A DNA stretch of 64,000 nucleotides. It comes from Mycobacterium sp. ITM-2016-00318. GTDB lineage: Bacteria; Actinomycetota; Actinomycetes; Mycobacteriales; Mycobacteriaceae. This document shows, one piece after another, positions 1-64,000 of the stretch. The stretch is from contig NZ_CP134400.1 in the NCBI RefSeq assembly GCF_002968285.2, positions 5,084,001 to 5,148,000 on the forward strand. The letters run 5' to 3'. Numbering within the stretch: position 1 is the stretch's first letter; every line of letters begins with the position of its first letter. A program made the position numbers and the translations under genes. The notes under the pieces are model-generated. The model saw only the letters and a list, made by a program, of their open reading frames with translations, did no database searches and was not told the origin of the DNA.

Positions 1-1
1 A

Positions 2-283
2 TTCGGCGCCTTGCTGATCGTCGGCGCGCCCGCGGCGAACGCAAGCCCGAAGTCCGATTGCGAAGGCAAGGGCGGCACCTATTCCGAGACCACGATCGTC
101 GACAACGGAACCGGAAAAATCGGAACGAGCTACAGGTGCTGCGTCAAGGACGCCGCGACGAACACCACCAGTTGCACGACCACGACGGTGACTGCCGCGG
201 AGAACATCCAACCGACGCGACCGCTGCACCGGGTTCCGCTCGGCGTACTGAACAACGCGGTTCCGATCGAGGCGGCCCCTTAG
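2..283 (+). CDS. Small secreted protein, 5' end outside window
   Basis: The frame is open from the window edge and stops at TAG 281-283. The first visible residues are hydrophobic and end in an AxA-like site (..PAANA-S), which looks like the end of a signal peptide, so the start codon lies upstream. The mature part of about 78 residues is rich in Thr and Asn and has four cysteines (one near the N-terminus, an adjacent pair, and one after them), compatible with two disulfides outside the cytoplasm. I do not recognise the family; small exported cysteine-containing proteins of this size are common in mycobacteria. Confidence 0.6.
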   Translation, partial: FGALLIVGAPAANASPKSDCEGKGGTYSETTIVDNGTGKIGTSYRCCVKDAATNTTSCTTTTVTAAENIQPTRPLHRVPLGVLNNAVPIEAAP

Positions 284-500
284 CCGTGCCTGGCCGCCTC
301 CTGGGCGAGCTGCACGCGCGAGGTCAGGCCCAGTTTCGTGTAGACGTGGGTGAGGTGGGCCTGCACGGTTCGCGGCGAAACGAACAGCCGCAGCAAGTTC
401 CTTGTTGCCGAGCCCTTCGCTGACGAGTTTCACCACGTCGAGCTCGGCCTCGTGCCCGCCCGCGCGAATACCAATGCTCCCTCGATCATGATCGGCGAGC
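280..500 (-). pseudogene. LuxR-family HTH C-terminal remnant, frameshifted
   Basis: On the minus strand the end reads as a LuxR/NarL DNA-binding helix-turn-helix: VSEGLGNKELA, then RLFVSPRTVQAHLTHVY, TKLGLTSRVQLAQEAARHG and a stop at 280-282. The two halves are in different frames: at about 390-395 the bases give gct-gcgg where gct-gcg-cgg (E-L-A-A-R-L-F) is expected, a two-base loss. Only about 70 codons of the C-terminal domain remain and no regulator domain precedes it, because the Lgt-like gene ends at 544. It is most likely the tail of an old LuxR gene left beside an inserted or rearranged cassette. Confidence 0.7.
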
Positions 501-543
501 GCTGCGCGGATCTCATCTTGTCCGCCTTGGCCACCGCCGTCCG

Positions 544-1344
544 TCACGTAGACAACAGGGCGATCAGTCCACCCGCGGCACCCACCACCAACACCGCAGC
601 CACCAGCTGATTGACGCGCACGCGGCCACAGACGATGTCAGGTTCTTCGCGTAACGGCTCGAGAACGAACCGCCCGGCGCTGTACCAGGCTAGAACGGCC
701 AGGGCGAGGCTCCCTGTCGGAAACTCTTTTGGCCACAGGCCGATATAGCCCGCCAATCCGAGCAGCCACCATGCCATCTCAAGAAACTGGACCGGGATCC
801 GCCGCCTCATGACGCCCTTGGCGTCGTGCAGGAGGACACCGAACGGGGCGTCAGTCTCGCGGCCCACGCAGCAGCCGTTGAATACGCAGCCCAATCGAAT
901 ACAGAAGCCACCGACGAGCACGCCGACGCCCATGTCATCGAACAATGCGCCGGCCGGAATGCCGAACAGCGCTGCTGCTGCGAATGACACCGGGACGAAG
1001 GTGAGCAGCGCACCGAAGACGCTCAAGCCGCCGGCAGCCCTGTCCCACAATGCACGTCGCGGGCCGGATGTGAAGTAGGCCTGAGCATGCACCAGCACGT
1101 GATATACCCGCGCTCCTATCACCCCAGCGAGCGCGGAAGCCATCGCCGCCGAACCGGCGCGCAGTGGCGACAGCCCGGACAGATCTGCCATCACAGCAGT
1201 CACCACGGTGCCGACGCAGATGCCGACGGCCAGAAACACTTTGTACGAGTTGACAGAATTCCCGGCGATCTCGAAGAAGCGGGGGAAGCCGAGCTGCACC
1301 GAAGGGGTGAGCGCGGGCGCGCTGGACTCACCGTCAGAGTTCAA
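544..1344 (-). CDS. Lgt-like prolipoprotein diacylglyceryl transferase family protein
   Basis: A 266-aa polytopic membrane protein with about seven hydrophobic segments. Lgt hallmarks are visible in order: GARVYH near residue 82, GGLSVFGA (counterpart of GGMSFHGG), the signature RLGCVFNGCCVGR near residue 150 (R, G, N, G and R as in the Lgt signature), IPVQFLEM (counterpart of HPSQLYE) and GRFVLEPLREEPD near the C-terminus. Lgt transfers diacylglycerol to the lipobox cysteine of prolipoproteins. The cysteine-rich signature is unlike the housekeeping mycobacterial enzyme as I remember it, so this is probably a divergent paralogue. Its start overlaps the LspA-like gene by 11 bp, and an apparent lipoprotein lies at the head of the same gene run. 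Confidence 0.72.
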   Translation of the reverse strand: MNSDGESSAPALTPSVQLGFPRFFEIAGNSVNSYKVFLAVGICVGTVVTAVMADLSGLSPLRAGSAAMASALAGVIGARVYHVLVHAQAYFTSGPRRALWDRAAGGLSVFGALLTFVPVSFAAAALFGIPAGALFDDMGVGVLVGGFCIRLGCVFNGCCVGRETDAPFGVLLHDAKGVMRRRIPVQFLEMAWWLLGLAGYIGLWPKEFPTGSLALAVLAWYSAGRFVLEPLREEPDIVCGRVRVNQLVAAVLVVGAAGGLIALLST

Positions 1345-1732
1345 GGACTGTCCTCAGCAGTTCGACCGCGATCCCGATCGCGCCGACCGTCAGTGCGATG
1401 TCGGCGATGTTGAAAGCCGGCCAGAAAGGCGGACGAATGTAGTCGGTCACGGAACCGCGCAGCGAGCCCTCGACGGCGTTACTTGCGGAGCCACCGAGCA
1501 TGAGACCGACGAAAACACTCAGTGACGGCATCCACGCGGCGACGATGATCAGCGCAACAGCAGGTATCACCCATTGCCACAGCATGTGCGGGGTACTGAC
1601 GCCGCCCCGGCCTATCCACAGCTGCCCCTCGACAACTCGTAGGCCGTCGGCGCGGCGAGCCAGAAGTTTGACCGCCTGATCGACTGCCAGCACCACAGTC
1701 GCGGTCTGGGCCAGTGCCGCCCAGCCGTTCAC
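1334..1732 (-). CDS. LspA-like signal peptidase II family protein
   Basis: A 132-aa protein with four hydrophobic segments. It shows the two catalytic aspartate regions of aspartic signal peptidase II: N-x-V-E-G-S-x-R-G-x-V-T-D-Y-I near residue 90 (counterpart of GNLIDR..VVDFI) and FNIADIALTVGAI near residue 108 (the FNxAD motif). LspA cleaves diacylglyceryl-prolipoproteins just before the modified cysteine. The protein is shorter than typical LspA (about 160 aa), with a poorly conserved N-terminus, and so may be specialised. It overlaps the 881-aa gene by 4 bp and the Lgt-like gene by 11 bp, which implies translational coupling. Confidence 0.7.
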   Translation of the reverse strand: MNGWAALAQTATVVLAVDQAVKLLARRADGLRVVEGQLWIGRGGVSTPHMLWQWVIPAVALIIVAAWMPSLSVFVGLMLGGSASNAVEGSLRGSVTDYIRPPFWPAFNIADIALTVGAIGIAVELLRTVLEL

Positions 1733-4374
1733 TCCGACGCCGCCGAGTCGGCACCCACTCCAGAAGCCTCGTGTTCGTGCGCCGTGCCCAATTGAATGTG
1801 GTCCACACGGCCGTCAGCGCCGATCTTGATCGTGGTGGGCCAGCACCGCACGCCATACCGCAGACCTATCTGCTGCCGGGAATCCTGCACAACCGGATAC
1901 GACAGAGCGAGACGCTTGCGAACCACATCCAGTTGCTTTGCATCGGCGCCACCGTGAAACGCAACGATGAAGGGCGACGGACGACATTCATCGTGTAGCC
2001 GCTGCAGGCGCTGCAATTCCGCGATGCATGGCGCCGACCACGACTGCCAGAAGTTCAGCAGGACATCTCCGCCGCGCAGCCGGTGCAACGCGTATCCGCG
2101 TCCACCGTCGGTGAACGCGGCATCAGGCGCGGCCTCGCCCGGTGAGACGGCCAGACGTATCGGTGAGAAACCCGACGGGACAGTCGGAACCGCCAACTCG
2201 TCCAAGGCAGCGGCGACCGTTGCGGGATCGGGTTCACCCTCGTGCTTCCATACGAACTCGCGCCTGGCATTGAGCAGATACATCGACGGCGTAGTGGTGA
2301 CCCCGAAGGTACGTGTCCAGCCGCCTTCGTCGTCCTCGGTGAGTTGTAGCGGGCCGGAGCTCTCGCCAGACAACCCGAGCCCATCTTCGACCTCGCGGCG
2401 AGACGCGTCGAAGGCACCGGCGGGCAAGACGACGACGGTCGCTACCGACGACGCGCGCTTCGTCCGACTCAACGCCTCCATCAGCGGACCAAGAGACCTA
2501 GCGCGGCCACCTGCGAAGTACACCAACGCATTTCGATGTCCCAAGCTGCTTCCCGGGGGGCTTTGCACGCCAACATGGCCGGCGATGGCCTGGCGCAAGG
2601 TGCCGCTTTCAACGAGCCCCGGGGTGAAGAACGGAATAGTCAGCGGACCCCACCACGACGGAATGTCAATCGCGACTTCCGGCTCTTGCACCCGGCAAGT
2701 CGTACCCCCCGCAACTCCTAACTCCTGCCCTGCCGACCCGATCAGGGTGCCTTCGAGTCGGAGGCAAATCCGACCGACATTCTTTACTCCCGCCGGCTTG
2801 GGAAGAATGAAGTCGTGCTCCTGTACCGACGTCTTTTCGACGCCCTGCAGAATGCTGCCGGTGTCGGGGTACTCCACCCACGTCCAGACGAACCGATCAA
2901 TTCGCCCGGCTGGGATCCAGCTCTTGAAGGCAGTGAAAGCGGCGCCCCCATGGGTTTCGGCGACCTCGATCACCGGTGGACGACGCGGAGAAAGGCTGCC
3001 TATCTCACCCCGCACGATGACGCCGTTGCCGGTGATCTGGATGCTCGTGAATGACACAATCGCGCCGGGGTCGAACTCCCGCAATCCATTTCGAAGGTCG
3101 CTCCGTGCGTCCTGGAACACCCGTCTGATAGCGGTGCCGTTTCTGACGAGCGCCTCGTCCACCTCGCGCCTGACGATGTTGACCGCCCGATCGTGGGGGA
3201 TGAACCACGACTCGTCCACATCGGGGTCGCCTGCACGCCTGACGCTGATCGCCTGGGTCTGCGGGTCCACGTCGAGCGTGATCAGCTGTGTGAACTGGAC
3301 CCACCCGTTTGGCGCCCACGAAGTGGAGGTTCTCGCGTCGACGCGCCCCGAGATCTGTATCCCGCCATTGGTCAACGTCAGGAACGGGCCCCCGTTGCCG
3401 AAGCTCAGGTCGTACTTCACTGTGGCCGAGCCCAGCCCGTAATCGATGGTGAAGCTGGGATGCACTGCTGCGACCGACTGCCGGATCGCGTTGAGGTCGA
3501 TGAGGCTGGTGACGTGCGATTTGCTGATTCCTACACCGAATCCACTTGAGCCGATGAACGATTGCGTGACGCCTTGAAGGCCGGTGGGAGGTGGCATTCC
3601 GCCTGACAGTTGGAACGGTAGCGCGATGACCTGGTTCGAGCCGGAGCCAATGCCTTTGAAGGAGGTGAACGCGAAGTCGTCTGGCAGGTCGACGGGAAGC
3701 AGGGTGAGACCGCGGATGAACTTGCGCACCTGTACGGCAATCCTGCTCTCGTCGACCGCCGTCAACCCGCTTCCCGGCGCGGCCACGAACTGAATCTTGG
3801 TGTCCTGCGCGGACGGCTCGATGAACAGCCGGCTTCCCTGCGAGCCAGGGACATTGGTGACGTCGAAGGTGGTGTGCACTTGGCCGTGGACCGATGCGGG
3901 CAGTGCGGTCGTGCCCGGATCCGGGTAGTACCGCGCCCTGATACTCGCGTGAATGGTGACCTCGGACGATGAGCCGTTCGGCACGGAGATCGTCACGTTT
4001 GACACCTGCAGCCTGACGAGGCCGCGCACGACGTCGGGATCGTCAGGCAGCTCGACCTCCCAGTTGTCGAATTCGTCGAACGCTTCGGAGAGCAGCTTCG
4101 CGGTGCCGGGAGGTGAGGTGGCAATCAGCTGATCACGAAGGTCATCAAGCCCAAGGCCGGAGCCGGCGCGCTGCTGGGCGATCACCCATTCGCCGAATGG
4201 ACCTACTTCAGGCTCTCGGCGCGGAGGATCGCCGATGCGCGCACTCGTGCTGTGCAGAAGCTTGAGCGCGGCGTCCTGATCGGCATTCTGGTGGAGCGCA
4301 CCCAAGAGTCCGTTGAGTTGGCGTACGGCGATCTGCACAACCGCCTCGCAGTCGCCGGTGAGGGGATTGGACAT
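1729..4374 (-). CDS. Large protein with C-terminal redoxin (TlpA/AhpC-like) domain
   Basis: An 881-aa protein. Residues 1 to about 600 match no family I recognise; they are beta-rich in appearance and lack a signal peptide or membrane segment. A middle stretch near residues 610-720 also looks thioredoxin-like (VYFAGG, TVVVLPAGAF, TTTPSMYLLNARREFVWKH). The C-terminal part from about 750 is a clear TlpA/AhpC-TSA fold: GGDVLLNFWQSWSAPC, then CWPTTIKIGADGRV. The usual WCxxC is WSAPC, so only the second cysteine of the pair is kept; a cysteine precedes the cis-Pro motif instead. The gene sits between the lipoprotein gene and the LspA/Lgt-like genes in one run. The role is unknown; a thiol or chaperone function for the cassette is an inference. 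Confidence 0.6.
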   Translation of the reverse strand: MSNPLTGDCEAVVQIAVRQLNGLLGALHQNADQDAALKLLHSTSARIGDPPRREPEVGPFGEWVIAQQRAGSGLGLDDLRDQLIATSPPGTAKLLSEAFDEFDNWEVELPDDPDVVRGLVRLQVSNVTISVPNGSSSEVTIHASIRARYYPDPGTTALPASVHGQVHTTFDVTNVPGSQGSRLFIEPSAQDTKIQFVAAPGSGLTAVDESRIAVQVRKFIRGLTLLPVDLPDDFAFTSFKGIGSGSNQVIALPFQLSGGMPPPTGLQGVTQSFIGSSGFGVGISKSHVTSLIDLNAIRQSVAAVHPSFTIDYGLGSATVKYDLSFGNGGPFLTLTNGGIQISGRVDARTSTSWAPNGWVQFTQLITLDVDPQTQAISVRRAGDPDVDESWFIPHDRAVNIVRREVDEALVRNGTAIRRVFQDARSDLRNGLREFDPGAIVSFTSIQITGNGVIVRGEIGSLSPRRPPVIEVAETHGGAAFTAFKSWIPAGRIDRFVWTWVEYPDTGSILQGVEKTSVQEHDFILPKPAGVKNVGRICLRLEGTLIGSAGQELGVAGGTTCRVQEPEVAIDIPSWWGPLTIPFFTPGLVESGTLRQAIAGHVGVQSPPGSSLGHRNALVYFAGGRARSLGPLMEALSRTKRASSVATVVVLPAGAFDASRREVEDGLGLSGESSGPLQLTEDDEGGWTRTFGVTTTPSMYLLNARREFVWKHEGEPDPATVAAALDELAVPTVPSGFSPIRLAVSPGEAAPDAAFTDGGRGYALHRLRGGDVLLNFWQSWSAPCIAELQRLQRLHDECRPSPFIVAFHGGADAKQLDVVRKRLALSYPVVQDSRQQIGLRYGVRCWPTTIKIGADGRVDHIQLGTAHEHEASGVGADSAASE

Positions 4375-4396
4375 GGCTCTCCGACTTCCTCTAGGG

Positions 4397-5482
4397 CTAC
4401 GTGACGGGTGTTAGTCGGACAGCCAGACCGGCGTAGTCGACACCGCTGGCCCGGGTGGCGGTGAAGGAGATGGCCGCGGCTCCAGGCGCATCGCCGATCA
4501 ACATGCCGTTGGTGCTGGTGAATCGGAGCGTCTGGTTGTAGGCGGTGATCGGTCCCGATGCCGTGGCGAACATCTGCACGACCATTTCTTTCATGGCTGA
4601 GTTGACCGGCTGCGTCATCGTGGTACCCGCCTCTGTGCCGAACACCGGAGGCGCGGGTACGAAAGCGGACACCTGGGCGTAGGAGACGGAGCATGCCTCG
4701 AAACTCAGGTTCGATGCAGTTCGATCCACGGTGACCGATACCGTCTGCGCGCCTGTTGGCGGATTACGAAAGCCGAAGAATTCTTCGTATACGCCGCTGA
4801 TCGCGTTTACCGCTTCGTCGTTTAGCCCACGGGCGCCGAGCGATTGCATCGCACCTGCACCGTAAGTGACTGTGCGGGTTGGCGTTCCAATACCGCCAGT
4901 CTGGGACCACCGCACTCCCACGACAACAGCCGCTGCGTTGCCCGACGCGGTGTGAGACCAGGTTGTGCTGGCGTTACCGATACCGGAGTCGGTATGGCCG
5001 CCGCTGACGGTATCGAAGGTCACGGAAGGCGCGACGACGACGACGGCGGGGGTTTCGACTGGGACGATCGGCGACCAAGGGCCTCGTTGACCGTCACCGT
5101 AGATCTCGCGAACTTGATACTCGTAGACCGAGTCCGCACTCGGCCCGCCGTCGATGGTGTTCTGCGGCAGCCTGTCGACGACAAAAAGATGTGGGAGCTC
5201 AGCCGATTGGCCCGCTTTCGGCTTCTTGTCACGCTGAAACTCGATCTGCGCTGAGTAGCCGCCAGTCCACGCCAATTTGACGGTGTAGGGGCCCGTGGCG
5301 GTGGCGCTGGTGATGACGAGCGGCGAATAGCTGCTTTGCGCCTCGAAACCACAGCCGGCGAAACCCAACAGCAACACGACCGGCAGGACGACTGCAGGCA
5401 CAAGTATTAGCAGAAGCAACCACTCGATCATGGTGAATCGAGCATACGCTGCAGAAACGTCCCGCCCGTGGCCGTTCGACAC
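4397..5482 (-). CDS. Predicted lipoprotein with FN3-like and beta-sandwich domains
   Basis: A 361-aa protein from a GTG start; an ATG at 5431 (residue 18) is an alternative, and neither has a convincing ribosome site. Residues 18-43 form one long hydrophobic segment ending in LLGFAGC, a good lipobox with Cys44 as the expected lipidation site. A fibronectin-III-like stretch follows (residues 52-150) and then a domain of about 200 residues of the SHTxSGxxxxxVVGVRW type known from many surface and phage-tail-like proteins. It is the first gene of the run that continues into the redoxin-like, LspA-like and Lgt-like genes, so it is the obvious candidate client of those two enzymes. Confidence 0.6.
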   Translation of the reverse strand: MSNGHGRDVSAAYARFTMIEWLLLLILVPAVVLPVVLLLGFAGCGFEAQSSYSPLVITSATATGPYTVKLAWTGGYSAQIEFQRDKKPKAGQSAELPHLFVVDRLPQNTIDGGPSADSVYEYQVREIYGDGQRGPWSPIVPVETPAVVVVAPSVTFDTVSGGHTDSGIGNASTTWSHTASGNAAAVVVGVRWSQTGGIGTPTRTVTYGAGAMQSLGARGLNDEAVNAISGVYEEFFGFRNPPTGAQTVSVTVDRTASNLSFEACSVSYAQVSAFVPAPPVFGTEAGTTMTQPVNSAMKEMVVQMFATASGPITAYNQTLRFTSTNGMLIGDAPGAAAISFTATRASGVDYAGLAVRLTPVT

Positions 5483-5810
5483 GAAGTTTTATTCGACTGC
5501 AGCGTCCCGGGTGGCAATGGCAAGATACGCGGCTGGTCGGCGGGCGGTGATGGCGTGGCGGAGGGATTTGCAGACTACCTCGCCAGAGCGACGAACCCGG
5601 TCTGCAACTGCCCGAACACTTCTCACATCAACGCGGCCATCGGCAAATCATGCTCGACAGCACACTCAGTTGGCCCCCCTAGGTGGCGGGGCCAACTTTG
5701 GTTGGCCTTGACAGTCAAGGGCATTCGCCGATGCCAACCCAGGTTCTGGGATACAGTGAACTCAGTGTGCCCGTAGCAGCGGTTATCGCATGCTCTGAAG
5801 GGCAAGACCC
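5483..5810. other. Intergenic region between divergent transcription units
   Basis: No convincing gene here. It should hold the promoters of the minus-strand lipoprotein cassette and the plus-strand ANTAR gene. Visible structure: a 16-base stretch at 5555-5570 identical to the 3' portion of the tRNA-Ser genes at 12.9 and 54.0 kb; a hairpin at 5668-5697; and a 15-base palindrome ccttgacagtcaagg at 5705-5719 that contains a TTGACA. Confidence 0.5.
5668..5697. repeat. Perfect 10-bp inverted repeat (hairpin)
   Basis: The arms agttggcccc (5668-5677) and ggggccaact (5688-5697) are perfectly complementary around a 10-base loop. The stem is strong enough for a terminator but has no U-rich tail on either strand, so a regulatory stem or protein-binding site upstream of the ANTAR gene is equally possible. 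Confidence 0.5.
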
Positions 5811-6554
5811 ATGAGTACCGACCTGTTGGCCCCCTTGGCCAGGCTGATATCTACCGCCGAGGCGATCGAGGAACTTCGAGACCTCTTCGCCGCCGAGGAG
5901 CCGTTAGACGACATCGCCGCACGGGTCGCAAAGACGGCACTTGCCGCCATCCCGAATGCGGACGCCGTGAGTATCACTGCGCTGTCGTGGCCAGATACTC
6001 GTACTGCGGCCTCCACACACGAGTGTGCGCTGGAACTCGATCACCATCAGTACGCGTCAGGCCGTGGGCCGTGTCTGGAAGCCACGTGGCGACGCACGCC
6101 GGTGCGCGCTGCAATCGGCGAAGACCTCCAACGGTGGCCGGAGTTCGTTGAAGCCGCGCGGCGCATGGGCATCCGAGCGAGTTTGTCGGTGCCGCTGCTC
6201 GTCGGCACCCTGGATGAGAAGCAGGAACTTCTGGGGTCGCTCAACATCTACAGCAAGACCGCATCCGCGTTCGACCCGTTCGACGCACAACTCATGCGCC
6301 TCTACACCGCGGCTGCCGGTCAAGCGATCAGCAACGCCGGCCGGTGGCAGGACTCCCGGGAGACTGTCACCCAGCTTGAGAAGGCGCTCCTCTCCCGTTC
6401 AGACATCGACATGGCTAAAGGAGCTTTGATCGCGCTGCACGGCTGCGACCCCGGTGAGGCGTTCGCCAGACTGGTCGAAGAATCTCAGCGACGAAACATC
6501 AAAGTGCGCGACCTCGCTGTCGAGATGCTCGACCGCCTGCAAGCAACTGCTTAA
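5811..6554 (+). CDS. GAF and ANTAR domain RNA-binding regulator
   Basis: A 247-aa cytosolic protein. Residues about 30-175 form a GAF domain (ALSW..T at the start, GRGPCLEATWRR in the middle, ASLSVPLLV and GSLNIYS near the end). Residues about 190-245 form an ANTAR domain: LEKALLSRSDIDMAKGALIALHGC followed by EAFARLVEESQRRNIKVRDLAVEML. ANTAR proteins bind paired hexanucleotide stem-loops in nascent RNA and prevent termination; GAF-ANTAR fusions are common in mycobacteria. It stands alone upstream of the MmpL gene in the same direction, 217 bp apart. The target RNAs and the ligand or signal of the GAF domain cannot be read from the sequence. Confidence 0.85.
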   Translation: MSTDLLAPLARLISTAEAIEELRDLFAAEEPLDDIAARVAKTALAAIPNADAVSITALSWPDTRTAASTHECALELDHHQYASGRGPCLEATWRRTPVRAAIGEDLQRWPEFVEAARRMGIRASLSVPLLVGTLDEKQELLGSLNIYSKTASAFDPFDAQLMRLYTAAAGQAISNAGRWQDSRETVTQLEKALLSRSDIDMAKGALIALHGCDPGEAFARLVEESQRRNIKVRDLAVEMLDRLQATA

Positions 6555-6771
6555 ACCGCGCTCTTAGGCGTCGATATCGGTTGTCGACCCGGCCACCGAA
6601 CCGCAGGAGATCACCAATGCCTCCGCGTCGGTGCGATCCTGGTGGACTGCCGCGCAAGAGGCTTGCGGCGAAGTCAGCCCCCGCAGAACTGATTCCGATG
6701 CTTCGGAGGCGCGGCGGCGACAGGCGGAGGGCGGTGAAGAACGGCGATTTGCCTGCGGCCGGCCCGATACC

Positions 6772-8973
6772 ATGCGCGGTGTGCTGACAATGATCTCCCG
6801 CGTAGTCATCGCAGCCCCCAAGCGAGTGCTCCTTACGGTCGCGCTGTTGACCATCGCGGCGGCGGTGTTCGGGGGAGGCGTTGCCGAACACCTCGGCGCT
6901 GCGGGCTTTCAGGACCCGAACTCGAAGTCGGCACGGGGAATGGAAGTCCTCACCGAGAAGTTCGGCCAAGGCGACATGGACGTCACGTTCGTAGTCCGGA
7001 GTTCTGGTGACGTACTCGATCCGGCAGCGGCACGGGCCGGCCGCAGACTCGTCGAGGACATAAAGAGCGCCCCCCACGTCAGCGGAGTGGTGTCGCCGTG
7101 GGACGACTCGGCGCGGAGTGCGGGCTTGATCAGCCAGGACGGCAAAACCGCGGTCGTCATCGCGCAGATCACGGGCGGAGAGAACAACGCGCCGAAGTAC
7201 GGAAAGGCGGTAGCCGACCAGGTCAGTGGTGAGCGCGACGGCCTGACCGTGCTGGCCGGGGGCACGGCGATGGTCACCTCCGAGATCAACGAGCAGTCCG
7301 AGAAGGACCTGCTGGTTGCCGAACTCATCGCCCTGCCGTTGACGCTCATCGTCCTCATCTGGGTGTTCGGTGGGCTGTTCGCCGCCCTGCTACCGCTGCT
7401 GGTCGGGATCATGGCCATCGCAGGGACGCTCGGAATGCTGCGCGGAATAACCCTTTTCGCCGATGTATCCATCTTCGCGCTCGACCTCACCACCGCCATG
7501 GGCTTGGCTCTCGCGATCGACTACACATTGCTGCTCGTCAGCAGGTACCGCGAGGAGTACCTGCTCATCGGAGATCGAGACGAGGCCCTGCGACGGGCAG
7601 TGGCCAAGGCAGGGCGCACGATTCTCTTCTCGGCGTGCACGGTGTTCCTCGCGGTGGGTGCACTCGCGGTGTTCCCGATGTACTTCCTGCGTTCGATGGC
7701 GTATGCGGGTTGCGGGGTGGTGGCCCTGGCCGGTCTCTACGCCATCGTCGTAGCCCCGGCGGTGATCAAGCTCCTCGGCGACCGAATCGAATCGCTCAAC
7801 TTCCGTACCTTGCTCCGCCGAGCACCCAGGGACCCGGACATCAGGCGGAGTTTCCTGTACTCCACGGCCTCCTTCGCGATGCGCCATGCGATTCCGTGCG
7901 CGATGGCGGTCGTGGCCCTGCTGCTGATACTCGGGGCTCCGTTCCTCAGCGCGCGCTTCGGCCTCCCGGATGATCGCGTGCTGCCCACGAGCGCCGAGTC
8001 ACGACAGGTGGGCGACACTCTCCGTACGGAGTTCCCCGGCAACACGGCGATGGCGACGTCGATCGTGATTCCGGATGCGAACAGTCTGAGCGACGACGAC
8101 GTAGCCGATTACGCCGCCGCGCTCTCGAACGTTCCGGGGACGGTGGCGGTTTCGGCCCCGGGTGGTTCGTACGTCGACGGCCGCGCAGTCGGTCCTCCGC
8201 TGTTGCCGACTGCGGCGAAGGACGGGAGCCTGTGGCTCTCTGTGGCGATCGAAGACCCGTCGTCCGATTCGAAGTCCCGGGAGGAGCTCGATCGACTGCG
8301 CGCGGTTCCCGTGCCGCACGGCGCCGAGGCCCTGTTCACCGGCGCCAACGAGCTCAACCAGGACTCGGTCGACGAGATCGTTCGCCTGCTGCCCGTCGTG
8401 CTCCTTCTCGTCGCCACGACCACGTTAATCCTGATCTTCCTGCTCACCGGCAGCTTGCTGCTTCCGGTGAAGGCGCTGTTCCTCAACACGTTGTCGCTGT
8501 CGGCCACGCTCGGTGCGCTGGTCTGGGTGTTTCAGGAAGGGCACCTGGGCGGACTCGGCACCACGGCGACCGGCACCCTGGTCGCGGATGTTCTGGTGTT
8601 TCTGTTCGCGACCGCATTCGGCCTGTCCATGGACTACGAGGTTTTCCTCTTGTCCCGGATCCGAGAACACTGGCTGGCGTCACCCCAGCGCAGCGAGGAC
8701 AACGCCGAGGCGGTGGCGCTCGGCATCGCGGGCGCCGGTCGGGTCATCACTGCGGCCGCGCTGTTGATGGTGATCGTCTTCGCGGCGCTCAGCAGCGGCC
8801 AGGTCGCGTTCATGAGGATGATCGGCGTCGGCCTCGCGCTCGCCGTCGTAGTGGACGCGACGCTCGTGCGGATGGTGTTGGTGCCGGCAGTGATGAAGCT
8901 TGCAGGCAGGTGGAACTGGTGGGCTCCGCGCCCGCTCGCCAAGCTCCACGCGAAGCTCGGGCTCGAGGGTTGA
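6772..8973 (+). CDS. MmpL/RND family lipid transporter
   Basis: A protein of 733 aa from ATG 6772; the frame is open back to 6631 but the extension is low in hydrophobicity and looks like leader. Membrane layout is typical of RND/MMPL: one N-terminal helix, a periplasmic loop, five helices (residues ~185-340), then the same pattern again. The proton-relay Asp-Tyr pairs of MmpL3-type proteins are present in both halves: LAIDYTLLLVSRYREEY and LSMDYEVFLLSRIREHW. Such proteins export lipids across the inner membrane using proton-motive force. It lacks the long C-terminal tail of MmpL3. It converges with an acyl-CoA dehydrogenase of a small lipid-type gene set, a plausible source of its substrate. 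Confidence 0.88.
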   Translation: MRGVLTMISRVVIAAPKRVLLTVALLTIAAAVFGGGVAEHLGAAGFQDPNSKSARGMEVLTEKFGQGDMDVTFVVRSSGDVLDPAAARAGRRLVEDIKSAPHVSGVVSPWDDSARSAGLISQDGKTAVVIAQITGGENNAPKYGKAVADQVSGERDGLTVLAGGTAMVTSEINEQSEKDLLVAELIALPLTLIVLIWVFGGLFAALLPLLVGIMAIAGTLGMLRGITLFADVSIFALDLTTAMGLALAIDYTLLLVSRYREEYLLIGDRDEALRRAVAKAGRTILFSACTVFLAVGALAVFPMYFLRSMAYAGCGVVALAGLYAIVVAPAVIKLLGDRIESLNFRTLLRRAPRDPDIRRSFLYSTASFAMRHAIPCAMAVVALLLILGAPFLSARFGLPDDRVLPTSAESRQVGDTLRTEFPGNTAMATSIVIPDANSLSDDDVADYAAALSNVPGTVAVSAPGGSYVDGRAVGPPLLPTAAKDGSLWLSVAIEDPSSDSKSREELDRLRAVPVPHGAEALFTGANELNQDSVDEIVRLLPVVLLLVATTTLILIFLLTGSLLLPVKALFLNTLSLSATLGALVWVFQEGHLGGLGTTATGTLVADVLVFLFATAFGLSMDYEVFLLSRIREHWLASPQRSEDNAEAVALGIAGAGRVITAAALLMVIVFAALSSGQVAFMRMIGVGLALAVVVDATLVRMVLVPAVMKLAGRWNWWAPRPLAKLHAKLGLEG

Positions 8974-8983
8974 GACGGCTGTT

Positions 8984-10120
8984 TTACTCGGCGGTGAGAG
9001 TGATCTCGCCACGCAGTTCGTGGTCGAATAGGAAAGTGCCGGACTCGCGCACCGTCGGCGGGTGGAACGAATAGGCCGAGATGCACGAGGACAGGTAGGC
9101 GATCTCGGGATCGGTGGCAAAGGCGACGCCACCCACCCGCGAGACGATTCGGGCCACGCTTGCCTGGAGCTGGTCGCGCAGACCGAGCCGGATCCACAAC
9201 AGGTCCGCGAAGAGGGCGTCGCTCCGGTCGCCGGCGTCGTAACGCTCGGCGATCATCCGGAGCGCCCGCCATACTCCTTCGACCGGGGAGAACAGCTCGA
9301 CGAAATCGGCCTCGTTGAAGCCGGAACGATCCGCGAGTTTGAGCGCGAGCCGGGTAGCAGCTCCGATGTAGCCGGCCGTGATGATCAAGCCGAACAGCAC
9401 GTAGCCCGACTTCTCGTTGCGGCCGTCTGGATCCTCCACATCACTGACCATCATCAACTCGTTCGGCACGAAGACGTCTTGAAAGATCACCTCATTGGTT
9501 TGCGCCGCGGACAGCGGTGAGCTGGTCCAGAGCGGGGTCACACTGAGTCCGGGGCTGCCGTTCCAAATGAGCATGATTGCGCGCTGTTTGGTGTCATCGA
9601 GGAGCACGCTGGCCATGACGCAGTCCATACTCGCCGCCAGGCTGCACGGCTTCTTACGCCCGGTGACCGTATAGCCGCCGTCGGCCGGGGTGGCAGCCAT
9701 CGTGGGACGGAAGACGCTGCCGGAAATGGTGCCCTCCGAGAAACCCGACGCAAAGACGGTGCGGTTTTCGATCAGCGACTTGATGAGGCCCACAGTCGCC
9801 TCATCCGTGGTCTTGGCGAAGTCGGCCAGGCCTGCGACGGAAAGGTAATGCATCGTGCTCGCGGCGGCGAGCGAGGGGCTCAAGTAACCGATACCGCGTT
9901 GCAGCTCAACTGTTTCCACACAGGTTGCCCCCAAACCGCCGAGGTCTTTCGGCGCGGTGAGCCGAGGACCGTCATGCTCCTTCCACAGTTCGACGACGCC
10001 GGTCGCCGGGTCTTCGGCGGCCATGAGCCCAAGGGCCTCCAGCCTGCCGCCGAGTTCGGGGAGGTGACGGCTGACTGCTGCCACGTAGGACAGTCGCGCT
10101 TCGAGTCGGCTGCGATCCAT
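8984..10120 (-). CDS. Acyl-CoA dehydrogenase family protein
   Basis: A 378-aa protein with acyl-CoA dehydrogenase architecture: an alpha N-terminal domain (LTAPKDLGGLGA), a middle beta domain (GGYTVTGRKKPCSLAASMD, then NEVIFQDVFVPNELMM) and an alpha C-terminal domain. The C-terminal domain is compact, and I cannot point with certainty to the catalytic glutamate, so a hydroxylase/oxidase-like member of the superfamily is possible. The start is supported by AAAGGAAA 7 bases upstream. It is the last gene of a minus-strand set with an extended SDR and an alpha-oxoamine synthase, suggesting modification of a fatty-acyl-derived product. Confidence 0.8.
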   Translation of the reverse strand: MDRSRLEARLSYVAAVSRHLPELGGRLEALGLMAAEDPATGVVELWKEHDGPRLTAPKDLGGLGATCVETVELQRGIGYLSPSLAAASTMHYLSVAGLADFAKTTDEATVGLIKSLIENRTVFASGFSEGTISGSVFRPTMAATPADGGYTVTGRKKPCSLAASMDCVMASVLLDDTKQRAIMLIWNGSPGLSVTPLWTSSPLSAAQTNEVIFQDVFVPNELMMVSDVEDPDGRNEKSGYVLFGLIITAGYIGAATRLALKLADRSGFNEADFVELFSPVEGVWRALRMIAERYDAGDRSDALFADLLWIRLGLRDQLQASVARIVSRVGGVAFATDPEIAYLSSCISAYSFHPPTVRESGTFLFDHELRGEITLTAE

Positions 10121-10170
10121 CAGAGTTTCCTTTGTCGGGTTGGATATGAATGAGGTTGGGAGCTCACGGG

Positions 10171-11118
10171 TTACGTAGCTACGGCGATATACCTCTGCAG
10201 AGCCTCAGCCGAACTCGTGGAAGGTCGCCAGTTCGTCGTGGATCGGAGCAGTCTCGAGTCGAGCAGCGGGTCGCCGAGCGTCACCCAGTGCCCCGAGAAC
10301 GGCGCAAGGTGCAAGCGGAAAAGCAAATCTGCGCCGGTTTCCAAGAGGCGCAGTGGGCCAGAGATCAGTCGTGATCCGTTAATCGAGCTGATCTCCTCGA
10401 CACTCGTTTGGTCCGCTGGGGCAATGTTGTAGATGCCCGTAAGCCCCTTCGTGAGGATGGTGGCGTAGGCGTCCACTAGGTCTGAGTCCCATAGAAATTG
10501 GTAATAGGACCGCGCCGGCTCGGGGTAGAGCACGAACTTCGCGAGAAAAGCGCGAAGACCGGAGTTGTCAAAGTGCTCGCCGACTATGTAACAGGGTCGC
10601 GCCACGGCCAGACTCATGTCTCCCTCGGCGGCGTTGGCCCAGTGCCAATTTGCCAGGTGTTCCAGAAGAGCCTTGTGATAAAAGTAATAGTTGTCGGGAT
10701 TCTGGTCCCCGGCGGGATAGCTGTCCTCGGCCAACTGTTTGCCTGTACCGCAGGATGCCACGCCGAGAGCGTTTGCGCTCGACGTGAGGACGAGATGGCG
10801 GATACCCACCCGGCTCGCTTCATCGAGCAGCGTCCGTGTCGCCACCACGTTGACCTGGAAAGCCCGCCGTTTGTCCCTGGGCTCCTCGACGCAGTAGGCC
10901 AGATGGACCAGCGCGTCGTAGTCGGTGACCGATTCGAGGTCGAACCGGCCGCTCAAGTCGAGGAACGTTTCGCGCAGCTTCGGGTGTTGCCGGCCCGTCC
11001 GTCGGCGGCCGAGGACGGTGATTTCTGCGACGTCGTCGCTCAGCAGGGCCCAGCTGAGCACGGACCGTCCGAAATCGCCGGTCGCACCGGTGATGGCGAG
11101 GCGGAGCCCTCGCCTCAT
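10171..11118 (-). CDS. Extended SDR (NAD-dependent epimerase/dehydratase family)
   Basis: A 315-aa protein. The nucleotide-binding motif is at the very N-terminus (ITGATGDFG), DALVHLAY marks the beta-4 region, LTSSANALG carries the active-site Ser, and YFYHK is the YxxxK catalytic pair. The ATG at 11118 is chosen because it overlaps the stop of the upstream synthase gene as ATGA; a GTG six codons upstream is less likely. The coupling to an alpha-oxoamine synthase suggests it reduces or otherwise processes the ketone that such an enzyme makes, as a sphinganine- or ceramide-type reductase would. That reaction is inferred from context only. Confidence 0.78.
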   Translation of the reverse strand: MRRGLRLAITGATGDFGRSVLSWALLSDDVAEITVLGRRRTGRQHPKLRETFLDLSGRFDLESVTDYDALVHLAYCVEEPRDKRRAFQVNVVATRTLLDEASRVGIRHLVLTSSANALGVASCGTGKQLAEDSYPAGDQNPDNYYFYHKALLEHLANWHWANAAEGDMSLAVARPCYIVGEHFDNSGLRAFLAKFVLYPEPARSYYQFLWDSDLVDAYATILTKGLTGIYNIAPADQTSVEEISSINGSRLISGPLRLLETGADLLFRLHLAPFSGHWVTLGDPLLDSRLLRSTTNWRPSTSSAEALQRYIAVAT

Positions 11119-12365
11119 GCAGCTGCCAGGGCCCACGAGAGTTCTTTGGTGAGCACATCAGCGCACCAAAGGACCTCTTCTTGGCTCAGTTCGGAGGTCA
11201 TGCAAACGCGCAGGATTGGCTTGCCCAAAGGCACCGCCGGGTAGATCGCCGGGGTGACGAAGATCCCCGCGTCCCTGAGTTTGTGCCAGCTCAGCGCGGT
11301 TCGCAGCTCGTCGAACAAACGAATGGGAATGATCGGGGACCAGTCGGGACTGAGTTCGTCTGGGCGGTAAAGGGCGACGTCGAGGGGCTCGAGCGCCTTG
11401 CGGATGAGGCGGGCATTGCGCTCGAGACGGCTCCGACGTTCTCGTCCCTCATCACCCTGGATGACCTCGATCGCGGCGGCAGCGGCCGCCACCGACCCCG
11501 GTGTTCCGGACGTGCTGAACCAAAAGGACCGAGCGCTGAGCCGGATCTCGTCGATGATGTCCTGCGAAGCAGCGACGAATCCGCCCAACCCGCCAATGGC
11601 TTTTGACAGCGAGCCCATCAGGATGTCGATCTCCTGTGCGACCCCGTTCCGTTCCGTCAGACCAGCCCCGGTGGGCCCGAACACCCCGATACCGTGCGCT
11701 TCGTCAACCATCAGCAGTGCGCCTGCGTCTTTGCAGACAGCGACGATCTGTTCGAGCGGGGCAGTGGAACCTTCCATCGAGTACAGCGAGTCGACGAGAA
11801 CCAAGATCCGCCGGAACTGCGTCCCAGCGTGGCTGCGCAGCGCCGCAGCCAGGGCCGCGGCGTCATTGTGGGCGAATTTGGTTTCGACAGCTTGACTTAG
11901 ACGCACCCCGTCACGAATCGAAGCGTGTACATAGGAGTCCACGACGGCGAGGCAGTCCGGACCGAGGAGTCCCTGGATGGTGCCGACGTTGGTCTGATAA
12001 CCCGTGGTGAACACGACAGCCCCCTCGCAGCCAAGCCATTTCGCAATCTGCTGTTCGAGCGCTACATGCAAGCTGTAAGTGCCGTTGAGTAGACGACTAC
12101 CCGTAGTGCCGGCTCCGAAGTCTTCCGTCGCCTTGACCGATGCGGCGATGACGTTGGGATGCTTCGACAGGCCGATGTAGGAGTTCGAACCGAGCAGCAC
12201 GCACTCCCGACCTGCGACGCTTACCGTCGGTGGGGTGACAGCGTCGATCTGCTGGAAGAACGGCAGTTGCCCGATGGCCGCGAAGTGACGAACCATGGCG
12301 ATCCGTTGGCCGACGTCTGTGGCGATGTCACCGGTTTCGGAGTACTGCGTCCCGTCGTCATGCAT
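11115..12365 (-). CDS. Alpha-oxoamine synthase (serine palmitoyltransferase/BioF/KBL family)
   Basis: A 416-aa PLP enzyme from ATG 12365, chosen for the GAGG about nine bases upstream; the frame extends further but without family features. Family motifs: GSNSYIGLSKHP, GTTGSRLLNGT, EGAVVFTTGYQTNVG, DSYVHASIRDG, MVDEAHGIGVFG, and the PLP lysine in GSLSKAIGGLGG (about Lys255). These enzymes condense an amino acid with an acyl-CoA or acyl-ACP with loss of CO2. GSRLLNGT and TGYQTNVG resemble serine palmitoyltransferase-type members more than BioF, but KBL or BioF-like activity cannot be excluded. It heads a three-gene run with an SDR and an acyl-CoA dehydrogenase. Confidence 0.82.
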   Translation of the reverse strand: MHDDGTQYSETGDIATDVGQRIAMVRHFAAIGQLPFFQQIDAVTPPTVSVAGRECVLLGSNSYIGLSKHPNVIAASVKATEDFGAGTTGSRLLNGTYSLHVALEQQIAKWLGCEGAVVFTTGYQTNVGTIQGLLGPDCLAVVDSYVHASIRDGVRLSQAVETKFAHNDAAALAAALRSHAGTQFRRILVLVDSLYSMEGSTAPLEQIVAVCKDAGALLMVDEAHGIGVFGPTGAGLTERNGVAQEIDILMGSLSKAIGGLGGFVAASQDIIDEIRLSARSFWFSTSGTPGSVAAAAAAIEVIQGDEGRERRSRLERNARLIRKALEPLDVALYRPDELSPDWSPIIPIRLFDELRTALSWHKLRDAGIFVTPAIYPAVPLGKPILRVCMTSELSQEEVLWCADVLTKELSWALAAA

Positions 12366-12411
12366 GTGCTGTACCTCGTCGTTTCGGCGACAGACGCTGG
12401 GCGCCCGGCGG

Positions 12412-12738
12412 CTAACTGCGCGAGCAAGGCCTCTCGTTGACGAGCGGCTGTTCAACCAGACCCCGGCTTAGGCCCTGCTTATGAGCGACACCCCCCGGCA
12501 AATAAAGCCTACCTATGTGCGGTATTCGTGCCCCTGAAAAACGGTCGCAAATCTCACTCGCCGGCTCATCGTTCACGCTCTTGACGTCGTCGAACAGGGT
12601 CAGAATTGACGTCAGAAAATGGTAAGCGGTCCCCGCGAAATTCCTGTCGGCGTCGTCTAACAACTGACTCCGAATTTTGACCCCTCCGTCCGAGTCTCGG
12701 CTTACGAGCCGAGAGGAGAAGGGGGCCAGATTGAACAT
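12412..12738 (-). CDS. Doubtful hypothetical protein
   Basis: An open frame of 108 codons in the 535-bp stretch between the synthase gene and tRNA-Ser. Its sequence matches nothing I know, and the stretch is more AT-rich than its neighbours. An in-frame 27-codon open frame (ATG at 12823, product starting MDVETWILHADSS) ends just before its ATG, so a two-cistron micro-operon is conceivable. It also contains a 20-bp hairpin (arms tctcggct and agccgaga, 12695-12714). Degraded sequence or an untranslated leader region are alternatives; I list it mainly so that the stretch is described. Confidence 0.2.
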   Translation of the reverse strand: MFNLAPFSSRLVSRDSDGGVKIRSQLLDDADRNFAGTAYHFLTSILTLFDDVKSVNDEPASEICDRFSGARIPHIGRLYLPGGVAHKQGLSRGLVEQPLVNERPCSRS

Positions 12739-12901
12739 CTCAGCTCAGCGCTGCGACGTCCTTGTCATTGAACACGTACATGTTGCTTGAATCCGCGTGG
12801 AGGATCCACGTCTCGACATCCATCTTGCGCGCGTACGGCGTTCTCTCAGGGATTCTCACTGATGCTAGATCTCGGCTGCACATATGGCAGAAGAAAGATG
12901 G

Positions 12902-12989
12902 CGGTGGCGGAGGGATTTGAACCCTCGGACGGGGGTTACCCGTCACACGCTTTCGAGGCGTGCTCCTTAGGCCGCTCGGACACGCCACC
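12902..12989 (-). tRNA. tRNA-Ser(CGA)
   Basis: Read on the minus strand it begins GGTGGCGTGTCCGAGCGG and ends in the matching acceptor strand CGCCACC plus discriminator G. The anticodon loop is CTCGAAA (anticodon CGA), with the long variable arm typical of serine tRNA and a T-loop GGTTCAAATCC. The bases at 12899-12901 encode CCA directly after the discriminator. Confidence 0.95.
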
Positions 12990-13018
12990 GTGTGGCAGCG
13001 TACCGAACAACGAAGGGT

Positions 13019-13474
13019 CTATTCCAATCGCTGCCGCGCGAAGAACGCCTCGAGCGGCGCAGCACACTCGTCGGCCAGCACCCCGCCGACCACCGCGGGC
13101 CGATGCGTCAGCCTGCGGTCGCGCACCACATCCCACAACGAGCCCACCGCTCCGGTCTTCGGCTCCCACGCGCCGAAGACGAGCCGGGACACCCGCGCCA
13201 TCACCAGCGCGCCCGCGCACATCGTGCACGGTTCGACGGTCACCGCCAGCGTGGTGCCCTCGAGACGCCAACCATCGCCCAGCACTGACGCGGCCGCCCG
13301 CATGGCCAGGATCTCGGCGTGCGCCGTCGGATCCCCGAGCGACTCCCGCGCGTTGGCAGCCCGGCCCAACTCCGTACCGTCGGGCCCGAAAACCACCGCG
13401 CCGATCGGTACATCGAGTGGCCCCGCGTCGCATGCGGCGGCAAGGGCAGCGCGGATGAGGTCTTCGTCGGTCAC
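13019..13474 (-). CDS. tadA: tRNA adenosine(34) deaminase TadA
   Basis: A 151-aa zinc deaminase that converts A34 to inosine in the wobble position of tRNA-Arg(ACG). The catalytic zinc motif is complete: HAEI (His and the proton-shuttling Glu) and PCTMC (two zinc cysteines), after PIGAVVFGPDG in the substrate loop. The GTG start overlaps the stop of the upstream partner gene as GTGA. Its tRNA substrate, tRNA-Arg(ACG), is encoded in this window at 44386-44458. The gene order with tyrA matches M. tuberculosis Rv3752c-Rv3754. Confidence 0.92.
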   Translation of the reverse strand: MTDEDLIRAALAAACDAGPLDVPIGAVVFGPDGTELGRAANARESLGDPTAHAEILAMRAAASVLGDGWRLEGTTLAVTVEPCTMCAGALVMARVSRLVFGAWEPKTGAVGSLWDVVRDRRLTHRPAVVGGVLADECAAPLEAFFARQRLE

Positions 13475-13986
13475 CGATCGAGGCGGTCGAGCACCGCCGA
13501 CAACTCCTCGGCGAAGCCCATCTCCCTGGCGATCCGGCCGATCTGCTCGTCGGCGTACAGGTCGTACTCACCGATGATCACGCCGAGCACGGCCTCGGGC
13601 AGGCCGATGTCCGACAGCAATCCCAGATCGCCCTCTTCGAAGGGGTCGGCGTCCTCGAGTTCATCCGGCTCGATGTCGTTGTCGAGTTTCTCCAGCACTT
13701 CGGCGGCGATGTCGTAGTCCAACGCCGCGGTCGCATCCGACAACAGCAGCCGGGCACCCGCAGGCGCGGGCCGCACGATCACGAAGAATTCGTCGTCGAC
13801 GTCCAGCAGCCCGAAAACAGCGCCTGCACTGCGCAGCTCACGCAGCTCGGTCTCCGCGGCCGCCAAACTGGTCAACGCATTGGAACGCATCGGCGAGCAG
13901 CGCCACTTGCCGTCCTCGCGGACAACGGCCACGCCGAAGCCGTCCGGCGCATCGGCGTCCCGCGCGGGTGCCCGCTGTGGTCCCAT
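13471..13986 (-). CDS. tRNA adenosine deaminase-associated protein
   Basis: A 171-aa acidic protein without membrane segments, corresponding to the conserved actinobacterial protein encoded just upstream of tadA (Rv3753c type). Characteristic features are the N-terminal GFGVAVVREDGKW, an Ala/Leu helix (SLAAAETELRELR), FFVIVRP, and an acidic segment rich in Asp/Glu before a helical C-terminus (EELSAVLDRL). Its stop overlaps the tadA start by 4 bp, so the two are translated together. The molecular function is not established; the name reflects constant linkage to tadA. Confidence 0.85.
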   Translation of the reverse strand: MGPQRAPARDADAPDGFGVAVVREDGKWRCSPMRSNALTSLAAAETELRELRSAGAVFGLLDVDDEFFVIVRPAPAGARLLLSDATAALDYDIAAEVLEKLDNDIEPDELEDADPFEEGDLGLLSDIGLPEAVLGVIIGEYDLYADEQIGRIAREMGFAEELSAVLDRLDR

Positions 13987-14080
13987 GGGCGCTTACGCTA
14001 GTCCCCGACCAGGGCATTTGACCAGCGATCCACACCAGCCGCGCGTTCGGTGAGCACGATCATGTGACACCCTTGAAGCC

Positions 14081-15040
14081 GTGACGAAACCGCCCGTCTG
14101 CGTGTTGGGTCTCGGCCTGATCGGCGGCTCGGTGATGCGCGCGGCGGCCGACGCGGGCCGCGAAGTGTTCGGGTACAACCGGTCGGTCGAAGGCGTCCAG
14201 GCGGCCGAGGCAGACGGCTTCGACGCGACCCCGAACATCGATGAGGCGCTCAAGCGAGCGGCGAACGCGAAAGCCTTGATCGTCGTGTCCGTGCCCGTGC
14301 CCGCGCTGCCGATCGTGCTCGAGCACATCCGCGACCACGCTGCCGACGTCCCGCTGACCGACGTCACGAGCGTCAAGGCTGCCGTGCTCGACCAGGTGAA
14401 GTCGTTCGGGCTGCAGGACACCTTCGTCGGCGGCCATCCGATGGCGGGTACCGCGCACTCGGGCTGGGCGGCGGGCGACGCGAAGCTGTTCGGCGGCGCG
14501 CCGTGGGTGCTCAGCGTCGACGATCACGTCGACCCCGGGGTCTGGGCCATGGTCATGCACTTGGCGCTGGACTGCGGCGCCGTCGTGGTGCCCGCAAGAT
14601 CACACGAACACGACGCCGCCGCGGCCGCGATATCGCATCTGCCCCACCTGCTCGCCGAGTCGCTCGCCGCCACCGCCGCCGAAGTGCCCCTGGCCTTCGC
14701 GCTGGCCGCCGGTTCCTTCCGCGACGGCACCCGGGTTGCCGCGACGGCGCCGGATCTGGTGAGGGCGATGTGCGAAGCCAACGCCGAGCAGTTGCTGCCC
14801 GCCCTCGATCGCTCCATCGACCTGCTGAAAAATGCACGCAATTCGCTGGCCACCCAGGGTTCGGTCGCCGACCTCGTGAAGGAAGGTCACGCCGCGCGAA
14901 TGCGGTTCTCCGGCTACCGCCGGTCTCAGATAGTCACCATCGCCGTCGGCCAGGACGGCTGGCGCGATGAACTCGCCACCGCGGGCCGCGCCGGCGGGGT
15001 GATCAAATCCGCTCTGCCAGTCCTGGATAGTCCAGGATGA
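14081..15040 (+). CDS. tyrA: Prephenate dehydrogenase
   Basis: A 319-aa cytosolic enzyme oxidising prephenate (NAD-dependent) to 4-hydroxyphenylpyruvate for tyrosine synthesis. The N-terminal Rossmann motif is [25 protein letters not shown] and [13 protein letters not shown] are the family's substrate-binding motifs with the conserved active-site His. The C-terminal half is all-helical. The start is a GTG at 14081. It is transcribed away from the tadA pair, and its 3' end overlaps the convergent glycolipid-binding-like gene by 38 bp. The position matches Rv3754. Confidence 0.92.
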
Positions 15041-15587
15041 AGCCGTCGGAGTCGACGGTCACCGTCGTGTCGGCCACCGGCGAATGCAGCTTGATGCCGT
15101 CGGAGGCACTGCTGTAGCTGATCGTCACCGGGCTGACCGCGAGGTCGGGCAGCGACACGTAGACCACCGGCACCGACATCGAGTCGCTGCGCTGATGCAG
15201 CCCGGTGCGCCGGATCGGCAACGTGTTGAAGAGCGGACTGAAGATCACATCCACGTCGAGCGCGCCGTCGTACGCGGCGCGGACGGTCTGGCCGGAGTGG
15301 TCCTGCACAAGCCACATGTTCTCTTCGTCGCGGGCGATCGACAGCTGCCGTTCACGCTCGGCCATGGTGACCGTCATCGAGAGCCGCTTGGTCGCCCCGG
15401 ACTCGTCGGTGACGAGATCGTAGGACGCGGAGAAGGGCGGGTGCGTAGAGGTCGCCGCCGCCACCATCCGGCCGTATGCCTTGATCCGGTTGTTGGACAA
15501 CTGCACCCGAGCGGATTCCATTCGCGGCACGTCGTGTGCGCGCCACGTCAGGATCGCCGGCCAGGCTGCGGGCTGTTCTGCACTCAC
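15003..15587 (-). CDS. Putative glycolipid-binding domain protein (PF06475 type)
   Basis: A 194-aa protein. The GTG at 15587 is preferred because it overlaps the proZ stop as GTGA, although the frame is open to 15641. Sequence features fit the Glycolipid_bind family of mycobacteria: a Trp-containing N-terminus ([13 protein letters not shown]), [43 protein letters not shown], and a C-terminal [15 protein letters not shown]. The family name derives from structural similarity to lipoprotein-localisation folds; no enzymatic role is known. It is the last gene of the proXVWZ run (position of Rv3755c), but a link to osmoprotectant uptake is not evident. Confidence 0.8.
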
Positions 15588-16375
15588 CCATCTACCGTAG
15601 GCGAAGGACCGCCTCGTTCGTAGCCCGCTGAGAAACTGCACTTCGTCCGGTTCTCTGCGGGTACCCGTGACTCCAACGCCACTTCGTCATCCAGCAACGG
15701 CGTTGGCATTCGGCGTAACCGTCCGCTGCCCGGCACCGACGCCCACACCGCGAGCGCCATGAGGCCGTCGAGGATGAGCGCGAGCGCGGTCACCATCAGC
15801 GCGCCCACCAGCGCGAGGTAGAACTCGCGGACCTTGATGCCGTCGATCAGATAGCGACCAAGACCACCGAGGCTGGCGTACGCGGCAACGGTCGCGGTCG
15901 CGACGATCTGCAGCGTCGCGGTGCGCAGACCGCTGACGATCAGCGGCATCGCGTTGGGCACCTCGACGCGCAGCAGTACCCGGCGCTCGGTCATGCCCAT
16001 CGATCTGGCCGCGTCCACCACCGCCCTGTCGACGTTGGCGATTCCGGAGTACGTGCCTGCCAGCAGCGGCGGAATGCCGAGAAGCATCAACGCGACCGTG
16101 GGCGGTATCAGCCCGAGGCCCCACAGCAGCACGCCGAGCAGCAGCACACCGAGCGTGGGCAGCGCACGCAACGCGTTCACGCCGGTGACGACGAGGAACG
16201 TGCCGCGCCCGGTATGGCCGATCAGCATGCCGAGCGGAATGGCGATCAGTGCCGAGAAGAAGACGGCGACCACCGTGTACTGAAGGTGCTCGAGGATTCG
16301 CGCGGTCAGACCTGCAGGGCCGCCCCAGTTCGCCGCGGTGAAGATGTAGGACAGCGCCTCGTTGAGGAAGTTCAT
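15584..16375 (-). CDS. proZ: Osmoprotectant ABC transporter permease
   Basis: A 263-aa inner-membrane permease of the betaine/carnitine/choline (OpuC, ProU-like) importer. The ATG at 16375 is set by a 4-bp ATGA overlap with the proW stop. It has about six membrane segments and the conserved cytoplasmic EAA loop that docks on the ATPase (DAARSMGMTERRVLLRVEVP). Order proX-proV-proW-proZ on the minus strand matches Rv3759c-Rv3756c. Confidence 0.9.
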   Translation of the reverse strand: MNFLNEALSYIFTAANWGGPAGLTARILEHLQYTVVAVFFSALIAIPLGMLIGHTGRGTFLVVTGVNALRALPTLGVLLLGVLLWGLGLIPPTVALMLLGIPPLLAGTYSGIANVDRAVVDAARSMGMTERRVLLRVEVPNAMPLIVSGLRTATLQIVATATVAAYASLGGLGRYLIDGIKVREFYLALVGALMVTALALILDGLMALAVWASVPGSGRLRRMPTPLLDDEVALESRVPAENRTKCSFSAGYERGGPSPTVDG

Positions 16376-17049
16376 GCGGCCACCCCCGCTTTCGGCTTGG
16401 CCGCCTTCGGCGTGCCGGTCGCCCTTGTCCACGGGGTGAGGGCCTTGCCCGCGAGCATGATCAAGGTGTCGATCACGAGAGCCAAAACGAAGATCGCGAT
16501 GATGCCCGCGACGATCTGGTCACTCTTGTTGGCCTGATAGCCCTCGGTGAACCACGTTCCGAGACCACCGACGCCGATCACCGAGCCGACCGACACCATC
16601 GAGATGTTGGTGACGGCGACCACGCGCAAGCTGGCGACGAGCACCGGAACAGCTAGCGGCAGTTCGATTTTTAGCATCCGGGTGAGCGGCTTGTAGCCGA
16701 CGGCCGTCGCCGCATCAAGCACCGCGGGCGATACGGCGTCCAGTGCCTCCGGAACCGCGCGCACCAGCAGCGCGACGGTGTAGAGCGTCAACGCCACGAT
16801 CACGTTGGACTCGTCGAGGATTTGGGTCGGGATGATCAGCGGCAGCACGACGAACAGCGCCAGCGACGGAATCGTGAAGATGATGCTCGCGGTGACGGTC
16901 GTCAGCCGCCGCAGCGCCGTCGTACGTTGCACGAACGCCCCCAACGGCACGGCGATCACAAGCCCGAGCACGATCGGGATGAGCGACAAGCGCAGATGGA
17001 TCACCGTGAGCGTCCACAGGTCGTCCAGGTGGGTGAAGAGATAGCGCAC
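16372..17049 (-). CDS. proW: Osmoprotectant ABC transporter permease
   Basis: A 225-aa permease partner of ProZ with about five to six membrane helices. The EAA loop is visible (LDAATAVGYKPLTRMLKIELP), followed by GVGGLGTWF. The start lies 3 bp downstream of the proV stop and its own stop overlaps proZ, so the three inner-membrane and ATPase subunits are translationally coupled. Confidence 0.9.
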   Translation of the reverse strand: MRYLFTHLDDLWTLTVIHLRLSLIPIVLGLVIAVPLGAFVQRTTALRRLTTVTASIIFTIPSLALFVVLPLIIPTQILDESNVIVALTLYTVALLVRAVPEALDAVSPAVLDAATAVGYKPLTRMLKIELPLAVPVLVASLRVVAVTNISMVSVGSVIGVGGLGTWFTEGYQANKSDQIVAGIIAIFVLALVIDTLIMLAGKALTPWTRATGTPKAAKPKAGVAA

Positions 17050-17052
17050 CGG

Positions 17053-18159
17053 CTACCCCACCTCCGGGATGCGTCGCTGCTTGTCCAGGAGCTCCAAGAC
17101 GTCGTCGGCCCGCACGCCGCCGAGCAGTTGACCGTCGTCGTCGACCGCCACCCCCAGTCCCGTCGGTGACGACAACGCGGCGTCCAGCGCCAACCGAAGC
17201 GTGCCGTCGGGCCGGAAGAATGATCCACCACCGACGGTGCTGTCGTAGAGCGAGCTGCCTCTGCGGTGCACGTCGACGCCGTCGGCGTTGATCCACGCGA
17301 ACGGCTTGCCGTCCTTGGTGACAAGCGCCCACTCCTGCGGCCCGAGCGCGAGCGTGTCGACATCTCCCTCGGATACCGACCGGACGTCGTGCAGCGGCAA
17401 GCCCGATGCATGGAAGAACTGCAGGCCGCGGTATCCGCGATCGGCACCGACGAAGCTCGACACCAGTTCGTTGGCCGGGTTCGACAACACGAACTGCGGA
17501 TCGGCGTACTGCTGCAGCACGCCGCCCCTGCCGAACACCGCGACCTTGTCACCGAGCTTGACCGCCTCCTCGATGTCATGGGTGACGAACACGATGGTCT
17601 TCCGGAGTTCGCTTTGCAGCCGCAGGATCTCGGTTTGCAGGTCCTCGCGCACGACCGGGTCGACGGCGCTGAAAGGCTCGTCCATCAGGAGGATCGGCGG
17701 ATCTGCGGCCAGCGCCCTTGCGACTCCGACGCGCTGCTGCTGACCGCCCGACAGCTGAGCGGGATAACGGTTGCCCAGCTTGGGGTCGAGCCCGACGCGC
17801 TCCATCACCCCGAGCGCGGCATTGCGTGCGCTGCGCCGGGATTCGCCTCGCAGCACCGGGACGGTGGCGATGTTGTCGATCACGCGAAGATGCGGCATCA
17901 GTCCGGCGCTTTGGATCACGTAGCCGATACCCAGCCGCAGTTTGACCGGATCCACCTTGGTGACGTCCTCGCCGTCGACGGTCAAGGTGCCCGACGTCGG
18001 ATCGATCATCCGGTTGATCATCCGCATCGACGTGGTCTTGCCGCAGCCGGACGGCCCGACGAACACGGTCAGCGTTCCTTCGGGCACCTCCAACGTCAGA
18101 TCGTCGACTGCGACGGTGCCGTCCGGATACTTCTTGGTGACGTTCTCGAAGGTGATCAA
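17053..18159 (-). CDS. proV: Osmoprotectant ABC transporter ATP-binding protein
   Basis: A 368-aa ATPase. Walker A GPSGCGKTT, Q-loop GYVIQSAGLMPHLR, signature LSGGQQQRVGVARAL, Walker B PILLMDEPFSAVD and the H-loop FVTHDIEEA are all present. The C-terminal third (after ~240) contains a CBS-like regulatory portion. The start is set at the TTG giving MITFENVTKKYPDG, with AGAAGG eight bases upstream; this matches the usual N-terminus of ProV/OpuCA proteins, and the frame upstream of it is not family-like. Confidence 0.9.
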   Translation of the reverse strand: MITFENVTKKYPDGTVAVDDLTLEVPEGTLTVFVGPSGCGKTTSMRMINRMIDPTSGTLTVDGEDVTKVDPVKLRLGIGYVIQSAGLMPHLRVIDNIATVPVLRGESRRSARNAALGVMERVGLDPKLGNRYPAQLSGGQQQRVGVARALAADPPILLMDEPFSAVDPVVREDLQTEILRLQSELRKTIVFVTHDIEEAVKLGDKVAVFGRGGVLQQYADPQFVLSNPANELVSSFVGADRGYRGLQFFHASGLPLHDVRSVSEGDVDTLALGPQEWALVTKDGKPFAWINADGVDVHRRGSSLYDSTVGGGSFFRPDGTLRLALDAALSSPTGLGVAVDDDGQLLGGVRADDVLELLDKQRRIPEVG

Positions 18160-18222
18160 CTCAGTGCCTTCTGCTCTTCGCGCAAGCGTCCCCCGCAAGC
18201 GGGTGGTACCCCCACATCGGTC

Positions 18223-19176
18223 TCATTTCTGCAGGGGCTTCTCGAAGCCGTTGTCCTTGATCCACGTTTCCGCCGCCTCGTCGGGGTCGACGCCCTGATT
18301 GCCCTCCACCGCGGTATTCAGTTCGATCAGCGCCTCGGTGGTCAGTTTCGCGCTGACGGCGTCGAGCACCGTCTTCAGTTCGTTGGACATCTTCTGAGAT
18401 GCCACCAGGGGCACGACGTTCGCGGCGAGGAACACGTTCTTCGGGTCCTCCAACACCACCAGGTTGTTCTGCTCGATGGACGGCGACGTGCTGAAGATGT
18501 TCGCCGTGGTGACGGTGTTACCGGTCAACGCCTTGACGGTCGCGGGCCCACCGCCGTCGCTGATCGCGATGAAGTTGGCGGGCGCGATGTTGAGGCCGTA
18601 TTTGTCCTTGAGTCCGACCAGACCCGTCACACGCGTCTGGAACTCCGACGGCGCACCCACCTTCACCTCGGCGGAGTGCGTGGCGAGATCCGCTATCGAC
18701 GTGAGGTTCAGCCGCTGTGCGGTGGCCTCCGTGACAGCGAGCGTGTCCTTGTCCTCGGCGGGTGACGGGTAGAGGATCGACAGATCGCCGGGCAGCGCCT
18801 TGAGCAGCCCCAGCAGCACCGCGTCGGGGGTGGTGGCGGTGGTCTCCTCGTCGAAGTACTGCAGCAGGTTGCCGGTGTACTCAGGGATCAGATCGATCGA
18901 ATGATCCTGCACCGCAGGGATATACGTCTCCCGGCTGCCGATACCGAATTGACGGGTGACGGTGAAGTCGTTGGCCTCCAGTGCCTGCGCGTAGAGCTCG
19001 GCGATGATCTTCGACTCGGTGAAATCGGCCGAACCGACCTTGATCGATTTCAGATCGCCGGAGATCTCGCCGCCGCCCAGCGGGTTCGAACTGCCACACG
19101 CGGTTGCGATCACGGCGAACACGGCCGCGAGAACCGCCAGACAGCTCTTCGGTGTCTTCGACATACCGCTCGACAT
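18223..19176 (-). CDS. proX: Osmoprotectant-binding lipoprotein
   Basis: A 317-aa solute-binding lipoprotein (OpuAC/ProX fold). The signal peptide (residues ~8-26, AVLAAVFAVIATAC) ends in a lipobox, so the protein should be anchored to the outer face of the plasma membrane. Family motifs: IKVGSADFTESKIIAELYAQ, then IDLIPEYTGNLL and DEAAETWIKDNG at the C-terminus. The ATG at 19176 is preferred because AGAGGA precedes it. It is the first gene of the proXVWZ operon. Confidence 0.9.
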   Translation of the reverse strand: MSSGMSKTPKSCLAVLAAVFAVIATACGSSNPLGGGEISGDLKSIKVGSADFTESKIIAELYAQALEANDFTVTRQFGIGSRETYIPAVQDHSIDLIPEYTGNLLQYFDEETTATTPDAVLLGLLKALPGDLSILYPSPAEDKDTLAVTEATAQRLNLTSIADLATHSAEVKVGAPSEFQTRVTGLVGLKDKYGLNIAPANFIAISDGGGPATVKALTGNTVTTANIFSTSPSIEQNNLVVLEDPKNVFLAANVVPLVASQKMSNELKTVLDAVSAKLTTEALIELNTAVEGNQGVDPDEAAETWIKDNGFEKPLQK

Positions 19177-19305
19177 ACCCAATGTCCTCTCGGCGCTTGG
19201 CTTGACCGGACCTTGTCGACAAGCGGGGCAACCCGCCGCGCTTTGCAATCACCGTGAAAATGACGGTTCGTTTGATTCGGACCGCGAAAGGGCAAAGATG
19301 GTCCC

Positions 19306-19698
19306 ATGACCAGCGATCCGTCCGTGCCCGACCGGCCCCTTGGGGCGACGCCGCTGCCCGGCGAGCCGACCCCGCCGCCGCTGGCGGAAATACCGGAGGA
19401 AGGCCATGTCGCCACGCCTGGGGCCCGTCCGGCGAACGCGGTCCATTTCACCCGCGCGGCCGCGCTGTGGTCGGCGTTGATAGGCGGTTTCCTGATCCTG
19501 ATCCTGCTGCTGGTGTTCATCATGCAGAACACCAACTCCATCACCATCAACTTCTTCGGATGGAACTGGAATCTCCCACTGGGTGTCGCGATCCTGCTGT
19601 CAGCGGTTGGCGGCGGCCTTCTGACCGTCGCGGTGGGTACCGTCCGCATCGTTCAGCTTCGTCGGGCCGCCAAAAAGAACTTGAAGACCCGCTTTTAG
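19306..19698 (+). CDS. LapA-domain (DUF1049) membrane protein
   Basis: A 130-aa protein: a Pro-rich cytoplasmic N-terminus of about 45 residues, then two membrane helices (residues ~55-76 and ~88-112) separated by the short QNTNSITINFFGWNWNLPL loop, which is the LapA/DUF1049 signature, and a basic C-terminus. Equivalent in position to Rv3760. LapA-type proteins in other bacteria take part in envelope assembly; the role in mycobacteria is not known. It is divergent from proX. Confidence 0.82.
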   Translation: MTSDPSVPDRPLGATPLPGEPTPPPLAEIPEEGHVATPGARPANAVHFTRAAALWSALIGGFLILILLLVFIMQNTNSITINFFGWNWNLPLGVAILLSAVGGGLLTVAVGTVRIVQLRRAAKKNLKTRF

Positions 19699-19743
19699 CG
19701 CAACCCGCAAAATCCACCGCGGGAATGCAACCCATGCCGCTTT

Positions 19744-19795
19744 GGTTGATGTGTCACGTAAATGCACTAGGCGTCGACTAGCGTGATAAATCACG
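19744..19795. promoter_or_regulatory. Candidate MarR operator region upstream of SDR remnant
   Basis: Two elements lie in the leader of the SDR gene. At 19744-19764 is a box (ggttgatgtgtcacgtaaatg) almost repeated in the leader of the nearby marR gene at 20979-20998. At 19782-19795 is a perfect palindrome cgtgat-aa-atcacg that shares the TCACG core. Together they look like binding sites of the MarR protein encoded at 20480-20959. Confidence 0.5.
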
Positions 19796-19818
19796 TAAAG
19801 CTTGAGGAGGCGGACACC

Positions 19819-20468
19819 ATGGGTGTCGTACAGGACAGAGTCGCATTGGTGACAGGCGGTACGTCGGGCATCGGGTTGGTGTCAGCACACCGCCTTGCCG
19901 AAGAGGGCGCGTGTGTCTTCATCACCGGGCGCAGCCAACAGCGCCTTGACGAGGCGGTCGCCCGAATCGGCTCGGCGGCAACGGGTGTGGTCAGCGATGT
20001 CAGTAACTTCGCCGACATCGATTCGGTCGTCGAGGCAATCCGCTCGCACGGGCGCGGGCTGGATGTGGTCTTCACCAATGCCGGGGGCGGAGAGTTCGGC
20101 TCCATCGCGGACATCACCGTCGAGAACTATCTCGACACATTCAACCGCAATGTCGGCGGCACGCTGTTCACCGTGCAGAAGGTGCTACCGCTGCTCAACC
20201 GCGGCGCTTCGATCATTTTGGCCGGATCTACAGCGGCGTCCGGGTGAACACCCTGGTTCCTGGACCGGTCGAAACTCCCGGGCTGGTGGGCCTGGCGCCG
20301 TCGGGCGGCGAATCGGAGTTGTTGGCGCAGATGGCTGCCGGGGTCGCCATGAAGCGGGTGGCGGACCCCGACGAGATCGCCTCGACCGTCGCCTTCCTCG
20401 CCTCCGACGCGAGCAGTTTCATGACGGGCAGCGAGCTGTTCGTCGACGGCGGCGAGGCGCAGGTATGA
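19819..20468 (+). pseudogene. SDR family oxidoreductase broken by an out-of-frame internal deletion
   Basis: The start is ATG 19819 with GGAGG 9 bases upstream. The first part is a normal classical SDR: VALVTGGTSGIGLVSAHRLA, DVSNFADIDSVV, VFTNAGGGEFGS, then SIILAGSTAASG and a stop at 20245-20247. The rest of an SDR, RVNTLVPGPVETPG through FLASDASSFMTGSELFVDGG, continues in another frame to 20468. Between AGSTAAS and RVNTL about 35-40 residues are missing compared with SDR proteins, including the catalytic YxxxK. The deletion therefore removes the active site and shifts the frame. A strong ribosome site and operator candidates remain, so the loss seems recent. Confidence 0.82.
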
Positions 20469-20479
20469 CCGGGCCCGCG

Positions 20480-20959
20480 TCAGTCGGGCAGGGGCAGTGT
20501 GCCCTTGCGCAGGATCGTCTCGAAGACCTCACCGAGCAGGTCGGCGAGCTTGTCGGCCGAATCGTCGTCGAGGTCGGAGAAGAACAGTGTGCGCACCCAC
20601 GCGACGTGTTTGGGCGCAGCCGCCTGCAGCAGCCGCCAGCCCTGCGGCGTGAGTTTGGCGTCGGTGGCGCGGCCGTCGGTCTTCGACGCGATCCGCTCGA
20701 CAAGGTGCCTGGTCTCCATGCGACGAAGCTGATGCGACAGCCTGCTCCGTTCCCATCCGATCCGGGTGGCCAATCGGCTCGACTGCAATCGCCGGCCCGG
20801 CTCGCCCGACAGCGCGTTCATCACCGTGTAGTCGGCGAGCGAGACCCCGAAGTCAGCCTGAAGCTGCCGGTTCATCTCGTATTCGAGCCGGTGATAGACC
20901 TGCATGTAGTTGTGCCAGGTCCGCTGCTGGGTGGCGGATAGCCAGATGCGCTGGGCCAT
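20480..20959 (-). CDS. MarR family transcriptional regulator
   Basis: A 159-aa winged-helix regulator: an N-terminal helix (TWHNYMQVYHRLEYEMNRQL), then LADYTVMNAL, recognition region RLATRIGWERSRLSHQLRRMETRHLVER, wing DGRATDAKLTPQGWRLL and a C-terminal dimerisation helix. The ATG at 20959 (MAQRIWLS) fits family length better than the in-frame upstream starts. It is divergent from the SnoaL-like gene and converges on the broken SDR; a shared box in both leaders suggests it controls both and itself. Confidence 0.85.
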   Translation of the reverse strand: MAQRIWLSATQQRTWHNYMQVYHRLEYEMNRQLQADFGVSLADYTVMNALSGEPGRRLQSSRLATRIGWERSRLSHQLRRMETRHLVERIASKTDGRATDAKLTPQGWRLLQAAAPKHVAWVRTLFFSDLDDDSADKLADLLGEVFETILRKGTLPLPD

Positions 20960-20978
20960 ACCGCACATCATCACTGTT

Positions 20979-20998
20979 GGTTGACGTATCACGCAATG
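20979..20998. promoter_or_regulatory. Candidate MarR box between marR and the SnoaL-like gene
   Basis: The sequence ggttgacgtatcacgcaatg matches the box at 19744-19764 with consensus TTGAyGTrTCACGyAA. It lies 12 bp before the ATG at 21010 and 20 bp upstream of the marR start, where a repressor would block both promoters. Confidence 0.5.
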
Positions 20999-21009
20999 AG
21001 GAGAGCGCC

Positions 21010-21381
21010 ATGACACAAACCATCCACCAGCTCATGCTGGGCAATCTGCTGGAGGTGTTCGACGAGCGTGACCCCGAGCGACGGCGGTCAGCGATCCAGC
21101 GGATCTACGCACCCGATGTCCGGTGGACCGACGACGATGGTGTCAATGTGGGACACGACGCGCTCGACACGAAGGCGGCCGCACTTCAGGGCGGCCTCGG
21201 GTCGCTTCGGTTCGTGGCGGACGGGCCCGTGCGTCAAACGACCGGCTTCGGTTATCTGGCCTGGCATCTGGTAGCCGACGGCGATCCGACGCCTCGGGTG
21301 TCCGGCTTCGACGTGGCGATCATCCGCGACGAGGTCATCGCCGAGCTGTACACCGTGCTGACGAAGCCGCCCACCGGCTAA
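21010..21381 (+). CDS. SnoaL-like (NTF2 fold) protein
   Basis: A 123-aa protein with the NTF2-like pattern: N-terminal helix (LLEVFDERDPERRRSAIQRIY), then APDVRWTDDDGVNVGHDAL and a curved sheet ending in VSGFDVAIIRDEVIAELYTVL. Such folds act as small cyclases, isomerases or hydrolases, or merely bind ligands; no catalytic residues can be assigned. The ATG at 21010 has GAGGAGAG upstream. It is controlled, by position, by the divergent MarR protein. The 3' end overlaps the convergent phosphotransferase gene by 4 bp. Confidence 0.7.
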   Translation: MTQTIHQLMLGNLLEVFDERDPERRRSAIQRIYAPDVRWTDDDGVNVGHDALDTKAAALQGGLGSLRFVADGPVRQTTGFGYLAWHLVADGDPTPRVSGFDVAIIRDEVIAELYTVLTKPPTG

Positions 21382-22406
21382 CGGTTGAGCGCGCGCAGGC
21401 CCTCGGCCATCAACGGGCCGACGGCCTTGTCGACTTCGTCTGTGTCGGCCGCCACGCCGCCGCCCTCCCTGGCCCGGAACGCGATACCCGCGGCGATGAT
21501 CGCCACCTTGAAGTAGCCGAGCGCCATATAGAAGTCCCAGTTGTCCAAGGGTTGTTCGGCCGCAAGCGAATACCGGTTGGCCAGATCGTCGGCGTCCGGC
21601 ATCTTGTCCGACGCCCACGCAGAACTCGCGTGGATCACGTTGAACAGCGGATGGCGATACACACACATCAGCGCCGCATCGCTGATCGGGTCGCCGAGGG
21701 TTGACATCTCCCAGTCCAGGACAGCAAGCACCTTGGTGGAGTCGTCGAAGTCGAGCATCGTGTTGTCGATGCGGTAGTCACCGTGCACGATCGAGGTCTT
21801 GCTCTGCGCGGGAAGGGCCTCGGCGAGAGCCGAGTGCAGCTGCCGGACGTCGGCGTCGAATGGGTCGTTGTCGCGCTTGACGAGTTCCCACTGCGAACCC
21901 CACCGCCGAACCTGGCGCTCGAGATAACCCGACGGCCTGCCGAAGTCGCCGAGCCCCACCGGCTGCGGGTCGACCGCGTGGAGGTCGGCGAGCACCTTGA
22001 TCAACGCGTCCACGCAGTCGCTGATCGTGTCCTCGTCGCCGAGCGCCTCGAGCTCGTCGGCGTGCCGCACCACCCGGCCCGACACGAAGTCGACCATTTG
22101 AAACGGTGCACCGCTGACCGAGTCGTCGTTACGCATGGTGACCGCGCGCGCGACCGGCACGGGCGTGTCCTGCAGGGCCGCCACGACCCGGTACTCGCGC
22201 GCCATGTCGTGCGCCGACGGCGTCAGGCCGTGCAGCGGGGGTCTGCGGAGCACCCACGTCGACTCGTCGTCGGCCACCAGGAACGTCAGGTTCGACCGGC
22301 CGCCCGAGATCAGCTCGGCCCGCAGCTCGCCGCTGCGTGGAATGCCCACCTCCCTGAGGTGGCGGTCAAGCGCGGCGAGGTCGAGACCGTCAAGCGAAGT
22401 CGTCAC
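21378..22406 (-). CDS. Aminoglycoside phosphotransferase-like kinase (FadE36-type)
   Basis: A 342-aa protein kinase-like fold of the APH/choline kinase type. ELISGGRSNLTFLVAD is the nucleotide loop, VLRRPP carries the Lys region, SIVHGDYRIDNTMLD is the catalytic loop (His-Gly-Asp and Asn) and VLAVLDWEMSTLGDPISD is the metal-binding motif. It corresponds to Rv3761c, named FadE36 in M. tuberculosis although it is not an acyl-CoA dehydrogenase. Homologues are often fused or linked to acyl-CoA dehydrogenases, so a hydroxyacyl substrate is plausible, as in ACAD10/11. Confidence 0.85.
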   Translation of the reverse strand: MTTSLDGLDLAALDRHLREVGIPRSGELRAELISGGRSNLTFLVADDESTWVLRRPPLHGLTPSAHDMAREYRVVAALQDTPVPVARAVTMRNDDSVSGAPFQMVDFVSGRVVRHADELEALGDEDTISDCVDALIKVLADLHAVDPQPVGLGDFGRPSGYLERQVRRWGSQWELVKRDNDPFDADVRQLHSALAEALPAQSKTSIVHGDYRIDNTMLDFDDSTKVLAVLDWEMSTLGDPISDAALMCVYRHPLFNVIHASSAWASDKMPDADDLANRYSLAAEQPLDNWDFYMALGYFKVAIIAAGIAFRAREGGGVAADTDEVDKAVGPLMAEGLRALNR

Positions 22407-22415
22407 CGGACTTTC

Positions 22416-23024
22416 CTACCACCGCTGATTTCTCGGGAGCAGGTCCCATACGTGTTCGGTGCCGTTGACCGATGCGACGTAGAGCCCTCCCCCGCGAGAC
22501 GACAACAGCCGGGTGACGCCCGCATAGTCGACGTTGACGCAAAGAATCTTGTCCGTGCGCAGGATGGAATGCAGCAGTCCGTTGATCACTCCGCCGTGGC
22601 TGAACACCGCGACCGTGTCCTCGTGTTCGCCCGATGACGCGATATCTCGGATGCCGTCGTTGATGCGGGCCAGAAACGCGTCCTCATCGACGGTGCTCGG
22701 CAGATGACCGCTCGCCAGCCGCGCCAGTTCCTCGGGGTACTCGGCGGCGATCTGCTCGATGGGGATGTAGTGCGCGAGGTCGCGGTCGTACTCGGCGAGC
22801 CGGTCGTCGATGTCGATGTCGAGCCCCAGCGCGTCGGCCACCGGTTGTGCGGTCTGCACCGAGCGTCGCTGCGGGCTGCTCACCAGACGAGAGATCGGGA
22901 ACCGCGCCAAAGCGTCGGGCAGCCGCTTGGCCTGCTCGATGCCGTCGCCGGAGAGGTCGGGGTCGGATCCCTCACCAGGCTCGCTGCGCCGCGGCAACGC
23001 ATGCCGGATCAGTAGGACTTGCAC
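22416..23024 (-). CDS. Histidine phosphatase superfamily protein (phosphoglycerate mutase-like)
   Basis: A 202-aa protein with the RHG-type N-terminus MQVLLIRHALPRRSEPGEG (catalytic His8), LSGDGIEQAKRLPDAL, the substrate-binding Arg in LVSSPQRRSVQTAQPVA, the central acid loop and the second catalytic His in VAVFSHGGVINGL. It is 10 bp upstream of the phosphotransferase gene in the same direction and probably in its operon; a kinase-phosphatase pair acting on related substrates is possible but unproven. Confidence 0.85.
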   Translation of the reverse strand: MQVLLIRHALPRRSEPGEGSDPDLSGDGIEQAKRLPDALARFPISRLVSSPQRRSVQTAQPVADALGLDIDIDDRLAEYDRDLAHYIPIEQIAAEYPEELARLASGHLPSTVDEDAFLARINDGIRDIASSGEHEDTVAVFSHGGVINGLLHSILRTDKILCVNVDYAGVTRLLSSRGGGLYVASVNGTEHVWDLLPRNQRW

Positions 23025-23041
23025 CGTGACACCATAAGGCC

Positions 23042-23803
23042 ATGAGTTACGCGGACGAACTGTTCGACCTCACCGACCGGGTGGTGCTGGTCACCGGTGG
23101 TAGCCGCGGTCTCGGCAGGGAGATGGCGTTCGCTGCAGCGCAATGCGGGGCCGACGTGATCATCGCCAGCCGCAACCTCGAGTCGTGCGAGGCCACCGCC
23201 GAGGAGATCGCGTCGGCCACCGGCCGCGCCGCGATGCCCTATCAGGTGCACGTCGGCCGATGGGATCAGCTCGACGGTCTCGTGGACGCCGCCTACGACC
23301 GGTTCGGCAAGGTCGACGTCCTCATCAACAACGCCGGAATGTCGCCGCTCTACGATTCTTTGGAATCGGTGTCGGAGAAATTGTTCGACTCCGTTGTCAA
23401 CCTCAACCTCAAGGGCCCGTTCCGGTTGTCGACGCTCGTGGGCCTGCGCATGGTCGCCGACGGCGGCGGCTCCATCATCAACGTCAGCTCGAGCGGATCG
23501 CGGCGTCCGCAGCCGGCACAGCTGCCCTACTCGGCGGCCAAGGCGGGTTTGAATGCGCTCACCGAGGGCCTCGCGCTCGCCTTCGGCCCAACCGTGCGGG
23601 TGAACACCTTGATGCCTGGACCCTTTCTGACCGACGTCAGCAAGGCGTGGGACATTCCTGCGACGACGAAGGGTGCGCAGAACTTCGCGCTCAAGCGTCT
23701 TGGCAATCCCGCCGAGATCGTCGGTGCGGCATTGTTTTTGGCGTCGGACGCGTCGAGCTACACCAGCGGATCGATCATCCGGGCGGACGGCGGGATGCCG
23801 TGA
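23042..23803 (+). CDS. SDR family oxidoreductase
   Basis: A 253-aa classical SDR. Cofactor motif VTGGSRGLGREMA, NNAGM at about residue 99, active-site Ser in INVSSSGSRR, YSAAK (Tyr and Lys) near residue 161 and the C-terminal FLASDASSYTSGSIIRADGG. The acidic/basic cofactor determinant (ASRN after beta-2) suggests NADP. It is complete, in contrast to the broken SDR at 19.8-20.5 kb. The substrate is unknown. Confidence 0.88.
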   Translation: MSYADELFDLTDRVVLVTGGSRGLGREMAFAAAQCGADVIIASRNLESCEATAEEIASATGRAAMPYQVHVGRWDQLDGLVDAAYDRFGKVDVLINNAGMSPLYDSLESVSEKLFDSVVNLNLKGPFRLSTLVGLRMVADGGGSIINVSSSGSRRPQPAQLPYSAAKAGLNALTEGLALAFGPTVRVNTLMPGPFLTDVSKAWDIPATTKGAQNFALKRLGNPAEIVGAALFLASDASSYTSGSIIRADGGMP

Positions 23804-23807
23804 ACTC

Positions 23808-25739
23808 CTACGGCTCGACGATGTTGAAGGCGGGATCGGGCCTGTCGACCACCGCCAGTACCGAGGGCATCGCGTTGACGTCTCCGGTGACCTCCAGCCC
23901 CGCTGAGTCGGTATCGCCCGCGGCAAATGCCAAGAGCCGCAATGTGTTAGCGAACATGATGGTCGCCTGCGCGGTGGATTCATCGGCAGTCAGCCTCCGG
24001 TGGACCAGCACCCCGTTGCGTACGGTCACGCGGTAGTTCGACGCGGTGTCGAGGAAGGTGATGTCGACGGCCACATCGAGATTCCACGCTAGGGGACCGT
24101 TGAGGTTGATCGCGAAAATGTCGAACAACTGTTCCGGCGTCAATTGCGCCATGATCGACGGCGACGCAGCCTGCGTCGGAGTGCCGAAATTGCCCTCCCG
24201 CAACTCGGTGGCGCCGGAAAGGAAGAAGTTGCGCCAGACGCCGTTCTCGGAGCCGTAGGCCAGCTGTTCGAGCGTGTCGGCGTACAGCTCCCGCGCGCCG
24301 GCGTGGCTCTTGTCCGTGAATATCGCATGGTCCAGCAACGTTGCCGCCCAGCGGAAATCGCCGTCCTGGAATGCCTTGCGGGCCGTCTCGACGACCCGCT
24401 CCATTCCACCGATGGCTTCGACGTATCGCGGTCCGATGGCTTCGGGAGGATGAGCCCACAACCGGCCGGGGTTGCCGTCGAACCATCCCATGTAGCGCTG
24501 GTACACGGCCTTGACGTTGTGGCTGACCGAACCGTAGTAGCCGTGCGTGTGCCAGGCCTTTTCCAGCGCAGGCGGCATTTCGAACGTCTCGGCGATCTCG
24601 ATGCCGGTGTAGCCCTGATTCAACCGACGCAGCGTCTGGTCGTGCAGGTAGGCGTACAGATCCCGCTGCAGGGAAAGGAATTCGACGATCTCGTCCTTGC
24701 CCCATGTCGGCCAATGGTGAGAGGCGAAGACCACGTCGGCGCGGTCGCTGAAGGTGTCGATGGCCTCGGTCAGATATCCGGCCCACCCGTGCGGGTCCCG
24801 CACCAACGCACCGCGCAGCGTCAGCAGGTTGTGCAGATTGTGGGTGGCGTTCTCGGCCATACACAGCGCGCGGAACTTCGGGAAGTAGAAGTGCATCTCC
24901 GCCGGAGCCTCGGTGCCCGGCGCCATTTGGAACTCGATCTCGACGCCGTCGACGGTGTGCTTTTCGCCCGTATCGCGGATGTCGAGTGTCGGGGGGATCA
25001 GCGCCACTTCGCCGACCGACGGTGTCTGGCCGAGCCCGCAGCCCACCTGTCCCTCTGGCCCGCGCGCCAACACGGCCCCGTACATGTAGCCCGCTCGTCG
25101 TCCCATCGCCGTACCGGCGTAGACGTTCTCCTGCACCGCGTGTTCGGTGAAGTGCTCCGGTGCGATGATCGCGACCTTGCCCGCTTCGACGTCAGCCAGT
25201 GTCGTCACGCCGAGCACGCCGCCGAAGTGGTCGACGTGGCTGTGCGTGTAGATGACCGCAACGACGGGGCGGTCCCCACGATGCGCGCGATACAGCCCCA
25301 GGGCGGCGGCCGCCGTCTCGGTGGAGACCAGCGGGTCGATGACGATGATTCCGGTGTCGCCCTCGATGAAGCTGATATTGGACAGGTCGAGACCGCGGAC
25401 CTGGTAGATCCCTTCGACCACCTCGTAGAGGCCCTGCCTGGCGACCAGTTGGCTTTGCCGCCACAGACTTGGATGGACCGACGGCGGCGCATCGCCGGTT
25501 AGGAACGAATACACATCGTTGTCCCACACCACCCGGCCGTCGGCGGCCGTGACCACACAGGGTTCGAGTGCGGCGATGAACCCCCTGTCGGCGTTCTCGA
25601 AATCTGTGATGTCGCTGAACGACAGCGTGTTGCGATGTTCGCGGTTCGCATTCTCGATGACTGCGGTGGGCGGCTTCTGTTCCATTTCGCCGACCCTGCC
25701 ATCGATCGCGACTATGCGGGTTCGGTTGGGGCGGGACAC
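23808..25739 (-). CDS. Alkyl sulfatase, metallo-beta-lactamase fold (SdsA1-like)
   Basis: A 643-aa protein. The zinc motif VIYTHSHVDHFGGVLG (HxHxDH) lies near residue 175, with EHFTEHAVQENVYAG, further His/Glu ligands (MAENATHNLHNL) and ASHHWPTWG. A helical dimerisation domain follows, then an SCP-2-like lipid-binding C-terminal domain from about residue 520. This layout is that of class III secondary/primary alkyl sulfatases, which cleave alkyl sulfate esters to alcohols; the position corresponds to Rv3762c. The GTG start at 25739 is supported by AAGGGGG; an ATG 18 codons on is an alternative. No signal peptide is evident. Confidence 0.88.
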   Translation of the reverse strand: MSRPNRTRIVAIDGRVGEMEQKPPTAVIENANREHRNTLSFSDITDFENADRGFIAALEPCVVTAADGRVVWDNDVYSFLTGDAPPSVHPSLWRQSQLVARQGLYEVVEGIYQVRGLDLSNISFIEGDTGIIVIDPLVSTETAAAALGLYRAHRGDRPVVAVIYTHSHVDHFGGVLGVTTLADVEAGKVAIIAPEHFTEHAVQENVYAGTAMGRRAGYMYGAVLARGPEGQVGCGLGQTPSVGEVALIPPTLDIRDTGEKHTVDGVEIEFQMAPGTEAPAEMHFYFPKFRALCMAENATHNLHNLLTLRGALVRDPHGWAGYLTEAIDTFSDRADVVFASHHWPTWGKDEIVEFLSLQRDLYAYLHDQTLRRLNQGYTGIEIAETFEMPPALEKAWHTHGYYGSVSHNVKAVYQRYMGWFDGNPGRLWAHPPEAIGPRYVEAIGGMERVVETARKAFQDGDFRWAATLLDHAIFTDKSHAGARELYADTLEQLAYGSENGVWRNFFLSGATELREGNFGTPTQAASPSIMAQLTPEQLFDIFAINLNGPLAWNLDVAVDITFLDTASNYRVTVRNGVLVHRRLTADESTAQATIMFANTLRLLAFAAGDTDSAGLEVTGDVNAMPSVLAVVDRPDPAFNIVEP

Positions 25740-25801
25740 TTCGATGGCCCCCTTACTCAGATAGGCGGCGGGGTTGCACGCCGTGATGGTTGACTGGCGC
25801 C

Positions 25802-26353
25802 ATGGGTGTGCGTCGAGTGGTGACCGGACACGACGGGTCCGGGAAGTCGGTGTTCGCGAGCGACGAAACAGTCGAGCCCGACCGGCCGGTGCTGATGCCC
25901 GCCGCCGAGTTCTATCAGCTGTGGGGCGGCGACAGCGCTTCGCGGTTTCCCGACGACGGATCGATGCCGCCGTGGCGGACTTATTTTCCGCCCGTCGGTG
26001 GATTCCGGTTCGGCATGTTGACGCTGCCGCCGTCGACAGGAGTCGAGGAGCAGGAACTCTTCAACCTCGACGAGGCGGTGGCCGACATCGAGAGCAAGTT
26101 ACCCGGCCTGCTGCGCTATATGGATCCCTCGGACCCAGGAATGCACGCGACCGACACCATCGATTTCGAAGTGGTTCTCGATGGCACTGTCGTGCTGGAA
26201 CTCGACGGCGGTGCGGAGGTCACGCTGAAGCCCGGCGACACCGTGGTGCAGAACGGCACAAGGCACCGGTGGAAGAACCCCGGCGACACACCTGCCCGGA
26301 TGGCGATCTTCATCTGCGGCGCGAACCACGAGGGAGTGCCTGCCGCCGATTAG
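25802..26353 (+). CDS. Cupin domain protein
   Basis: A 183-aa protein. The C-terminal half is a single cupin: DFEVVLDGTVVLELDGG (motif 1, with Asp/Glu rather than the usual His-x-His) and KPGDTVVQNGTRHRWKN (motif 2, retaining one His). The N-terminal 75 residues (FYQLWGGDSASRFPDDG) are shared with small cupins near aromatic or polyketide-like oxygenation genes. With reduced metal ligands it may be a binding or non-redox protein. It overlaps the convergent YjbR gene by 4 bp. Confidence 0.78.
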   Translation: MGVRRVVTGHDGSGKSVFASDETVEPDRPVLMPAAEFYQLWGGDSASRFPDDGSMPPWRTYFPPVGGFRFGMLTLPPSTGVEEQELFNLDEAVADIESKLPGLLRYMDPSDPGMHATDTIDFEVVLDGTVVLELDGGAEVTLKPGDTVVQNGTRHRWKNPGDTPARMAIFICGANHEGVPAAD

Positions 26354-26763
26354 TTCTCGCGTTCGGCAAGCCACCGCTCGGCACGGCGGGCCGACGCCCG
26401 TGACAGCCAGGCGTCCTGGATGAGTTCGGTCAGCTCCTGCCTGCCGATCTCCTTCAGCGAACCGGCACGCACCAACACCGACGGATGCCCGTCGAAGCGG
26501 TCGGTGGTGAAGAACGGCGACCCCTGGTCCTGGACAAGCGCGAGCTTGTCGCTCTCGGACTCGACCCAGATCATGATGACGTCGGTGTAGCGCTCACCCG
26601 TCTCCGAATCCTCAGCATCGGGCTGCGGCGTGCGAAAGAACACGAACGACTTCCCGCCGACCTGATAGATCGGGTTGCCTTTCGGGCCCTCGATCCTTTT
26701 GACGTGCGGCATGCCCGAGGCGATCTCGTGCACATCGGCGACCTTGGCGGGCAGGTCACGCAT
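26350..26763 (-). CDS. MmcQ/YjbR family protein
   Basis: A 137-aa protein from the ATG at 26763, which overlaps the stop of the upstream phosphoesterase gene. Typical family features: ASGMPHVKRIEGPKGNPIYQV, KSFVFFRTP, DRFDGHPSVLVRAGSL and the Trp-rich C-terminal helix (DAWLSRASARRAERWLAE). YjbR-type proteins have a CyaY-like fold and are annotated as DNA-binding, but the function is not established. Confidence 0.8.
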   Translation of the reverse strand: MRDLPAKVADVHEIASGMPHVKRIEGPKGNPIYQVGGKSFVFFRTPQPDAEDSETGERYTDVIMIWVESESDKLALVQDQGSPFFTTDRFDGHPSVLVRAGSLKEIGRQELTELIQDAWLSRASARRAERWLAEREN

Positions 26764-27262
26764 CGCGCTTCTCAAGGCGGTGCAAGGTGACGTCGGAGAG
26801 TTCGCCGTCGTCGACGATCGCGGTCATGAACGTGGCGAACGGTTGCCGCCTGCGATCGGTCGGCGATCCCGGATTCAGCAGGCGCAGACCGGTCGTCGCC
26901 GTGGTGTCCCATGGAATGTGGCTGTGCCCGAACACGAGAACGTCGGTGTCGGGATACAGCTTGGCCATCCGTGCGTCGCGGCCCGAGGACCCACCGGTCT
27001 CGTGGGTCACCGTGAACCGCAGCCCTTCAAGGGTCACATCGGCTCGCTCGGGCAGCCGGGCGCGCAGTTCCTCGCCATCGTTGTTGCCCCAGCACGCAAC
27101 GAGCCTGCGGGCCCTCGCCTCGAGCGCATCGAGCAGTGCGGTCTCGACCCAGTCGCCCGCATGCATGACGACATCGGCCTTGGCCACCTCGTCCCACACC
27201 TGCGTCGGCAGGTCGCGCGCCCGCTTGGGCACGTGGGTGTCGGCGATCAGGAGCAGCCGCAC
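26756..27262 (-). CDS. Metallophosphoesterase, YfcE/MJ0936 type
   Basis: A 168-aa protein. The GTG at 27262 gives the proper N-terminus MRLLLIADTHVPKR; the much longer open frame upstream overlaps the next gene and is not family-like. Metal ligands of the calcineurin-like fold are present: DTH, GDWVE, GNNDGE, TVTHETGG and FGHSHIPW. Such enzymes hydrolyse phosphodiesters in vitro; the physiological substrate is unknown. It lies 2 bp after the SnoaL-like gene and overlaps the YjbR gene. Confidence 0.85.
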   Translation of the reverse strand: MRLLLIADTHVPKRARDLPTQVWDEVAKADVVMHAGDWVETALLDALEARARRLVACWGNNDGEELRARLPERADVTLEGLRFTVTHETGGSSGRDARMAKLYPDTDVLVFGHSHIPWDTTATTGLRLLNPGSPTDRRRQPFATFMTAIVDDGELSDVTLHRLEKRDA

Positions 27263-27264
27263 GG

Positions 27265-27651
27265 TCAGCTCTGCGACAGCAGCTCGGCCATCTTCGGCAT
27301 CAGCGCCTGCAACCCCTTGAGCGGCCGCACCATCACCTTCACCGAGGTGATCTCCTGCGCGTCGTTCCAGTGGATCATGTCGATGCCGTTGACGTATTTT
27401 CCGTCGATGGTCGCCTCGAACTCGAGAATCGCCGACCGCTCGCCGAACCACTTCTCGACGTAGTGGAAGTCGGTGTCACCGAAGACCTGCGCGGCCGCGG
27501 ACAGGTACGCCAGCGTCTTGTCGCGGCCTTCCTGCGGCGTGAAGATCGCTGGCGAAGAGAACACCGCGTCGACGGCCAGCAGGCTGTCCAACTCCGAACT
27601 CCGGCCGTTCTCGATGATGTCGATCCAGCGGGTGATCACCGGTGGCGTCAT
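27265..27651 (-). CDS. SnoaL-like / limonene-epoxide hydrolase-like protein
   Basis: A 128-aa NTF2-fold protein: VITRWIDIIENGRSSELDSLLAVDAVF, then ERSAILEFEATIDGKYVNGIDMIHW and ITSVKVMVRPLKGLQALMPKM. The combination of a C-terminal ..VRPLKGLQ.. segment with DGKYVNGIDM is common in small mycobacterial NTF2 proteins. The Asp-Arg-Asp triad of limonene-epoxide hydrolase cannot be confirmed. The ATG at 27651 is supported by conserved length. First gene of a three-gene minus-strand run. Confidence 0.72.
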   Translation of the reverse strand: MTPPVITRWIDIIENGRSSELDSLLAVDAVFSSPAIFTPQEGRDKTLAYLSAAAQVFGDTDFHYVEKWFGERSAILEFEATIDGKYVNGIDMIHWNDAQEITSVKVMVRPLKGLQALMPKMAELLSQS

Positions 27652-27680
27652 GCAAACGACCCTATCGCCAAGAAAAGATT

Positions 27681-27692
27681 GTAAGCACTTAC
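27681..27692. promoter_or_regulatory. Palindromic operator candidate GTAAGcaCTTAC
   Basis: A perfect 12-bp palindrome 23 bp before the GTG start of the amidohydrolase gene and 30 bp upstream of the divergent SnoaL-like gene. Palindromes of this kind built on GTAAG/CTTAC are typical of TetR-family operators in mycobacterial lipid-metabolism genes, and a TetR gene is the last gene of the plus-strand pair. Confidence 0.55.
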
Positions 27693-27714
27693 TATCTTTG
27701 GTAACGTCCTCCGC

Positions 27715-29496
27715 GTGACTTACGACGTGATCGTTCGCAACGGCCTGTGGTTCGACGGTACCGGCGCCCGCCCCGTGCGCCGCACGCTGGGCATTCGCGA
27801 CGGCATCGTGGCCGCCGTGTCCGACTCCCCCCTCGACGAGACCGGCTGTCCCGACGTCATCGACGCCGACGGAAAGTGGATCCTGCCCGGCTTCATCGAC
27901 GTGCACACGCACTACGACGCCGAGGTTCTGCTCGATCCGGGCCTGCGTGAATCCGTCCGCCACGGTGTCACGACGCTCCTGCTGGGCAACTGCTCCCTAT
28001 CGACGGTGTACGCCGAGTCCGAGGACGCCGCCGACCTGTTCAGCCGCGTGGAAGCGGTGCCGCGCAAGTTCGTGCTCGGCGCCTTGGAGGCCAAGCGGAC
28101 ATGGACGTCGCCCGCCGAATACGTGCAGACGCTCGACGACCTGCCACTCGGTCCCAACGTCAGCTCGATGCTCGGACACTCGGATCTCCGCACCAGGGTG
28201 CTCGGGCTCGAACGGGCCACCACCGAGGGCGTCGAACCGACCGATGCCGAACTCGAGAAGATGGCCGAGCTGCTCGACGACGCGCTCGAGGCGGGTCTGC
28301 TGGGCATGTCCGGCATGGACGCGCCGATCGACAAGCTCGACGGCGACCGCTTCCGGTCCCGCGCCCTTCCGTCGACGTTTGCGACCTGGCGTGAGCGCCG
28401 CAGGCTGATCAAGGTGCTGCGCAAACGCGGCCGCATCCTGCAGAGCGCACCCAACACCAAGAACCCGATCGAGGCACTGAACTTCTTCCTCACAAGCAGC
28501 AGGCTGTTCGGCCGAAGGCGCGGCGTCCGGATGAGCCTGCTGGTCTCCGCCGACGCGAAGTCCAACACTGGTGCCGTGCACGTATTCGGCCCCGGCACAA
28601 GGATTCTCAACCGGCTGTTCAATTCGCTGGTGCGGTTCCAGCACCTACCGGTGCCGTTCGAGCTGTATTCCGACGGCATCGACCTGCCGGTGTTCGAGGA
28701 ATTCGGCGCGGGGACCGCGGCCCTGCATCTGCGCGACCAGCTCGAGCGCAACGAGCTGCTGGCCGACCCCGAGTACCGGCGCCGGTTCCGCGCGTCGTTC
28801 GACCGCAAGAAGCTCGGCCCGACGCTGTGGCACCGCGACTTCCACGACGCCACCATCGTGGAGTGCCCGGATGCGACGCTGATCGGCAAGAGCTTCGGGC
28901 AGATCGCCGATGAGCGCGGCCTTCACCCGCTGGATGCCTTCCTCGACGTGCTCGTCGAGAACGGCGAACGCAACGTGCGATGGACGACGATCGTCGCGAA
29001 CCACCGCCCCAAGCACCTCAACGCGCTGGCGATCGACCCGTCGGTCCACATGGGCTTCTCCGACGCCGGCGCGCACCTTCGCAACATGGCCTTCTACAAC
29101 TTCCCGATCAAGCTGCTGCGGCGCGTCCGGGACGCCGAGCTCGCAGGCAAGCCGTTCATGACGGTCGAGCATGCGGTGCACCGCCTCACCGCCGAGGTCG
29201 CCGAGTGGTTCGGCCTCGCGGCGGGCACGCTCCGCGAGGGCGACCGCGCCGACTTCGTCGTCATCGACCCGGCCGGGCTCGACGACTCGGTGGACACCTA
29301 CCACGAGCAGAAGGTGCCGTTCTATGGCGACCTGTCGCGAATGGTGAACCGCAATGACGAGGCCGTGGTGGCGACCGGCGTCAACGGCGAAGTCGTTTTC
29401 CGCGAGGGCGAGTTCCGCGAGGGCTACGGCGAAACCGTGAAATCCGGCCGATTTCTCAAAGCGGGTGCATCTGCACGGGCATCCGTCTCCGCCTGA
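27715..29496 (+). CDS. Amidohydrolase, N-acyl-D-amino acid deacylase type
   Basis: A 593-aa metal-dependent hydrolase. VIRNGLWFDGTGARPVRRTLGI and GKWILPGFIDVHTHYDAE (metal-binding HxH) are the amidohydrolase N-terminal hallmarks; GVTTLLLGNCSLS follows, and the late FSDAGAHLRNMAF plus GTLREGDRADFVVIDP complete the family pattern. The members closest in style are N-acyl-D-aspartate/glutamate deacylases, but many actinobacterial copies have unknown substrates. The GTG start follows a palindromic operator candidate. One base separates its stop from the TetR gene. Confidence 0.85.
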   Translation: MTYDVIVRNGLWFDGTGARPVRRTLGIRDGIVAAVSDSPLDETGCPDVIDADGKWILPGFIDVHTHYDAEVLLDPGLRESVRHGVTTLLLGNCSLSTVYAESEDAADLFSRVEAVPRKFVLGALEAKRTWTSPAEYVQTLDDLPLGPNVSSMLGHSDLRTRVLGLERATTEGVEPTDAELEKMAELLDDALEAGLLGMSGMDAPIDKLDGDRFRSRALPSTFATWRERRRLIKVLRKRGRILQSAPNTKNPIEALNFFLTSSRLFGRRRGVRMSLLVSADAKSNTGAVHVFGPGTRILNRLFNSLVRFQHLPVPFELYSDGIDLPVFEEFGAGTAALHLRDQLERNELLADPEYRRRFRASFDRKKLGPTLWHRDFHDATIVECPDATLIGKSFGQIADERGLHPLDAFLDVLVENGERNVRWTTIVANHRPKHLNALAIDPSVHMGFSDAGAHLRNMAFYNFPIKLLRRVRDAELAGKPFMTVEHAVHRLTAEVAEWFGLAAGTLREGDRADFVVIDPAGLDDSVDTYHEQKVPFYGDLSRMVNRNDEAVVATGVNGEVVFREGEFREGYGETVKSGRFLKAGASARASVSA

Positions 29497-29497
29497 C

Positions 29498-30121
29498 ATG
29501 GCAAGGACTCAACGGCAGCGCCGCGAGGACACCATCGCCCGGCTGCTCGACGCGAGCATCGAGACCATCATGGAGGTCGGGTACGCGCGGGCGTCGGCGA
29601 AGGTGATCGCTGCGCGCGCGCAGGTGTCCGACGGCGCGCTGTTCCGGTACTTCCCCACCATGGGCGACCTCATGGCGGCGACGGCACAGGAGGCGGGCCG
29701 CCGGCTGATCGACCTAGGCGTGAGCAAGGTGGCAGAGATTCCGGCCGCCGAGCCCTCGCTCGAGGAGGCGCTGACCATCCTTCGCGACGTCACCGCAGAC
29801 CCGACCAACACCGTGATCCACGAACTGGCCGTCGCCGCACGCACCGACGAGCTCTTGCGTGCCACCCTGCGCGATGTCATGGCCGTGTACACCGCGAAGA
29901 TCTACGAGATCGCGAAGATCACACTGTCCGATCAGATCGAGGCGTTCGGCGAAGACAATTTCCGGGTTCTGCTCGCCGTACTCCTCAACAGTTTCGACGG
30001 AGCGGCGATCTTCTCACATGTACTGACGCACGCGGCGATCGAGGAGCAGCGTATCCCGCTGCTGATGTCGATGATCGGCGTCGGCATGCGTGTTGATCAT
30101 GCACCTCTGATTCCCGGCTGA
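29498..30121 (+). CDS. TetR family transcriptional regulator
   Basis: A 207-aa regulator. The N-terminal HTH is complete: REDTIARLLDASIETIMEVG, YARASAKVIAARAQVSDGALFRYFPTMGDLMAA. The helical C-terminal domain is the ligand and dimer part. The ATG at 29498 is preferred over the in-frame GTG inside the amidohydrolase gene. Its coupling to the amidohydrolase, and the palindrome at 27681-27692 before that gene, suggest autoregulation of the pair and possibly of the divergent three-gene run. Confidence 0.87.
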   Translation: MARTQRQRREDTIARLLDASIETIMEVGYARASAKVIAARAQVSDGALFRYFPTMGDLMAATAQEAGRRLIDLGVSKVAEIPAAEPSLEEALTILRDVTADPTNTVIHELAVAARTDELLRATLRDVMAVYTAKIYEIAKITLSDQIEAFGEDNFRVLLAVLLNSFDGAAIFSHVLTHAAIEEQRIPLLMSMIGVGMRVDHAPLIPG

Positions 30122-30137
30122 AAGCATTCGCCATAGG

Positions 30138-32705
30138 GTGGTCAATGTGTCGGAGCAGCAAGCGGCCAGACCTGCCAAGTTGATCTTGTATGTCCTGACG
30201 GCGGGTCTTTTGATGGCGGGCTTGATGTTTCCGGTCGTCGGTGGCGCGGGCGCGATCGCGAACCGGTTGTCTGACCGGACCGCGCAGGACACCGCCAAGC
30301 TCCTCGAGGGCGAGATGCCGGTCATCTCGACGATGGTCGACGCCGCGGGCAACCCCATCGCGTGGATCTTCACGCAGCGCCGGTGGCTGGTGCCAACCAA
30401 CCGGATCGCCGACACGATGAAGCTGGCGATCGTCTCGATCGAGGACAAGCGCTTCGGCGCGCACAACGGCGTCGACCTGCAGGGCTCGCTCACCGGACTC
30501 GCCGGATATCTCAAGGGCGCGGTCGACACCCGCGGCGGGTCGACGATCGAGCAGCAGTACGTCAAGAACTACAACTTCCTGGTCAACGCTGCGAACGACG
30601 CGGAGCGCCGGGCCGCGATCGAGACCACGCCGATCCGCAAGCTGCGTGAGATGCGGATGGCGCTCGAGCTCGACAGGGCGCTTCCCAAAGCCGAGATCCT
30701 GACCCGCTACCTGAACCTGGTGTCGTTCGGCAACGGCAGCTTCGGCGTTCAGGACGCCGCGAAGACCTACTTCGGCGTGAACGCCGTGGACCTGAACTGG
30801 CAGCAGGCGGCGCTGCTGGCCGGGATGGTGCAGTCGACGAGCACGCTCAACCCGTACACCAATCCCGAAGATGCGCTGGCGCGCCGCAACCTCGTCCTCG
30901 ACACCCTGATCCAGAACCTGCCGGACAAGGCCCCCGAACTGCAGAAGGCCAGGGCCGCGCCGCTGGGCGTCCTTCCCAAACCCGCCCCGCTGCCGCAGGG
31001 CTGCATCGGAGCGGGCGACCGCGCCTTCTTCTGCGATTACGCGCTGTCGTATCTCGCCAGGGCCGGCATCGACAAGGACGTCCTCGCACGCAACGGCTAC
31101 CTGATCCGCACCACGCTCGACCCGAGAGTGCAGGACTCAGTCAAGCAGGCGATCGACAAGATCGCCGACCCCTCACTCGAGGGCGTCGCGAGCGTCATGA
31201 GCGTCATCAAGCCCGGCCGGGACGCCCATCGCGTGCTGGCGATGGGCGACAACCGCACGTACGGGCTGGACCTCTTAGGCGGGCAGACCGTGCAACCGCA
31301 GCCGTTCACGACCGTCGGCGACGGTGGCGGGTCGACCTTCAAGATCTTCACCACCGCGGCGGCGCTCGACATGGGGATGGGCATCAACTCCCAACTCGAC
31401 GTCCCCGCGACGTTCCGGGGGGCCGGGCTCGGCGACAGCAATACGCCGGGCTGTCCGCCGCGAACGTGGTGTGTGAGGAACGCGGGCGGCGGCGGCCGCG
31501 GCCCGATGAACGTCACGGACGCGCTGGCGCAGTCGCCGAACACCGCGTTCGCCAAGCTGATCCAACAGGTCAGCGTGCCGCGTGCGGTCGACATGGCGGT
31601 GCGCCTCGGGCTGCGGTCCTACGCCGAACCCGGAAGCGCCAAGGATTACGACCCGAATTTCAAGGGCAGCCTCGCCGACTACGTCAAACAGCAGAACCTC
31701 GGCTCGTTCACGCTCGGTCCGCTCGAGCTGAACGCGCTGGAGATGTCCAACGTGGCCGCGACGCTGGCGTCGGGCGGTATGTGGTGTCCGCCGAACCCGA
31801 TCGACAAGGTCCTCGACCGCCGAGGCCGCGAAGTGCCCGTCCCGCAGACGAAGTGCGAACAGGCTGTGCCGGAGGGCCTGGCCAACACGCTGACGAACGC
31901 GCTCGGCAAGGATCACACCGGTGGCACGGCGACCAGTGCGGCCGGGTCCGTCGGCTGGAGCCTGCCGATGGCGGGCAAGACCGGTACCACGGAGTCGCAC
32001 CGGTCGTCGGCATTCCTCGGGTTCACCAACCAGTACGCCGCAGCCAACTACATCTTCGACGACACCCCGGCCCCGAAGGAGTTGTGCTCGTGGCCGCTGC
32101 GGAGGTGCTCGAGCGGAAACCTGTACGGCGGTAACGAGCCTGCGCGCACCTGGTACACCGCGATGCAGCCGATCGCCGAAGAACTGGGTCCGATCGCGAT
32201 GCCCCCGACCGACCCTCGCTATGTCGAGGGCGCACCGGCGATCCCGTTGCCGAGCATTGCCGGCCTCAAGTTCGATGCCGCACGAAAGAAGCTGCAGGAC
32301 GCCGGTTTCCAGGTCGCCGACAAACCCTCGGAGGTGGACAGCTACTTGTCGAAGGGCGCGGTCGTCGGCACCACCCCGAAGGACAAGGCCGTCCGCGGGT
32401 TCCTGATCACGATCAACACCAGTAACGGCGTCGCTCCATACGAGTATTACCCGCAGCGGCGGTTCCCCGACACGCCACCACCGCCGCCGGAGGCGCCGCC
32501 CCCACCCCCACCACCACCGCCGCCGCCGCCCGACGCCAACGTGATCAACATCCCCGGGCTGCCGCCGATCTTCCTTCCGCCGCCTGCTCCGCCACCACCG
32601 CCGCCGGAGTTCGCCCCACCGCCGCCTCCGCCGCCCGGGCCTGCGCCGCTGCCGCCGCCGCCCTTCGGCGCACCACCCATAGGCGCGCCGCCACCACCGG
32701 CCTGA
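30138..32705 (+). CDS. Bifunctional class A penicillin-binding protein, PonA2/PonA3 family
   Basis: An 855-aa peptidoglycan synthase. One N-terminal membrane helix (residues ~14-40); glycosyltransferase motifs SIEDKRFGAHNGVD (catalytic Glu), GGSTIEQQYVKN and RKLREMRMALELD; transpeptidase motifs STFK (catalytic Ser), SPNTAF and KTGTT; one PASTA domain (SIAGLKFDAARKKLQDAGF) near residue 700; and a C-terminal tail of about 90 residues that is mostly proline. This is the PonA2 layout; the many Pro-rich stretches and the position away from the usual ponA2 site suggest the extra paralogue seen in fast growers. The start is one of two nearby GTG codons. Confidence 0.88.
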   Translation: MVNVSEQQAARPAKLILYVLTAGLLMAGLMFPVVGGAGAIANRLSDRTAQDTAKLLEGEMPVISTMVDAAGNPIAWIFTQRRWLVPTNRIADTMKLAIVSIEDKRFGAHNGVDLQGSLTGLAGYLKGAVDTRGGSTIEQQYVKNYNFLVNAANDAERRAAIETTPIRKLREMRMALELDRALPKAEILTRYLNLVSFGNGSFGVQDAAKTYFGVNAVDLNWQQAALLAGMVQSTSTLNPYTNPEDALARRNLVLDTLIQNLPDKAPELQKARAAPLGVLPKPAPLPQGCIGAGDRAFFCDYALSYLARAGIDKDVLARNGYLIRTTLDPRVQDSVKQAIDKIADPSLEGVASVMSVIKPGRDAHRVLAMGDNRTYGLDLLGGQTVQPQPFTTVGDGGGSTFKIFTTAAALDMGMGINSQLDVPATFRGAGLGDSNTPGCPPRTWCVRNAGGGGRGPMNVTDALAQSPNTAFAKLIQQVSVPRAVDMAVRLGLRSYAEPGSAKDYDPNFKGSLADYVKQQNLGSFTLGPLELNALEMSNVAATLASGGMWCPPNPIDKVLDRRGREVPVPQTKCEQAVPEGLANTLTNALGKDHTGGTATSAAGSVGWSLPMAGKTGTTESHRSSAFLGFTNQYAAANYIFDDTPAPKELCSWPLRRCSSGNLYGGNEPARTWYTAMQPIAEELGPIAMPPTDPRYVEGAPAIPLPSIAGLKFDAARKKLQDAGFQVADKPSEVDSYLSKGAVVGTTPKDKAVRGFLITINTSNGVAPYEYYPQRRFPDTPPPPPEAPPPPPPPPPPPPDANVINIPGLPPIFLPPPAPPPPPPEFAPPPPPPPGPAPLPPPPFGAPPIGAPPPPA

Positions 32706-32725
32706 GCAGGCGCCGCCCGACGCGT

Positions 32726-32935
32726 CTACTCGGTGCGCTCAGTGGCGCCTTCCCGGATAGCGCGGGCGTCACGATGGAGCGCTTCGGCCTGTTTGCGTAG
32801 CTGTGTAGCCCTACGGTGAGTCGCGTCAGCGGCGCTGTGGGCGCGATCTGCCGACTCGTAATCCAACTGCGCGTCCGCTATCGCGTCACTGGCTTTGTCG
32901 GCTGCGTCCGAAGCGGCATCCTCGGCCTTACCCAT
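32726..32935 (-). CDS. Small Ala-rich coiled-coil protein
   Basis: A 69-aa protein from ATG 32935, preceded by AAAGGGG. It is almost wholly helical (AEDAASDAADKASDAIADAQ, then heptad-like Ala, His and Arg) and highly charged, with no cysteine or membrane segment. Similar small helical proteins occur around mycobacterial stress genes. I do not recognise a named family. It is divergent from the two small genes that follow a SigF-type promoter. Confidence 0.6.
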   Translation of the reverse strand: MGKAEDAASDAADKASDAIADAQLDYESADRAHSAADATHRRATQLRKQAEALHRDARAIREGATERTE

Positions 32936-33030
32936 GCAGCACCCCTTTCGTGAGACACGTCCTATAGCCGCACACGAAGCGGTGTAATCACCTCCGCGCC
33001 CTCGATCCCGGCCGGAGGCATCGACGCTGC

Positions 33031-33056
33031 GTTTGACCGTCAACGGCGCGGGGTAT
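33031..33056 (+). promoter_or_regulatory. SigF-type promoter
   Basis: GTTT at 33031-33034, 16 bases, then GGGTAT at 33051-33056: a good match to the mycobacterial SigF consensus as I know it (GTTT, 15-17 bases, GGGTA). It lies 35 bp upstream of the GTG at 33091 and should drive the zinc-ribbon microprotein and the DUF2510 gene. Confidence 0.65.
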
Positions 33057-33090
33057 CTGTCGGGGGCTGGCTATTTGGGGAGGACCTGTA

Positions 33091-33207
33091 GTGGCTGACG
33101 GCATTTGTCCTGCGTGCGGCTATCCGACCATCGATTCCAGGACATGTGCCGCCTGTCTTCCGATAGCTGCCGCGGGTGCCGAGGCAACGCCGATCGCCAC
33201 CGTCTAG
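33091..33207 (+). CDS. 38-aa zinc-ribbon-like microprotein
   Basis: A short gene with a near-ideal ribosome site (GGGGAGG eight bases before GTG 33091) and stop TAG 33205-33207. The product starts MADGICPACGYPTIDSRTC and has two CxxC pairs (CPAC and CAAC) about 12 residues apart, a treble-clef or zinc-ribbon pattern, followed by an Ala-rich tail. It is preceded by a SigF-type promoter and followed 19 bp later by a small membrane gene with its own AGGGAGG. Function unknown; zinc binding is inferred. Confidence 0.65.
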   Translation: MADGICPACGYPTIDSRTCAACLPIAAAGAEATPIATV

Positions 33208-33226
33208 GACATCAGGGAGGCTCGAA

Positions 33227-33496
33227 ATGTCGAACATCGCTGGATCGCTGAACTCGCTGATTTGGCTTCTGATCGTCATCCTGATCATCGCCGTGGTCAT
33301 CTGGGCGGTGCGGATGGCCTTCGCCCCGCGCGGCGGGCGCACCTACCGCGAGCACACGGTGGTTCAACAACCCGCGCCGTCCCAGCCCGCACAGTCCGGA
33401 GGTCTTGCGCCAGGCTGGTATCCAGACCAGAACGATCACCGCATGATGCGGTATTACGACGGCAGGGTGTGGACATCCGAGACGCGCGGCGCTTAA
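33227..33496 (+). CDS. Small membrane protein with DUF2510 domain
   Basis: An 89-aa protein with one N-terminal membrane helix (residues ~10-32, LIWLLIVILIIAVVIWAV), a basic stop-transfer segment, and a C-terminal DUF2510 motif (PGWYPDQNDHRMMRYYDGRVWT). DUF2510 is a short Trp-rich module often found in actinobacterial membrane proteins. ATG 33227 has AGGGAGG upstream. Second gene of the SigF-promoter pair and the last chromosomal gene before the integrated element. Confidence 0.75.
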   Translation: MSNIAGSLNSLIWLLIVILIIAVVIWAVRMAFAPRGGRTYREHTVVQQPAPSQPAQSGGLAPGWYPDQNDHRMMRYYDGRVWTSETRGA

Positions 33497-33547
33497 ACGG
33501 AGCGCTCGTCACGCGCACCTGCAGCGTTGTAGAAACCGTGAAAGATT

Positions 33548-33590
33548 GCGCGCCCGAAGGGATTCGAACCCCCAACCTTCTGATCCGTAG
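33548..33590. repeat. attL: displaced 3' end of tRNA-Arg
   Basis: The 43 bases starting gcgcgcccgaagggattc are identical to 44385-44427. On the minus strand they encode the acceptor 3' strand, T arm, variable loop and part of the anticodon arm of tRNA-Arg; the rest of the tRNA is absent here. This is the fragment left when the element inserted. Confidence 0.9.
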
Positions 33591-33696
33591 GCAGGTCCAT
33601 TCCATCCCCAAGTGTCCGTAGCAGTCCGGAAACTCGGCCTCCCTGCGCAATCACATCCACGTGAGTCCGTTGCCGTCCCCCGGAGTTGTTTTGACT

Positions 33697-33714
33697 TGTG
33701 ACACTCTCGTGACA
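33697..33714. promoter_or_regulatory. Putative integrase arm-type site pair, left
   Basis: TGTGACA (33697-33703), five bases, GTGACA (33709-33714). A pair with the same two words and six-base spacing lies at 44295-44313 inside the end of the integrase gene. Paired sites on both sides of the core are expected for a tyrosine integrase attP. Confidence 0.4.
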
Positions 33715-33854
33715 ACGAGCGGCTGGCGCACTGAGCGCGTGTAGACCGCGCCGCGACCGGACCGCCAGCGAGCGCCTCGCGTTTGTGCGTGTTCACGCTC
33801 GCCGGCGAGACCGGTCAAGCGGTCACGCAGCGGTGGCAGGCAAGCGGGGCCCGT

Positions 33855-34205
33855 TTACGCGCAAGCGGGCGGTACACACGAGGGCGTGAATATCCGCACC
33901 GTCGGCCCAGGGGGTGCGACATTAGTTGCGATAAAGCCAGGTTCGAGCTTTGCGAAGTCACTGATGCCAAAGGGAAGGTCGGGAGTCCCCTTTCCCGGGG
34001 TAAATTGCCCCTCCACCCCGAAAATTTGTGCGATGTTTCCGGGCACACCACCTGGGCCGGGAGCATTGGTTGGGTCTGCAGCGGTGGTGCCTGGGTCTGC
34101 AGCGGTGGTGCCTGCGTCGTCTGTTGGCTCTGCCCAGGCCACTCCGGCGATTGGAACAGACACGGCAGCCGCTGCGGCCGCGGTGACGAACAGTTTCTTG
34201 AGCAT
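33855..34205 (-). CDS. Small secreted protein of the element
   Basis: A 116-aa protein from ATG 34205, preceded by GGAGAA. The signal peptide is clear: MLKKLFVTAAAAAAVSVPIA ending at AWAE, cleaved after Ala-Trp-Ala. The mature part begins with two tandem copies of a GTTAADP unit (encoded by the 21-bp DNA repeat at 34073-34114), then a Pro/Gly-rich stretch and two cysteines near the end (SCVPPAC). It resembles short exported mycobacterial proteins. As cargo beside attL it may alter the host surface, but no function can be read. Confidence 0.68.
   Translation of the reverse strand: MLKKLFVTAAAAAAVSVPIAGVAWAEPTDDAGTTAADPGTTAADPTNAPGPGGVPGNIAQIFGVEGQFTPGKGTPDLPFGISDFAKLEPGFIATNVAPPGPTVRIFTPSCVPPACA
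34073..34114. repeat. Tandem 21-bp duplication within the secreted protein gene
   Basis: Two perfect adjacent copies of ggtctgcagcggtggtgcct+g (34073-34093 and 34094-34114). The unit is a whole number of codons and encodes the repeated GTTAADP heptapeptide, so copy number can change without breaking the frame. Confidence 0.85.
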
Positions 34206-34433
34206 GTGCTTCTCCGATCGAATGACTGCGGGCCACGACGGCTCACGTGTCACCGATCCTCCGCCTGCCGAGGGAGCCGGCATTCAGTAATCGACTACTG
34301 CACCCGGCTAGCTGTGCGTGGACGAGAAGGACACGGGTGCTGGGAGGGGATGGGCCGGATTGGCTGGCGGTCCGGGCGTTACCCGGCGAACGGGGCGGGT
34401 CGATTGTCGGCGGTCCCGACTATCCTGCCGAAA

Positions 34434-34694
34434 ATGGAGGGCGATCTCGTCCGGCTCCGAGGCAAATGGGTGACTGAAGCACCCACCCGGTGCCCCAACG
34501 GGCACACCCTCGGCGCTAACCAAGTCCTTGTCGGTCACGTGGCCTGCCTCGGTCATGGCGGCGGCGGACACACCAGCTGGCATTGCCGAACCTGCGAATC
34601 GGTGGTCTACGGACCGCCGCTTAATGTCCATTGCACCTGCCTCGAAGGTCCAGCAGCGGTGCGAATTTCGAGCAAAACTAGCCCCTCCTCTTGA
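34434..34694 (+). CDS. Cysteine/histidine-rich putative zinc-binding protein
   Basis: An 86-aa protein from ATG 34434 with a pattern suggesting a zinc fold: RCPNGHTLG, HVACLGHGGGGHTSWHC, RTCESVVYGP and VHCTCLEG. The glycine-histidine stretch between cysteines and the PNGH motif are unusual. I have the impression that similar short proteins recur in mycobacterial genomes and prophages but cannot name the family. It is one of few plus-strand genes in the cargo segment; the ribosome site is weak. Confidence 0.6.
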   Translation: MEGDLVRLRGKWVTEAPTRCPNGHTLGANQVLVGHVACLGHGGGGHTSWHCRTCESVVYGPPLNVHCTCLEGPAAVRISSKTSPSS

Positions 34695-34842
34695 AGTGCC
34701 CCCAAGGGAGTGGTAATTAGATAGCTGGGGAGGAGGGCAGCGCGGGTGGTCGGCCGTTCGCGCATCCAAAGGTCTCGTCGGTTCTGCCCCGCGTGCCAGC
34801 GGGACCGCCCCTCTCGTCGTGTGGTCGCCCCTGGGGGTCTTC

Positions 34843-35160
34843 CTAGTCGCTTCGTTCGTTGGTTCCCGAGAATTTGTGCCGCGCTGCGTCCCCGGCCTCT
34901 GCGTCGGCATCTCGGCCGGCGCGGTGCCAAGCTGCCGCAGCTTCGTGATTCGCCGCGTCGCCGCCTTCGAGAGCGGCGGCCCTAGCGTCGTGTTTGCGGG
35001 CGGCTCTATCGTGCGCTGCTGCCGCGCTGTCGTACGCTTCCGCGTTGCGCTCGGCCGCTCGACGGACATCACCTTGCGTCGGGCGCTGTCCTGCGGCGAG
35101 CTGTTCGCGCCTACGGGCGATCTCTTCAACTCGCTTACGGCGGCGCGATGTTGAGTCCAT
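34843..35160 (-). CDS. Charged Ala-rich helical protein
   Basis: A 105-aa protein from ATG 35160. It is almost entirely helical with Ala/His/Arg/Glu heptads (RRAAERNAEAYDSAAAAHDR, then AARKHDARAAALEGGDAANHE). It has no cysteine, signal peptide or membrane segment. It resembles in style the small helical protein at 32726-32935 outside the element. Function unknown. A long overlapping minus-strand frame (34308-35129) covers the same DNA and is judged spurious because its composition is Arg/Thr/Pro-rich noise. Confidence 0.55.
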   Translation of the reverse strand: MDSTSRRRKRVEEIARRREQLAAGQRPTQGDVRRAAERNAEAYDSAAAAHDRAARKHDARAAALEGGDAANHEAAAAWHRAGRDADAEAGDAARHKFSGTNERSD

Positions 35161-35205
35161 GGTCACTTTGACGCTACGCGCGGGCACCACCAGGGCGTGA
35201 CGAGA

Positions 35206-35427
35206 CTAGCAACCCGGCGCGATCTTCACTCCGGGGGTGGCTTGGCGGGCCGAAGCCTCTTCCCGGCGTGAATTTCGCACCTCTTTCGATGCTCGCCGGA
35301 GCGCCTCACTTCTCGCGCAGACTTCGGCGGACGCCTGACAAAGCTCGCGCGATAGCTCCTTCACCGCTTGACTCAGTTCGAACATGGCCACGGACCGGTT
35401 ATCGAAGGAGCCGGGTCGCCCACTCAC
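35206..35427 (-). CDS. Small coiled-coil protein
   Basis: A 73-aa protein from a GTG at 35427; an ATG at residue 15 (MFELSQAVKELSREL) is an alternative start. The core is a single amphipathic helix with two cysteines (LCQASAEVC) and a basic C-terminal part (ASKEVRNSRREEA). Proteins with this pattern occur as cargo in mycobacterial integrated elements as far as I recall. It is 45 bp upstream of the helical protein gene in the same direction, so the two may form an operon. Confidence 0.5.
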   Translation of the reverse strand: MSGRPGSFDNRSVAMFELSQAVKELSRELCQASAEVCARSEALRRASKEVRNSRREEASARQATPGVKIAPGC

Positions 35428-35660
35428 GGCGGTAGATTAACCAGTTGCTCACCGGTTATCCATGCAGACCCGATGTATTTCGGTGTTTCGTGAATGACTT
35501 GCAAGGGCAGCGGATAATTCCAGTCCAGCGTGGTCATTGCGGCACCGAACGTCCACATTCGTCCCCTCGGGCGAGTCGGTCGCGACGCAACGCAGCGCAA
35601 ATATTTGTTGTGTTCGTCAATTTCTCCCCTGAGTCCGGTGACGGAGGGGACAGTGATGCC

Positions 35661-35960
35661 ATGAACACGATCATTCGTAGACGGCTGGCCGTGGCAAGCG
35701 GAGTCGCCGCGCTTTCCGTGTTGGCTTCGATCGGCGCCGTCCTGCCAACACTCCCCACCGCACCCGATACCCCGACGGGTACGCCGATGGCGGTCGCACC
35801 CACAACAGGCCCCACGGGGACGATCAGCACATCAGCCCCCCCACCGGAACCGGGGACGAACAGTCGCAAGCCGACGCAGACCCCGCCGGATTACGGGCAG
35901 ACCACCCATCCCCGTCCCACCCGGAAGCCGCCCCCGACCCCGCCTCCAGTACTCGGTTGA
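35661..35960 (+). CDS. Secreted Pro/Thr-rich protein
   Basis: A 99-aa protein from ATG 35661 (GGAGGGG about a dozen bases upstream). Residues 1-30 form a signal peptide or anchor (IIRRRLAVASGVAALSVLAS, then IGAVLPTLPTA); the rest is low-complexity Pro/Thr/Gly (TTGPTGTISTSAPPPEPG), as found in exported or O-mannosylated mycobacterial proteins. No fold can be assigned. A second exported cargo protein next to the terminase end of the element. Confidence 0.55.
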   Translation: MNTIIRRRLAVASGVAALSVLASIGAVLPTLPTAPDTPTGTPMAVAPTTGPTGTISTSAPPPEPGTNSRKPTQTPPDYGQTTHPRPTRKPPPTPPPVLG

Positions 35961-36403
35961 CAATCCGCGCAAAGCAGCAACTTCTGCAGGGCCGCCACGG
36001 GGTTCATCCCCTCTGTTAAGACGCTAGCGTCGCCCGCTGACCGCCGCCCCACTTGTCAGTAGCCCTTGCCGGATTCGGAGGCATTCGATGATTTGAGCGA
36101 CATTCGTCTGGCAAGCTCCCAGCAGTCAGAGCCGGAAGATTAGCGGCGTCCATTTCGTTCTCCGGTTCGTTTGACGGGCCGATGATGCCGGAGTCTTCGC
36201 GGCTGACTAGTTCGGTGATCACAGACTCACACGTGTTGGGGGGTGTGGGCCCGGGTTGCGCCTCGACCCCGGGCACGCAACCCGGGCCCACCATGGGACG
36301 CGCAGTAGCCAGCCGTGAACCAGCTCGCAGCGATCCCGTCCTTGTTCGCCGCCGAGCCAGGAAGGAACAAGCCATCCCGGCGACGAACGAAGTCTTTTGT
36401 TTG
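35961..36403. other. Non-coding interval between cargo and packaging genes
   Basis: About 440 bp without a credible gene, lying between the convergent 3' ends of the Pro/Thr-rich gene and the large terminase gene. The one strong structure is the hairpin at 36245-36291. It would be the natural place for a terminator, a packaging (pac/cos) site or both. Confidence 0.5.
36245..36291. terminator. Long perfect hairpin, probable bidirectional terminator
   Basis: The arms gtgggcccgggttgcg (36245-36260) and cgcaacccgggcccac (36276-36291) are perfect 16-bp complements around a 15-base loop. There is no T-run, which is common for mycobacterial terminators. It sits between two convergent genes. A role as packaging or DNA-recognition site for the element is a possible alternative. 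Confidence 0.6.
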
Positions 36404-37813
36404 TCATGCAAACGTCGCCTTCCCGCTTCCGCGGCGGCCTGCAACTTCTGCGCCGTAACGTGCCAACGTCGCCGCCACCAATGGAGCGACCACAACAGTG
36501 CCGTCTCGGCGGTCCCACCCGAACAAACCAGCCTCTTGTATCGGTCGTTTACGGGCACCCGCTGCCGCGTCATTAAGTTGCGGTTGATCGGCGTGCGAAA
36601 TCTGGCCTGTGACAACCGCGTCGAGGAAGCCACCTGCGGCGCGGCCCATCTGCCCGGCTGTCGTGGTTATCACTTTGCACTTCTGCGCCTCCAACGCGGG
36701 AATCAAACTCGCTGCCGGAGATGCGCCGTCAATGACGATCGGAACGCGGCGGCCTGCCCTCTCAACGAGCCACTGCAACGCCAACAGCGGATCCGCGACA
36801 TAGTCATTGCCGAGAAGCTCGACGTGCTGCCGGTCATCGTCCAACAGCCAGGCACCAGCCACCGACAACACCGACCTGTCGGGTGTTGCGTCCACCGCCA
36901 ACGCCGAAGGCTTACGGCTGCTTTCGGGACCGGACGCCGCCAACGACGCCCAGTGCTCCATGTCGAAAACCTGCTCCATCTGGTCAACCGGCCAGCAGTT
37001 CAACCGCTCCCGCTGAAATCCATCCGGAGATAGTTCACGACGTTCGCTTTCCATCGCTTCAAGCTCCACACGTCCAGGGTTGGCCGCGATCCACTGCGCA
37101 CGGTCATCGATGTCGGTGCCCGGTTGCGCTCCGTACTCAACCCACGCCAACGCGCTATCGGTGCCCGCATGCGCCGTTTGTCGCAGCCTCCCGAATACCT
37201 CCGCGTCAGTCGTCAACTGCGGCGCCGTTCCGAACAGCCACACTTGAGCATTCGGACGAGCGGACTGCGCAGGCTTCGCGGACTCCCACTGCTGATCTGT
37301 AATCAGCTGAGCCTCATCAGCGAGATAGCAGTCAATTGACCATCCACGCAACGTTGAACGCGTCCGGGCCGGGAAGAAAATGTGAGTGCCGTCCTTCAGC
37401 CAGATCTCTTCGCGACCGAGCGCGCGGCCCACTGACTTCACCCGCCGAGACAACTCGGTGTAGTTCTCGAAGAACGACAGCAGGTTGAGGAACAACTCAC
37501 GGCTGGTGGACTGGACGTGCGCCGAACAGATGATCACCCTTTCGCCGAACAACAGCGCGCCGGCCAAAGCCCGCACCGTGAGCACCAGCGATTTTCCGTT
37601 CTGGCGGCTTATGTTCGTACAGACGGTCTTCGCGGCCCACGAACCATCCGAGCGCACACCCAAACCGGCCTCGAGAAGGTCTATCTGCCACGCGTCCAGC
37701 TGCGTACCGTACGCAGCCGCCAAATCAACAACCAGTTCAGCGTCATTACGCTCAGCCAAGGGCGCCATTCGCAGTCTTGGCCGAGCGACGTTCGGCGAGT
37801 TGGTCAACGACAT
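36404..37813 (-). CDS. Phage terminase large subunit
   Basis: A 469-aa two-domain packaging motor. ATPase: SRQNGKSLVL (Walker A variant) at about residue 70, VIICSAHVQSTSRELF, the adenine-motif region and IDCYLADEAQLI (Walker B with catalytic Glu). Nuclease: ALAVDATPDRSVLS and PIVIDGASPAAS supply the metal-binding Asp residues, with GARKRPIQEAGLFGWDRRDG near the end. It is complete in length for the HK97-like/mycobacteriophage type. It overlaps the small upstream gene by 62 bp in another frame. In the absence of portal and capsid genes it would have to load DNA into a helper's procapsid. Confidence 0.9.
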   Translation of the reverse strand: MSLTNSPNVARPRLRMAPLAERNDAELVVDLAAAYGTQLDAWQIDLLEAGLGVRSDGSWAAKTVCTNISRQNGKSLVLTVRALAGALLFGERVIICSAHVQSTSRELFLNLLSFFENYTELSRRVKSVGRALGREEIWLKDGTHIFFPARTRSTLRGWSIDCYLADEAQLITDQQWESAKPAQSARPNAQVWLFGTAPQLTTDAEVFGRLRQTAHAGTDSALAWVEYGAQPGTDIDDRAQWIAANPGRVELEAMESERRELSPDGFQRERLNCWPVDQMEQVFDMEHWASLAASGPESSRKPSALAVDATPDRSVLSVAGAWLLDDDRQHVELLGNDYVADPLLALQWLVERAGRRVPIVIDGASPAASLIPALEAQKCKVITTTAGQMGRAAGGFLDAVVTGQISHADQPQLNDAAAGARKRPIQEAGLFGWDRRDGTVVVAPLVAATLARYGAEVAGRRGSGKATFA

Positions 37814-37964
37814 CCTTCACCCCCTCCCCAGACATCGACTCAATCTCTGAAAGGAGCAGCCGATACTCACGAGACAACGCAGGCAAATCACGCGCAGAAT
37901 CACAGCCCTCAATCGCCTCAGCGATACGGTCCCGTGTGTGTGTAAGCCGCTCCAAACGCTCCAT
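37752..37964 (-). CDS. Putative terminase small subunit-like protein
   Basis: A 70-aa protein, mainly helical: MERLERLTHTRDRIAEAIEG, then REYRLLLSEIESMSGEGV and KDVVDQLAERRSAK. A helix pair followed by a DQLAERR-type tail directly before the large terminase gene is the usual form of the short TerS-like proteins of actinophages. It lacks an obvious DNA-binding HTH, so recognition of the packaging site may involve another subunit. The call rests on position and pattern. Confidence 0.55.
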   Translation of the reverse strand: MERLERLTHTRDRIAEAIEGCDSARDLPALSREYRLLLSEIESMSGEGVKDVVDQLAERRSAKTANGALG

Positions 37965-38048
37965 CTGGGCTAATTCACCCCTCCTGTAGAGCGGAATGCC
38001 CAGGGGTAGCCGTGATGGATTGGAGGCGAGCCCCCGCCCCAGGGGGTG

Positions 38049-38351
38049 TCATGCTGTCCACTTCCTCGTGGTCATGAATGGTTCGATGGCAGGCTTGCGG
38101 TTGCGGTCTCCACATCCGCGCCTGGCATTGCACAGCCTGTGGCTGAGTCTCACATTGGATCGTTGATATGGGCTGCCGCCTTTGGACACAGGTACAAGCT
38201 CATCGATTTCCGGTGAGTCGGCCAGACCGTGAGGCAACGTGACATCGACCCACTTGCCGCACAGGTGGCAGGTGTCCTCTTCAGCCAAGACCTGGGCGCG
38301 GAGCTTGCGACGGCGGTGTCCGTTGCCGTACCTGTTGCATCGCTTCGCCAT
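38049..38351 (-). CDS. HNH endonuclease
   Basis: A 100-aa protein. CHLCGKWVD opens the zinc-stabilised ββα-metal core, PEIDELVPVSKGGSPYQRSN is the central HNH segment (the usual first His of DHIVP is replaced by Glu, IDELVP), and VRLSHRLCNARRGCG gives the Asn and last His. Basic N- and C-termini fit DNA binding. In many phages an HNH protein encoded beside terminase is required for genome packaging; its place next to TerS/TerL suggests this here rather than a homing role. Confidence 0.82.
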   Translation of the reverse strand: MAKRCNRYGNGHRRRKLRAQVLAEEDTCHLCGKWVDVTLPHGLADSPEIDELVPVSKGGSPYQRSNVRLSHRLCNARRGCGDRNRKPAIEPFMTTRKWTA

Positions 38352-38354
38352 CGC

Positions 38355-39092
38355 TTACCCGGCGAACGTGGCGCTGCTGCGTCGTGGGTCGAAGGGTTCG
38401 GTCATGTCGGGTTCGCGTGCCTGGCTTGCGGCGTGGGCTTCCTCAATCGTGAAGAACGCAAGCGTTCTGCCCGCTCGGATGTTGGCACGCCAATGACTCC
38501 ACAGCGTGCCGTCGTCGTCGGCGCGGCTGCTGACGTCCACCCATGGGTTACTGAAGGTTTCGCACGACCACCAGCCCGTCGCCCAGTGCGAACCAGGCGG
38601 AGTCAAAAAGCGATTGCGTAATTGGAATGCGTCTCGTAGCTCGCCAGCGTCTGATTCGGCGCAGGCCACCAAATGCGCTTCATCGTTGCGGCGGGCGCGG
38701 GTCAACTCAACGATTGTTTCCTCGAGCTGGGCGGCGCTGTGCAGCCGTTCGATGAGTTGGTCGGCGGTGACGCGCAGCTCGGAGTGCAGACGGTCACGGT
38801 CAGCAAGGATCGCGCTTAAAGCCCTCTGCCCGGCGATGCTTTCGGCTTCTCTGTGCTGTGTCAGGCGGTGCTGCTTTCCGACGTGCTCAGCGATTGCCCG
38901 GTCGATATTGTCCGCGGTGGCGTTGTCGGCGATGAGCAGTGCGGCCGCGTTGTGGGGTGGCGGTTCTGGCCGGTTGGCACGCAGCTCAGTTAGTCGCTTG
39001 ACCCAGTGGGATGCGTCTTCGGGCAGGTCGAGACCGAAGTGGTTGAGCGCATGCGCGGCGTCGAGGCATTCGAGTGCTGAGGTGGAGTACAT
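38355..39092 (-). CDS. Hypothetical protein of the element
   Basis: A 245-aa protein that I do not recognise. The N-terminal 150 residues are helical and rich in Ala, Leu, Arg (LDAAHALNHFGLDLPEDASH, later LHSELRVTADQLIERLHSA, a probable coiled coil). The C-terminal part has several Trp residues (GSHWATGWWSCETF, GTLWSHWRANI). The gene lies 2 bp after the preceding one and 3 bp before HNH, so it belongs to the early/packaging operon. A DNA-metabolism or helper-interaction role is possible but not supported by motif. Confidence 0.6.
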   Translation of the reverse strand: MYSTSALECLDAAHALNHFGLDLPEDASHWVKRLTELRANRPEPPPHNAAALLIADNATADNIDRAIAEHVGKQHRLTQHREAESIAGQRALSAILADRDRLHSELRVTADQLIERLHSAAQLEETIVELTRARRNDEAHLVACAESDAGELRDAFQLRNRFLTPPGSHWATGWWSCETFSNPWVDVSSRADDDGTLWSHWRANIRAGRTLAFFTIEEAHAASQAREPDMTEPFDPRRSSATFAG

Positions 39093-39094
39093 AG

Positions 39095-39337
39095 TTACCG
39101 CCTCCGTCCATGCCGTCTGAGTGCAGCCTCTGCTGATGCAGTACTGGCAAGGCCGTCCTCACCCGTCAGGTTCTGCTTGCGTTGGAATCGCGACAGTGCC
39201 TCTGCTGCTCGTTCCTTGCCCGACTTGTGCCCGGTACGTTCGGCCAGCTCACTGAATTGCTCGGATGACATGCCGGCCACCAGGGCGTCGAGCACATCGC
39301 CCAGCGATGCGCCCTCCACATTGGGTTGTTCGTTCAC
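39095..39337 (-). CDS. Small hypothetical protein of the element
   Basis: An 80-aa acidic-to-basic protein: MNEQPNVEGASLGDVLDALV, then SSEQFSELAERTGHKSGKER and a basic end (RRHGRRR). It is mainly helical, with no membrane segment. It overlaps the preceding HTH gene by 4 bp, which supports it as a real translated gene. No family recognised. Confidence 0.55.
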   Translation of the reverse strand: MNEQPNVEGASLGDVLDALVAGMSSEQFSELAERTGHKSGKERAAEALSRFQRKQNLTGEDGLASTASAEAALRRHGRRR

Positions 39338-39651
39338 TCGTTCTCCTGAGGTAGAGAGTCTTCCGGGACGAGCCAGCGACCGCCGACTTTGATGCCGCCG
39401 ATATTCGGTGCGATATCACGTACATGTCGGTCGCTGCACTGAAGGCGTTTGGCTGCTTCGGCTGTGTGCACATACTTAGTTTGATGTGTTGGCGCCGAAC
39501 TGGTTCCGACCGCGGAACGGCCCAGTTCAGCACGGATTTCCCCGATGGCTTGGTCGAATGCTGCGACCGGGCCGTGGCTGAGAACTACCGTTGGGCGAAC
39601 TGCCTCCAGGGCTGATTTCGCTGTGAGTAGAACGGTTCGTGTCAACATCAC
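39334..39651 (-). CDS. Helix-turn-helix (excisionase/MerR-like) protein
   Basis: A 105-aa protein whose C-terminal half is a short winged HTH: YVHTAEAAKRLQCSDRHVRD, then IGGIKVGGRWLVPEDSL. This AAKRLxxSxRxVRR..KxGxxWxVPxDxL pattern is typical of excisionases and small recombination directionality factors. The N-terminal half (AFDQAIGEIRAELGR) is helical and may serve dimerisation. It is the second HTH gene in the operon, so either this or the gene at 42214-42414 could be the true Xis. Confidence 0.7.
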   Translation of the reverse strand: MMLTRTVLLTAKSALEAVRPTVVLSHGPVAAFDQAIGEIRAELGRSAVGTSSAPTHQTKYVHTAEAAKRLQCSDRHVRDIAPNIGGIKVGGRWLVPEDSLPQENE

Positions 39652-39860
39652 AAGCGACCATTCGCCGCGTCATAGATGCGGTGAGAGAGCACTATGGCGG
39701 CCGCCCACGAGAAGCAACCTAAGCCCTCGATGTGAACCGAATCCCCCTCGAGGACAACAATTGGAACACCGCGGCAGTCAATACACGTTCGACTGGCGCT
39801 CCGTGTGCGTCTCTTCTCGCAGCGAATGCACGTGTGCCTGTTCTTGTTCTTTGTGCTCAT
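39648..39860 (-). CDS. Small zinc-ribbon-like protein
   Basis: A 70-aa protein with a CxxC-type pair of knuckles at the N-terminus (HTCIRCEKRRTRSASRTCID, then C): CIRC and CIDC separated by 11 residues. The second half is a short hydrophobic segment (CFSWAAAIVLSHRIYD). It overlaps both neighbours by 4 bp. Zinc binding is inferred; actinophage operons often carry such tiny zinc-finger proteins. Confidence 0.55.
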   Translation of the reverse strand: MSTKNKNRHTCIRCEKRRTRSASRTCIDCRGVPIVVLEGDSVHIEGLGCFSWAAAIVLSHRIYDAANGRL

Positions 39861-40102
39861 GCCGGTACCGCCGCGGTGCCGAAAACCTCTGTAAATAGCT
39901 CCGAAGCGTAGAAGCGGTGTTGCGTGCCTTCGCGGGCGAACGTAACGCGGCCAAGCGGATCCACTCGGAGGATTCTTTCCACCACGGGCAGGGATCGACC
40001 GTTTCGGCGGACAACTACGCGGTCGTCACTGCGTACCCGTCCATGTGAGGAGACGCTGTAACCCCACCATCCTGGAACTGGCCGCCACTCTTCGACGTTC
40101 AC
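39857..40102 (-). CDS. NUMOD4-like DNA-binding protein
   Basis: An 81-aa protein from a GTG at 40102 that overlaps the WhiB stop as GTGA. The segment EEWRPVPGWWGYSVSSHGRV followed by RS is a NUMOD4 motif, normally found at the N-terminus of HNH homing endonucleases (EIWKPIPGF-EGYYEVSNLGRVRS type). No HNH catalytic part follows; the C-terminal half is ERILRVDPLGRVTFA and FYASELFTEVFG, which is itself a typical NUMOD4 continuation (..LHRLVAEAF-like). A stand-alone DNA-binding remnant or regulator is likely. Confidence 0.6.
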   Translation of the reverse strand: MNVEEWRPVPGWWGYSVSSHGRVRSDDRVVVRRNGRSLPVVERILRVDPLGRVTFAREGTQHRFYASELFTEVFGTAAVPA

Positions 40103-40371
40103 GCTGCCCGCCTCTTTGGCGCGTGCTGTGTTCGTCCCGCGATGACACCAGGCGGGCGGTGCGACGGCTTCAACCCATCGACATAGGCGATGCAAGCTGA
40201 GAGGGCGGGACAGGTCTGACAGATTGCGACTGCACGCTCAACGGCCCAGGCCCGGTCTTCCGCGTCGTCCTGGTCGGCGTCGAACAGATCCCAGCGACCT
40301 ACACATCGAGCGCCGCGCAGATCCGGGAAGCCGGCCAACGCCGAGGCGACCCCCTCCCATGTGGCCGTCAT
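40099..40371 (-). CDS. WhiB family iron-sulfur transcription factor
   Basis: A 90-aa protein from the ATG at 40371, which overlaps the upstream ATPase stop. It has the four cluster cysteines in WhiB spacing: GARCVG, then CQTCPALSAC after an acidic segment, followed by the GVIAGRT turn (counterpart of GVWGG) and a basic tail. WhiB proteins bind a 4Fe-4S cluster and SigA to control transcription; mycobacteriophage-encoded members such as TM4 WhiB repress host whiB2 and cause superinfection exclusion. This copy could do the same for the element. Confidence 0.8.
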   Translation of the reverse strand: MTATWEGVASALAGFPDLRGARCVGRWDLFDADQDDAEDRAWAVERAVAICQTCPALSACIAYVDGLKPSHRPPGVIAGRTQHAPKRRAA

Positions 40372-41858
40372 GACGCCGCACCACCCAGCCGCCCGATCTG
40401 CTGAGCGACAACCTCTTGAGGGGCGAAGCACCGGCACTCCGCACACAATCCCGAGTTGTTGTCGGCGAGAAGCTGTTCACCGCACCGGCAGGAGAAGTCC
40501 TCTTGCTGACCTTCTCCTCGGGCCTTCGCAACCGCAGCGAGTACCCGGTCAGTTTGTCCAGGGGAATCCGGCGTGAGGCCGCCCGGAGGGGCTAGGGAGT
40601 GTTCGTGTGGTCCCTGCTCTCCTGTGAGTGGCACAACTGGCACAAGGGCCTGTTCATGCTGGTCGTGGCCTTGTGCCGCCTTATGCCATTCATCCGATTT
40701 GGCACAAGGTGGCATAGGGGGCTGACCAGCGTTTATGCCACCTTCACCGCTTGTGCCATCAGGGATACACCCCGATTGGTCGCGTTCTTGATCGGCTGGC
40801 AGCGACCATCGTGATACCGGGCCACCGGCCGCCTGCTTCTCGTACTCGACAACAACGCGCTGTTTTTTGCGGGCACGCTGCAAAGTGCGCTCAGAGAATC
40901 CGGCGGCCTTCGCCTTGGCCTTGATCTCGCCGGACAATTCACCTGGGTTGCTCTCGAGGTACATCCGCAGCCACGTCTCGGCGTCTGTACGGTCCTGCTC
41001 ATCGTCGCCATGCTCAGCGTCGTAGTTGTCCGAAACATGCTGCCCCGCGGTTTTTGTGGACTCGCCGACGTAGCGCAGGATGGGCACGGTGCCGTCGGTG
41101 TCGTCGGTCGGCGGGAACACCTGCACGGCGTCGATGCTGAACTTGGTGGCTGGCACATCGGTTCCGGTCACGTTGGCCTTATCAGGGCCGACCAGAAGGT
41201 GTCCGTCCTCGTCACGCTGAGCGAACAGCGTCATCCGGGCCTTCTGCCGTAGCGCCCCCGTAGCGCCGTACAAGTCCCGAACATTGCCGCTAGCAATGCG
41301 ATTGGTGTGGGTCAAGAGCAACACCGCGGCACCAGTGGATGTCGCGGTCTCCTTCCACGGGTGCAGAGCCCGCCGGGCTTGCTGGGGGTCACGGACCGAC
41401 AAGCCCGCAGACACGGTGTCGAGCCAGGCATCGACAACGATCAGTCCAGGCTTCGGGTCCGCCTCCTCGACGAGCCGCATGTGGAACGGGAACACCGGCG
41501 AGCCGGACCCGTCGTCGCTTTCGCACAGCACTGAGACCCTGTCCAGATCCGCTCCCGCGAGTTCAAGCCGCGGCAGGACGGCGGTTGACCAGTCATCCTC
41601 GGTCAACACCAACAGTGCATGCCCGGGCTCACGTTCTGGAATGCCGAAACCTGGCCACGCCTTGCCCGTTGTGTAGGCGCCTACCACCGCTACCCAGAGG
41701 AGACTTTTGCCGATACCTTCGCCACCGACGAGGACAGTCGGTGCTCCCCGCGGAATGCGTCGGTGTGCCAGATATTCAACGGGCGCGGCCGGCTTCAGCT
41801 CGGATGCCCCGCGCACCCGCATCACTTCGTCTTCTTGACCTTCTTGGGGTGTTGTCAC
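40368..41858 (-). CDS. AAA/RecA-like ATPase, RepA or DnaB-type replication protein
   Basis: A 496-aa protein from a GTG at 41858 that overlaps the preceding stop. The N-terminal half is a RecA-like core (AAA_25/RepA type): VLVGGEGIGKSLLWVAV (Walker A), HALLVLTEDDW, GLIVVDAWLDT (Walker B) and AVLLLTHTNR with the sensor polar residues. A helix-turn-helix-like segment (EIKAKAKAAGFSERTLQRAR) and a C-terminal zinc knuckle (CRCGEQL..CAEC) follow. Such proteins unwind the origin or load a helicase for phage and plasmid replication, so the element may replicate after excision. Confidence 0.8.
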   Translation of the reverse strand: MTTPQEGQEDEVMRVRGASELKPAAPVEYLAHRRIPRGAPTVLVGGEGIGKSLLWVAVVGAYTTGKAWPGFGIPEREPGHALLVLTEDDWSTAVLPRLELAGADLDRVSVLCESDDGSGSPVFPFHMRLVEEADPKPGLIVVDAWLDTVSAGLSVRDPQQARRALHPWKETATSTGAAVLLLTHTNRIASGNVRDLYGATGALRQKARMTLFAQRDEDGHLLVGPDKANVTGTDVPATKFSIDAVQVFPPTDDTDGTVPILRYVGESTKTAGQHVSDNYDAEHGDDEQDRTDAETWLRMYLESNPGELSGEIKAKAKAAGFSERTLQRARKKQRVVVEYEKQAAGGPVSRWSLPADQERDQSGCIPDGTSGEGGINAGQPPMPPCAKSDEWHKAAQGHDQHEQALVPVVPLTGEQGPHEHSLAPPGGLTPDSPGQTDRVLAAVAKARGEGQQEDFSCRCGEQLLADNNSGLCAECRCFAPQEVVAQQIGRLGGAAS

Positions 41859-42217
41859 GCTGCCCGCCCGTGGGAGTAGGAGAAGCACTCCGCAGCGAGT
41901 TGGTGATGCCCTTGACGCCACATCACTCGACACGCGTCGGTGTCGAACAAGCCGGGGACTCCTGCGGCGCGAAGGTGCATAGCAGCGGCGACGACAGCCT
42001 CGGCACTAACAGCCGTACGGTCGGCCCCGCAGCGGTGCTTATCGACGTCGGGGTCGCGGACGCAACCGCAGCTGCCGATAGGTGGCTGGCGGAGCTTCGC
42101 GGCGTGACGCAGGGATCGACTAGAATGGTGTTGCGACGTGGAGGTTGTGGAGGTAGCCCCGGACTTAGTGCCGGGGCACACTTCTATGGGGGGATTGGTG
42201 GGTGGCGCGGTCATCAC
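41855..42217 (-). CDS. Hypothetical protein of the element
   Basis: A 120-aa protein I do not recognise. The N-terminal half is low complexity (Pro, Ser, Thr). The C-terminal half contains CGCVRDPDVDKHRCG, an AVSAEAVVAAAMHLRAAG helix and CRVMWRQGHHQLAAECF. The last pattern resembles short phage proteins encoded next to replication ATPases that carry a helical repeat with Trp-Arg. Four-base overlaps on both sides support translation. Confidence 0.5.
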   Translation of the reverse strand: MMTAPPTNPPIEVCPGTKSGATSTTSTSQHHSSRSLRHAAKLRQPPIGSCGCVRDPDVDKHRCGADRTAVSAEAVVAAAMHLRAAGVPGLFDTDACRVMWRQGHHQLAAECFSYSHGRAA

Positions 42218-42414
42218 ACCGCCTGCTGATCGAGTCGGTTGATGAAATCGACGATCGCCTGCTCGGGGATTAGGCGCCGGCTACGGACCTGTACCGACCG
42301 CAGCTCTCCGGATCTGAGTAACGCGAAGATGGTGGAGCGGCCGACGCCGAGGCGATCCTGGGCCGACTTGATGTTATGGAGACGGTTTACCGCTTCCGCG
42401 AGCGCTTCTGTCAC
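42214..42414 (-). CDS. Excisionase-type helix-turn-helix protein
   Basis: A 66-aa protein from a GTG at 42414, with GGAGG seven bases upstream. NIKSAQDRLGVGRSTIFALL followed by RSGELRSVQVRSRRLIPEQ is a classic HTH_17/excisionase domain (recognition helix then a small wing ending in IP). It is the first gene of the minus-strand operon, divergent from the repressor, and is therefore the best candidate for the directionality factor of the integrase or for a Cro-like switch protein. Confidence 0.75.
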   Translation of the reverse strand: MTEALAEAVNRLHNIKSAQDRLGVGRSTIFALLRSGELRSVQVRSRRLIPEQAIVDFINRLDQQAV

Positions 42415-42531
42415 TGATGGACCTCCTGTGTAGTAGAGACACAACAATTGATTTCTTTGTGTCGCAGTGAAGTGTCTACCAGTTCTGGACGGGTCACACA
42501 AGTACGTGCTAGGGTGTGTCGCTGTGACACA
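42415..42531. promoter_or_regulatory. Divergent switch region with GACACA/TGTGTC operators
   Basis: The interval between the excisionase-type gene and the repressor contains two inverted repeats of one word: GACACAA (42438-42444) with TTGTGTC (42457-42463), and TGTGTC (42515-42520) with GACACA (42526-42531). The second overlaps the repressor GTG start (42524), so binding would block the repressor's own initiation region. This is the expected form of a lysogeny-type genetic switch. Confidence 0.6.
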
Positions 42532-43144
42532 GCATTGGAGTGAAGGTCTGCACCAGCGGATCGCCCGGGCCATCAGAGACGCCCGCCAAGGACGCATGTC
42601 GGCGCAGGAGCTTGCGGACGAAACACAGCAGCTCGGCTACCCCATCACCCGCTCGCAGATCGCCAATTACGAGTCCGGCCGTAAACAAACCCTCGATGTC
42701 GCTGAACTGCTTGTGATCGCCGCGGCTCTTGAGGTGCCGCCGGTGACGCTCCTGTTCGGCGGCCCACCTGATGAAGAGGTGGAAATGCTGCCGGGCTGGA
42801 CAGGTCCGGCGTTCTTCGGGATCGCGTGGTTCAGCGGTGATCGCGAACTCGCCTGGCCCGGACCGGAAGTCATCGACCCCGATGAAGCACGCGCCATGGT
42901 CGACCAGGTGATCGCTAACCTCCATACGGCTGCGGCGAGGCTGTTGTGGCTAACGCGTAAACGTGCGGCCGTGCACAGCGCCCTCGTTGAATCACGTGTC
43001 GTGTCGAAGATGAACGCGAAGGCATGGAGCGACGACCAATTCGATGCAATGGTGCGCCGCGATGCCCGGTTGATCGAAGAGATTGACGAGATTAGCGATG
43101 AGATCGCGAAGGCTGTCGCCGAAAGCGAGGGGCAGACAGAATGA
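42524..43144 (+). CDS. HTH (XRE-type) repressor of the element
   Basis: A 206-aa protein from GTG 42524. The N-terminal Cro/C1-type HTH reads QRIARAIRDARQGRMSAQELADETQQL, then YPITRSQIANYESGRKQTLD. The middle and C-terminal part is a helical region (IANLHTAAARLLWLTRKRAAV) with no LexA-type Ser/Lys protease motif, so induction by RecA cleavage is unlikely; an antirepressor or helper protein would be needed. The stop overlaps the integrase start as ATGA, so the two are co-expressed. Confidence 0.8.
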   Translation: MTQHWSEGLHQRIARAIRDARQGRMSAQELADETQQLGYPITRSQIANYESGRKQTLDVAELLVIAAALEVPPVTLLFGGPPDEEVEMLPGWTGPAFFGIAWFSGDRELAWPGPEVIDPDEARAMVDQVIANLHTAAARLLWLTRKRAAVHSALVESRVVSKMNAKAWSDDQFDAMVRRDARLIEEIDEISDEIAKAVAESEGQTE

Positions 43145-44427
43145 CCCGCCAGCAGTTACCGCCGCAAATCAAGAAGATCACGTTGGCGGACAAGTCGATT
43201 CGATACCAGCTGATCACCGACGTGGGCGCCGATCCTGACACCGGAAAACGGCGGCAGGTCCGGAGGCGCTTCGAGAGATTGGAGGACGCCAAGAACGCCC
43301 TGACCGAGATCTCGGGGAAGGTCGCGCGTAACGATTTCGTGCCCCGTCGAGCCTTCACTGTGGAGGACTTGTGCGCCGACTGGCTCACCAGCCTCCACGG
43401 ATTACGCGCCACCACCATCGCAGGCTACGAATACGACCTTGCCCCCCTGCGAGAGATCCATGGCGCACTACCGGCGCAGCGACTCACCCGGCGGCACATT
43501 GACGACCTCGTTACCGACCTGAGTGCCGGAGGCACGAAAACTGCGAAGGGGCACGTCCGCAAACCGTGGGCGGCGAGATCACTGAACCGCACGATCGACA
43601 CCGCCGCAATGGTTCTCGAGTACGGCGTCGAGCGGCGCCTCATCGGCTCGAACGTGGCCGAGAAGGTCAAGCGGCTCTCGAAACCACGGAAGGAGATGAG
43701 CACCTACATACCGGACGAGGTGGCCAAGGTGCTCAAGGCAGCCGACGCGGACCGGGACGGGCATTTGTGGTACTTGGCGCTCAGCGGTTTGCGCCGGGGT
43801 GAGATCGCCGGGTTGCGGTGGTCCGACATCGACCAGTCAGAGAAGACGCTGACGATTCGGATATCTCGGGTAGCGGCCGCGGGAAAGGCGGTGGAGAACG
43901 CCCCGAAGACGAACGCATCTTCCCGCATCCTGCCCCTGGACGACGGTCTGGCGGCGGTCCTGCGAGCAGCCCGCAGACGGCAGGCTGAAGAACGTCTGGC
44001 TCTGGGCGCTGCATACGGCGTCGGCGACTACGTGGCGTGCGACGAGGCTGGACGGCCGTACCATCCGGACACCCTGAGCAAGAGGTGGTCCAATCTCATT
44101 CACGGTGCAGGCATCCGGCACATCAATTTGCATTCGGCTCGGCACACCTGCGGCACGACTTTGCACCTACGTGGCGTTCCGTTGTCCGTCGTCGCGGCGT
44201 GGCTAGGTCACGCCGACGCGAGCGTGACAGCGCGGATCTATGCGCACTCCCAGCCCGACGCATTGAAGGCCGCTTCGGTGACATTGGGAGCAGTTGTGAC
44301 AAGCACCGTGACACCAATCGGAACGGCGGCTGAAACGAATTGGGCTCCGACCACTTGCAGTGCTGCTCAGAGCCTTTCCACTGGGCGCGCCCGAAGGGAT
44401 TCGAACCCCCAACCTTCTGATCCGTAG
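43141..44427 (+). CDS. Tyrosine integrase
   Basis: A 428-aa site-specific recombinase. The N-terminal arm-binding part (residues 1-65) is followed by a SAM-like core-binding domain (TVEDLCADWLTSLHGLRATT) and the catalytic domain with Arg in ALSGLRRGEIAGLRW (~213), HSARHTCGTTLHLRG (~330, His-x-x-Arg), GHADASVTARIYAHS (~356 His and ~366 Tyr nucleophile). The last 14 residues (GRARRDSNPQPSDP) and the stop are encoded by the att core itself, that is, by the antisense of the tRNA-Arg 3' end, so the gene ends at the recombination site. Confidence 0.92.
   Translation: MTRQQLPPQIKKITLADKSIRYQLITDVGADPDTGKRRQVRRRFERLEDAKNALTEISGKVARNDFVPRRAFTVEDLCADWLTSLHGLRATTIAGYEYDLAPLREIHGALPAQRLTRRHIDDLVTDLSAGGTKTAKGHVRKPWAARSLNRTIDTAAMVLEYGVERRLIGSNVAEKVKRLSKPRKEMSTYIPDEVAKVLKAADADRDGHLWYLALSGLRRGEIAGLRWSDIDQSEKTLTIRISRVAAAGKAVENAPKTNASSRILPLDDGLAAVLRAARRRQAEERLALGAAYGVGDYVACDEAGRPYHPDTLSKRWSNLIHGAGIRHINLHSARHTCGTTLHLRGVPLSVVAAWLGHADASVTARIYAHSQPDALKAASVTLGAVVTSTVTPIGTAAETNWAPTTCSAAQSLSTGRARRDSNPQPSDP
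44295..44313. promoter_or_regulatory. Putative integrase arm-type site pair, right
   Basis: TGTGACA (44295-44301), six bases, GTGACA (44308-44313), about 70 bp from the core inside the integrase coding sequence. It matches the pair at 33697-33714 on the other side of attP. Confidence 0.4.
44385..44427. repeat. attR: core within intact tRNA-Arg
   Basis: Identical over 43 bases to 33548-33590. This copy, brought by the element, completes the tRNA-Arg gene and also encodes the integrase C-terminus on the opposite strand. Confidence 0.9.
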
Positions 44428-44458
44428 TCAGATGCTCTATCCGTTGAGCTACGGGCGC
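44386..44458 (-). tRNA. tRNA-Arg(ACG)
   Basis: On the minus strand it starts GCGCCCGTAGCTCAACGG and ends with the matching CGGGCGC and discriminator G. The anticodon loop is CTACGGA (ACG), T loop GGTTCGAATCC. CCA is not encoded. It is the integration site of the element and the expected substrate of TadA (A34 to inosine). Confidence 0.95.
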
Positions 44459-44496
44459 CTGTGCTGTTCAGTTGTGCGTGGCTGTGTGAGCCGCGG

Positions 44497-44585
44497 CGGA
44501 GGCGAGAGGATTTGAACCTCCGGTCGCCTTTGAGGGCGACAACTCATTAGCAGTGAGCCCCATTCGGCCGCTCTGGCACGCCTCC
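44497..44585 (-). tRNA. tRNA-Ser(GCT)
   Basis: Minus strand, GGAGGCGTGCCAGAGCGG at the 5' end, CGCCTCC plus G at the 3' end. The anticodon loop is CTGCTAA (GCT); the long variable arm is of serine type (GTCGCCC..GGGCGAC-like pairing). CCA is not encoded. It lies 38 bp upstream of tRNA-Arg in the same direction, so the two may be one transcript. Confidence 0.95.
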
Positions 44586-44669
44586 CGACGGTGTACCGCC
44601 GATCCGACAGAGTACACATGCCGCTGCACACCAGGCAAAGCGTGTTCCGGCCACCCATAGACTGGTCGG

Positions 44670-45725
44670 GTGCCTGCCCGTCTACGCCCTGAACTGGCCG
44701 ATCTGCCGGCGTACACGCCGGGCAAGACGGTGCCGGGTGCGATCAAGATCGCCAGCAACGAGACGGTGCACGGCCCGCTGCCGAGCGTGCGGGCGGCCAT
44801 CGAGAAGGCCACCGAGACCGTCAACCGCTACCCCGACAACGGCTACGTCGAGCTCAAAGAGCGGTTGGCCAAGCACGTCAATTTCGCGCCCGAGCACATC
44901 GCGGTCGGCTGCGGATCGGTGAGCCTGTGCCAGCAGCTCATCCAGATCACCTCCACCATTGGCGATGAGATCGTATACGGCTGGCGCAGCTTCGAGATCT
45001 ACCCGCTACAGACCCGCACCGCGGGCGCCACACCGGTCCAGATCGCGCTGACCGACCACACCTATGACCTCGACGCGATGGCGGCCGCGGTCACCGGCCG
45101 CACCCGGCTGATCTTCGTCTGCAATCCAAACAACCCGACAAGCACCGTCGTCGAGCCCGAGGCGTTGACGCGCTTCATCGAGGCGGTGCCGACCGACATC
45201 CTGATCGCGCTCGACGAGGCGTACGTCGAGTACATCCGTGACGACATGCTGCCCGACAGCTTCGGGCTGGTCCGCGCGCACAGCAATGTCGTTGTGCTGC
45301 GCACATTCTCGAAGGCTTACGGGCTGGCCGGGCTACGGGTCGGCTACGCCGTCGGCGATCCGGACGTCATCACCGCACTCGGCAAGGTCTACGTCCCGTT
45401 CAGTGCGACGAGCGTCTCGCAGGCCGCCGCGATCGCGTCGCTGGACGCCGCCGACGAACTGCTTGCCCGCACCGATGCCGTCGTCGCCGAACGATCCAGG
45501 ATGACCGCCGCGCTGCGCGAGGCGGGCTACACCGTTCCGCCGTCGCAGGCCAACTTCGTCTGGCTGCCGCTACCCGGACGGGCTCAGCAGTTCGCGGCCG
45601 ATTCGGCCAACAGCCGCATCATCGTTCGGCCCTACGGCGACGACGGGGTGCGGGTCACCGTCGCCTCCGAGCAGGAGAACGACATGTTCCTCGAGTTCGC
45701 GCGAGGTTGGGTCGGCGGCAAATGA
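44670..45725 (+). CDS. hisC2: Histidinol-phosphate/aromatic aminotransferase (HisC2 type)
   Basis: A 351-aa class I/II PLP aminotransferase. KIASNETVHGPLPSVRAAI, NRYPDNGYVELKERLA, IFVCNPNNPTSTVV, LIALDEAYVEYIRD and the PLP lysine in RTFSKAYGLAGLRVGY are all present; the C-terminal Arg (RIIVRPYGDDGVRVTV) binds the carboxylate. Corresponds to Rv3772, annotated hisC2 and characterised in the literature as an aromatic-acid aminotransferase (phenylpyruvate/4-hydroxyphenylpyruvate). That would make it the step after TyrA, also in this window. Confidence 0.9.
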   Translation: MPARLRPELADLPAYTPGKTVPGAIKIASNETVHGPLPSVRAAIEKATETVNRYPDNGYVELKERLAKHVNFAPEHIAVGCGSVSLCQQLIQITSTIGDEIVYGWRSFEIYPLQTRTAGATPVQIALTDHTYDLDAMAAAVTGRTRLIFVCNPNNPTSTVVEPEALTRFIEAVPTDILIALDEAYVEYIRDDMLPDSFGLVRAHSNVVVLRTFSKAYGLAGLRVGYAVGDPDVITALGKVYVPFSATSVSQAAAIASLDAADELLARTDAVVAERSRMTAALREAGYTVPPSQANFVWLPLPGRAQQFAADSANSRIIVRPYGDDGVRVTVASEQENDMFLEFARGWVGGK

Positions 45726-46023
45726 CCACCGCCCGCGAACGGTTCGACGAACTCAGGCGCACGGCGCGCATTCCCTACGACGATCTCGACAACTCTGGTC
45801 CACGCTCCACCCGGTTGCCGTCGACTTCATGATCGGCGAATGGAGAGCGAGCGACCTGCCCACCGGTCACCGCTCCGACGGTTTCCTCGGGGACAGCTAC
45901 GACGCCATGCCCATCCACGATCACTTCAAAAGGATCGACGACGACGCCGTCCTCGCCATCATGAACGGCAAGGCCGCCCTCGACAACGGGCGACACATGT
46001 ACTTCTTCCTCGAACGGCTCTGA
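45722..46023 (+). pseudogene. GXWXG/DUF4334 protein, frameshifted and internally deleted
   Basis: The ATG overlaps the hisC2 stop as ATGA. The first 24 codons (MTTARERFDELRRTARIPYD..) are normal, but at about 45790-45795 one base is lost before LWSTLHPVAVDF and the original frame stops at about 45830. In the shifted frame FMIGEWRASDLPTGHRSDGF (the GXWXG domain) runs straight into SYDAMPIHDHFKRIDDDAVL and IMNGKAALDNG..FFLERL, the C-terminal DUF4334 module, with roughly 50-60 family residues missing in between. Two independent lesions argue for a dead gene. Confidence 0.8.
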
Positions 46024-46029
46024 GCGCCG

Positions 46030-46614
46030 CTAGCCGCTCGGGTTGCGGCCGGTGTAGGCCACCAGCTTGTGCAGCGACCTCGCATCGGCCGCGATATCGA
46101 TCGGGTCGTCGAAGCCGGCCGTGTTCCTGCCCTCCGGCGTGATGACACCCTTCGCGAGCTCGATCACGTAGTCCGACAATGAGTCGGGCGCATCCACCTT
46201 GCGACCCATCGACGTCGCGTAATCCCAGGCGTGCACCAGGAATTCGAGCGACAGGATCGCCGCCATCGTCCGCGCGGGCGCCTCGTTGTCGCCGAACTGC
46301 ACCGTGCCGTCGAGCCCTCGACGGTGCCACGCGTCCAAAGCCGGCCTCGCAGCGGCGACAACCTGGCGTTCGACCGAGTCGGCCGAATCGCGATCTGGAA
46401 GCTGTGCGCCGGCGGCGCCGCCGATCACGGTGATCGAATTCATCAGGTGGTCGGTCAGTCCGGCGATGTCGAACTCCCTGCACGGAGTCTGCTTCGACAA
46501 GTCGTCGTCGGCGATCGGATGAAGCACGCTCTGCAGCACAGCCAAGCTGGCCTCGGCGCTTTCTAGTTCATCGGTCGGTGGCGAATCGGGGCCTGAGCGC
46601 AAATCGGAGGGCAT
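46030..46614 (-). CDS. TIGR03086-family metal-binding (DinB-like) protein
   Basis: A 194-aa helical protein. Features of the mycothiol-dependent maleylpyruvate isomerase/DinB-like N-terminal fold: DDDLSKQTPCREFDIAGLTDHLM (metal-binding His in the DHL motif), and EFLVHAWDYATSMGRK (second His in LVHAWDxA). The position equals Rv3773c. Members are thought to bind a divalent metal and thiol cofactors, but most lack a known reaction. ATG 46614 chosen by family length. Confidence 0.8.
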   Translation of the reverse strand: MPSDLRSGPDSPPTDELESAEASLAVLQSVLHPIADDDLSKQTPCREFDIAGLTDHLMNSITVIGGAAGAQLPDRDSADSVERQVVAAARPALDAWHRRGLDGTVQFGDNEAPARTMAAILSLEFLVHAWDYATSMGRKVDAPDSLSDYVIELAKGVITPEGRNTAGFDDPIDIAADARSLHKLVAYTGRNPSG

Positions 46615-46655
46615 GAGCCCCACGCTACGACGCCGGTGCGCCTATCGTTGCGCAG

Positions 46656-47123
46656 ATGAGAACCCACCTACGGGTAACGGCCGCGGCACTGGTCTTCATC
46701 GGCCTCGCCACGGGGTGCGCACGCACCACGGAGGGCTCCGTCGCGATGACGACCGAGCCCGGACCGCCGATCTCGGCGCCGACGCGGACACCGTCGACCG
46801 ACGACCCCGACTTCCCCGGAATTCCAGGGCTGCCGAACATTCCCGGTCTGCCGCAGATCCCGGGGTTCCCGATGCCGGGCAACACCAATGTCCCCGAGGT
46901 GCCCGCGCCCGCGAACTCCGAGACCATGCAGTGCAGCGAGTTCACAAAGCTCGACGAGGCGACGCAACGCGCGGTCATCAAGGCGATCCTCGAGAAGCAG
47001 GATCCCCAGCAGGGCGAGGGGCCGGAGTCCGAGATGGTCGCGGCGATCATGGCGTCGGCGATGTGTTCGTTCCTGCCAAGCGCGGTCGTCAAAGAGGTGG
47101 TGCTCGGCGGGTCGCCGCCGTGA
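46656..47123 (+). CDS. Pro-rich lipoprotein
   Basis: A 155-aa exported protein. The signal peptide RVTAAALVFIGLATGC ends in a lipobox (LATG-C), so the mature N-terminus is Cys21 at the outer face of the membrane. A tandem Pro/Gly segment follows (FPGIPGLPNIPGLPQIPGF), then a compact domain with two cysteines (MQCSEFTKLDEATQRAV ... AMCSFLPS) likely joined by a disulfide. Function unknown. It is divergent from the DinB-like gene and 19 bp upstream of the enoyl-CoA hydratase gene. Confidence 0.78.
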   Translation: MRTHLRVTAAALVFIGLATGCARTTEGSVAMTTEPGPPISAPTRTPSTDDPDFPGIPGLPNIPGLPQIPGFPMPGNTNVPEVPAPANSETMQCSEFTKLDEATQRAVIKAILEKQDPQQGEGPESEMVAAIMASAMCSFLPSAVVKEVVLGGSPP

Positions 47124-47142
47124 GTGGCTAGCCTTTCGACCC

Positions 47143-47967
47143 ATGGGCGATACCTACGAATCCCTCACCGTCGAGATTTCCGACCACGTCGCACAGGTAA
47201 CGCTGACGGGGCCGGGCAAGGGCAACGCCATGGGGCCTGCGTTCTGGGCCGAGATGCCCGAGGTGTTCGCGAAGCTCGACGCCGACCGCGACGTGCGCGC
47301 GATCGTGTTGACCGGATCGGGAAAGAACTTCAGCTATGGGCTGGACCTCCTGGCGATGGGCGGCTCGTTGTCCGACGTGCTCTCCGACGGCGCCACCGCG
47401 CGCCCGCGCGCCGACTTCCACGCCACGATCCTTCGTATGCAGGGCGCCATCAACGCCGTCGCCGACTGCCGTACCCCGACGATCGCGTCAGTGCACGGTT
47501 GGTGCATCGGCGGCGGCGTCGATCTCATCTCGGCCGTCGACATCCGCTACGCCAGCGCCGACGCGAAGTTCTCGGTCCGCGAGGTGAAGATCGCGATCGT
47601 CGCCGACGTGGGCAGCCTGGCCCGGCTCCCGCTCATCCTCAACGACGGCCACCTGCGCGAGCTTGCGCTGACAGGTAAGGACATCGACGCCGCACGGGCC
47701 GAGAAGATCGGGCTGGTCAACGACGTCCTTCCCGACGCAGAAGCCTCGTTGGCAGCGGCACATCAGACCGCGGCCGAGATCGCCGCGAATCCACCGCTTG
47801 TGGTCAGCGGTGTCAAGGACGTTCTCGATCAGCAGCGCATCGCACGGGTGTCGGAGAGCCTGCGGTATGTGGCCGCGTGGAACGCGGCGTTCCTGCCGTC
47901 GAAGGACCTCGCCGAGGGCATGAAGGCGACGTTCGAGAAGAGGGCGCCGAACTTCACCGGCGAATAG
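47143..47967 (+). CDS. Enoyl-CoA hydratase/isomerase family protein (EchA21 type)
   Basis: A 274-aa crotonase-fold enzyme. HVAQVTLTGPGKGNAMG, AIVLTGSGKNFSYGLDL, the oxyanion segment VHGWCIGGGVDLISAVDIRY and VREVKIAIVADVGSLARLP are typical; the last segment, with Asp in IVADVG, is that of dienoyl-CoA isomerases rather than plain hydratases, so Δ3,5-Δ2,4-dienoyl-CoA isomerisation is possible. Position equals Rv3774. ATG 47143; the upstream open frame is antisense noise. It overlaps the convergent reductase gene by 14 bp. Confidence 0.88.
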   Translation: MGDTYESLTVEISDHVAQVTLTGPGKGNAMGPAFWAEMPEVFAKLDADRDVRAIVLTGSGKNFSYGLDLLAMGGSLSDVLSDGATARPRADFHATILRMQGAINAVADCRTPTIASVHGWCIGGGVDLISAVDIRYASADAKFSVREVKIAIVADVGSLARLPLILNDGHLRELALTGKDIDAARAEKIGLVNDVLPDAEASLAAAHQTAAEIAANPPLVVSGVKDVLDQQRIARVSESLRYVAAWNAAFLPSKDLAEGMKATFEKRAPNFTGE

Positions 47968-48862
47968 GCGTCCAGCCCAACTCGGCCTTCGCCTTCGCGT
48001 TCGACAGCGGCAGCCAGGTGTCGCCGAACGCGAGCACTCCATAGGGAGCGACGGCCTTGACCACTGCGCGCGGGATGCGCACCTGCCGCGGCCGGCCCAG
48101 CTTCGCCGCCAACTCCCTGCAGTAATCGTTGAACGACTGCGGCCGGTCGTCGACGATGTTGTAGATCTGACCGTCGCTGCCGTGATCGAGCGCATTCGCG
48201 GTCGCCGAGACGACGTCGTCGATGTGCACCCAGGACACGATTCCGCTGCCGCCCATGTCCAAGGAAACGCGCCACTTCGCCATTCGCGCGAACATCTCGT
48301 CGTGCGGTACACCGGGGCCGTAGAAAACGCCGTAGCGCAATACGATTCCCTCAGTGTCGCTGCGCTGCCCTGAGGTCAGAACCGTGCGCTCCATGTCGCG
48401 CAGCGCGGTCAGCATCGCATCGCCGCCCGGCGGCGGCGGCCCCGGGTACGGGTCGCTCTCGTCCATCAGTGCCGGCCCGGTCGACGGGTATCCGTAGGCG
48501 AAGATGACCGATTCGGCGACGACGCGGCGCACGCCTGACCTCTGCGCAGCGGCGACGAGATTCGGTGCGCCCTGAGCCCACAGCCGGCTCGCGGGCTCGA
48601 AATCTTTGACCCGCATCGGTCCCCGTTTCGGCAGGGTGGTCAGCAGCGACACCACCACCTGAGGGCCGACGTCGGCGACCACCTTCTCGATGCCGTCGGA
48701 ATCGAAGACGTCGGCAACCATTCCCTTGGCGCCGGTGGCCTCGATCTGCGACGTCTTCGCCGGCGACCGCGTCAGGCCGACCACGTCGTGTCCGCGGGCG
48801 GAGAGCTCACGCAGCAGCGGAAGACCCGGGACGCTGGTGGCGCCTGCCACCAACACGCGCAT
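47954..48862 (-). CDS. NAD-dependent epimerase/dehydratase (extended or atypical SDR)
   Basis: A 302-aa protein from ATG 48862, which overlaps the preceding stop by one base. MRVLVAGATSVPGLPLLREL is the nucleotide-binding motif (GATSVPG variant), VVVSLLTTLPKRG marks beta-4, then VVAESVIFAYGYPS and GIVLRYGVFYGPG. The YxxxK is not evident, as in several NmrA/atypical SDRs; the YGYPST segment may supply the Tyr. Coupled to a small membrane protein gene upstream. Substrate unknown. Confidence 0.78.
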   Translation of the reverse strand: MRVLVAGATSVPGLPLLRELSARGHDVVGLTRSPAKTSQIEATGAKGMVADVFDSDGIEKVVADVGPQVVVSLLTTLPKRGPMRVKDFEPASRLWAQGAPNLVAAAQRSGVRRVVAESVIFAYGYPSTGPALMDESDPYPGPPPPGGDAMLTALRDMERTVLTSGQRSDTEGIVLRYGVFYGPGVPHDEMFARMAKWRVSLDMGGSGIVSWVHIDDVVSATANALDHGSDGQIYNIVDDRPQSFNDYCRELAAKLGRPRQVRIPRAVVKAVAPYGVLAFGDTWLPLSNAKAKAELGWTPIRR

Positions 48863-49275
48863 CAGTGCCCACCCTTCTCGGCGGTCACGGCCGCACGAAG
48901 GGCCATCGCCAGTATCACCGTTGTCGCGACAAGGCCGCCCGCCTCGAGCCAGCCGATGAAATCGCCTGCGCCGTGGTGGGGATCGACGATGTGGCTGATC
49001 GCATGCAGCGCCCAGTGCAGCGTGGCGAAAGCCAGCGCCGGTACCCGCCACGACACCCGCCGCACGGCAGCCAGTAGCAGCAGACCCTGCGGAATCTCGA
49101 ACGTCGCGTTGTCGAAGATGTAGTGGTCGTTGCGGACCCCGAACGTCCCGAGGGTGTCGAAGAACGCGCCGGGGAAGAACATCATGAAGAGTCCGATACC
49201 AAGGGCGTACACCCCGAAGACGACCAGGCTCAGTTCGACAAGCCCGGGTCTTGTGCGCGTCGGTGTCGTTGACAT
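48862..49275 (-). CDS. Four-helix membrane protein
   Basis: A 137-aa protein with four hydrophobic segments (residues ~14-33, ~58-72, ~78-96, ~108-127). The loop between the first two carries FFPGAFFDTLGTFGVRNDHY, and HWALHAISHIVDP lies in the third; both resemble DoxX/DUF4383-like small actinobacterial membrane proteins. It is the first gene of the pair with the reductase and is divergent from the MocR regulator, the usual position of a MocR target. Confidence 0.65.
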   Translation of the reverse strand: MSTTPTRTRPGLVELSLVVFGVYALGIGLFMMFFPGAFFDTLGTFGVRNDHYIFDNATFEIPQGLLLLAAVRRVSWRVPALAFATLHWALHAISHIVDPHHGAGDFIGWLEAGGLVATTVILAMALRAAVTAEKGGH

Positions 49276-49321
49276 ACGTTCACGTTAGTTCGTCAATGGC
49301 CTCAAGAGAGGCACCACTTTC

Positions 49322-50707
49322 ATGGCAGTTTCGGGTACCAGTTCCGGTCCAGAAGTCCTGATCGAACTGGACCGCGCGGCGGCCGAACCGCTGCACCGCC
49401 AGTTGGCCGACGGGCTGCGTACCGCCATCCGCACCGGGCGCCTGGCCCCGCACACCCGGATGCCCTCGACGCGGGTGCTCGCGGCAGACCTCGGCGTATC
49501 GCGGCGCCTCGTGGTCGACGCGTACAGCCAACTGATCGCCGAGGGCTTCCTGCTCAGCAGGCATGGCTCGGGTACCAGGGTCGCGACGGTCGAAGCCGCG
49601 AGCGCACCGCAGCACATCGAGTCCGCGCGCCGCTACGACGTCGACTTCCTTCCCGGCTCGCCCGATCTCAGCAGCTTCCCCCGAGCCGCCTGGCTGCGCG
49701 CGCTGCGGACCGGCTTGGCCGAGATCGGCTCGGAGTCGCTCGGCTACGTCGAACCGCAAGGCCTGCCTGCGGCGCGCATCGCCATCGCCGACTATCTGCG
49801 CCGCACCCGCGGCGTGCAGGCAGACCCGCGCCACATCGTGCTCTGCTCGGGAGCGACCCAGGCCATCGCACTGCTCAGCCGCGCGCTGAAGGGCGACGAA
49901 CTGCCGCTGGCGATGGAGGACCCCGGCTTCTGGTTGCACCGAATGGTGCTGCGACACAACGGCGTCGATCCACTGGCCGTTCCGGTCGACGAGGATGGGC
50001 TTGACGTCGGTGCGCTGGCCGAGAGCGGCGCAAGGACCGTCCTTTCGACGCCCGCGCACCAGTCACCGACCGGTGTCGTGCTCACAGCGACCAGACGGAC
50101 TGCGCTGGTGGAGTGGGCCCGCGCGGGCAATCTGGTCATCGAGGACGACTACGACGCCGAATACCGCTACGACCGGGCGCCCGTGGGAGCCCTGCAGGGC
50201 CTCGCGCCGGACCTAGTCATCTACCTCGGCTCGACAAGCAAGACGCTGGCACCGGGGCTGCGCATCGGATGGATGGTGCTGCCGCCTGCACTGGTCGGTG
50301 CCATCAGGCTGTCGAAGGGACTCGCCGACACCGGTAGCTCGGTGATGGATCAGATCGCGTTCACCCGACTGTTGACCTCCGGCGGCTATGACCGTCATCT
50401 GCGCCAGATGCGCCGCCGGTATCTCAGCCGACGCAACGCGCTGCTGGCCGCGCTGGGCCGCGATCTGCCGCAGGCGAAGGTCCTCGGCGCCGCCGCAGGG
50501 GTGCACCTGACGGCCCGCTTCCCCGACGGCTATCCGATTGCCGACCTGGTCCGACGCGCGGCAGCGATGCGGGTGAATGTCGAGCCGCTCGCCCCCTGCT
50601 ATGCCGATCCGGCCACGGCACCGCCGGGGCTGCTGCTGGGCTACGCCAACCTCACCGAGTCTCAGATCACCGCGGGGGTCGCAGCGCTGGCGCGGGCGGC
50701 CCCGTGA
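49322..50707 (+). CDS. MocR/PdxR-type GntR regulator with aminotransferase domain
   Basis: A 461-aa fusion. Residues 10-80 form a GntR winged HTH (PLHRQLADGLRTAIRTGRLA, then STRVLAADLGVSRRLVVDAY); the rest is a class I aminotransferase fold with TGVVLTATRRTALVEWA, VIEDDYDAEYRYDRAPVGAL and the PLP lysine in STSKTLAPGLRIGW. MocR proteins sense PLP or an amino-acid adduct and control a neighbouring gene. Only 46 bp separate it from the divergent membrane-protein gene, so that pair is the likely regulon. Confidence 0.88.
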   Translation: MAVSGTSSGPEVLIELDRAAAEPLHRQLADGLRTAIRTGRLAPHTRMPSTRVLAADLGVSRRLVVDAYSQLIAEGFLLSRHGSGTRVATVEAASAPQHIESARRYDVDFLPGSPDLSSFPRAAWLRALRTGLAEIGSESLGYVEPQGLPAARIAIADYLRRTRGVQADPRHIVLCSGATQAIALLSRALKGDELPLAMEDPGFWLHRMVLRHNGVDPLAVPVDEDGLDVGALAESGARTVLSTPAHQSPTGVVLTATRRTALVEWARAGNLVIEDDYDAEYRYDRAPVGALQGLAPDLVIYLGSTSKTLAPGLRIGWMVLPPALVGAIRLSKGLADTGSSVMDQIAFTRLLTSGGYDRHLRQMRRRYLSRRNALLAALGRDLPQAKVLGAAAGVHLTARFPDGYPIADLVRRAAAMRVNVEPLAPCYADPATAPPGLLLGYANLTESQITAGVAALARAAP

Positions 50708-50726
50708 GGTTCGCGATACTGTTGGG

Positions 50727-51164
50727 ATGGCAACGGTCGACGTGGAGGTCCACACGACAATCGAGCGGCCACGTGCGGAAGTCGCCGAGTACTGCTGCGA
50801 CCCGGACAACGTCACGGCGTGGTACGCCAATATCAAAGCGGTGCAACGAGAGACGACCGGCCCGGTGACGATCGGCTCTCGCTTCCGGTTCACCAGTGGC
50901 TTCCTCGGTCGGACGTTGGAGTACACCTACAAGGTGGTCGAACTGGTGCCAGACGAACGGTTCGTGATGCGCTCCAGCAGCGGCCCGTTTCCGATGGAGA
51001 CCACCTACGCGTGGGAGGACGCCGAGGGCGGCGGCACCTGGATGACGCTGCGCAACCGCGGGGAGCCGACGGCGTTCGCGGGGCTGGCCGCGCCGATCCT
51101 CGCCACCGCGATCAGACGGGCGACCAGCAAGGATCTGGAGCGCCTGAAGGCCATTTTGGAATAG
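50727..51164 (+). CDS. SRPBCC (START-like) family protein
   Basis: A 145-aa Bet v 1-like fold protein: VDVEVHTTIERPRAEVAEYC, then DPDNVTAWYANIKAV, TIGSRFRFTSGFLGRTLEYT, ERFVMRSSSGPFPMET and a long C-terminal helix (AIRRATSKDLERLKAILE). These proteins bind hydrophobic ligands or act as polyketide-type cyclases; no specific ligand can be named. It follows the MocR gene by 19 bp and could be co-transcribed. Confidence 0.8.
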   Translation: MATVDVEVHTTIERPRAEVAEYCCDPDNVTAWYANIKAVQRETTGPVTIGSRFRFTSGFLGRTLEYTYKVVELVPDERFVMRSSSGPFPMETTYAWEDAEGGGTWMTLRNRGEPTAFAGLAAPILATAIRRATSKDLERLKAILE

Positions 51165-51304
51165 CGCTGAACAGCGGTTTTCAGATTTCGCTGCAGAGTA
51201 GCGCGCCATCAACTTGTCTCAGAACGCCAGCTTGTTACGCTCCCCGAGGACCCTGGGCAGAGTGCAACGGCTCACCCAGGACGTAAATAAGCAGTAGGAG
51301 CACC

Positions 51305-53152
51305 ATGACCGAGCGCGGGGCGCTCACCGAGCACGCCGCCCCCGAGCGGCTAGTCGTCGCTCGCGGGCTGTTCAGTGGACCCAGCGTGCAGGTGTCCGAC
51401 GAGATGTACGCCCGCATCCTGAGCGGCAAGGCGCACCGGGAGCGAAACGCCCTGCACCTCGAGCACGGCGCCACCGTCGACACCAACACCTACTTCGGCC
51501 GACTTCCCGCCAGCTACTTCCAGCGCTGGACCATCGCCAACGAGGTGCAACTCAAGCTCGTCTTTGACGCCTCCGGTCCCGCGACCCTGCTGCTGCGCGC
51601 CTCGGATGCCGGCGGCACCGAGCGAACGGTCACCAGCAAGGAGGTCGACGGGACCGGGACCGCGGTGCTGTCGACCGGGCTCAACGAGTTCGTCGACGGC
51701 GGCGCCCTGTGGATGGAGTGCCGGGCAGTCGGCGGCCCGCTGAGAATCACCGACCTGGAGTGGACGGTGCCGTGGCCCGACACCATCCGGCCCGCCGCCA
51801 TCGCCATCTGCACCTTCAACCGGGCCGACGACTGCGCGACCAATTTGGCGACCATCGCGGGCGACAAGAGTCTGTTGGCGGGTATCGACGCGGTCTATGT
51901 CGCCGATCAAGGCACCGACGCCGTCGAGACCCGTCAGCTCTACCAGGACGTCGCCGCGCAGCTGGGCGACAAGCTGGTGTATCTGCGGCAGCCGAACCTC
52001 GGCGGCGCGGGCGGATTCGCGCGCGGCCTCTATGAGATCTCGAGCATCGCCGACCACGCCAACGTCATCCTGATGGATGACGACATCCTGCTGGAACCCG
52101 AAACGGTGCTGCGGCTCAACGCTTTCGCCAATCTGACGCCGAAGCCGACGATCGTCGGCGCGCAGATGCTGTATCTGAAGAACACCAGGCAGCTTCACGT
52201 CGGCTCAGAGCAGACCGAGATGCACCGGCTGCGCGCCGGCCGGTGGGCGCCCAACGCACTGCACAACTCGAACATGCTCAAGCACCGGCAGGACCAGCGT
52301 GTCGACGCCGAGTACAACGCCTGGTGGTCGTGCCTGATCCCCTCGGAGGTGATCGCCGCGATCGGTTTGCCGATCCCGATGTTCTTCCAGTGGGACGACA
52401 TCGAGTACGGTCTGCGCGCTGCCGAGGCCGGCTTCCCGACCACGACGCTGCCCAACGCCGGCGTTTGGCACGCCGACTTCCACTGGAAGGACCGCGACGA
52501 GTTCATCCGCTACTTCAGCGTGCGCAACTCGCTCATCACACACGCGATGCACGGCCAGATCGACGGGAAGGTCACCAGCAGGTGGTTGGCACGTGAGATC
52601 ACCGAGTGCCTGACGGCGATGCAATACGGCTTGGCCTACACCATGGTTCGCGGTATCGAGGACTTCCTGAAGGGCCCGGAGGTCCTGCACGACGGCGGAC
52701 CATCCGCTCTCGCGGCGATACGCGCCGATCGGTCGGAGTTCGCCGAGACCGTGGTGCATCCGGCCGTGAAGATCGGTGAACTCACCGGTGCCGTTCCGCG
52801 GATCGTTCCGCTCGGTCACCGCCCCCGCAAGGACCGGATCAACCTCGTGTTGGCCAAACGCCTTGTCTACCAGTGGCTTGGCCGCGCCATTCCCGGACCC
52901 GTCGCCATCACCGCGGCGCACAACGAGTGGTGGCACGTGTCGCTCTTCGACTCCGCCGTGGTGACCGACGCGTCGCAGGCCGGGGTGCGGATCCGCCGCC
53001 GCGACAAGCAGAAACTGAAGTCGGTCTCGCGGCGCGCCCGCAGGGCGCTTCGACGGCTGCAGAAGGAGGCGCCGTCGGTGCAGGCAGCCTACCGGGAGGC
53101 GCTGCCCGAGCTGACCAGCCGGGACAACTGGGCACGACTGTTCAGCAGCTGA
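51305..53152 (+). CDS. GlfT2-like galactofuranosyltransferase paralogue
   Basis: A 615-aa GT-A glycosyltransferase with the four-part GlfT2 layout: an N-terminal beta-sandwich (NTYFGRLPASYFQRWTIANE), the catalytic core with QPNLGGAGGFARGLYE and VILMDDDILLEP (DDD metal motif near residue 258), MFFQWDDIEYGLRAAEAGFP (WDD, catalytic Asp near 364), WHADFHW (His ligand), and a helical C-terminal region. GlfT2 extends the galactan with alternating 5- and 6-linked galactofuranose. The canonical glfT2 lies beside glf elsewhere in mycobacteria, as I know it, so this is an extra copy, here next to a methyltransferase. Acceptor unknown. Confidence 0.82.
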   Translation: MTERGALTEHAAPERLVVARGLFSGPSVQVSDEMYARILSGKAHRERNALHLEHGATVDTNTYFGRLPASYFQRWTIANEVQLKLVFDASGPATLLLRASDAGGTERTVTSKEVDGTGTAVLSTGLNEFVDGGALWMECRAVGGPLRITDLEWTVPWPDTIRPAAIAICTFNRADDCATNLATIAGDKSLLAGIDAVYVADQGTDAVETRQLYQDVAAQLGDKLVYLRQPNLGGAGGFARGLYEISSIADHANVILMDDDILLEPETVLRLNAFANLTPKPTIVGAQMLYLKNTRQLHVGSEQTEMHRLRAGRWAPNALHNSNMLKHRQDQRVDAEYNAWWSCLIPSEVIAAIGLPIPMFFQWDDIEYGLRAAEAGFPTTTLPNAGVWHADFHWKDRDEFIRYFSVRNSLITHAMHGQIDGKVTSRWLAREITECLTAMQYGLAYTMVRGIEDFLKGPEVLHDGGPSALAAIRADRSEFAETVVHPAVKIGELTGAVPRIVPLGHRPRKDRINLVLAKRLVYQWLGRAIPGPVAITAAHNEWWHVSLFDSAVVTDASQAGVRIRRRDKQKLKSVSRRARRALRRLQKEAPSVQAAYREALPELTSRDNWARLFSS

Positions 53153-53998
53153 TCAGTGCAGCCGGACTGCCACCTGCTCGTTGTTGCCGGTGTAGCCGAG
53201 ATATTCGAAGGTGCGACCGGTTCGCGCGGTGAACTCGGTCCACGCCCGGTACTCGTGCATCCGCCAGCCGGGATAGTTGAAGAACTCGTCGAAGAGCAGA
53301 ATCGCATCCGCCGCGAGACGATCGCCGAGGAGATCGAACACGGTCTTCGTCGACGAGTAGAGGTCGCAGTCGACATGTAGGAACGCGATCTGTTCCTCGT
53401 TGCGGGCGAGATATCCGGGCAGCTCGTCGGTGAACAACCCGACGATGATCTCGGCTCCTTCGACGGTGGGAATCTCCTCCTGCGCGAACTCGCCGACGGG
53501 AAACCCGGAACGCCACGCCTCGGGTAGCCCGGCGAAGCTGTCGAACCCGGCCACCGTACGGTCAGCGGCCACCGTGTCGGCGATGATTGTCAACGTGCTG
53601 CCCGTCGCTACCCCGAACTCCAGCGCGAGACCCGGCCCCTTGATCTGACTGAGCGCGAATCGCAGCGTGTCGTGCGGATGCCAGAACACCGACGCGTTCG
53701 GCATGTGCTCGAGAACGAACTCCGCGCTGCCACTGGCGGCGGCGATGTCCTGCGCGTTCAAGATGTCGCGACGCGAGATCTGCTCGAGGTCATGCAGCCT
53801 GCGGTGCAGGCGTTCATCCGACTCCGTGAGCCGGCCCGCCAGCCGGTCGAGCGCCGCGAGCTGTTCGTTGTGCAGATCCGTCAGGTGCCGTTGGTGCTCG
53901 TCGAGGGATTGTTGCCGCCGCGTGAGCTCGGCGTCGACGACCTCGGCCATCGCGCGCTGCAGCTTCTGCCGCGCGGAGATTTTGAGCCGGTCGAACAT
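53153..53998 (-). CDS. Class I SAM-dependent methyltransferase, TylF/MycF-like
   Basis: A 281-aa protein from ATG 53998. An N-terminal coiled coil of about 80 residues (RRQQSLDEHQRHLTDLHNEQ) precedes the methyltransferase domain: GLALEFGVATGSTLTIIADT (SAM motif I), VAGFDSFAGLPEAWRSGFP, IAFLHVDCDLYSSTKTVFD and AILLFDEFFNYPGW, the metal-dependent TylF/MycF pattern (DxD..DE) of sugar O-methyltransferases. Converging with the GlfT2-like gene (adjacent stops), it could methylate the same galactofuranose glycan. Confidence 0.8.
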   Translation of the reverse strand: MFDRLKISARQKLQRAMAEVVDAELTRRQQSLDEHQRHLTDLHNEQLAALDRLAGRLTESDERLHRRLHDLEQISRRDILNAQDIAAASGSAEFVLEHMPNASVFWHPHDTLRFALSQIKGPGLALEFGVATGSTLTIIADTVAADRTVAGFDSFAGLPEAWRSGFPVGEFAQEEIPTVEGAEIIVGLFTDELPGYLARNEEQIAFLHVDCDLYSSTKTVFDLLGDRLAADAILLFDEFFNYPGWRMHEYRAWTEFTARTGRTFEYLGYTGNNEQVAVRLH

Positions 53999-54044
53999 GC
54001 ACAACACCGTAGTCGACCGGAACAAGACCGATCGCCCGGCGCAG

Positions 54045-54131
54045 CGGTGGCGGAGGGATTTGAACCCCCGGACGGTGTTAGCCGTCTCTCGCTTTCAAGG
54101 CGAGTGCATTAGGCCGCTCTGCCACGCCACC
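54045..54131 (-). tRNA. tRNA-Ser(TGA)
   Basis: Minus strand: GGTGGCGTGGCAGAGCGG at the 5' end, CGCCACC and discriminator G at the 3' end, anticodon loop CTTGAAA (TGA), long variable arm and T loop GGTTCAAATCC. CCA is not encoded. Confidence 0.95.
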
Positions 54132-54183
54132 GCCGATAAGAGTACGTGCCGCCGCGGACCGCTCGCGCGGAGCGCCTAAGCGC

Positions 54184-54717
54184 TCAGACCCGCCCGACCT
54201 TGGCCGCTGACGGGGTTCCCTTGAGCCCGACGCTGATTCGTCTGCAGTTCTCACCCATCGCGGCGATCTGCGGCCGCGACAGCCTGCCCAGGAAATTGTC
54301 GCGCACACCCTGTCCGTAGGTGACCATCGCCTGCCGCACCAGAAGGCGGCCCTCATCGGTGATGCTGGCCAGCACGCCGCGCCCGTCGTCGGGGCTGGCG
54401 CCACGGCGCACCAGGCCTGCCACCTCCAGCCGGCGGATCTGGCGGGTCACCCGACTCGGCAACGACATCAACCCTTCCGCCAGATCGCCCATGCGAGCCG
54501 ATCCGGTCGGCGACTTGTCCAGCATGTCGAGCAGGCGCACATCGTTGAGAGTCAGCCCATGCGCCTCGACCAGCGCCCTGTTCAGGGTCGCGTACATGCG
54601 CAGTGCCGAGTCGAGGAAGTTTTGCCATGACCTCTGCTCGGCGATGTCCAGGCCTGGCATATCACCAGCTGTACGCCCGGCAATCATCCCCTCCATCTTC
54701 GAGATGTTAAACGACAT
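54184..54717 (-). CDS. MarR family transcriptional regulator
   Basis: A 177-aa winged-helix regulator from ATG 54717 (an ATG eight codons later is possible). RMYATLNRALVEAHGLTLND, VRLLDMLDKSP, MGDLAEGLMSLPSRVTRQIR, RLEVAGLVRRGASPDDGRGV and LASITDEGRLLV give the complete fold with wing. It is divergent from the quinone oxidoreductase gene with 45 bp between, which contains a CCGGT/ACCGG palindrome; control of that reductase by a reactive ligand is the likely role. Confidence 0.85.
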   Translation of the reverse strand: MSFNISKMEGMIAGRTAGDMPGLDIAEQRSWQNFLDSALRMYATLNRALVEAHGLTLNDVRLLDMLDKSPTGSARMGDLAEGLMSLPSRVTRQIRRLEVAGLVRRGASPDDGRGVLASITDEGRLLVRQAMVTYGQGVRDNFLGRLSRPQIAAMGENCRRISVGLKGTPSAAKVGRV

Positions 54718-54732
54718 TCGCGTTGCTGAGGG

Positions 54733-54746
54733 CCGGTTTCCACCGG
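54733..54746. promoter_or_regulatory. Palindrome CCGGTttccACCGG between marR and the reductase gene
   Basis: Perfect 5-bp arms with a four-base centre, located 17 bp from both start codons. A MarR operator candidate. Confidence 0.4.
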
Positions 54747-54762
54747 TAGTAAAGTTTTTCGA

Positions 54763-55746
54763 ATGCGCGCGATAGTGGTCGAATCCGCCGACCGGCTGAC
54801 TTGGCAGGAAGTTCCCGATATCACGCCCGGCCCAGGTGAGGTTGTGGTGAAGGTCAGCGCCGCGGGCATCAACCGGGCGGATCTGCTGCAGGCAGCAGGC
54901 AACTATCCGCCCCCGCCGGGAGCAAGCGACATCCTCGGCCTCGAGGTCTCCGGCACCGTTGCCGAAGTCGGCGAAGACGTCGAGCGCTGGCCAATCGGGC
55001 AACCTGTATGCGCTTTGCTGGCCGGCGGTGGTTACGCCGAGTTCGTCGCCGTCCCGCAGGGCCAAGTCATGCCGGTGCCAGACACCGTCGAGTTGCCCCA
55101 CGCTGCAGGTTTGCCCGAGGTGGCCTGCACGGTGTGGTCCAACCTGGTGATGACAGCGGGGCTGTCCGAGGGCCAGACGGTGCTGCTGCACGGCGGCGCC
55201 AGCGGCATCGGCACGCACGGCATCCAGGTCGCGCGGGCGCTCGACTGCCGGGTGGCCGTGACCGCGGGGTCGTCGTCAAAACTCGAACTCTGCAAGGAAC
55301 TCGGCGCGGAGATCCTCATCAACTACCGGGACGAGGATTTCGTCGAGCGGGTGCGCGAGGCGACCGACGGCGCAGGCGCCGACGTGATCCTCGACATCAT
55401 GGGCGCCGCCTATCTGGATCGCAATGTCGACGCTCTGGCCAACGACGGTCGCGTCGTCATCATCGGTATGCAGGGCGGTGTCAAGGCCGAGCTGAACGTG
55501 GCCAAACTGCTCGGCAAGCGGGCAGGCGTCATCGCCACCGCGCTTCGGGGCAGGCCGGCGCATGGCCCGAGCAGCAAAAGCGAAGTCGTCGCCGCAGTGG
55601 TCGACAACGTGTGGCCGATGGCCGCCGACGGTCGCGTCCGCCCGGTCATCGGTGCGGAGTTCCCGATCGATCAGGCAGCGGCCGCGCATGAGTTGCTGAA
55701 CTCCGGCGACGTGTCCGGGAAGGTACTGCTGCGCATCCCGGACTGA
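54763..55746 (+). CDS. Zinc-type NADPH:quinone oxidoreductase (MDR family)
   Basis: A 327-aa medium-chain dehydrogenase/reductase of the quinone-reductase (non-zinc) branch: WQEVPDITPGPGEVVVKVSA, GINRADLLQAAGNYPPPPG, VLLHGGASGIGTHGIQVARA (cofactor loop) and GKVLLRIPD at the end. The PIG3/TP53I3-like NYPPPPG motif is characteristic. It reduces quinones or enones with NADPH in the cytosol. Position equals Rv3777; the divergent MarR gene probably regulates it. Confidence 0.88.
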   Translation: MRAIVVESADRLTWQEVPDITPGPGEVVVKVSAAGINRADLLQAAGNYPPPPGASDILGLEVSGTVAEVGEDVERWPIGQPVCALLAGGGYAEFVAVPQGQVMPVPDTVELPHAAGLPEVACTVWSNLVMTAGLSEGQTVLLHGGASGIGTHGIQVARALDCRVAVTAGSSSKLELCKELGAEILINYRDEDFVERVREATDGAGADVILDIMGAAYLDRNVDALANDGRVVIIGMQGGVKAELNVAKLLGKRAGVIATALRGRPAHGPSSKSEVVAAVVDNVWPMAADGRVRPVIGAEFPIDQAAAAHELLNSGDVSGKVLLRIPD

Positions 55747-55758
55747 GGGACGCGGCTC

Positions 55759-56955
55759 TCAGCCGAGCGACGCCAGCGCGCGGACCAGCTGATCAACCTC
55801 TGCGGTCGTGGTGTAGTGCGCGAGCCCGACCGTCACCGCGCCCCCGATGTCGTTGACGCCGATGACGTCGAGCACCCGTGAGCTCGCGTTGGCGATCGCG
55901 AGCACGCCGTTCTTCGCCAGCCGTTCGACGACCCGCTCCGCGGGCACCTCCTTGACCACGAAACTCAACACCGGAATCGCCGACTCCGGCCTTCCGATCA
56001 CCATGATCAGCGGCAGCGACCGCAGGGAGATCAGCAGGTACTCGAACAGCCGCTCCATGTAGGAGGCCGCGGACTGCATCGACACTGCCAGCCGGTCCCT
56101 GCGCGTGCCGGTGGCCGACTCGTCAAGACAGGCGAGGTAGTCGATGCTCGCGACGAGGCCGGCCAGCAGCGGGTACTGGTGTGCGCCGATCTCCAGCCGC
56201 GCCACCCCGGTGGCGTACGGGTCGAGCGCGATCGAGCCGAACGAGTTGATGCTGTCGGGATCACGGAAGACGAGGGCACCGACGGGCGGGCCGCCCCATG
56301 CGAGCGCGTTCACCGCGACGACGTCGGCGTCGATCTCGTCGATGTCGATGAGGCGGTACGGCGCGGCCGCCGAATGGTCGACGATGACGAGGCCGCCGTC
56401 GACATGCATCAGCTTGGTGGCCGCGCGCAGATCGGTCACCGTGCCCAACGTCGCGGACGCCGAGGTGACGGCGACCAGCCGCGTCGCCTCGGAGATCAGG
56501 TTCTCCCACTGCCACGTCGGCAACTCACCGGTTTCGATGTCGACCTCGGCCCATTTCACCTTGGCGCCATATCTATTCGCCGCGCGCAGCCACGGCGCGA
56601 TGTTTGCCTCGTCGTCGAGCCGAGTGACTACGGTTTCATAGCCCAACCCGACGCGCGACGAAGAGGCGTCGGCCAACGAGTTGAGCAGGATGGCACGGTC
56701 GGCACCGAGGATGACACCGCGCGGGTCGGCGTTGACAAGATCGGCGACCGCCTTGCGGGCCGCCTCCAGCACCGCGGCGCTGCGCTGCGCTGCGGGATGC
56801 GCGCCGACCGTCGTCGTCATCGAATTGCGGAACGCCGTCGAGACGGTCCTGGCGACGGAGTCGGGCAGCAACATGCCGTGCTGGGCGTCGAAATGAACCC
56901 ATCCGTCGCCCAGCGACGGATGCAATCCACGCACCCGGGCGACGTCGTATGCCAT
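55759..56955 (-). CDS. Class V aminotransferase-like protein without PLP lysine
   Basis: A 398-aa protein from ATG 56955 with the fold of cysteine desulfurases/selenocysteine lyases: [79 protein letters not shown] and the cofactor Asp in [12 protein letters not shown]. The segment where these enzymes have Ser-x-His/Tyr-Lys reads [16 protein letters not shown], so the Schiff-base lysine is replaced by Trp or Ala. Corresponds to Rv3778c. It is probably not a PLP desulfurase of the usual kind; a structural or different chemistry role is open. Confidence 0.8.
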
Positions 56956-57066
56956 GCCAGCCACCTTAGAGAGTCTGTGAAACCCACAAACCGAAGCATT
57001 CCGTGGGTGCCCGAGGCCGGAGCGGGCAGTGCCGGACAGGGTCACCTGCGCAGCCATACTAGTGCA

Positions 57067-59016
57067 GTGAGCTTGGCCTTCGGAGTGCTACTAGCGGTGT
57101 TGTTGCTGGTAGTACCGGGAGCCATCGTCGCGTGGGCGGCCCGGATGCCCGTCCCGGTCGCCGTCGCGGTCGGCCCCGCGTTGACCTACGGGGTTGTCGC
57201 ACTGGCGATCGTTCCGTTCGGCGCGGTCGGAATCCCGTGGAACGGGTTCACCGCCTTCTTTGCTCTCGCGGTCATTACCGCATTCGCAGCGGGTTTGCCG
57301 AAAATGCTCAGCCGCTTCAGGGACACCGACGCCGAGACGCTGTCGATATCGCGCGGGCCCGCGCTCACCGTCGCAGCGGGCGTGCTTCTCGGGGCGTCCC
57401 TGATCGTGGTGGCGGCCGTCTTGGGGCTGCCGCACTGGCAGTCCATACCCAGTACGTGGGACGCCGTGTGGCATGCCAACACGGTCCGGTGGATCCTCGA
57501 CACCGGACAGGCTTCGCCGACCCACATGGGCGAACTGCGCAACGTCGAGACCCACGACGCGCTGTACTACCCGTCGACGTTTCACGCCGTCGCGTCGGTA
57601 TTCAGCCAGCTGACCGGGGCGGCGCCCACAACCGCCTACACACTGAACTCAGTGGCGGCGGCGGTGTGGCTGTTTCCGGTGAGCGCGGCGATCTTGGCCT
57701 GGAAGCTGTTGCGGCAGCGGCTCGGTCAGTGGCGGGCCGCAGGCGCGGCCGCGTCGGCGGCGGTGCTGTCGGCGTCCTTCACCGCGATCCCCTACGTCGA
57801 ATTCGACACCGCGTCGATGCCCAACCTCGCCGCGTACGGGATCGCCGTGCCCACGATGGCGATGGTGATGTCCGCCGTCGCCCAGCGAGAGCGCATACCG
57901 CTGGCGGTACTCGCACTTCTCGGCATTTTCTCCGTGCACATCACCGGCGGTGTGGTGACGGTGCTGTTCGTGGTGGCCTGGTGGCTGGTGTCCGCGCTGT
58001 GGCGTCCGGTTCGCGGCAGGCTCTCGGATTTCATCGCACTGGTGCTGATCGCGGTGCCGACGGTCTGTCTGCTCCTGCCGCAGTTCGTCGGCGTGCTCGC
58101 GCAGGCGGAGATCATCGAGGGCCACGCCTTCGTCACTCACGAGGGCAAGAAACGCGGGCTGATCGACGCGCTCGTCCAGCACACTCGGCACCTCAACGAC
58201 TTCCCGATCCAGTGGATCCTTGTCGTGCTGGGCGGCATCGGGGGGCTGATCCTCGTCTACGAGAAGGTGTGGTGGCCGCTGGTCGTGTGGCTCGGGCTTG
58301 TCGTCTGCATCGTGCACTCTTCGGCGCCGTTCGGCGGCCCGCTCGGCACCCTCACCGGCAAGTTCAGCGACCTCTTCTACAGCGACCCGCGAAGGTTGTC
58401 GGCCGTGGTGGCGATGCTCCTTGCACCCACTGCGGGCCTGGCGCTCTTCGTCCTCGTCAGCGCCTCGGTGCAGGGCATCCGCAGGCTCGTCGGTCCAGAC
58501 CGGGCGCGCCAGAGGATCTGGTACGGCGCAACCACCGCGGTGCTGATCGCGATCACCGCCGTCACGGCGGTCTGCTACGTGCCCCGGCACAAGTTCCTGT
58601 TCGGCGAGAAGTACGACTCGGTGCTGATCGACGACAAGGACCTCGAGGCGTTCGCCTACCTCGCGACGCTGCCCGGCGCGCGGGACACCCTGATCGGCAA
58701 TGCCAACACCGACGGCACTGCCTGGATGTATGCGGTGGCCGGGCTGCACCCGCTGTGGACGCACTACGACTACCCCTTCCAGCAGGGACCGGGATATCAG
58801 CGCTTCATCTTCTGGGCACATGCCGACGACGCCGACACCGACGCGCGCATCGCCGAGGCGGTGAAAGCGCTCGATATCCGCTACGTGCTCACCAGCACAC
58901 CGGTGGTGCTGAAATTCGCGATGCCCGACGGGCTAGTGTCACTGGATAAGTCACGGTCATGGGAGAAGATCTACGACAACGGCGAAGCCCGCATCTACGA
59001 ATGGCGCGGCGTCTAG
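57067..59016 (+). CDS. Large polytopic GT-C-like membrane protein (Rv3779 homologue)
   Basis: A 649-aa protein from GTG 57067 with about 12-13 membrane helices in the first 520 residues and a C-terminal extracytoplasmic domain of about 110 residues ([20 protein letters not shown]). The first large loop carries [20 protein letters not shown], the GT-C-like Asp/His motif, and [15 protein letters not shown]. The M. tuberculosis counterpart Rv3779 has been reported as involved in polyprenyl-phosphomannose formation; a role in cell-wall arabinan/galactan or lipoglycan assembly fits the neighbours. No signal for regulation is visible; first gene of the galactan set. Confidence 0.82.
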
Positions 59017-59032
59017 AGGGAATCTGGATTGG

Positions 59033-59548
59033 ATGACTACGAACACTGACGACGACAACATCGAGATCATCGGCGGCGACGGGCCGATGGAGCCCGAGGA
59101 GGACGGCGGCGGCAAGTCGCTGACCGACCTCGTCGAGCAGCCCGCCAAGGTGATGCGGATCGGCACGATGATCAAGCAGCTGTTGGAGGAAGTTCGGGCC
59201 GCACCGCTCGACGACGCCAGCCGCAACCGGCTGCGGGAGATCCACAAGACCAGCATCAGCGAGCTGGAGGACGGCCTCGCGCCCGAACTGCGTGATGAAC
59301 TCGAGCGGCTGACGCTGCCGTTCACCGAGGACGGCGTGCCGTCCGACGCCGAGCTCCGGATCGCCCAGGCGCAGCTCGTCGGCTGGCTGGAAGGGCTGTT
59401 CCACGGCATCCAGACCGCGCTGTTCGCCCAGCAGATGGCGGCGCGCCAGCAGCTGGAGCAGATGCGGCAGGGCGCCTTGCCGCCCGGCGTCAGCGTTCCG
59501 GGACAACGCGGCGGACCCGCGTCGACCGGGACCGGGCAGTACCTGTAG
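59033..59548 (+). CDS. bpa: Bacterial proteasome activator
   Basis: A 171-aa protein, Bpa/PafE (Rv3780 type). Its acidic disordered N-terminus (TDDDNIEIIGGDGPMEPEED), four-helix core (KSLTDLVEQPAKVMRIGTMI ... AQLVGWLEGLFHGIQTALFA) and the C-terminal Gly-Gln-Tyr-Leu are diagnostic: the GQYL tail docks on the 20S proteasome and opens its gate without ATP. It forms a 12-subunit ring that feeds unfolded proteins such as HspR for degradation. It sits 16 bp after the GT-C gene and 13 bp before wzt, an odd but conserved place inside a cell-wall export cluster. Confidence 0.93.
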   Translation: MTTNTDDDNIEIIGGDGPMEPEEDGGGKSLTDLVEQPAKVMRIGTMIKQLLEEVRAAPLDDASRNRLREIHKTSISELEDGLAPELRDELERLTLPFTEDGVPSDAELRIAQAQLVGWLEGLFHGIQTALFAQQMAARQQLEQMRQGALPPGVSVPGQRGGPASTGTGQYL

Positions 59549-59561
59549 CGGCGGTTCTCCT

Positions 59562-60362
59562 TTGGCAGCACCGCGGATCGAGACGCGCAACGCGTGGGTG
59601 GAGTTCCCCATCTTCGACGCGAAGGCGCGCTCGCTGAAGAAGGCGTTCCTCGGCAAGGCAGGCGGCACGATCGGCCGCAACGAGTCCAATGTCGTCGTGA
59701 TCGAGGCGCTCCGCGACATCACGATGTCGCTCGAGCTCGGCGACCGGGTCGGCCTCGTCGGGCACAACGGGGCAGGCAAGTCGACGCTGCTTCGGCTGCT
59801 GTCGGGCATCTACGAACCGACAAGGGGCGTCGCCACCGTGACCGGCCGGGTGGCGCCGATCTTCGACCTCGGCGTCGGCATGGACCCCGAGATCTCCGGC
59901 TTCGAGAACATCGTCATCCGCGGTCTGTTCCTCGGGCAGACCCGCAAACAAATGCTGGCCAAGGTCGACGAGATCGCCGAGTTCACCGAGCTCGGCGACT
60001 ACCTTAAGATGCCGCTGCGCACCTACTCGACCGGTATGAGGGTGCGGCTCGCGATGGGCGTCGTCACCAGCATCGATCCCGAGATCCTTCTGCTGGACGA
60101 GGGCATCGGCGCCGTCGACGCCGAATTCCTCAAGAAGGCGCAGACGCGGCTGCAGAGCCTCGTCGAACGCTCCGGCATCCTCGTCTTCGCCAGCCACTCC
60201 AACGAATTCCTGGCCCGGTTGTGCAACACCGCCATGTGGATCGACCACGGCACGGTCAAGATGACCGGCGGCATCGAGGAAGTCGTGCGCGCGTATGAGG
60301 GCGAGGACGCCGCGCGTCACGTGCGCGAGGTGCTCGAAGAGAATGCCCGGGATCGTGCATGA
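59562..60362 (+). CDS. wzt: Galactan ABC transporter ATP-binding protein
   Basis: A 266-aa ATPase of the Wzt (O-antigen/teichoic export) type, Rv3781. Walker A LVGHNGAGKSTLLRLLSGIY, GVGMDPEISGFENIVIRGLF (Wzt-specific), signature YSTGMRVRLAMGV, Walker B ILLLDEGIGAVD and H-loop FASHSNEFLARL. It lacks the C-terminal carbohydrate-binding domain of some Wzt. With Wzm it is proposed to flip lipid-linked galactan precursors. The start is a TTG at 59562; the stop overlaps glfT1 by 4 bp. Confidence 0.9.
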   Translation: MAAPRIETRNAWVEFPIFDAKARSLKKAFLGKAGGTIGRNESNVVVIEALRDITMSLELGDRVGLVGHNGAGKSTLLRLLSGIYEPTRGVATVTGRVAPIFDLGVGMDPEISGFENIVIRGLFLGQTRKQMLAKVDEIAEFTELGDYLKMPLRTYSTGMRVRLAMGVVTSIDPEILLLDEGIGAVDAEFLKKAQTRLQSLVERSGILVFASHSNEFLARLCNTAMWIDHGTVKMTGGIEEVVRAYEGEDAARHVREVLEENARDRA

Positions 60363-61303
60363 GCAAAAAACTTGTCGCGGTCGTCGTCACCCACCGTCGT
60401 CCCGACGAACTCACGAAGTCGCTCGACGCGGTCTGCACTCAGAGCAGGCGGCCCGACCACCTCGTCGTCGTCGATAACGATGACGACGAGCGCGTCCGTG
60501 ATCTCGTGCGCACGCGAGGAGCACAAGGGGCGGGAGCCGGCCAGCCCATCCCCACCACCTACCTCGGTTCACGCCGAAACCTCGGCGGTGCAGGCGGTTT
60601 CGCACTTGGGATGCTGCACGCGCTCACGCTCGGCGCCGACTGGATCTGGCTTGCCGACGACGACGGGCGGCCGCAGGACCGCGACGTGCTGGCCACCCTG
60701 CTCAGGTGCGCCGAGAAGCACGCCCTTGCCGAAGTGTCGCCGATGGTGTGCAACCTCGACGACCCCGACCGGTTGGCGTTTCCACTGCGCCGCGGTCTGG
60801 TCTGGCGCCGCCTCGTGAGCGAGCTGCGCGCCGACGGCGCCGGAGTGGGCCCACCCGCGTGCTGGGGAGTGCTGCCGGGGATCGCCTCGCTGTTCAACGG
60901 TGCGCTGTTCCGCGCGTCCACCGTCGAAGCTGTCGGTGTGCCCGACCTGCGGCTCTTCGTGCGCGGCGACGAGGTGGAACTGCACCGCAGACTGGTGCGC
61001 TCCGGCCTGGCGTTCGGGACCTGTTTGGACGCAATCTATCTGCACCCGTGCGGAACCGACGAGTTCAAACCGATCCTCGGCGGCCGGATGCACACCCAGT
61101 ACCCCGACAACCCGACCAAGCGGTTCTACACCTACCGCAACCGGGGCTATCTGCTGTCGCAGCCCGGCCTGCGCAAGCTGCTGCCGCAGGAGTGGCTGCG
61201 CTACGGCTGGTATTTCCTGGTGTCGCGACGTGACCCGCGTGGCCTGGTCGAATGGCTGCGGCTGCGCCGACTCGGCCGCAGGGAGAGATTCGAGAAGCCA
61301 TGA
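60359..61303 (+). CDS. glfT1: Galactofuranosyltransferase GlfT1
   Basis: A 314-aa GT2 enzyme, Rv3782 type, adding the first galactofuranose residues to the rhamnosyl-GlcNAc-lipid carrier. VAVVVTHRRPDELTKSLDAV at the start, GSRRNLGGAGGFALGMLHAL, WIWLADDDGRPQD (DDD metal motif, about residue 100), VRGDEVELHRRLVRSGLAFG (Asp/Glu catalytic region) and LHPCGTDEFKPILGGRM. It shares the RNLGGAGGFA signature with the GlfT2-like protein at 51.3 kb. Four-base overlaps with both neighbours. Confidence 0.92.
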   Translation: MSKKLVAVVVTHRRPDELTKSLDAVCTQSRRPDHLVVVDNDDDERVRDLVRTRGAQGAGAGQPIPTTYLGSRRNLGGAGGFALGMLHALTLGADWIWLADDDGRPQDRDVLATLLRCAEKHALAEVSPMVCNLDDPDRLAFPLRRGLVWRRLVSELRADGAGVGPPACWGVLPGIASLFNGALFRASTVEAVGVPDLRLFVRGDEVELHRRLVRSGLAFGTCLDAIYLHPCGTDEFKPILGGRMHTQYPDNPTKRFYTYRNRGYLLSQPGLRKLLPQEWLRYGWYFLVSRRDPRGLVEWLRLRRLGRRERFEKP

Positions 61304-62130
61304 CGTTCACCGACGCCGCCGCCGCGTCGCGCACGATGTCGCGGGCCCGCCGCGATCTCGTCGACGGCTTCGCGCGCCGCGAACTCTGGCTGCATCTGGG
61401 CTGGCAGGACATCAAGCAGCGCTACCGCCGTTCGGTGCTCGGCCCGTTCTGGATCACCATCGCCACCGGTGTCACGGCGATCGCGATGGGCGGGCTGTAC
61501 TCGAAACTGTTCAAACTGGAGCTGGCCGAACACCTTCCGTACGTCACGCTCGGCCTGATCATCTGGAACCTGATCAACGCCGCGATCATCGAGGGCGCCG
61601 ACGTGTTCGTCCACAACGAAGGTCTCATCAAGCAGTTGCCGACGCCGCTGTCGGTGCACGTCTATCGACTGGTGTGGCGGCAGCTCATCCTGTTCGGACA
61701 CAACGTCGTGATCTTCGTCGTGATCGCGATCATCTTCCCCAAGCCGTGGAACTGGGCCGACCTTGCGGTCATCCCCGCACTCGGCCTGATCGTGCTGAAC
61801 TGCGTGTGGGTATCGCTGTGTTTCGGCATCCTGTCCACCCGATACCGCGACATCAGCCCGCTCCTGTTCAGCCTCGTCCAGCTGCTGTTTTTCATGACGC
61901 CGATCATCTGGAACGAGGCCACGCTCGAACAGCAGGGTGCCGGGCGATGGGCCAAGATCGTTGAGCTGAACCCGCTGCTGCACTATCTCGACATCGTGCG
62001 CGCGCCGCTGCTCGGCGCCGATCAGGAACTGCGGCACTGGGTGGTGGTGCTGGCGTTCACCGTCGTCGGCTGGATCTTCGCGGCCATCGCGATGAGGCAG
62101 TACCGGGCGCGGGTGCCGTACTGGGTTTAG
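61300..62130 (+). CDS. wzm: Galactan ABC transporter permease
   Basis: A 276-aa ABC-2 type permease (Wzm, Rv3783; also called rfbD). RRELWLHLGWQDIKQRYRRS and VLGPFWITIATGV form the amphipathic gate helix region, six membrane helices follow, with FGILSTRYRDISPLLFSLVQ and FMTPIIWNEATLE near the fifth. It pairs with the Wzt ATPase two genes upstream to move lipid-linked galactan to the outer face. ATG 61300 overlaps the glfT1 stop. Confidence 0.92.
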   Translation: MTFTDAAAASRTMSRARRDLVDGFARRELWLHLGWQDIKQRYRRSVLGPFWITIATGVTAIAMGGLYSKLFKLELAEHLPYVTLGLIIWNLINAAIIEGADVFVHNEGLIKQLPTPLSVHVYRLVWRQLILFGHNVVIFVVIAIIFPKPWNWADLAVIPALGLIVLNCVWVSLCFGILSTRYRDISPLLFSLVQLLFFMTPIIWNEATLEQQGAGRWAKIVELNPLLHYLDIVRAPLLGADQELRHWVVVLAFTVVGWIFAAIAMRQYRARVPYWV

Positions 62131-62173
62131 TCGTTCACAGGCACTTCACAGTAAGTTCGGGCGTTAATGAACC

Positions 62174-62506
62174 ATGAGCATCCCGCCATATGAGCCACCG
62201 AAGTCCCCACCGCCCGCCAACGCAGCCAACACGCTGCTGTGCCCGAAGTGCGCAGGGGTGATGAAGACCTACGAGCGCAACGGCATCCACCTGGAGCAGT
62301 GCGACACCTGCCGGGGGATCTTCCTCGACTTCGGCGAACTGGAGTCGCTTACCCAGATGGAGAACCGGTTCGTGCAGTCCGCGCCGCCACCCCCGCCCCC
62401 GATGCAGCAGCCCGGATACGGCTATGACTACGGCCCGGCCTGGGGCCACCGCGGTAACAAGCACTACCGCAAGCAGGGCTTCGGCAGGCTGTTCTTCTCC
62501 AGCTAG
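62174..62506 (+). CDS. TFIIB-type zinc-ribbon protein
   Basis: A 110-aa protein with a zf-TFIIB domain: LLCPKCAGVMKTYERNGIHL, then EQCDTCRGIFLDFGELESL (CPKC and CDTC pairs, the RGIFLDxGELE signature). A Pro-rich linker and a basic Tyr/Gly tail (YGYDYGPAWGHRGNKHYRKQ) follow. Members are widespread and of unknown function. It overlaps the convergent phosphotransferase gene by 4 bp. Confidence 0.82.
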   Translation: MSIPPYEPPKSPPPANAANTLLCPKCAGVMKTYERNGIHLEQCDTCRGIFLDFGELESLTQMENRFVQSAPPPPPPMQQPGYGYDYGPAWGHRGNKHYRKQGFGRLFFSS

Positions 62507-63240
62507 CGCATACGCGCGCAGGCCGCGACGAGCAGGTCGTCGTCGGGGTGATGCGCGGCGGCCTGTACCACCCCGGCCCGCGCGAACGGCTCGAGGATCG
62601 GCCACGGGTCGCCGGGCGGCAGCGCCGGTCCGCCGCCGTTGCGGTACGCCTGCAAGAACAGGTGCCAGTCGTCGTCGGGCATCAGTCCCGCCGCCCAGAA
62701 GCCCGCAGGTCGGGCGAGGTCCCACGCGGGATCGCCGACGCCGAGGTCGTCGACGTCGATCAGCAGCCACGGCCCGTCAGGCGTCCTGCCGAGCTGACCG
62801 AGGTGCCAGTCACCGTGCACTAGCGTCGACGGCCGATCGGGTGAGCCGGCTCGCCAGGCCTTTTCGGCCAAAGCGGCGGCCGCGCCGCGCACGACGTCGT
62901 TTCCGCGCGCGGCGTCGACGGCACGCCGCAATCGCTGCGGCCATCCGTGGACAGGCGAGCGAGCGGGCGCCGGCTCGTTGTGCAGCCGAGCCAGAAGTCG
63001 TCCGGCATCGGCCCACGGCAGCGCTTCCGGCTGCGGTGCAACGGTTTCCGCCAGCCGCCAGGTGCTGCGCCAACGCAGGCCGATCTGTTGCGGCACCGCG
63101 TCGAGCGGGGACAGAAAGGAACCCGACTCCGCTGCGATGCGGAGCCGGGCCCTCAATGCCCTCGGGTCGGTGCCCGGCCGGTGCAGTTTGTGGACCACGT
63201 CGCCGTCGACGGTGATCTCCGCTCCGGACCGGGTCTGCAT
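62503..63240 (-). CDS. Aminoglycoside phosphotransferase-like kinase
   Basis: A 245-aa short APH-fold protein from ATG 63240; the longer open frame is discarded because the upstream part overlaps another gene remnant. STLVHGDWHLGQLGRTPDG is the catalytic loop (His-Gly-Asp-Trp-His), LLIDVDDLGVGDPAWDLARP the metal-binding DVDD. The Gly-rich loop is weak (GAEITVDGDVVHKLHRP). The substrate is unknown; such proteins are rarely true resistance enzymes. Confidence 0.78.
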   Translation of the reverse strand: MQTRSGAEITVDGDVVHKLHRPGTDPRALRARLRIAAESGSFLSPLDAVPQQIGLRWRSTWRLAETVAPQPEALPWADAGRLLARLHNEPAPARSPVHGWPQRLRRAVDAARGNDVVRGAAAALAEKAWRAGSPDRPSTLVHGDWHLGQLGRTPDGPWLLIDVDDLGVGDPAWDLARPAGFWAAGLMPDDDWHLFLQAYRNGGGPALPPGDPWPILEPFARAGVVQAAAHHPDDDLLVAACARMR

Positions 63241-63251
63241 CCTTACCAGTA

Positions 63252-63506
63252 TCAGCGCCGCGGCACTGCGGTGCGAACAGTCACGTTGATGCGGTTCCAT
63301 GCATTGATCGTGACGGCCATCGCGATGACCTGAGCGAGTTCGCGGTCGTCGAACACCGCGGCGGCACGCTCGTACACGCCGTCGGGCACGCCGTCGGTGG
63401 GGGTCAACCTCGTTCTGACACTGCCCGACGACACCGAGCACGCGGTGATGCGACGAGCCGGGAGGCAGGAATCGCGTTGCAGGGCTTCGCCGTGCCCGCC
63501 GACCAT
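63252..63506 (-). pseudogene. Remnant of a carboxymuconolactone decarboxylase-family (AhpD-like) gene
   Basis: The C-terminal 45 residues, LTPTDGVPDGVYERAAAVFD and DRELAQVIAMAVTINAWNRI, match the end of CMD/AhpD-fold proteins. The N-terminal part, including the CxxC-His active site, is missing; the preceding codons (HGEALQRDSCLPAR) look like decayed family sequence in shifting frames. The neighbouring gene starts divergently at 63575, leaving no room for the full domain. Confidence 0.6.
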
Positions 63507-63574
63507 GCGTTTCGGCGGGCCGTTGATGCGCTTTGGCCGTGCTGGAGGCCACCGGGCTGGCAGAGTGATCGGCT

Positions 63575-64000
63575 ATGAGTCCCGGGCAGCGTCGGCATAT
63601 GGGCGTGTACGAACGCACGCTGGAGAAGGTCGCGCGAACGCCGATCGGCGACTGGTACATGAAGAAAATCGCGCCGCGCCTTGATCCGCCGCTGCTCCGG
63701 TTGACGGGCGGACGGGTCAGCTCGGTGTACCCGGTACCAGTCATGTTGCTGACCACCACCGGCGCCAAGACGGGTCAGCCGCGGACGCTGCCGCTCTTGT
63801 ACATCGCCGACGGCGACCATCTGATCCTCATCGCATCGAACTACGGCAAGACGTCACACCCGGCGTGGTACCGGAACCTACTGGCCAACCCGAAGGCCGA
63901 GGTGCTCGCGGGTTCGCGCAGCGGGATGTACACGGCGTCGGAGGTCACTGACGCCGCCGAGCGGGACCGAGCGTGGAATCTAGCGCTGGACATGTACGCC
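63575..64000 (+). CDS. Nitroreductase/deazaflavin (F420)-dependent oxidoreductase family, 3' end outside window
   Basis: The frame is open to the window edge; 142 codons are visible from ATG 63575 (an ATG at 63599, MGVYERTLEKVARTPIGDWY, is the alternative start). VSSVYPVPVMLLTTTGAKTG and QPRTLPLLYIADGDHLILIA, then SNYGKTSHPAWYRNLLANPK, are the Ddn/DUF385 hallmarks that bind F420. Ddn-type proteins reduce quinones or nitroimidazoles with F420H2. Only a few C-terminal residues should be missing, judged from family length (~150 aa). Confidence 0.85.
   Translation, partial: MSPGQRRHMGVYERTLEKVARTPIGDWYMKKIAPRLDPPLLRLTGGRVSSVYPVPVMLLTTTGAKTGQPRTLPLLYIADGDHLILIASNYGKTSHPAWYRNLLANPKAEVLAGSRSGMYTASEVTDAAERDRAWNLALDMYA

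Follow-up and report, generated by a model that had tools for sequence, protein, structure and literature searches.

A candidate phage satellite of Mycobacterium that ends at its own large terminase gene, with relatives in other actinobacteria

Satellites in the literature drawn on here either use the motor of a helper phage or bring motor and capsid together. In PICIs, the integrase and repressor genes run one way and those for xis, replication and packaging run in the opposite direction, and these elements rely on the large terminase of the helper. The cf-PICIs encode portal, protease, capsid and connector proteins, and also HNH, TerS and TerL. According to PMC10690885, PICIs (SaPIs and kin) work with the motor of the helper by way of cos sites, a TerS or a redirecting protein. 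In the actinobacteria, the Streptomyces phage satellites MulchRoom and MiniFlayer have their own terminase, encode a portal and a capsid and are reported to lack a recognisable primase (PMC10690885). Abad et al. 2023 present their Mycobacterium candidate PICI with integration machinery and a major capsid gene (PMC10654092). Fan et al. 2014 (PMC3986857) show phiMAV_2 of M. avium 104, 16.5 kb long, together with defective prophage-like elements and describe it as extending from an integrase to a terminase, with short repeats on either side, a primase/polymerase and no capsid gene named.

The element described here lies in the window, a 64,000-nt stretch of Mycobacterium sp. ITM-2016-00318 (NZ_CP134400.1) in which all coordinates are given. 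It resembles PICIs in size, att site, Int, repressor, Xis, replication protein, packaging genes and an accessory slot after the packaging gene (PMC13376191), and int and the repressor gene stand opposite the xis, replication and packaging genes, as in the PICI layout. Unlike PICIs, it has a TerS, a full TerL and an HNH protein, still with no portal, and its own full-length TerL is predicted to be used where PICIs use that of the helper. It has HNH, TerS and TerL in common with the cf-PICIs (phiRv1 and phiRv2 being mycobacterial PICI-like elements), but lacks portal, protease, capsid and connector genes, and its TerL is distant. No capsid gene was found, which sets it apart from the candidate of Abad et al.; like MulchRoom and MiniFlayer it is actinobacterial with its own terminase, but without their portal and capsid. 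phiMAV_2, to judge from its description, may be a member of the same class. We read the element, with a probability of about 0.63, as an integrated phage satellite that is complete and belongs to a terminase-only class, and which would use its own motor on helper procapsids and take helper tails.

The element is bounded by a 47-nt att direct repeat (attL, 33548-33594; attR, 44385-44431) with one mismatch, the first 43 nt being identical; the copies are 10,837 nt apart, giving an element of about 10.84 kb. attL duplicates the 3′ portion of tRNA-Arg, and attR is that portion itself, inside tRNA-Arg(acg) (44384..44458, minus strand; ARAGORN and Rfam), the integration site, where the gene stays whole. 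With the tRNA end as query, the only close matches in the same genome were the two att places, one further stretch matching at 79%. The tRNA adjoins hisC in five related genomes, in which blastn found the rest of the element absent from at least 4.6 kb across the tRNA from hisC; nor was the left flank of the window found beside the tRNA in these five. Homologues of the genes at 26.3-27.7 kb stand beside the tRNA in three of them, so that the 6 kb of additional sequence to the left of attL are put down to unexplained chromosomal variation.

Next to attR, on the plus strand, are a tyrosine integrase of 428 aa whose 3′ end lies in attR (43141..44427; PF00589 7.9e-23, Arm-DNA-bind_4 3.5e-6, phrog_1 6.2e-61) and an XRE-type repressor (42467..43144, start possibly 42596; HTH_3 2.3e-6). 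The minus strand carries, in order, an Xis-like HTH_17 protein (42214..42414, in an ORF that opens at 42597; PF12728 1.2e-6; 59% to locus L081, see below), a small protein of unassigned role (41855..42217; 39% over 85 aa to the stretch directly before RepA in L082), a RepA-like AAA ATPase (40368..41933, start possibly 41822; PF13481 (AAA_25) 4.6e-19, phrog_10729 1.1e-19), a WhiB-like regulator (40099..40446; phrog_9926 5.9e-7, below the Pfam cut-off) with homologues in L033, L034, L035, L038 and L041, a NUMOD4/HNH-type protein (39857..40195; PF07463 2.3e-8, phrog_1492 8.7e-14) and an HTH protein (39334..39651; HTH_17 0.0012, below cut-off; 46% to L032, in the same place). The RepA-like protein has 484-521 aa as against 709 aa in the best-scoring homologue, and its N-terminal part is missing.

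Directly before the packaging genes stands a 245-aa protein of unassigned role (38355..39092, minus strand; 51% to L032), modelled as all-helical (pLDDT 83.8). It had no match in 50,697 phage records and only six relatives besides itself among 5.8 billion proteins, so far only in such elements; a search for a known fold gave no match at E <= 0.001 among PDB or viral structures. The packaging genes, also on the minus strand, comprise an HNH endonuclease (38049..38351; phrog_338 6.6e-23; 63% to L031, the nearest relative), a 70-aa small terminase subunit (37752..37964; phrog_1459 0.0018, a weak match; 56% to L031) and a 469-aa large subunit (36404..37813; phrog_9 3.8e-60), the last phage gene. 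At the place that reads D-H in seven of the nine HNHs aligned, this HNH and that of L031 both have D-E. The TerS-like protein aligns with the annotated TerS of phage Shandong1, and the TerL keeps the invariant RQxGK, DEA and acidic positions of the aligned TerLs, which we take to be functional motifs; no solved structure was related to it by sequence at 0.01. The HNH-TerS gap (37965..38048), with runs of G/C, is by its position a candidate cos region; no cos sequence is shared, no word longer than 10 nt being common to three satellite groups.

The preliminary description had named a 43-bp perfect repeat bounding about 10.9 kb, of which we find the full 47 nt, and an integrase, repressor, Xis-like, RepA-like, WhiB, HNH, TerS-like and full-length TerL gene, all recovered by Pfam/PHROG profile matches. 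It had also called the genes tightly overlapping, which holds, with small gaps, for about 36.4-42.4 kb; from TerL to attL there are 2.8 kb with small ORFs of low confidence. Its claim that virion genes are absent agrees with our searches: Pfam/PHROG profiles found no portal, protease, capsid or tail gene in the element, the sole virion-type matches, to a tape measure (0.021 at 35206-35427) and a major head protein (0.079 at 33855-34283), did not rise above chance, and an iterated portal search of the element was empty.

The stretch after TerL (33595..36403) is a candidate cargo slot holding small ORFs (34843-35190, 35206-35427 and approximately 33855-34205, minus strand; 35661-35960, plus strand) with no convincing family match; two of the small ORFs here begin, as judged by eye, like signal peptides. 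Strong anti-phage candidates occupy the corresponding slot in three of seven loci scanned (TIR PDC-S35, DUF5131 PDC-M41B and DUF2971 PDC-S31), and five relatives carry one tail gene, for a minor tail or tape-measure protein. Such cargo, the lack of capsid genes and the known interference of satellites with their helpers (PMC11389934) would also suit a terminase kept for interference, which would cut the DNA of the helper, package it wrongly or compete for its portals, with the element passed on chiefly by vertical descent or by ordinary transduction; we consider this unlikely, as TerS, TerL and HNH in phage order, together with Int, Xis and replication genes, would fit self-packaging better.

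A related TerL with no portal after it was found at 16 further loci (14 in bacterial genomes and two on viral contigs), mostly in mycobacteria and also in Kytococcus. Three of these are closed by exact att repeats, 29, 45 and 27 nt long, at tRNA-Arg(tct), tRNA-Pro and tRNA-Leu; their sizes are 9.5, 10.3 and 10.8 kb, and each has an integrase (phrog_1, 1.6e-56 or better). A portal match or a long following gene was present at 212 of 240 other TerL loci, a contrast whose satellite side is partly by construction, that set having been picked by eye from our own gene calls; the 28 with neither signal include L170 (Gordonia phage Keelan), whose record has a portal, showing that the test misses some, and 86 loci with less than 2 kb after TerL were left out of the count. 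As an independent check, a portal family search was negative in all 25 entries (the window, 22 satellite rows representing 16 distinct loci, and two overlapping pieces), although among the 240 other loci the family was detected at no more than 137. Wider surroundings were viewed for 20 loci besides the window (L049, ending soon after TerL, was not classed), for 20 of the 50 genomes with a match in an order-level draw (L160, ambiguous, was left uncounted) and, for viral contigs, in 24 gene lists.

Another alternative is a deletion derivative or decaying prophage that chanced to keep packaging genes, as small prophage-like elements were read in 2014 (PMC3986857). The test set beforehand was whether relatives continue into virion genes. 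Near relatives with visible surroundings (L031, with a TerL at 63%, and L302, partial) do not continue into portal or capsid, a result that covers these two loci, most TerLs at 56-79% identity being metagenomic with surroundings not visible. In phages and prophages whose TerLs stand further off (about 47% and below), a portal does follow, a point for prophage decay and also what is expected of genes of phage origin. The decaying prophage should show broken or unselected genes, whereas here the ORFs are open, the TerL aligns over its full length and dN/dS against L031 is 0.22; across seven pairs from lineage II (the clade of 12 rows) it is 0.09-0.16. TerL is kept by purifying selection. An ending of the same kind was found at the 16 further loci, three of them complete at other tRNA genes, and these loci, with the selection on TerL, support the phage satellite first suggested and disfavour simple prophage deletion for the class.

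In the TerL tree, 12 TerLs of such elements form one clade (100/100) and the window with L031 a separate one (100/100). A single origin was not rejected in this first tree (p-AU 0.094). In the tree with viral contigs added, L032 and L225 show no supported union with the window and L031, and the starred branches are compatible with no fewer than three changes of the TerL-only label, as prophage decay would also allow. On this larger tree, phage TerLs probably gave rise to the ending on more than one occasion. Among the matches listed, the nearest isolated phages, which include the Weiservirinae Mycobacterium phages Shandong1, Biglebops and TiniBug, have about 36-39% TerL identity and an alignable TerS, but are full phages of 56-61 kb with a portal after TerL; the trees do not group them with the window and L031, and by megablast the whole element had no DNA match to isolated phages.

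The front end of the element is homologous to that of the capsid-bearing L081, with int (50%), xis and RepA (53%) in common. That L081 has a portal and capsid speaks for decay; its TerL, however, is distant from that of the window (25% over 249 aa, both within the broad phrog_9), and a module swap therefore fits better than truncation. Taken with the evidence above, we judge a decayed prophage improbable. The same chromosome carries, at about 2.69 Mb, a capsid-bearing element with a TerL, a portal (phrog_104 6.9e-112) and a major head protein (phrog_10 2.5e-44), whose procapsids our element might use as a satellite of a satellite; this seems very remote, as the TerL of the second element has no blastp match to that of the window at 1e-2 and co-residence is seen in this one genome. 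The host genome shows no PF04860 portal, but PF04860 fails to detect the second element's portal too, so that this carries little weight either way.

Judging from its gene content, the satellite may package itself into the procapsids of a helper. Helper infection or induction would relieve the repressor, Int and Xis would excise the element and RepA would start its replication; its own TerS-TerL, with the HNH, would then cut the concatemer, probably at a cos between HNH and TerS, dock on the helper portal and fill helper procapsids, which would then receive helper tails. Weighing against this reading are the lack of a cos motif conserved among the satellites, the HNH without its usual His, the shortened RepA, the low TerL identity to the nearest isolated phages listed and the unsupported placing of L032 and L225. 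Elements in other actinobacteria that end alike point to a kind of phage parasite that has drawn little notice. We see an even chance that they form a motor-only satellite class in Actinomycetota, evolved more than once, in which an entire terminase docks on a foreign portal, motor and procapsid being of different origin, and in which some members add one tail gene that alters or matches the helper tail. If true, such a class would show that selection can break or broaden the matching of terminase and portal, and would offer a natural system for asking what governs the choice of portal by a terminase. Such elements escape surveys in which a capsid gene is required, and mycobacterial satellites, some with candidate defence genes, are therefore probably undercounted.

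The element is bounded by a direct repeat of 47 nt with one mismatch (33548-33594 and 44385-44431), the first 43 nt of which are exact, which bears out the 43-bp perfect repeat that the preliminary description had taken as the boundary of a candidate phage satellite. On the right, the repeat coincides with the 3′ part of tRNA-Arg(acg), a gene that is left whole. The integrase and XRE repressor genes run rightward, and all genes from that of the Xis-like protein through TerL run leftward. Family searches named a tyrosine integrase, a repressor, an Xis-like HTH protein, a RepA-like ATPase, a WhiB-like protein, a NUMOD4 protein, an HNH endonuclease, a TerS-like protein and TerL, the integration, switch, replication and packaging set claimed earlier; no virion gene was found by these searches, again as claimed, matches to a tape measure (0.021) and a head protein (0.079) being at chance level. 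By megablast, the element had no match among 50,697 phage records. The tRNA adjoins hisC in five related genomes, where blastn detected no other part of the element over at least 4.6 kb on the far side of the tRNA. The ~6 kb to the left of attL (27700-33547; by eye, genes for an amidohydrolase-like protein, a regulator and a penicillin-binding protein) was likewise not found beside the tRNA in these relatives. A 245-aa helical protein of the element is 51% identical to its counterpart in L032, another locus of the genus, and only 12-17% identical to same-place proteins in eight other elements, so that any wider homology is a guess; its fold gave no structural match at E ≤ 0.001.

TerL had a match at 1e-10 in 37 of 297 genomes of the genus (its own counted), and in eight of the 20 loci whose surroundings were read (L031-L035, L038, L039 and L041) no portal gene followed TerL. 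Named genomes gave 14 TerL loci, ten without a portal after TerL; six of these repeat sequences of the L031-L041 set (Mycobacterium sp. E787, M. xanthum, M. elephantis, Mycolicibacter sp. MYC340 and two Mycobacterium sp. strains) and four are new (Mycolicibacter senuensis, M. chlorophenolicum, M. gordonae and Kytococcus aerolatus), while a portal gene follows TerL in the other four (L107, L113, L114 and L115). Among 397 genomes drawn from the order, 50 had a match at 1e-30; of 20 loci fetched, two from another family (L146 and L147) lacked a portal and carried a tape-measure gene beside TerL (L146:4730-8419; L147:7663-8892 and 3992-6295, split by a transposase-like insertion). With two viral contigs, L225 and L302 (partial TerL, 63%), the satellite loci number 16, the window not counted.

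An iterated search that began with ten phage portals detected a portal family at 175 loci; the 25 satellite entries, of which the window is one, had no match. Of 240 other TerL loci, 212 had either such a portal match or, within 1 kb, a long gene on the same strand; the satellite rows had no portal match (0/22) and four long genes (4/22), namely a weak DUF4143 match in L039 and its copy L110, a gene of no family in L108 and the tape measure of L147.

Three further satellites end in exact repeats at tRNA genes: L109 (29 nt, tRNA-Arg(tct), 9.5 kb), L108 (45 nt, tRNA-Pro(ggg), 10.3 kb) and L112 (27 nt, tRNA-Leu(gag), 10.8 kb), each with the integrase close to one end and TerS-TerL inside; no convincing closing repeat was found in five other satellite loci. 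Random loss would not be expected to yield four complete, like-sized elements at four tRNA genes, the window included. TerL dN/dS was 0.09-0.16 for seven pairs among L033, L035, L104, L038, L041, L108 and L112; the window-L031 pair gave 0.22, at a dS of 1.6 that approaches saturation. Serine-type integrases (phrog_95) occur in L031, L034 and L038. L034, L038 and L041, satellites found in different species, all adjoin the same gene, which we take to be uvrA-like; this suggests a common integration target; the integrase is of the serine type in two of them and of unclear type in the third.

Eight proteins encoded after TerL in seven loci were scanned with PADLOC. Three were strong candidates for anti-phage functions, each directly after TerL: a TIR protein (PDC-S35, L041:10992-11849), a DUF5131 protein (PDC-M41B, L112:11760-12500) and, the weakest at 5.7e-9, a DUF2971 protein (PDC-S31, L031:10699-11634). 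Matches were weak for an NYN protein (L104), an oxygenase (L033) and the L039 protein, and PADLOC gave none for the other two. L033 (12810-14597), L104 (7273-9045) and L035 (11631-13406) each encode, before the packaging genes, just one minor tail protein (phrog_110, E 4.3e-180 or better).

RepA relatives occur in 44 of the 297 genomes, and 20 fetched neighbourhoods were compared together with L034, itself terminase-only. L098 (phrog_10, 2.1e-32) and, by eye, L084 and L085 had a capsid gene without a terminase; L081, L092 and L099 had TerL, portal (phrog_104) and capsid genes; others had neither arrangement. L081 shares integrase (50%), Xis (59%) and RepA (53%) with the window, whereas its TerL is only 25% identical over 249 aa (both phrog_9), which fits a module swap. 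RepA of L092 is 52% identical to that of the window, and integrase and RepA of L099 26-30%. The window's own chromosome holds what, from its genes, is a capsid-bearing satellite-like element, L211 (~2.687-2.699 Mb), with integrase, RepA-like protein, TerL, major head protein (phrog_10) and a portal (phrog_104) that shares 71% identity with the L081 portal; the integrase of L211 is 24% identical to that of the window, and its RepA-like protein and TerL gave no blastp match to the window counterparts at 1e-2.

A 53-row TerL tree groups 12 of the satellite TerLs together (100/100) and pairs the window with L031 in a separate clade (100/100); the union of all 15 satellite TerLs was not rejected (p-AU 0.094). 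With viral contigs added, well supported branches force three changes, so phage terminases probably gave rise to the terminase-only layout on more than one occasion. Dozens of TerLs at 56-79% identity were found in a genome and metagenome protein database (best 120 of 263 matches), and in viral-contig scans aimed at the window's lineage only L302 exceeded 50% among the matches listed; this fits, but does not prove, a TerL lineage living outside recognised phage genomes.

A 2023 survey of Mycobacterium counts as candidate PICIs those elements that pair integration machinery with a capsid gene (PMC10654092), so the terminase-only class falls outside it, and phiMAV_2, running from integrase to terminase, appears among defective elements (Fan et al., 2014; PMC3986857). 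The titles and abstracts searched described no capsid-less satellite with its own large terminase, and an earlier mention is possible. We infer, with a probability of about 0.63, that the window element is a satellite that brings its own packaging motor and takes procapsid and tail from a helper phage, a reading that goes beyond gene content at every step. Int and Xis would excise the element and RepA would start its replication; its own TerS-TerL, with HNH, would cut the concatemers, at a candidate cos site placed by analogy in the HNH-TerS gap, and package them into helper procapsids, the particles then being finished with helper tails.
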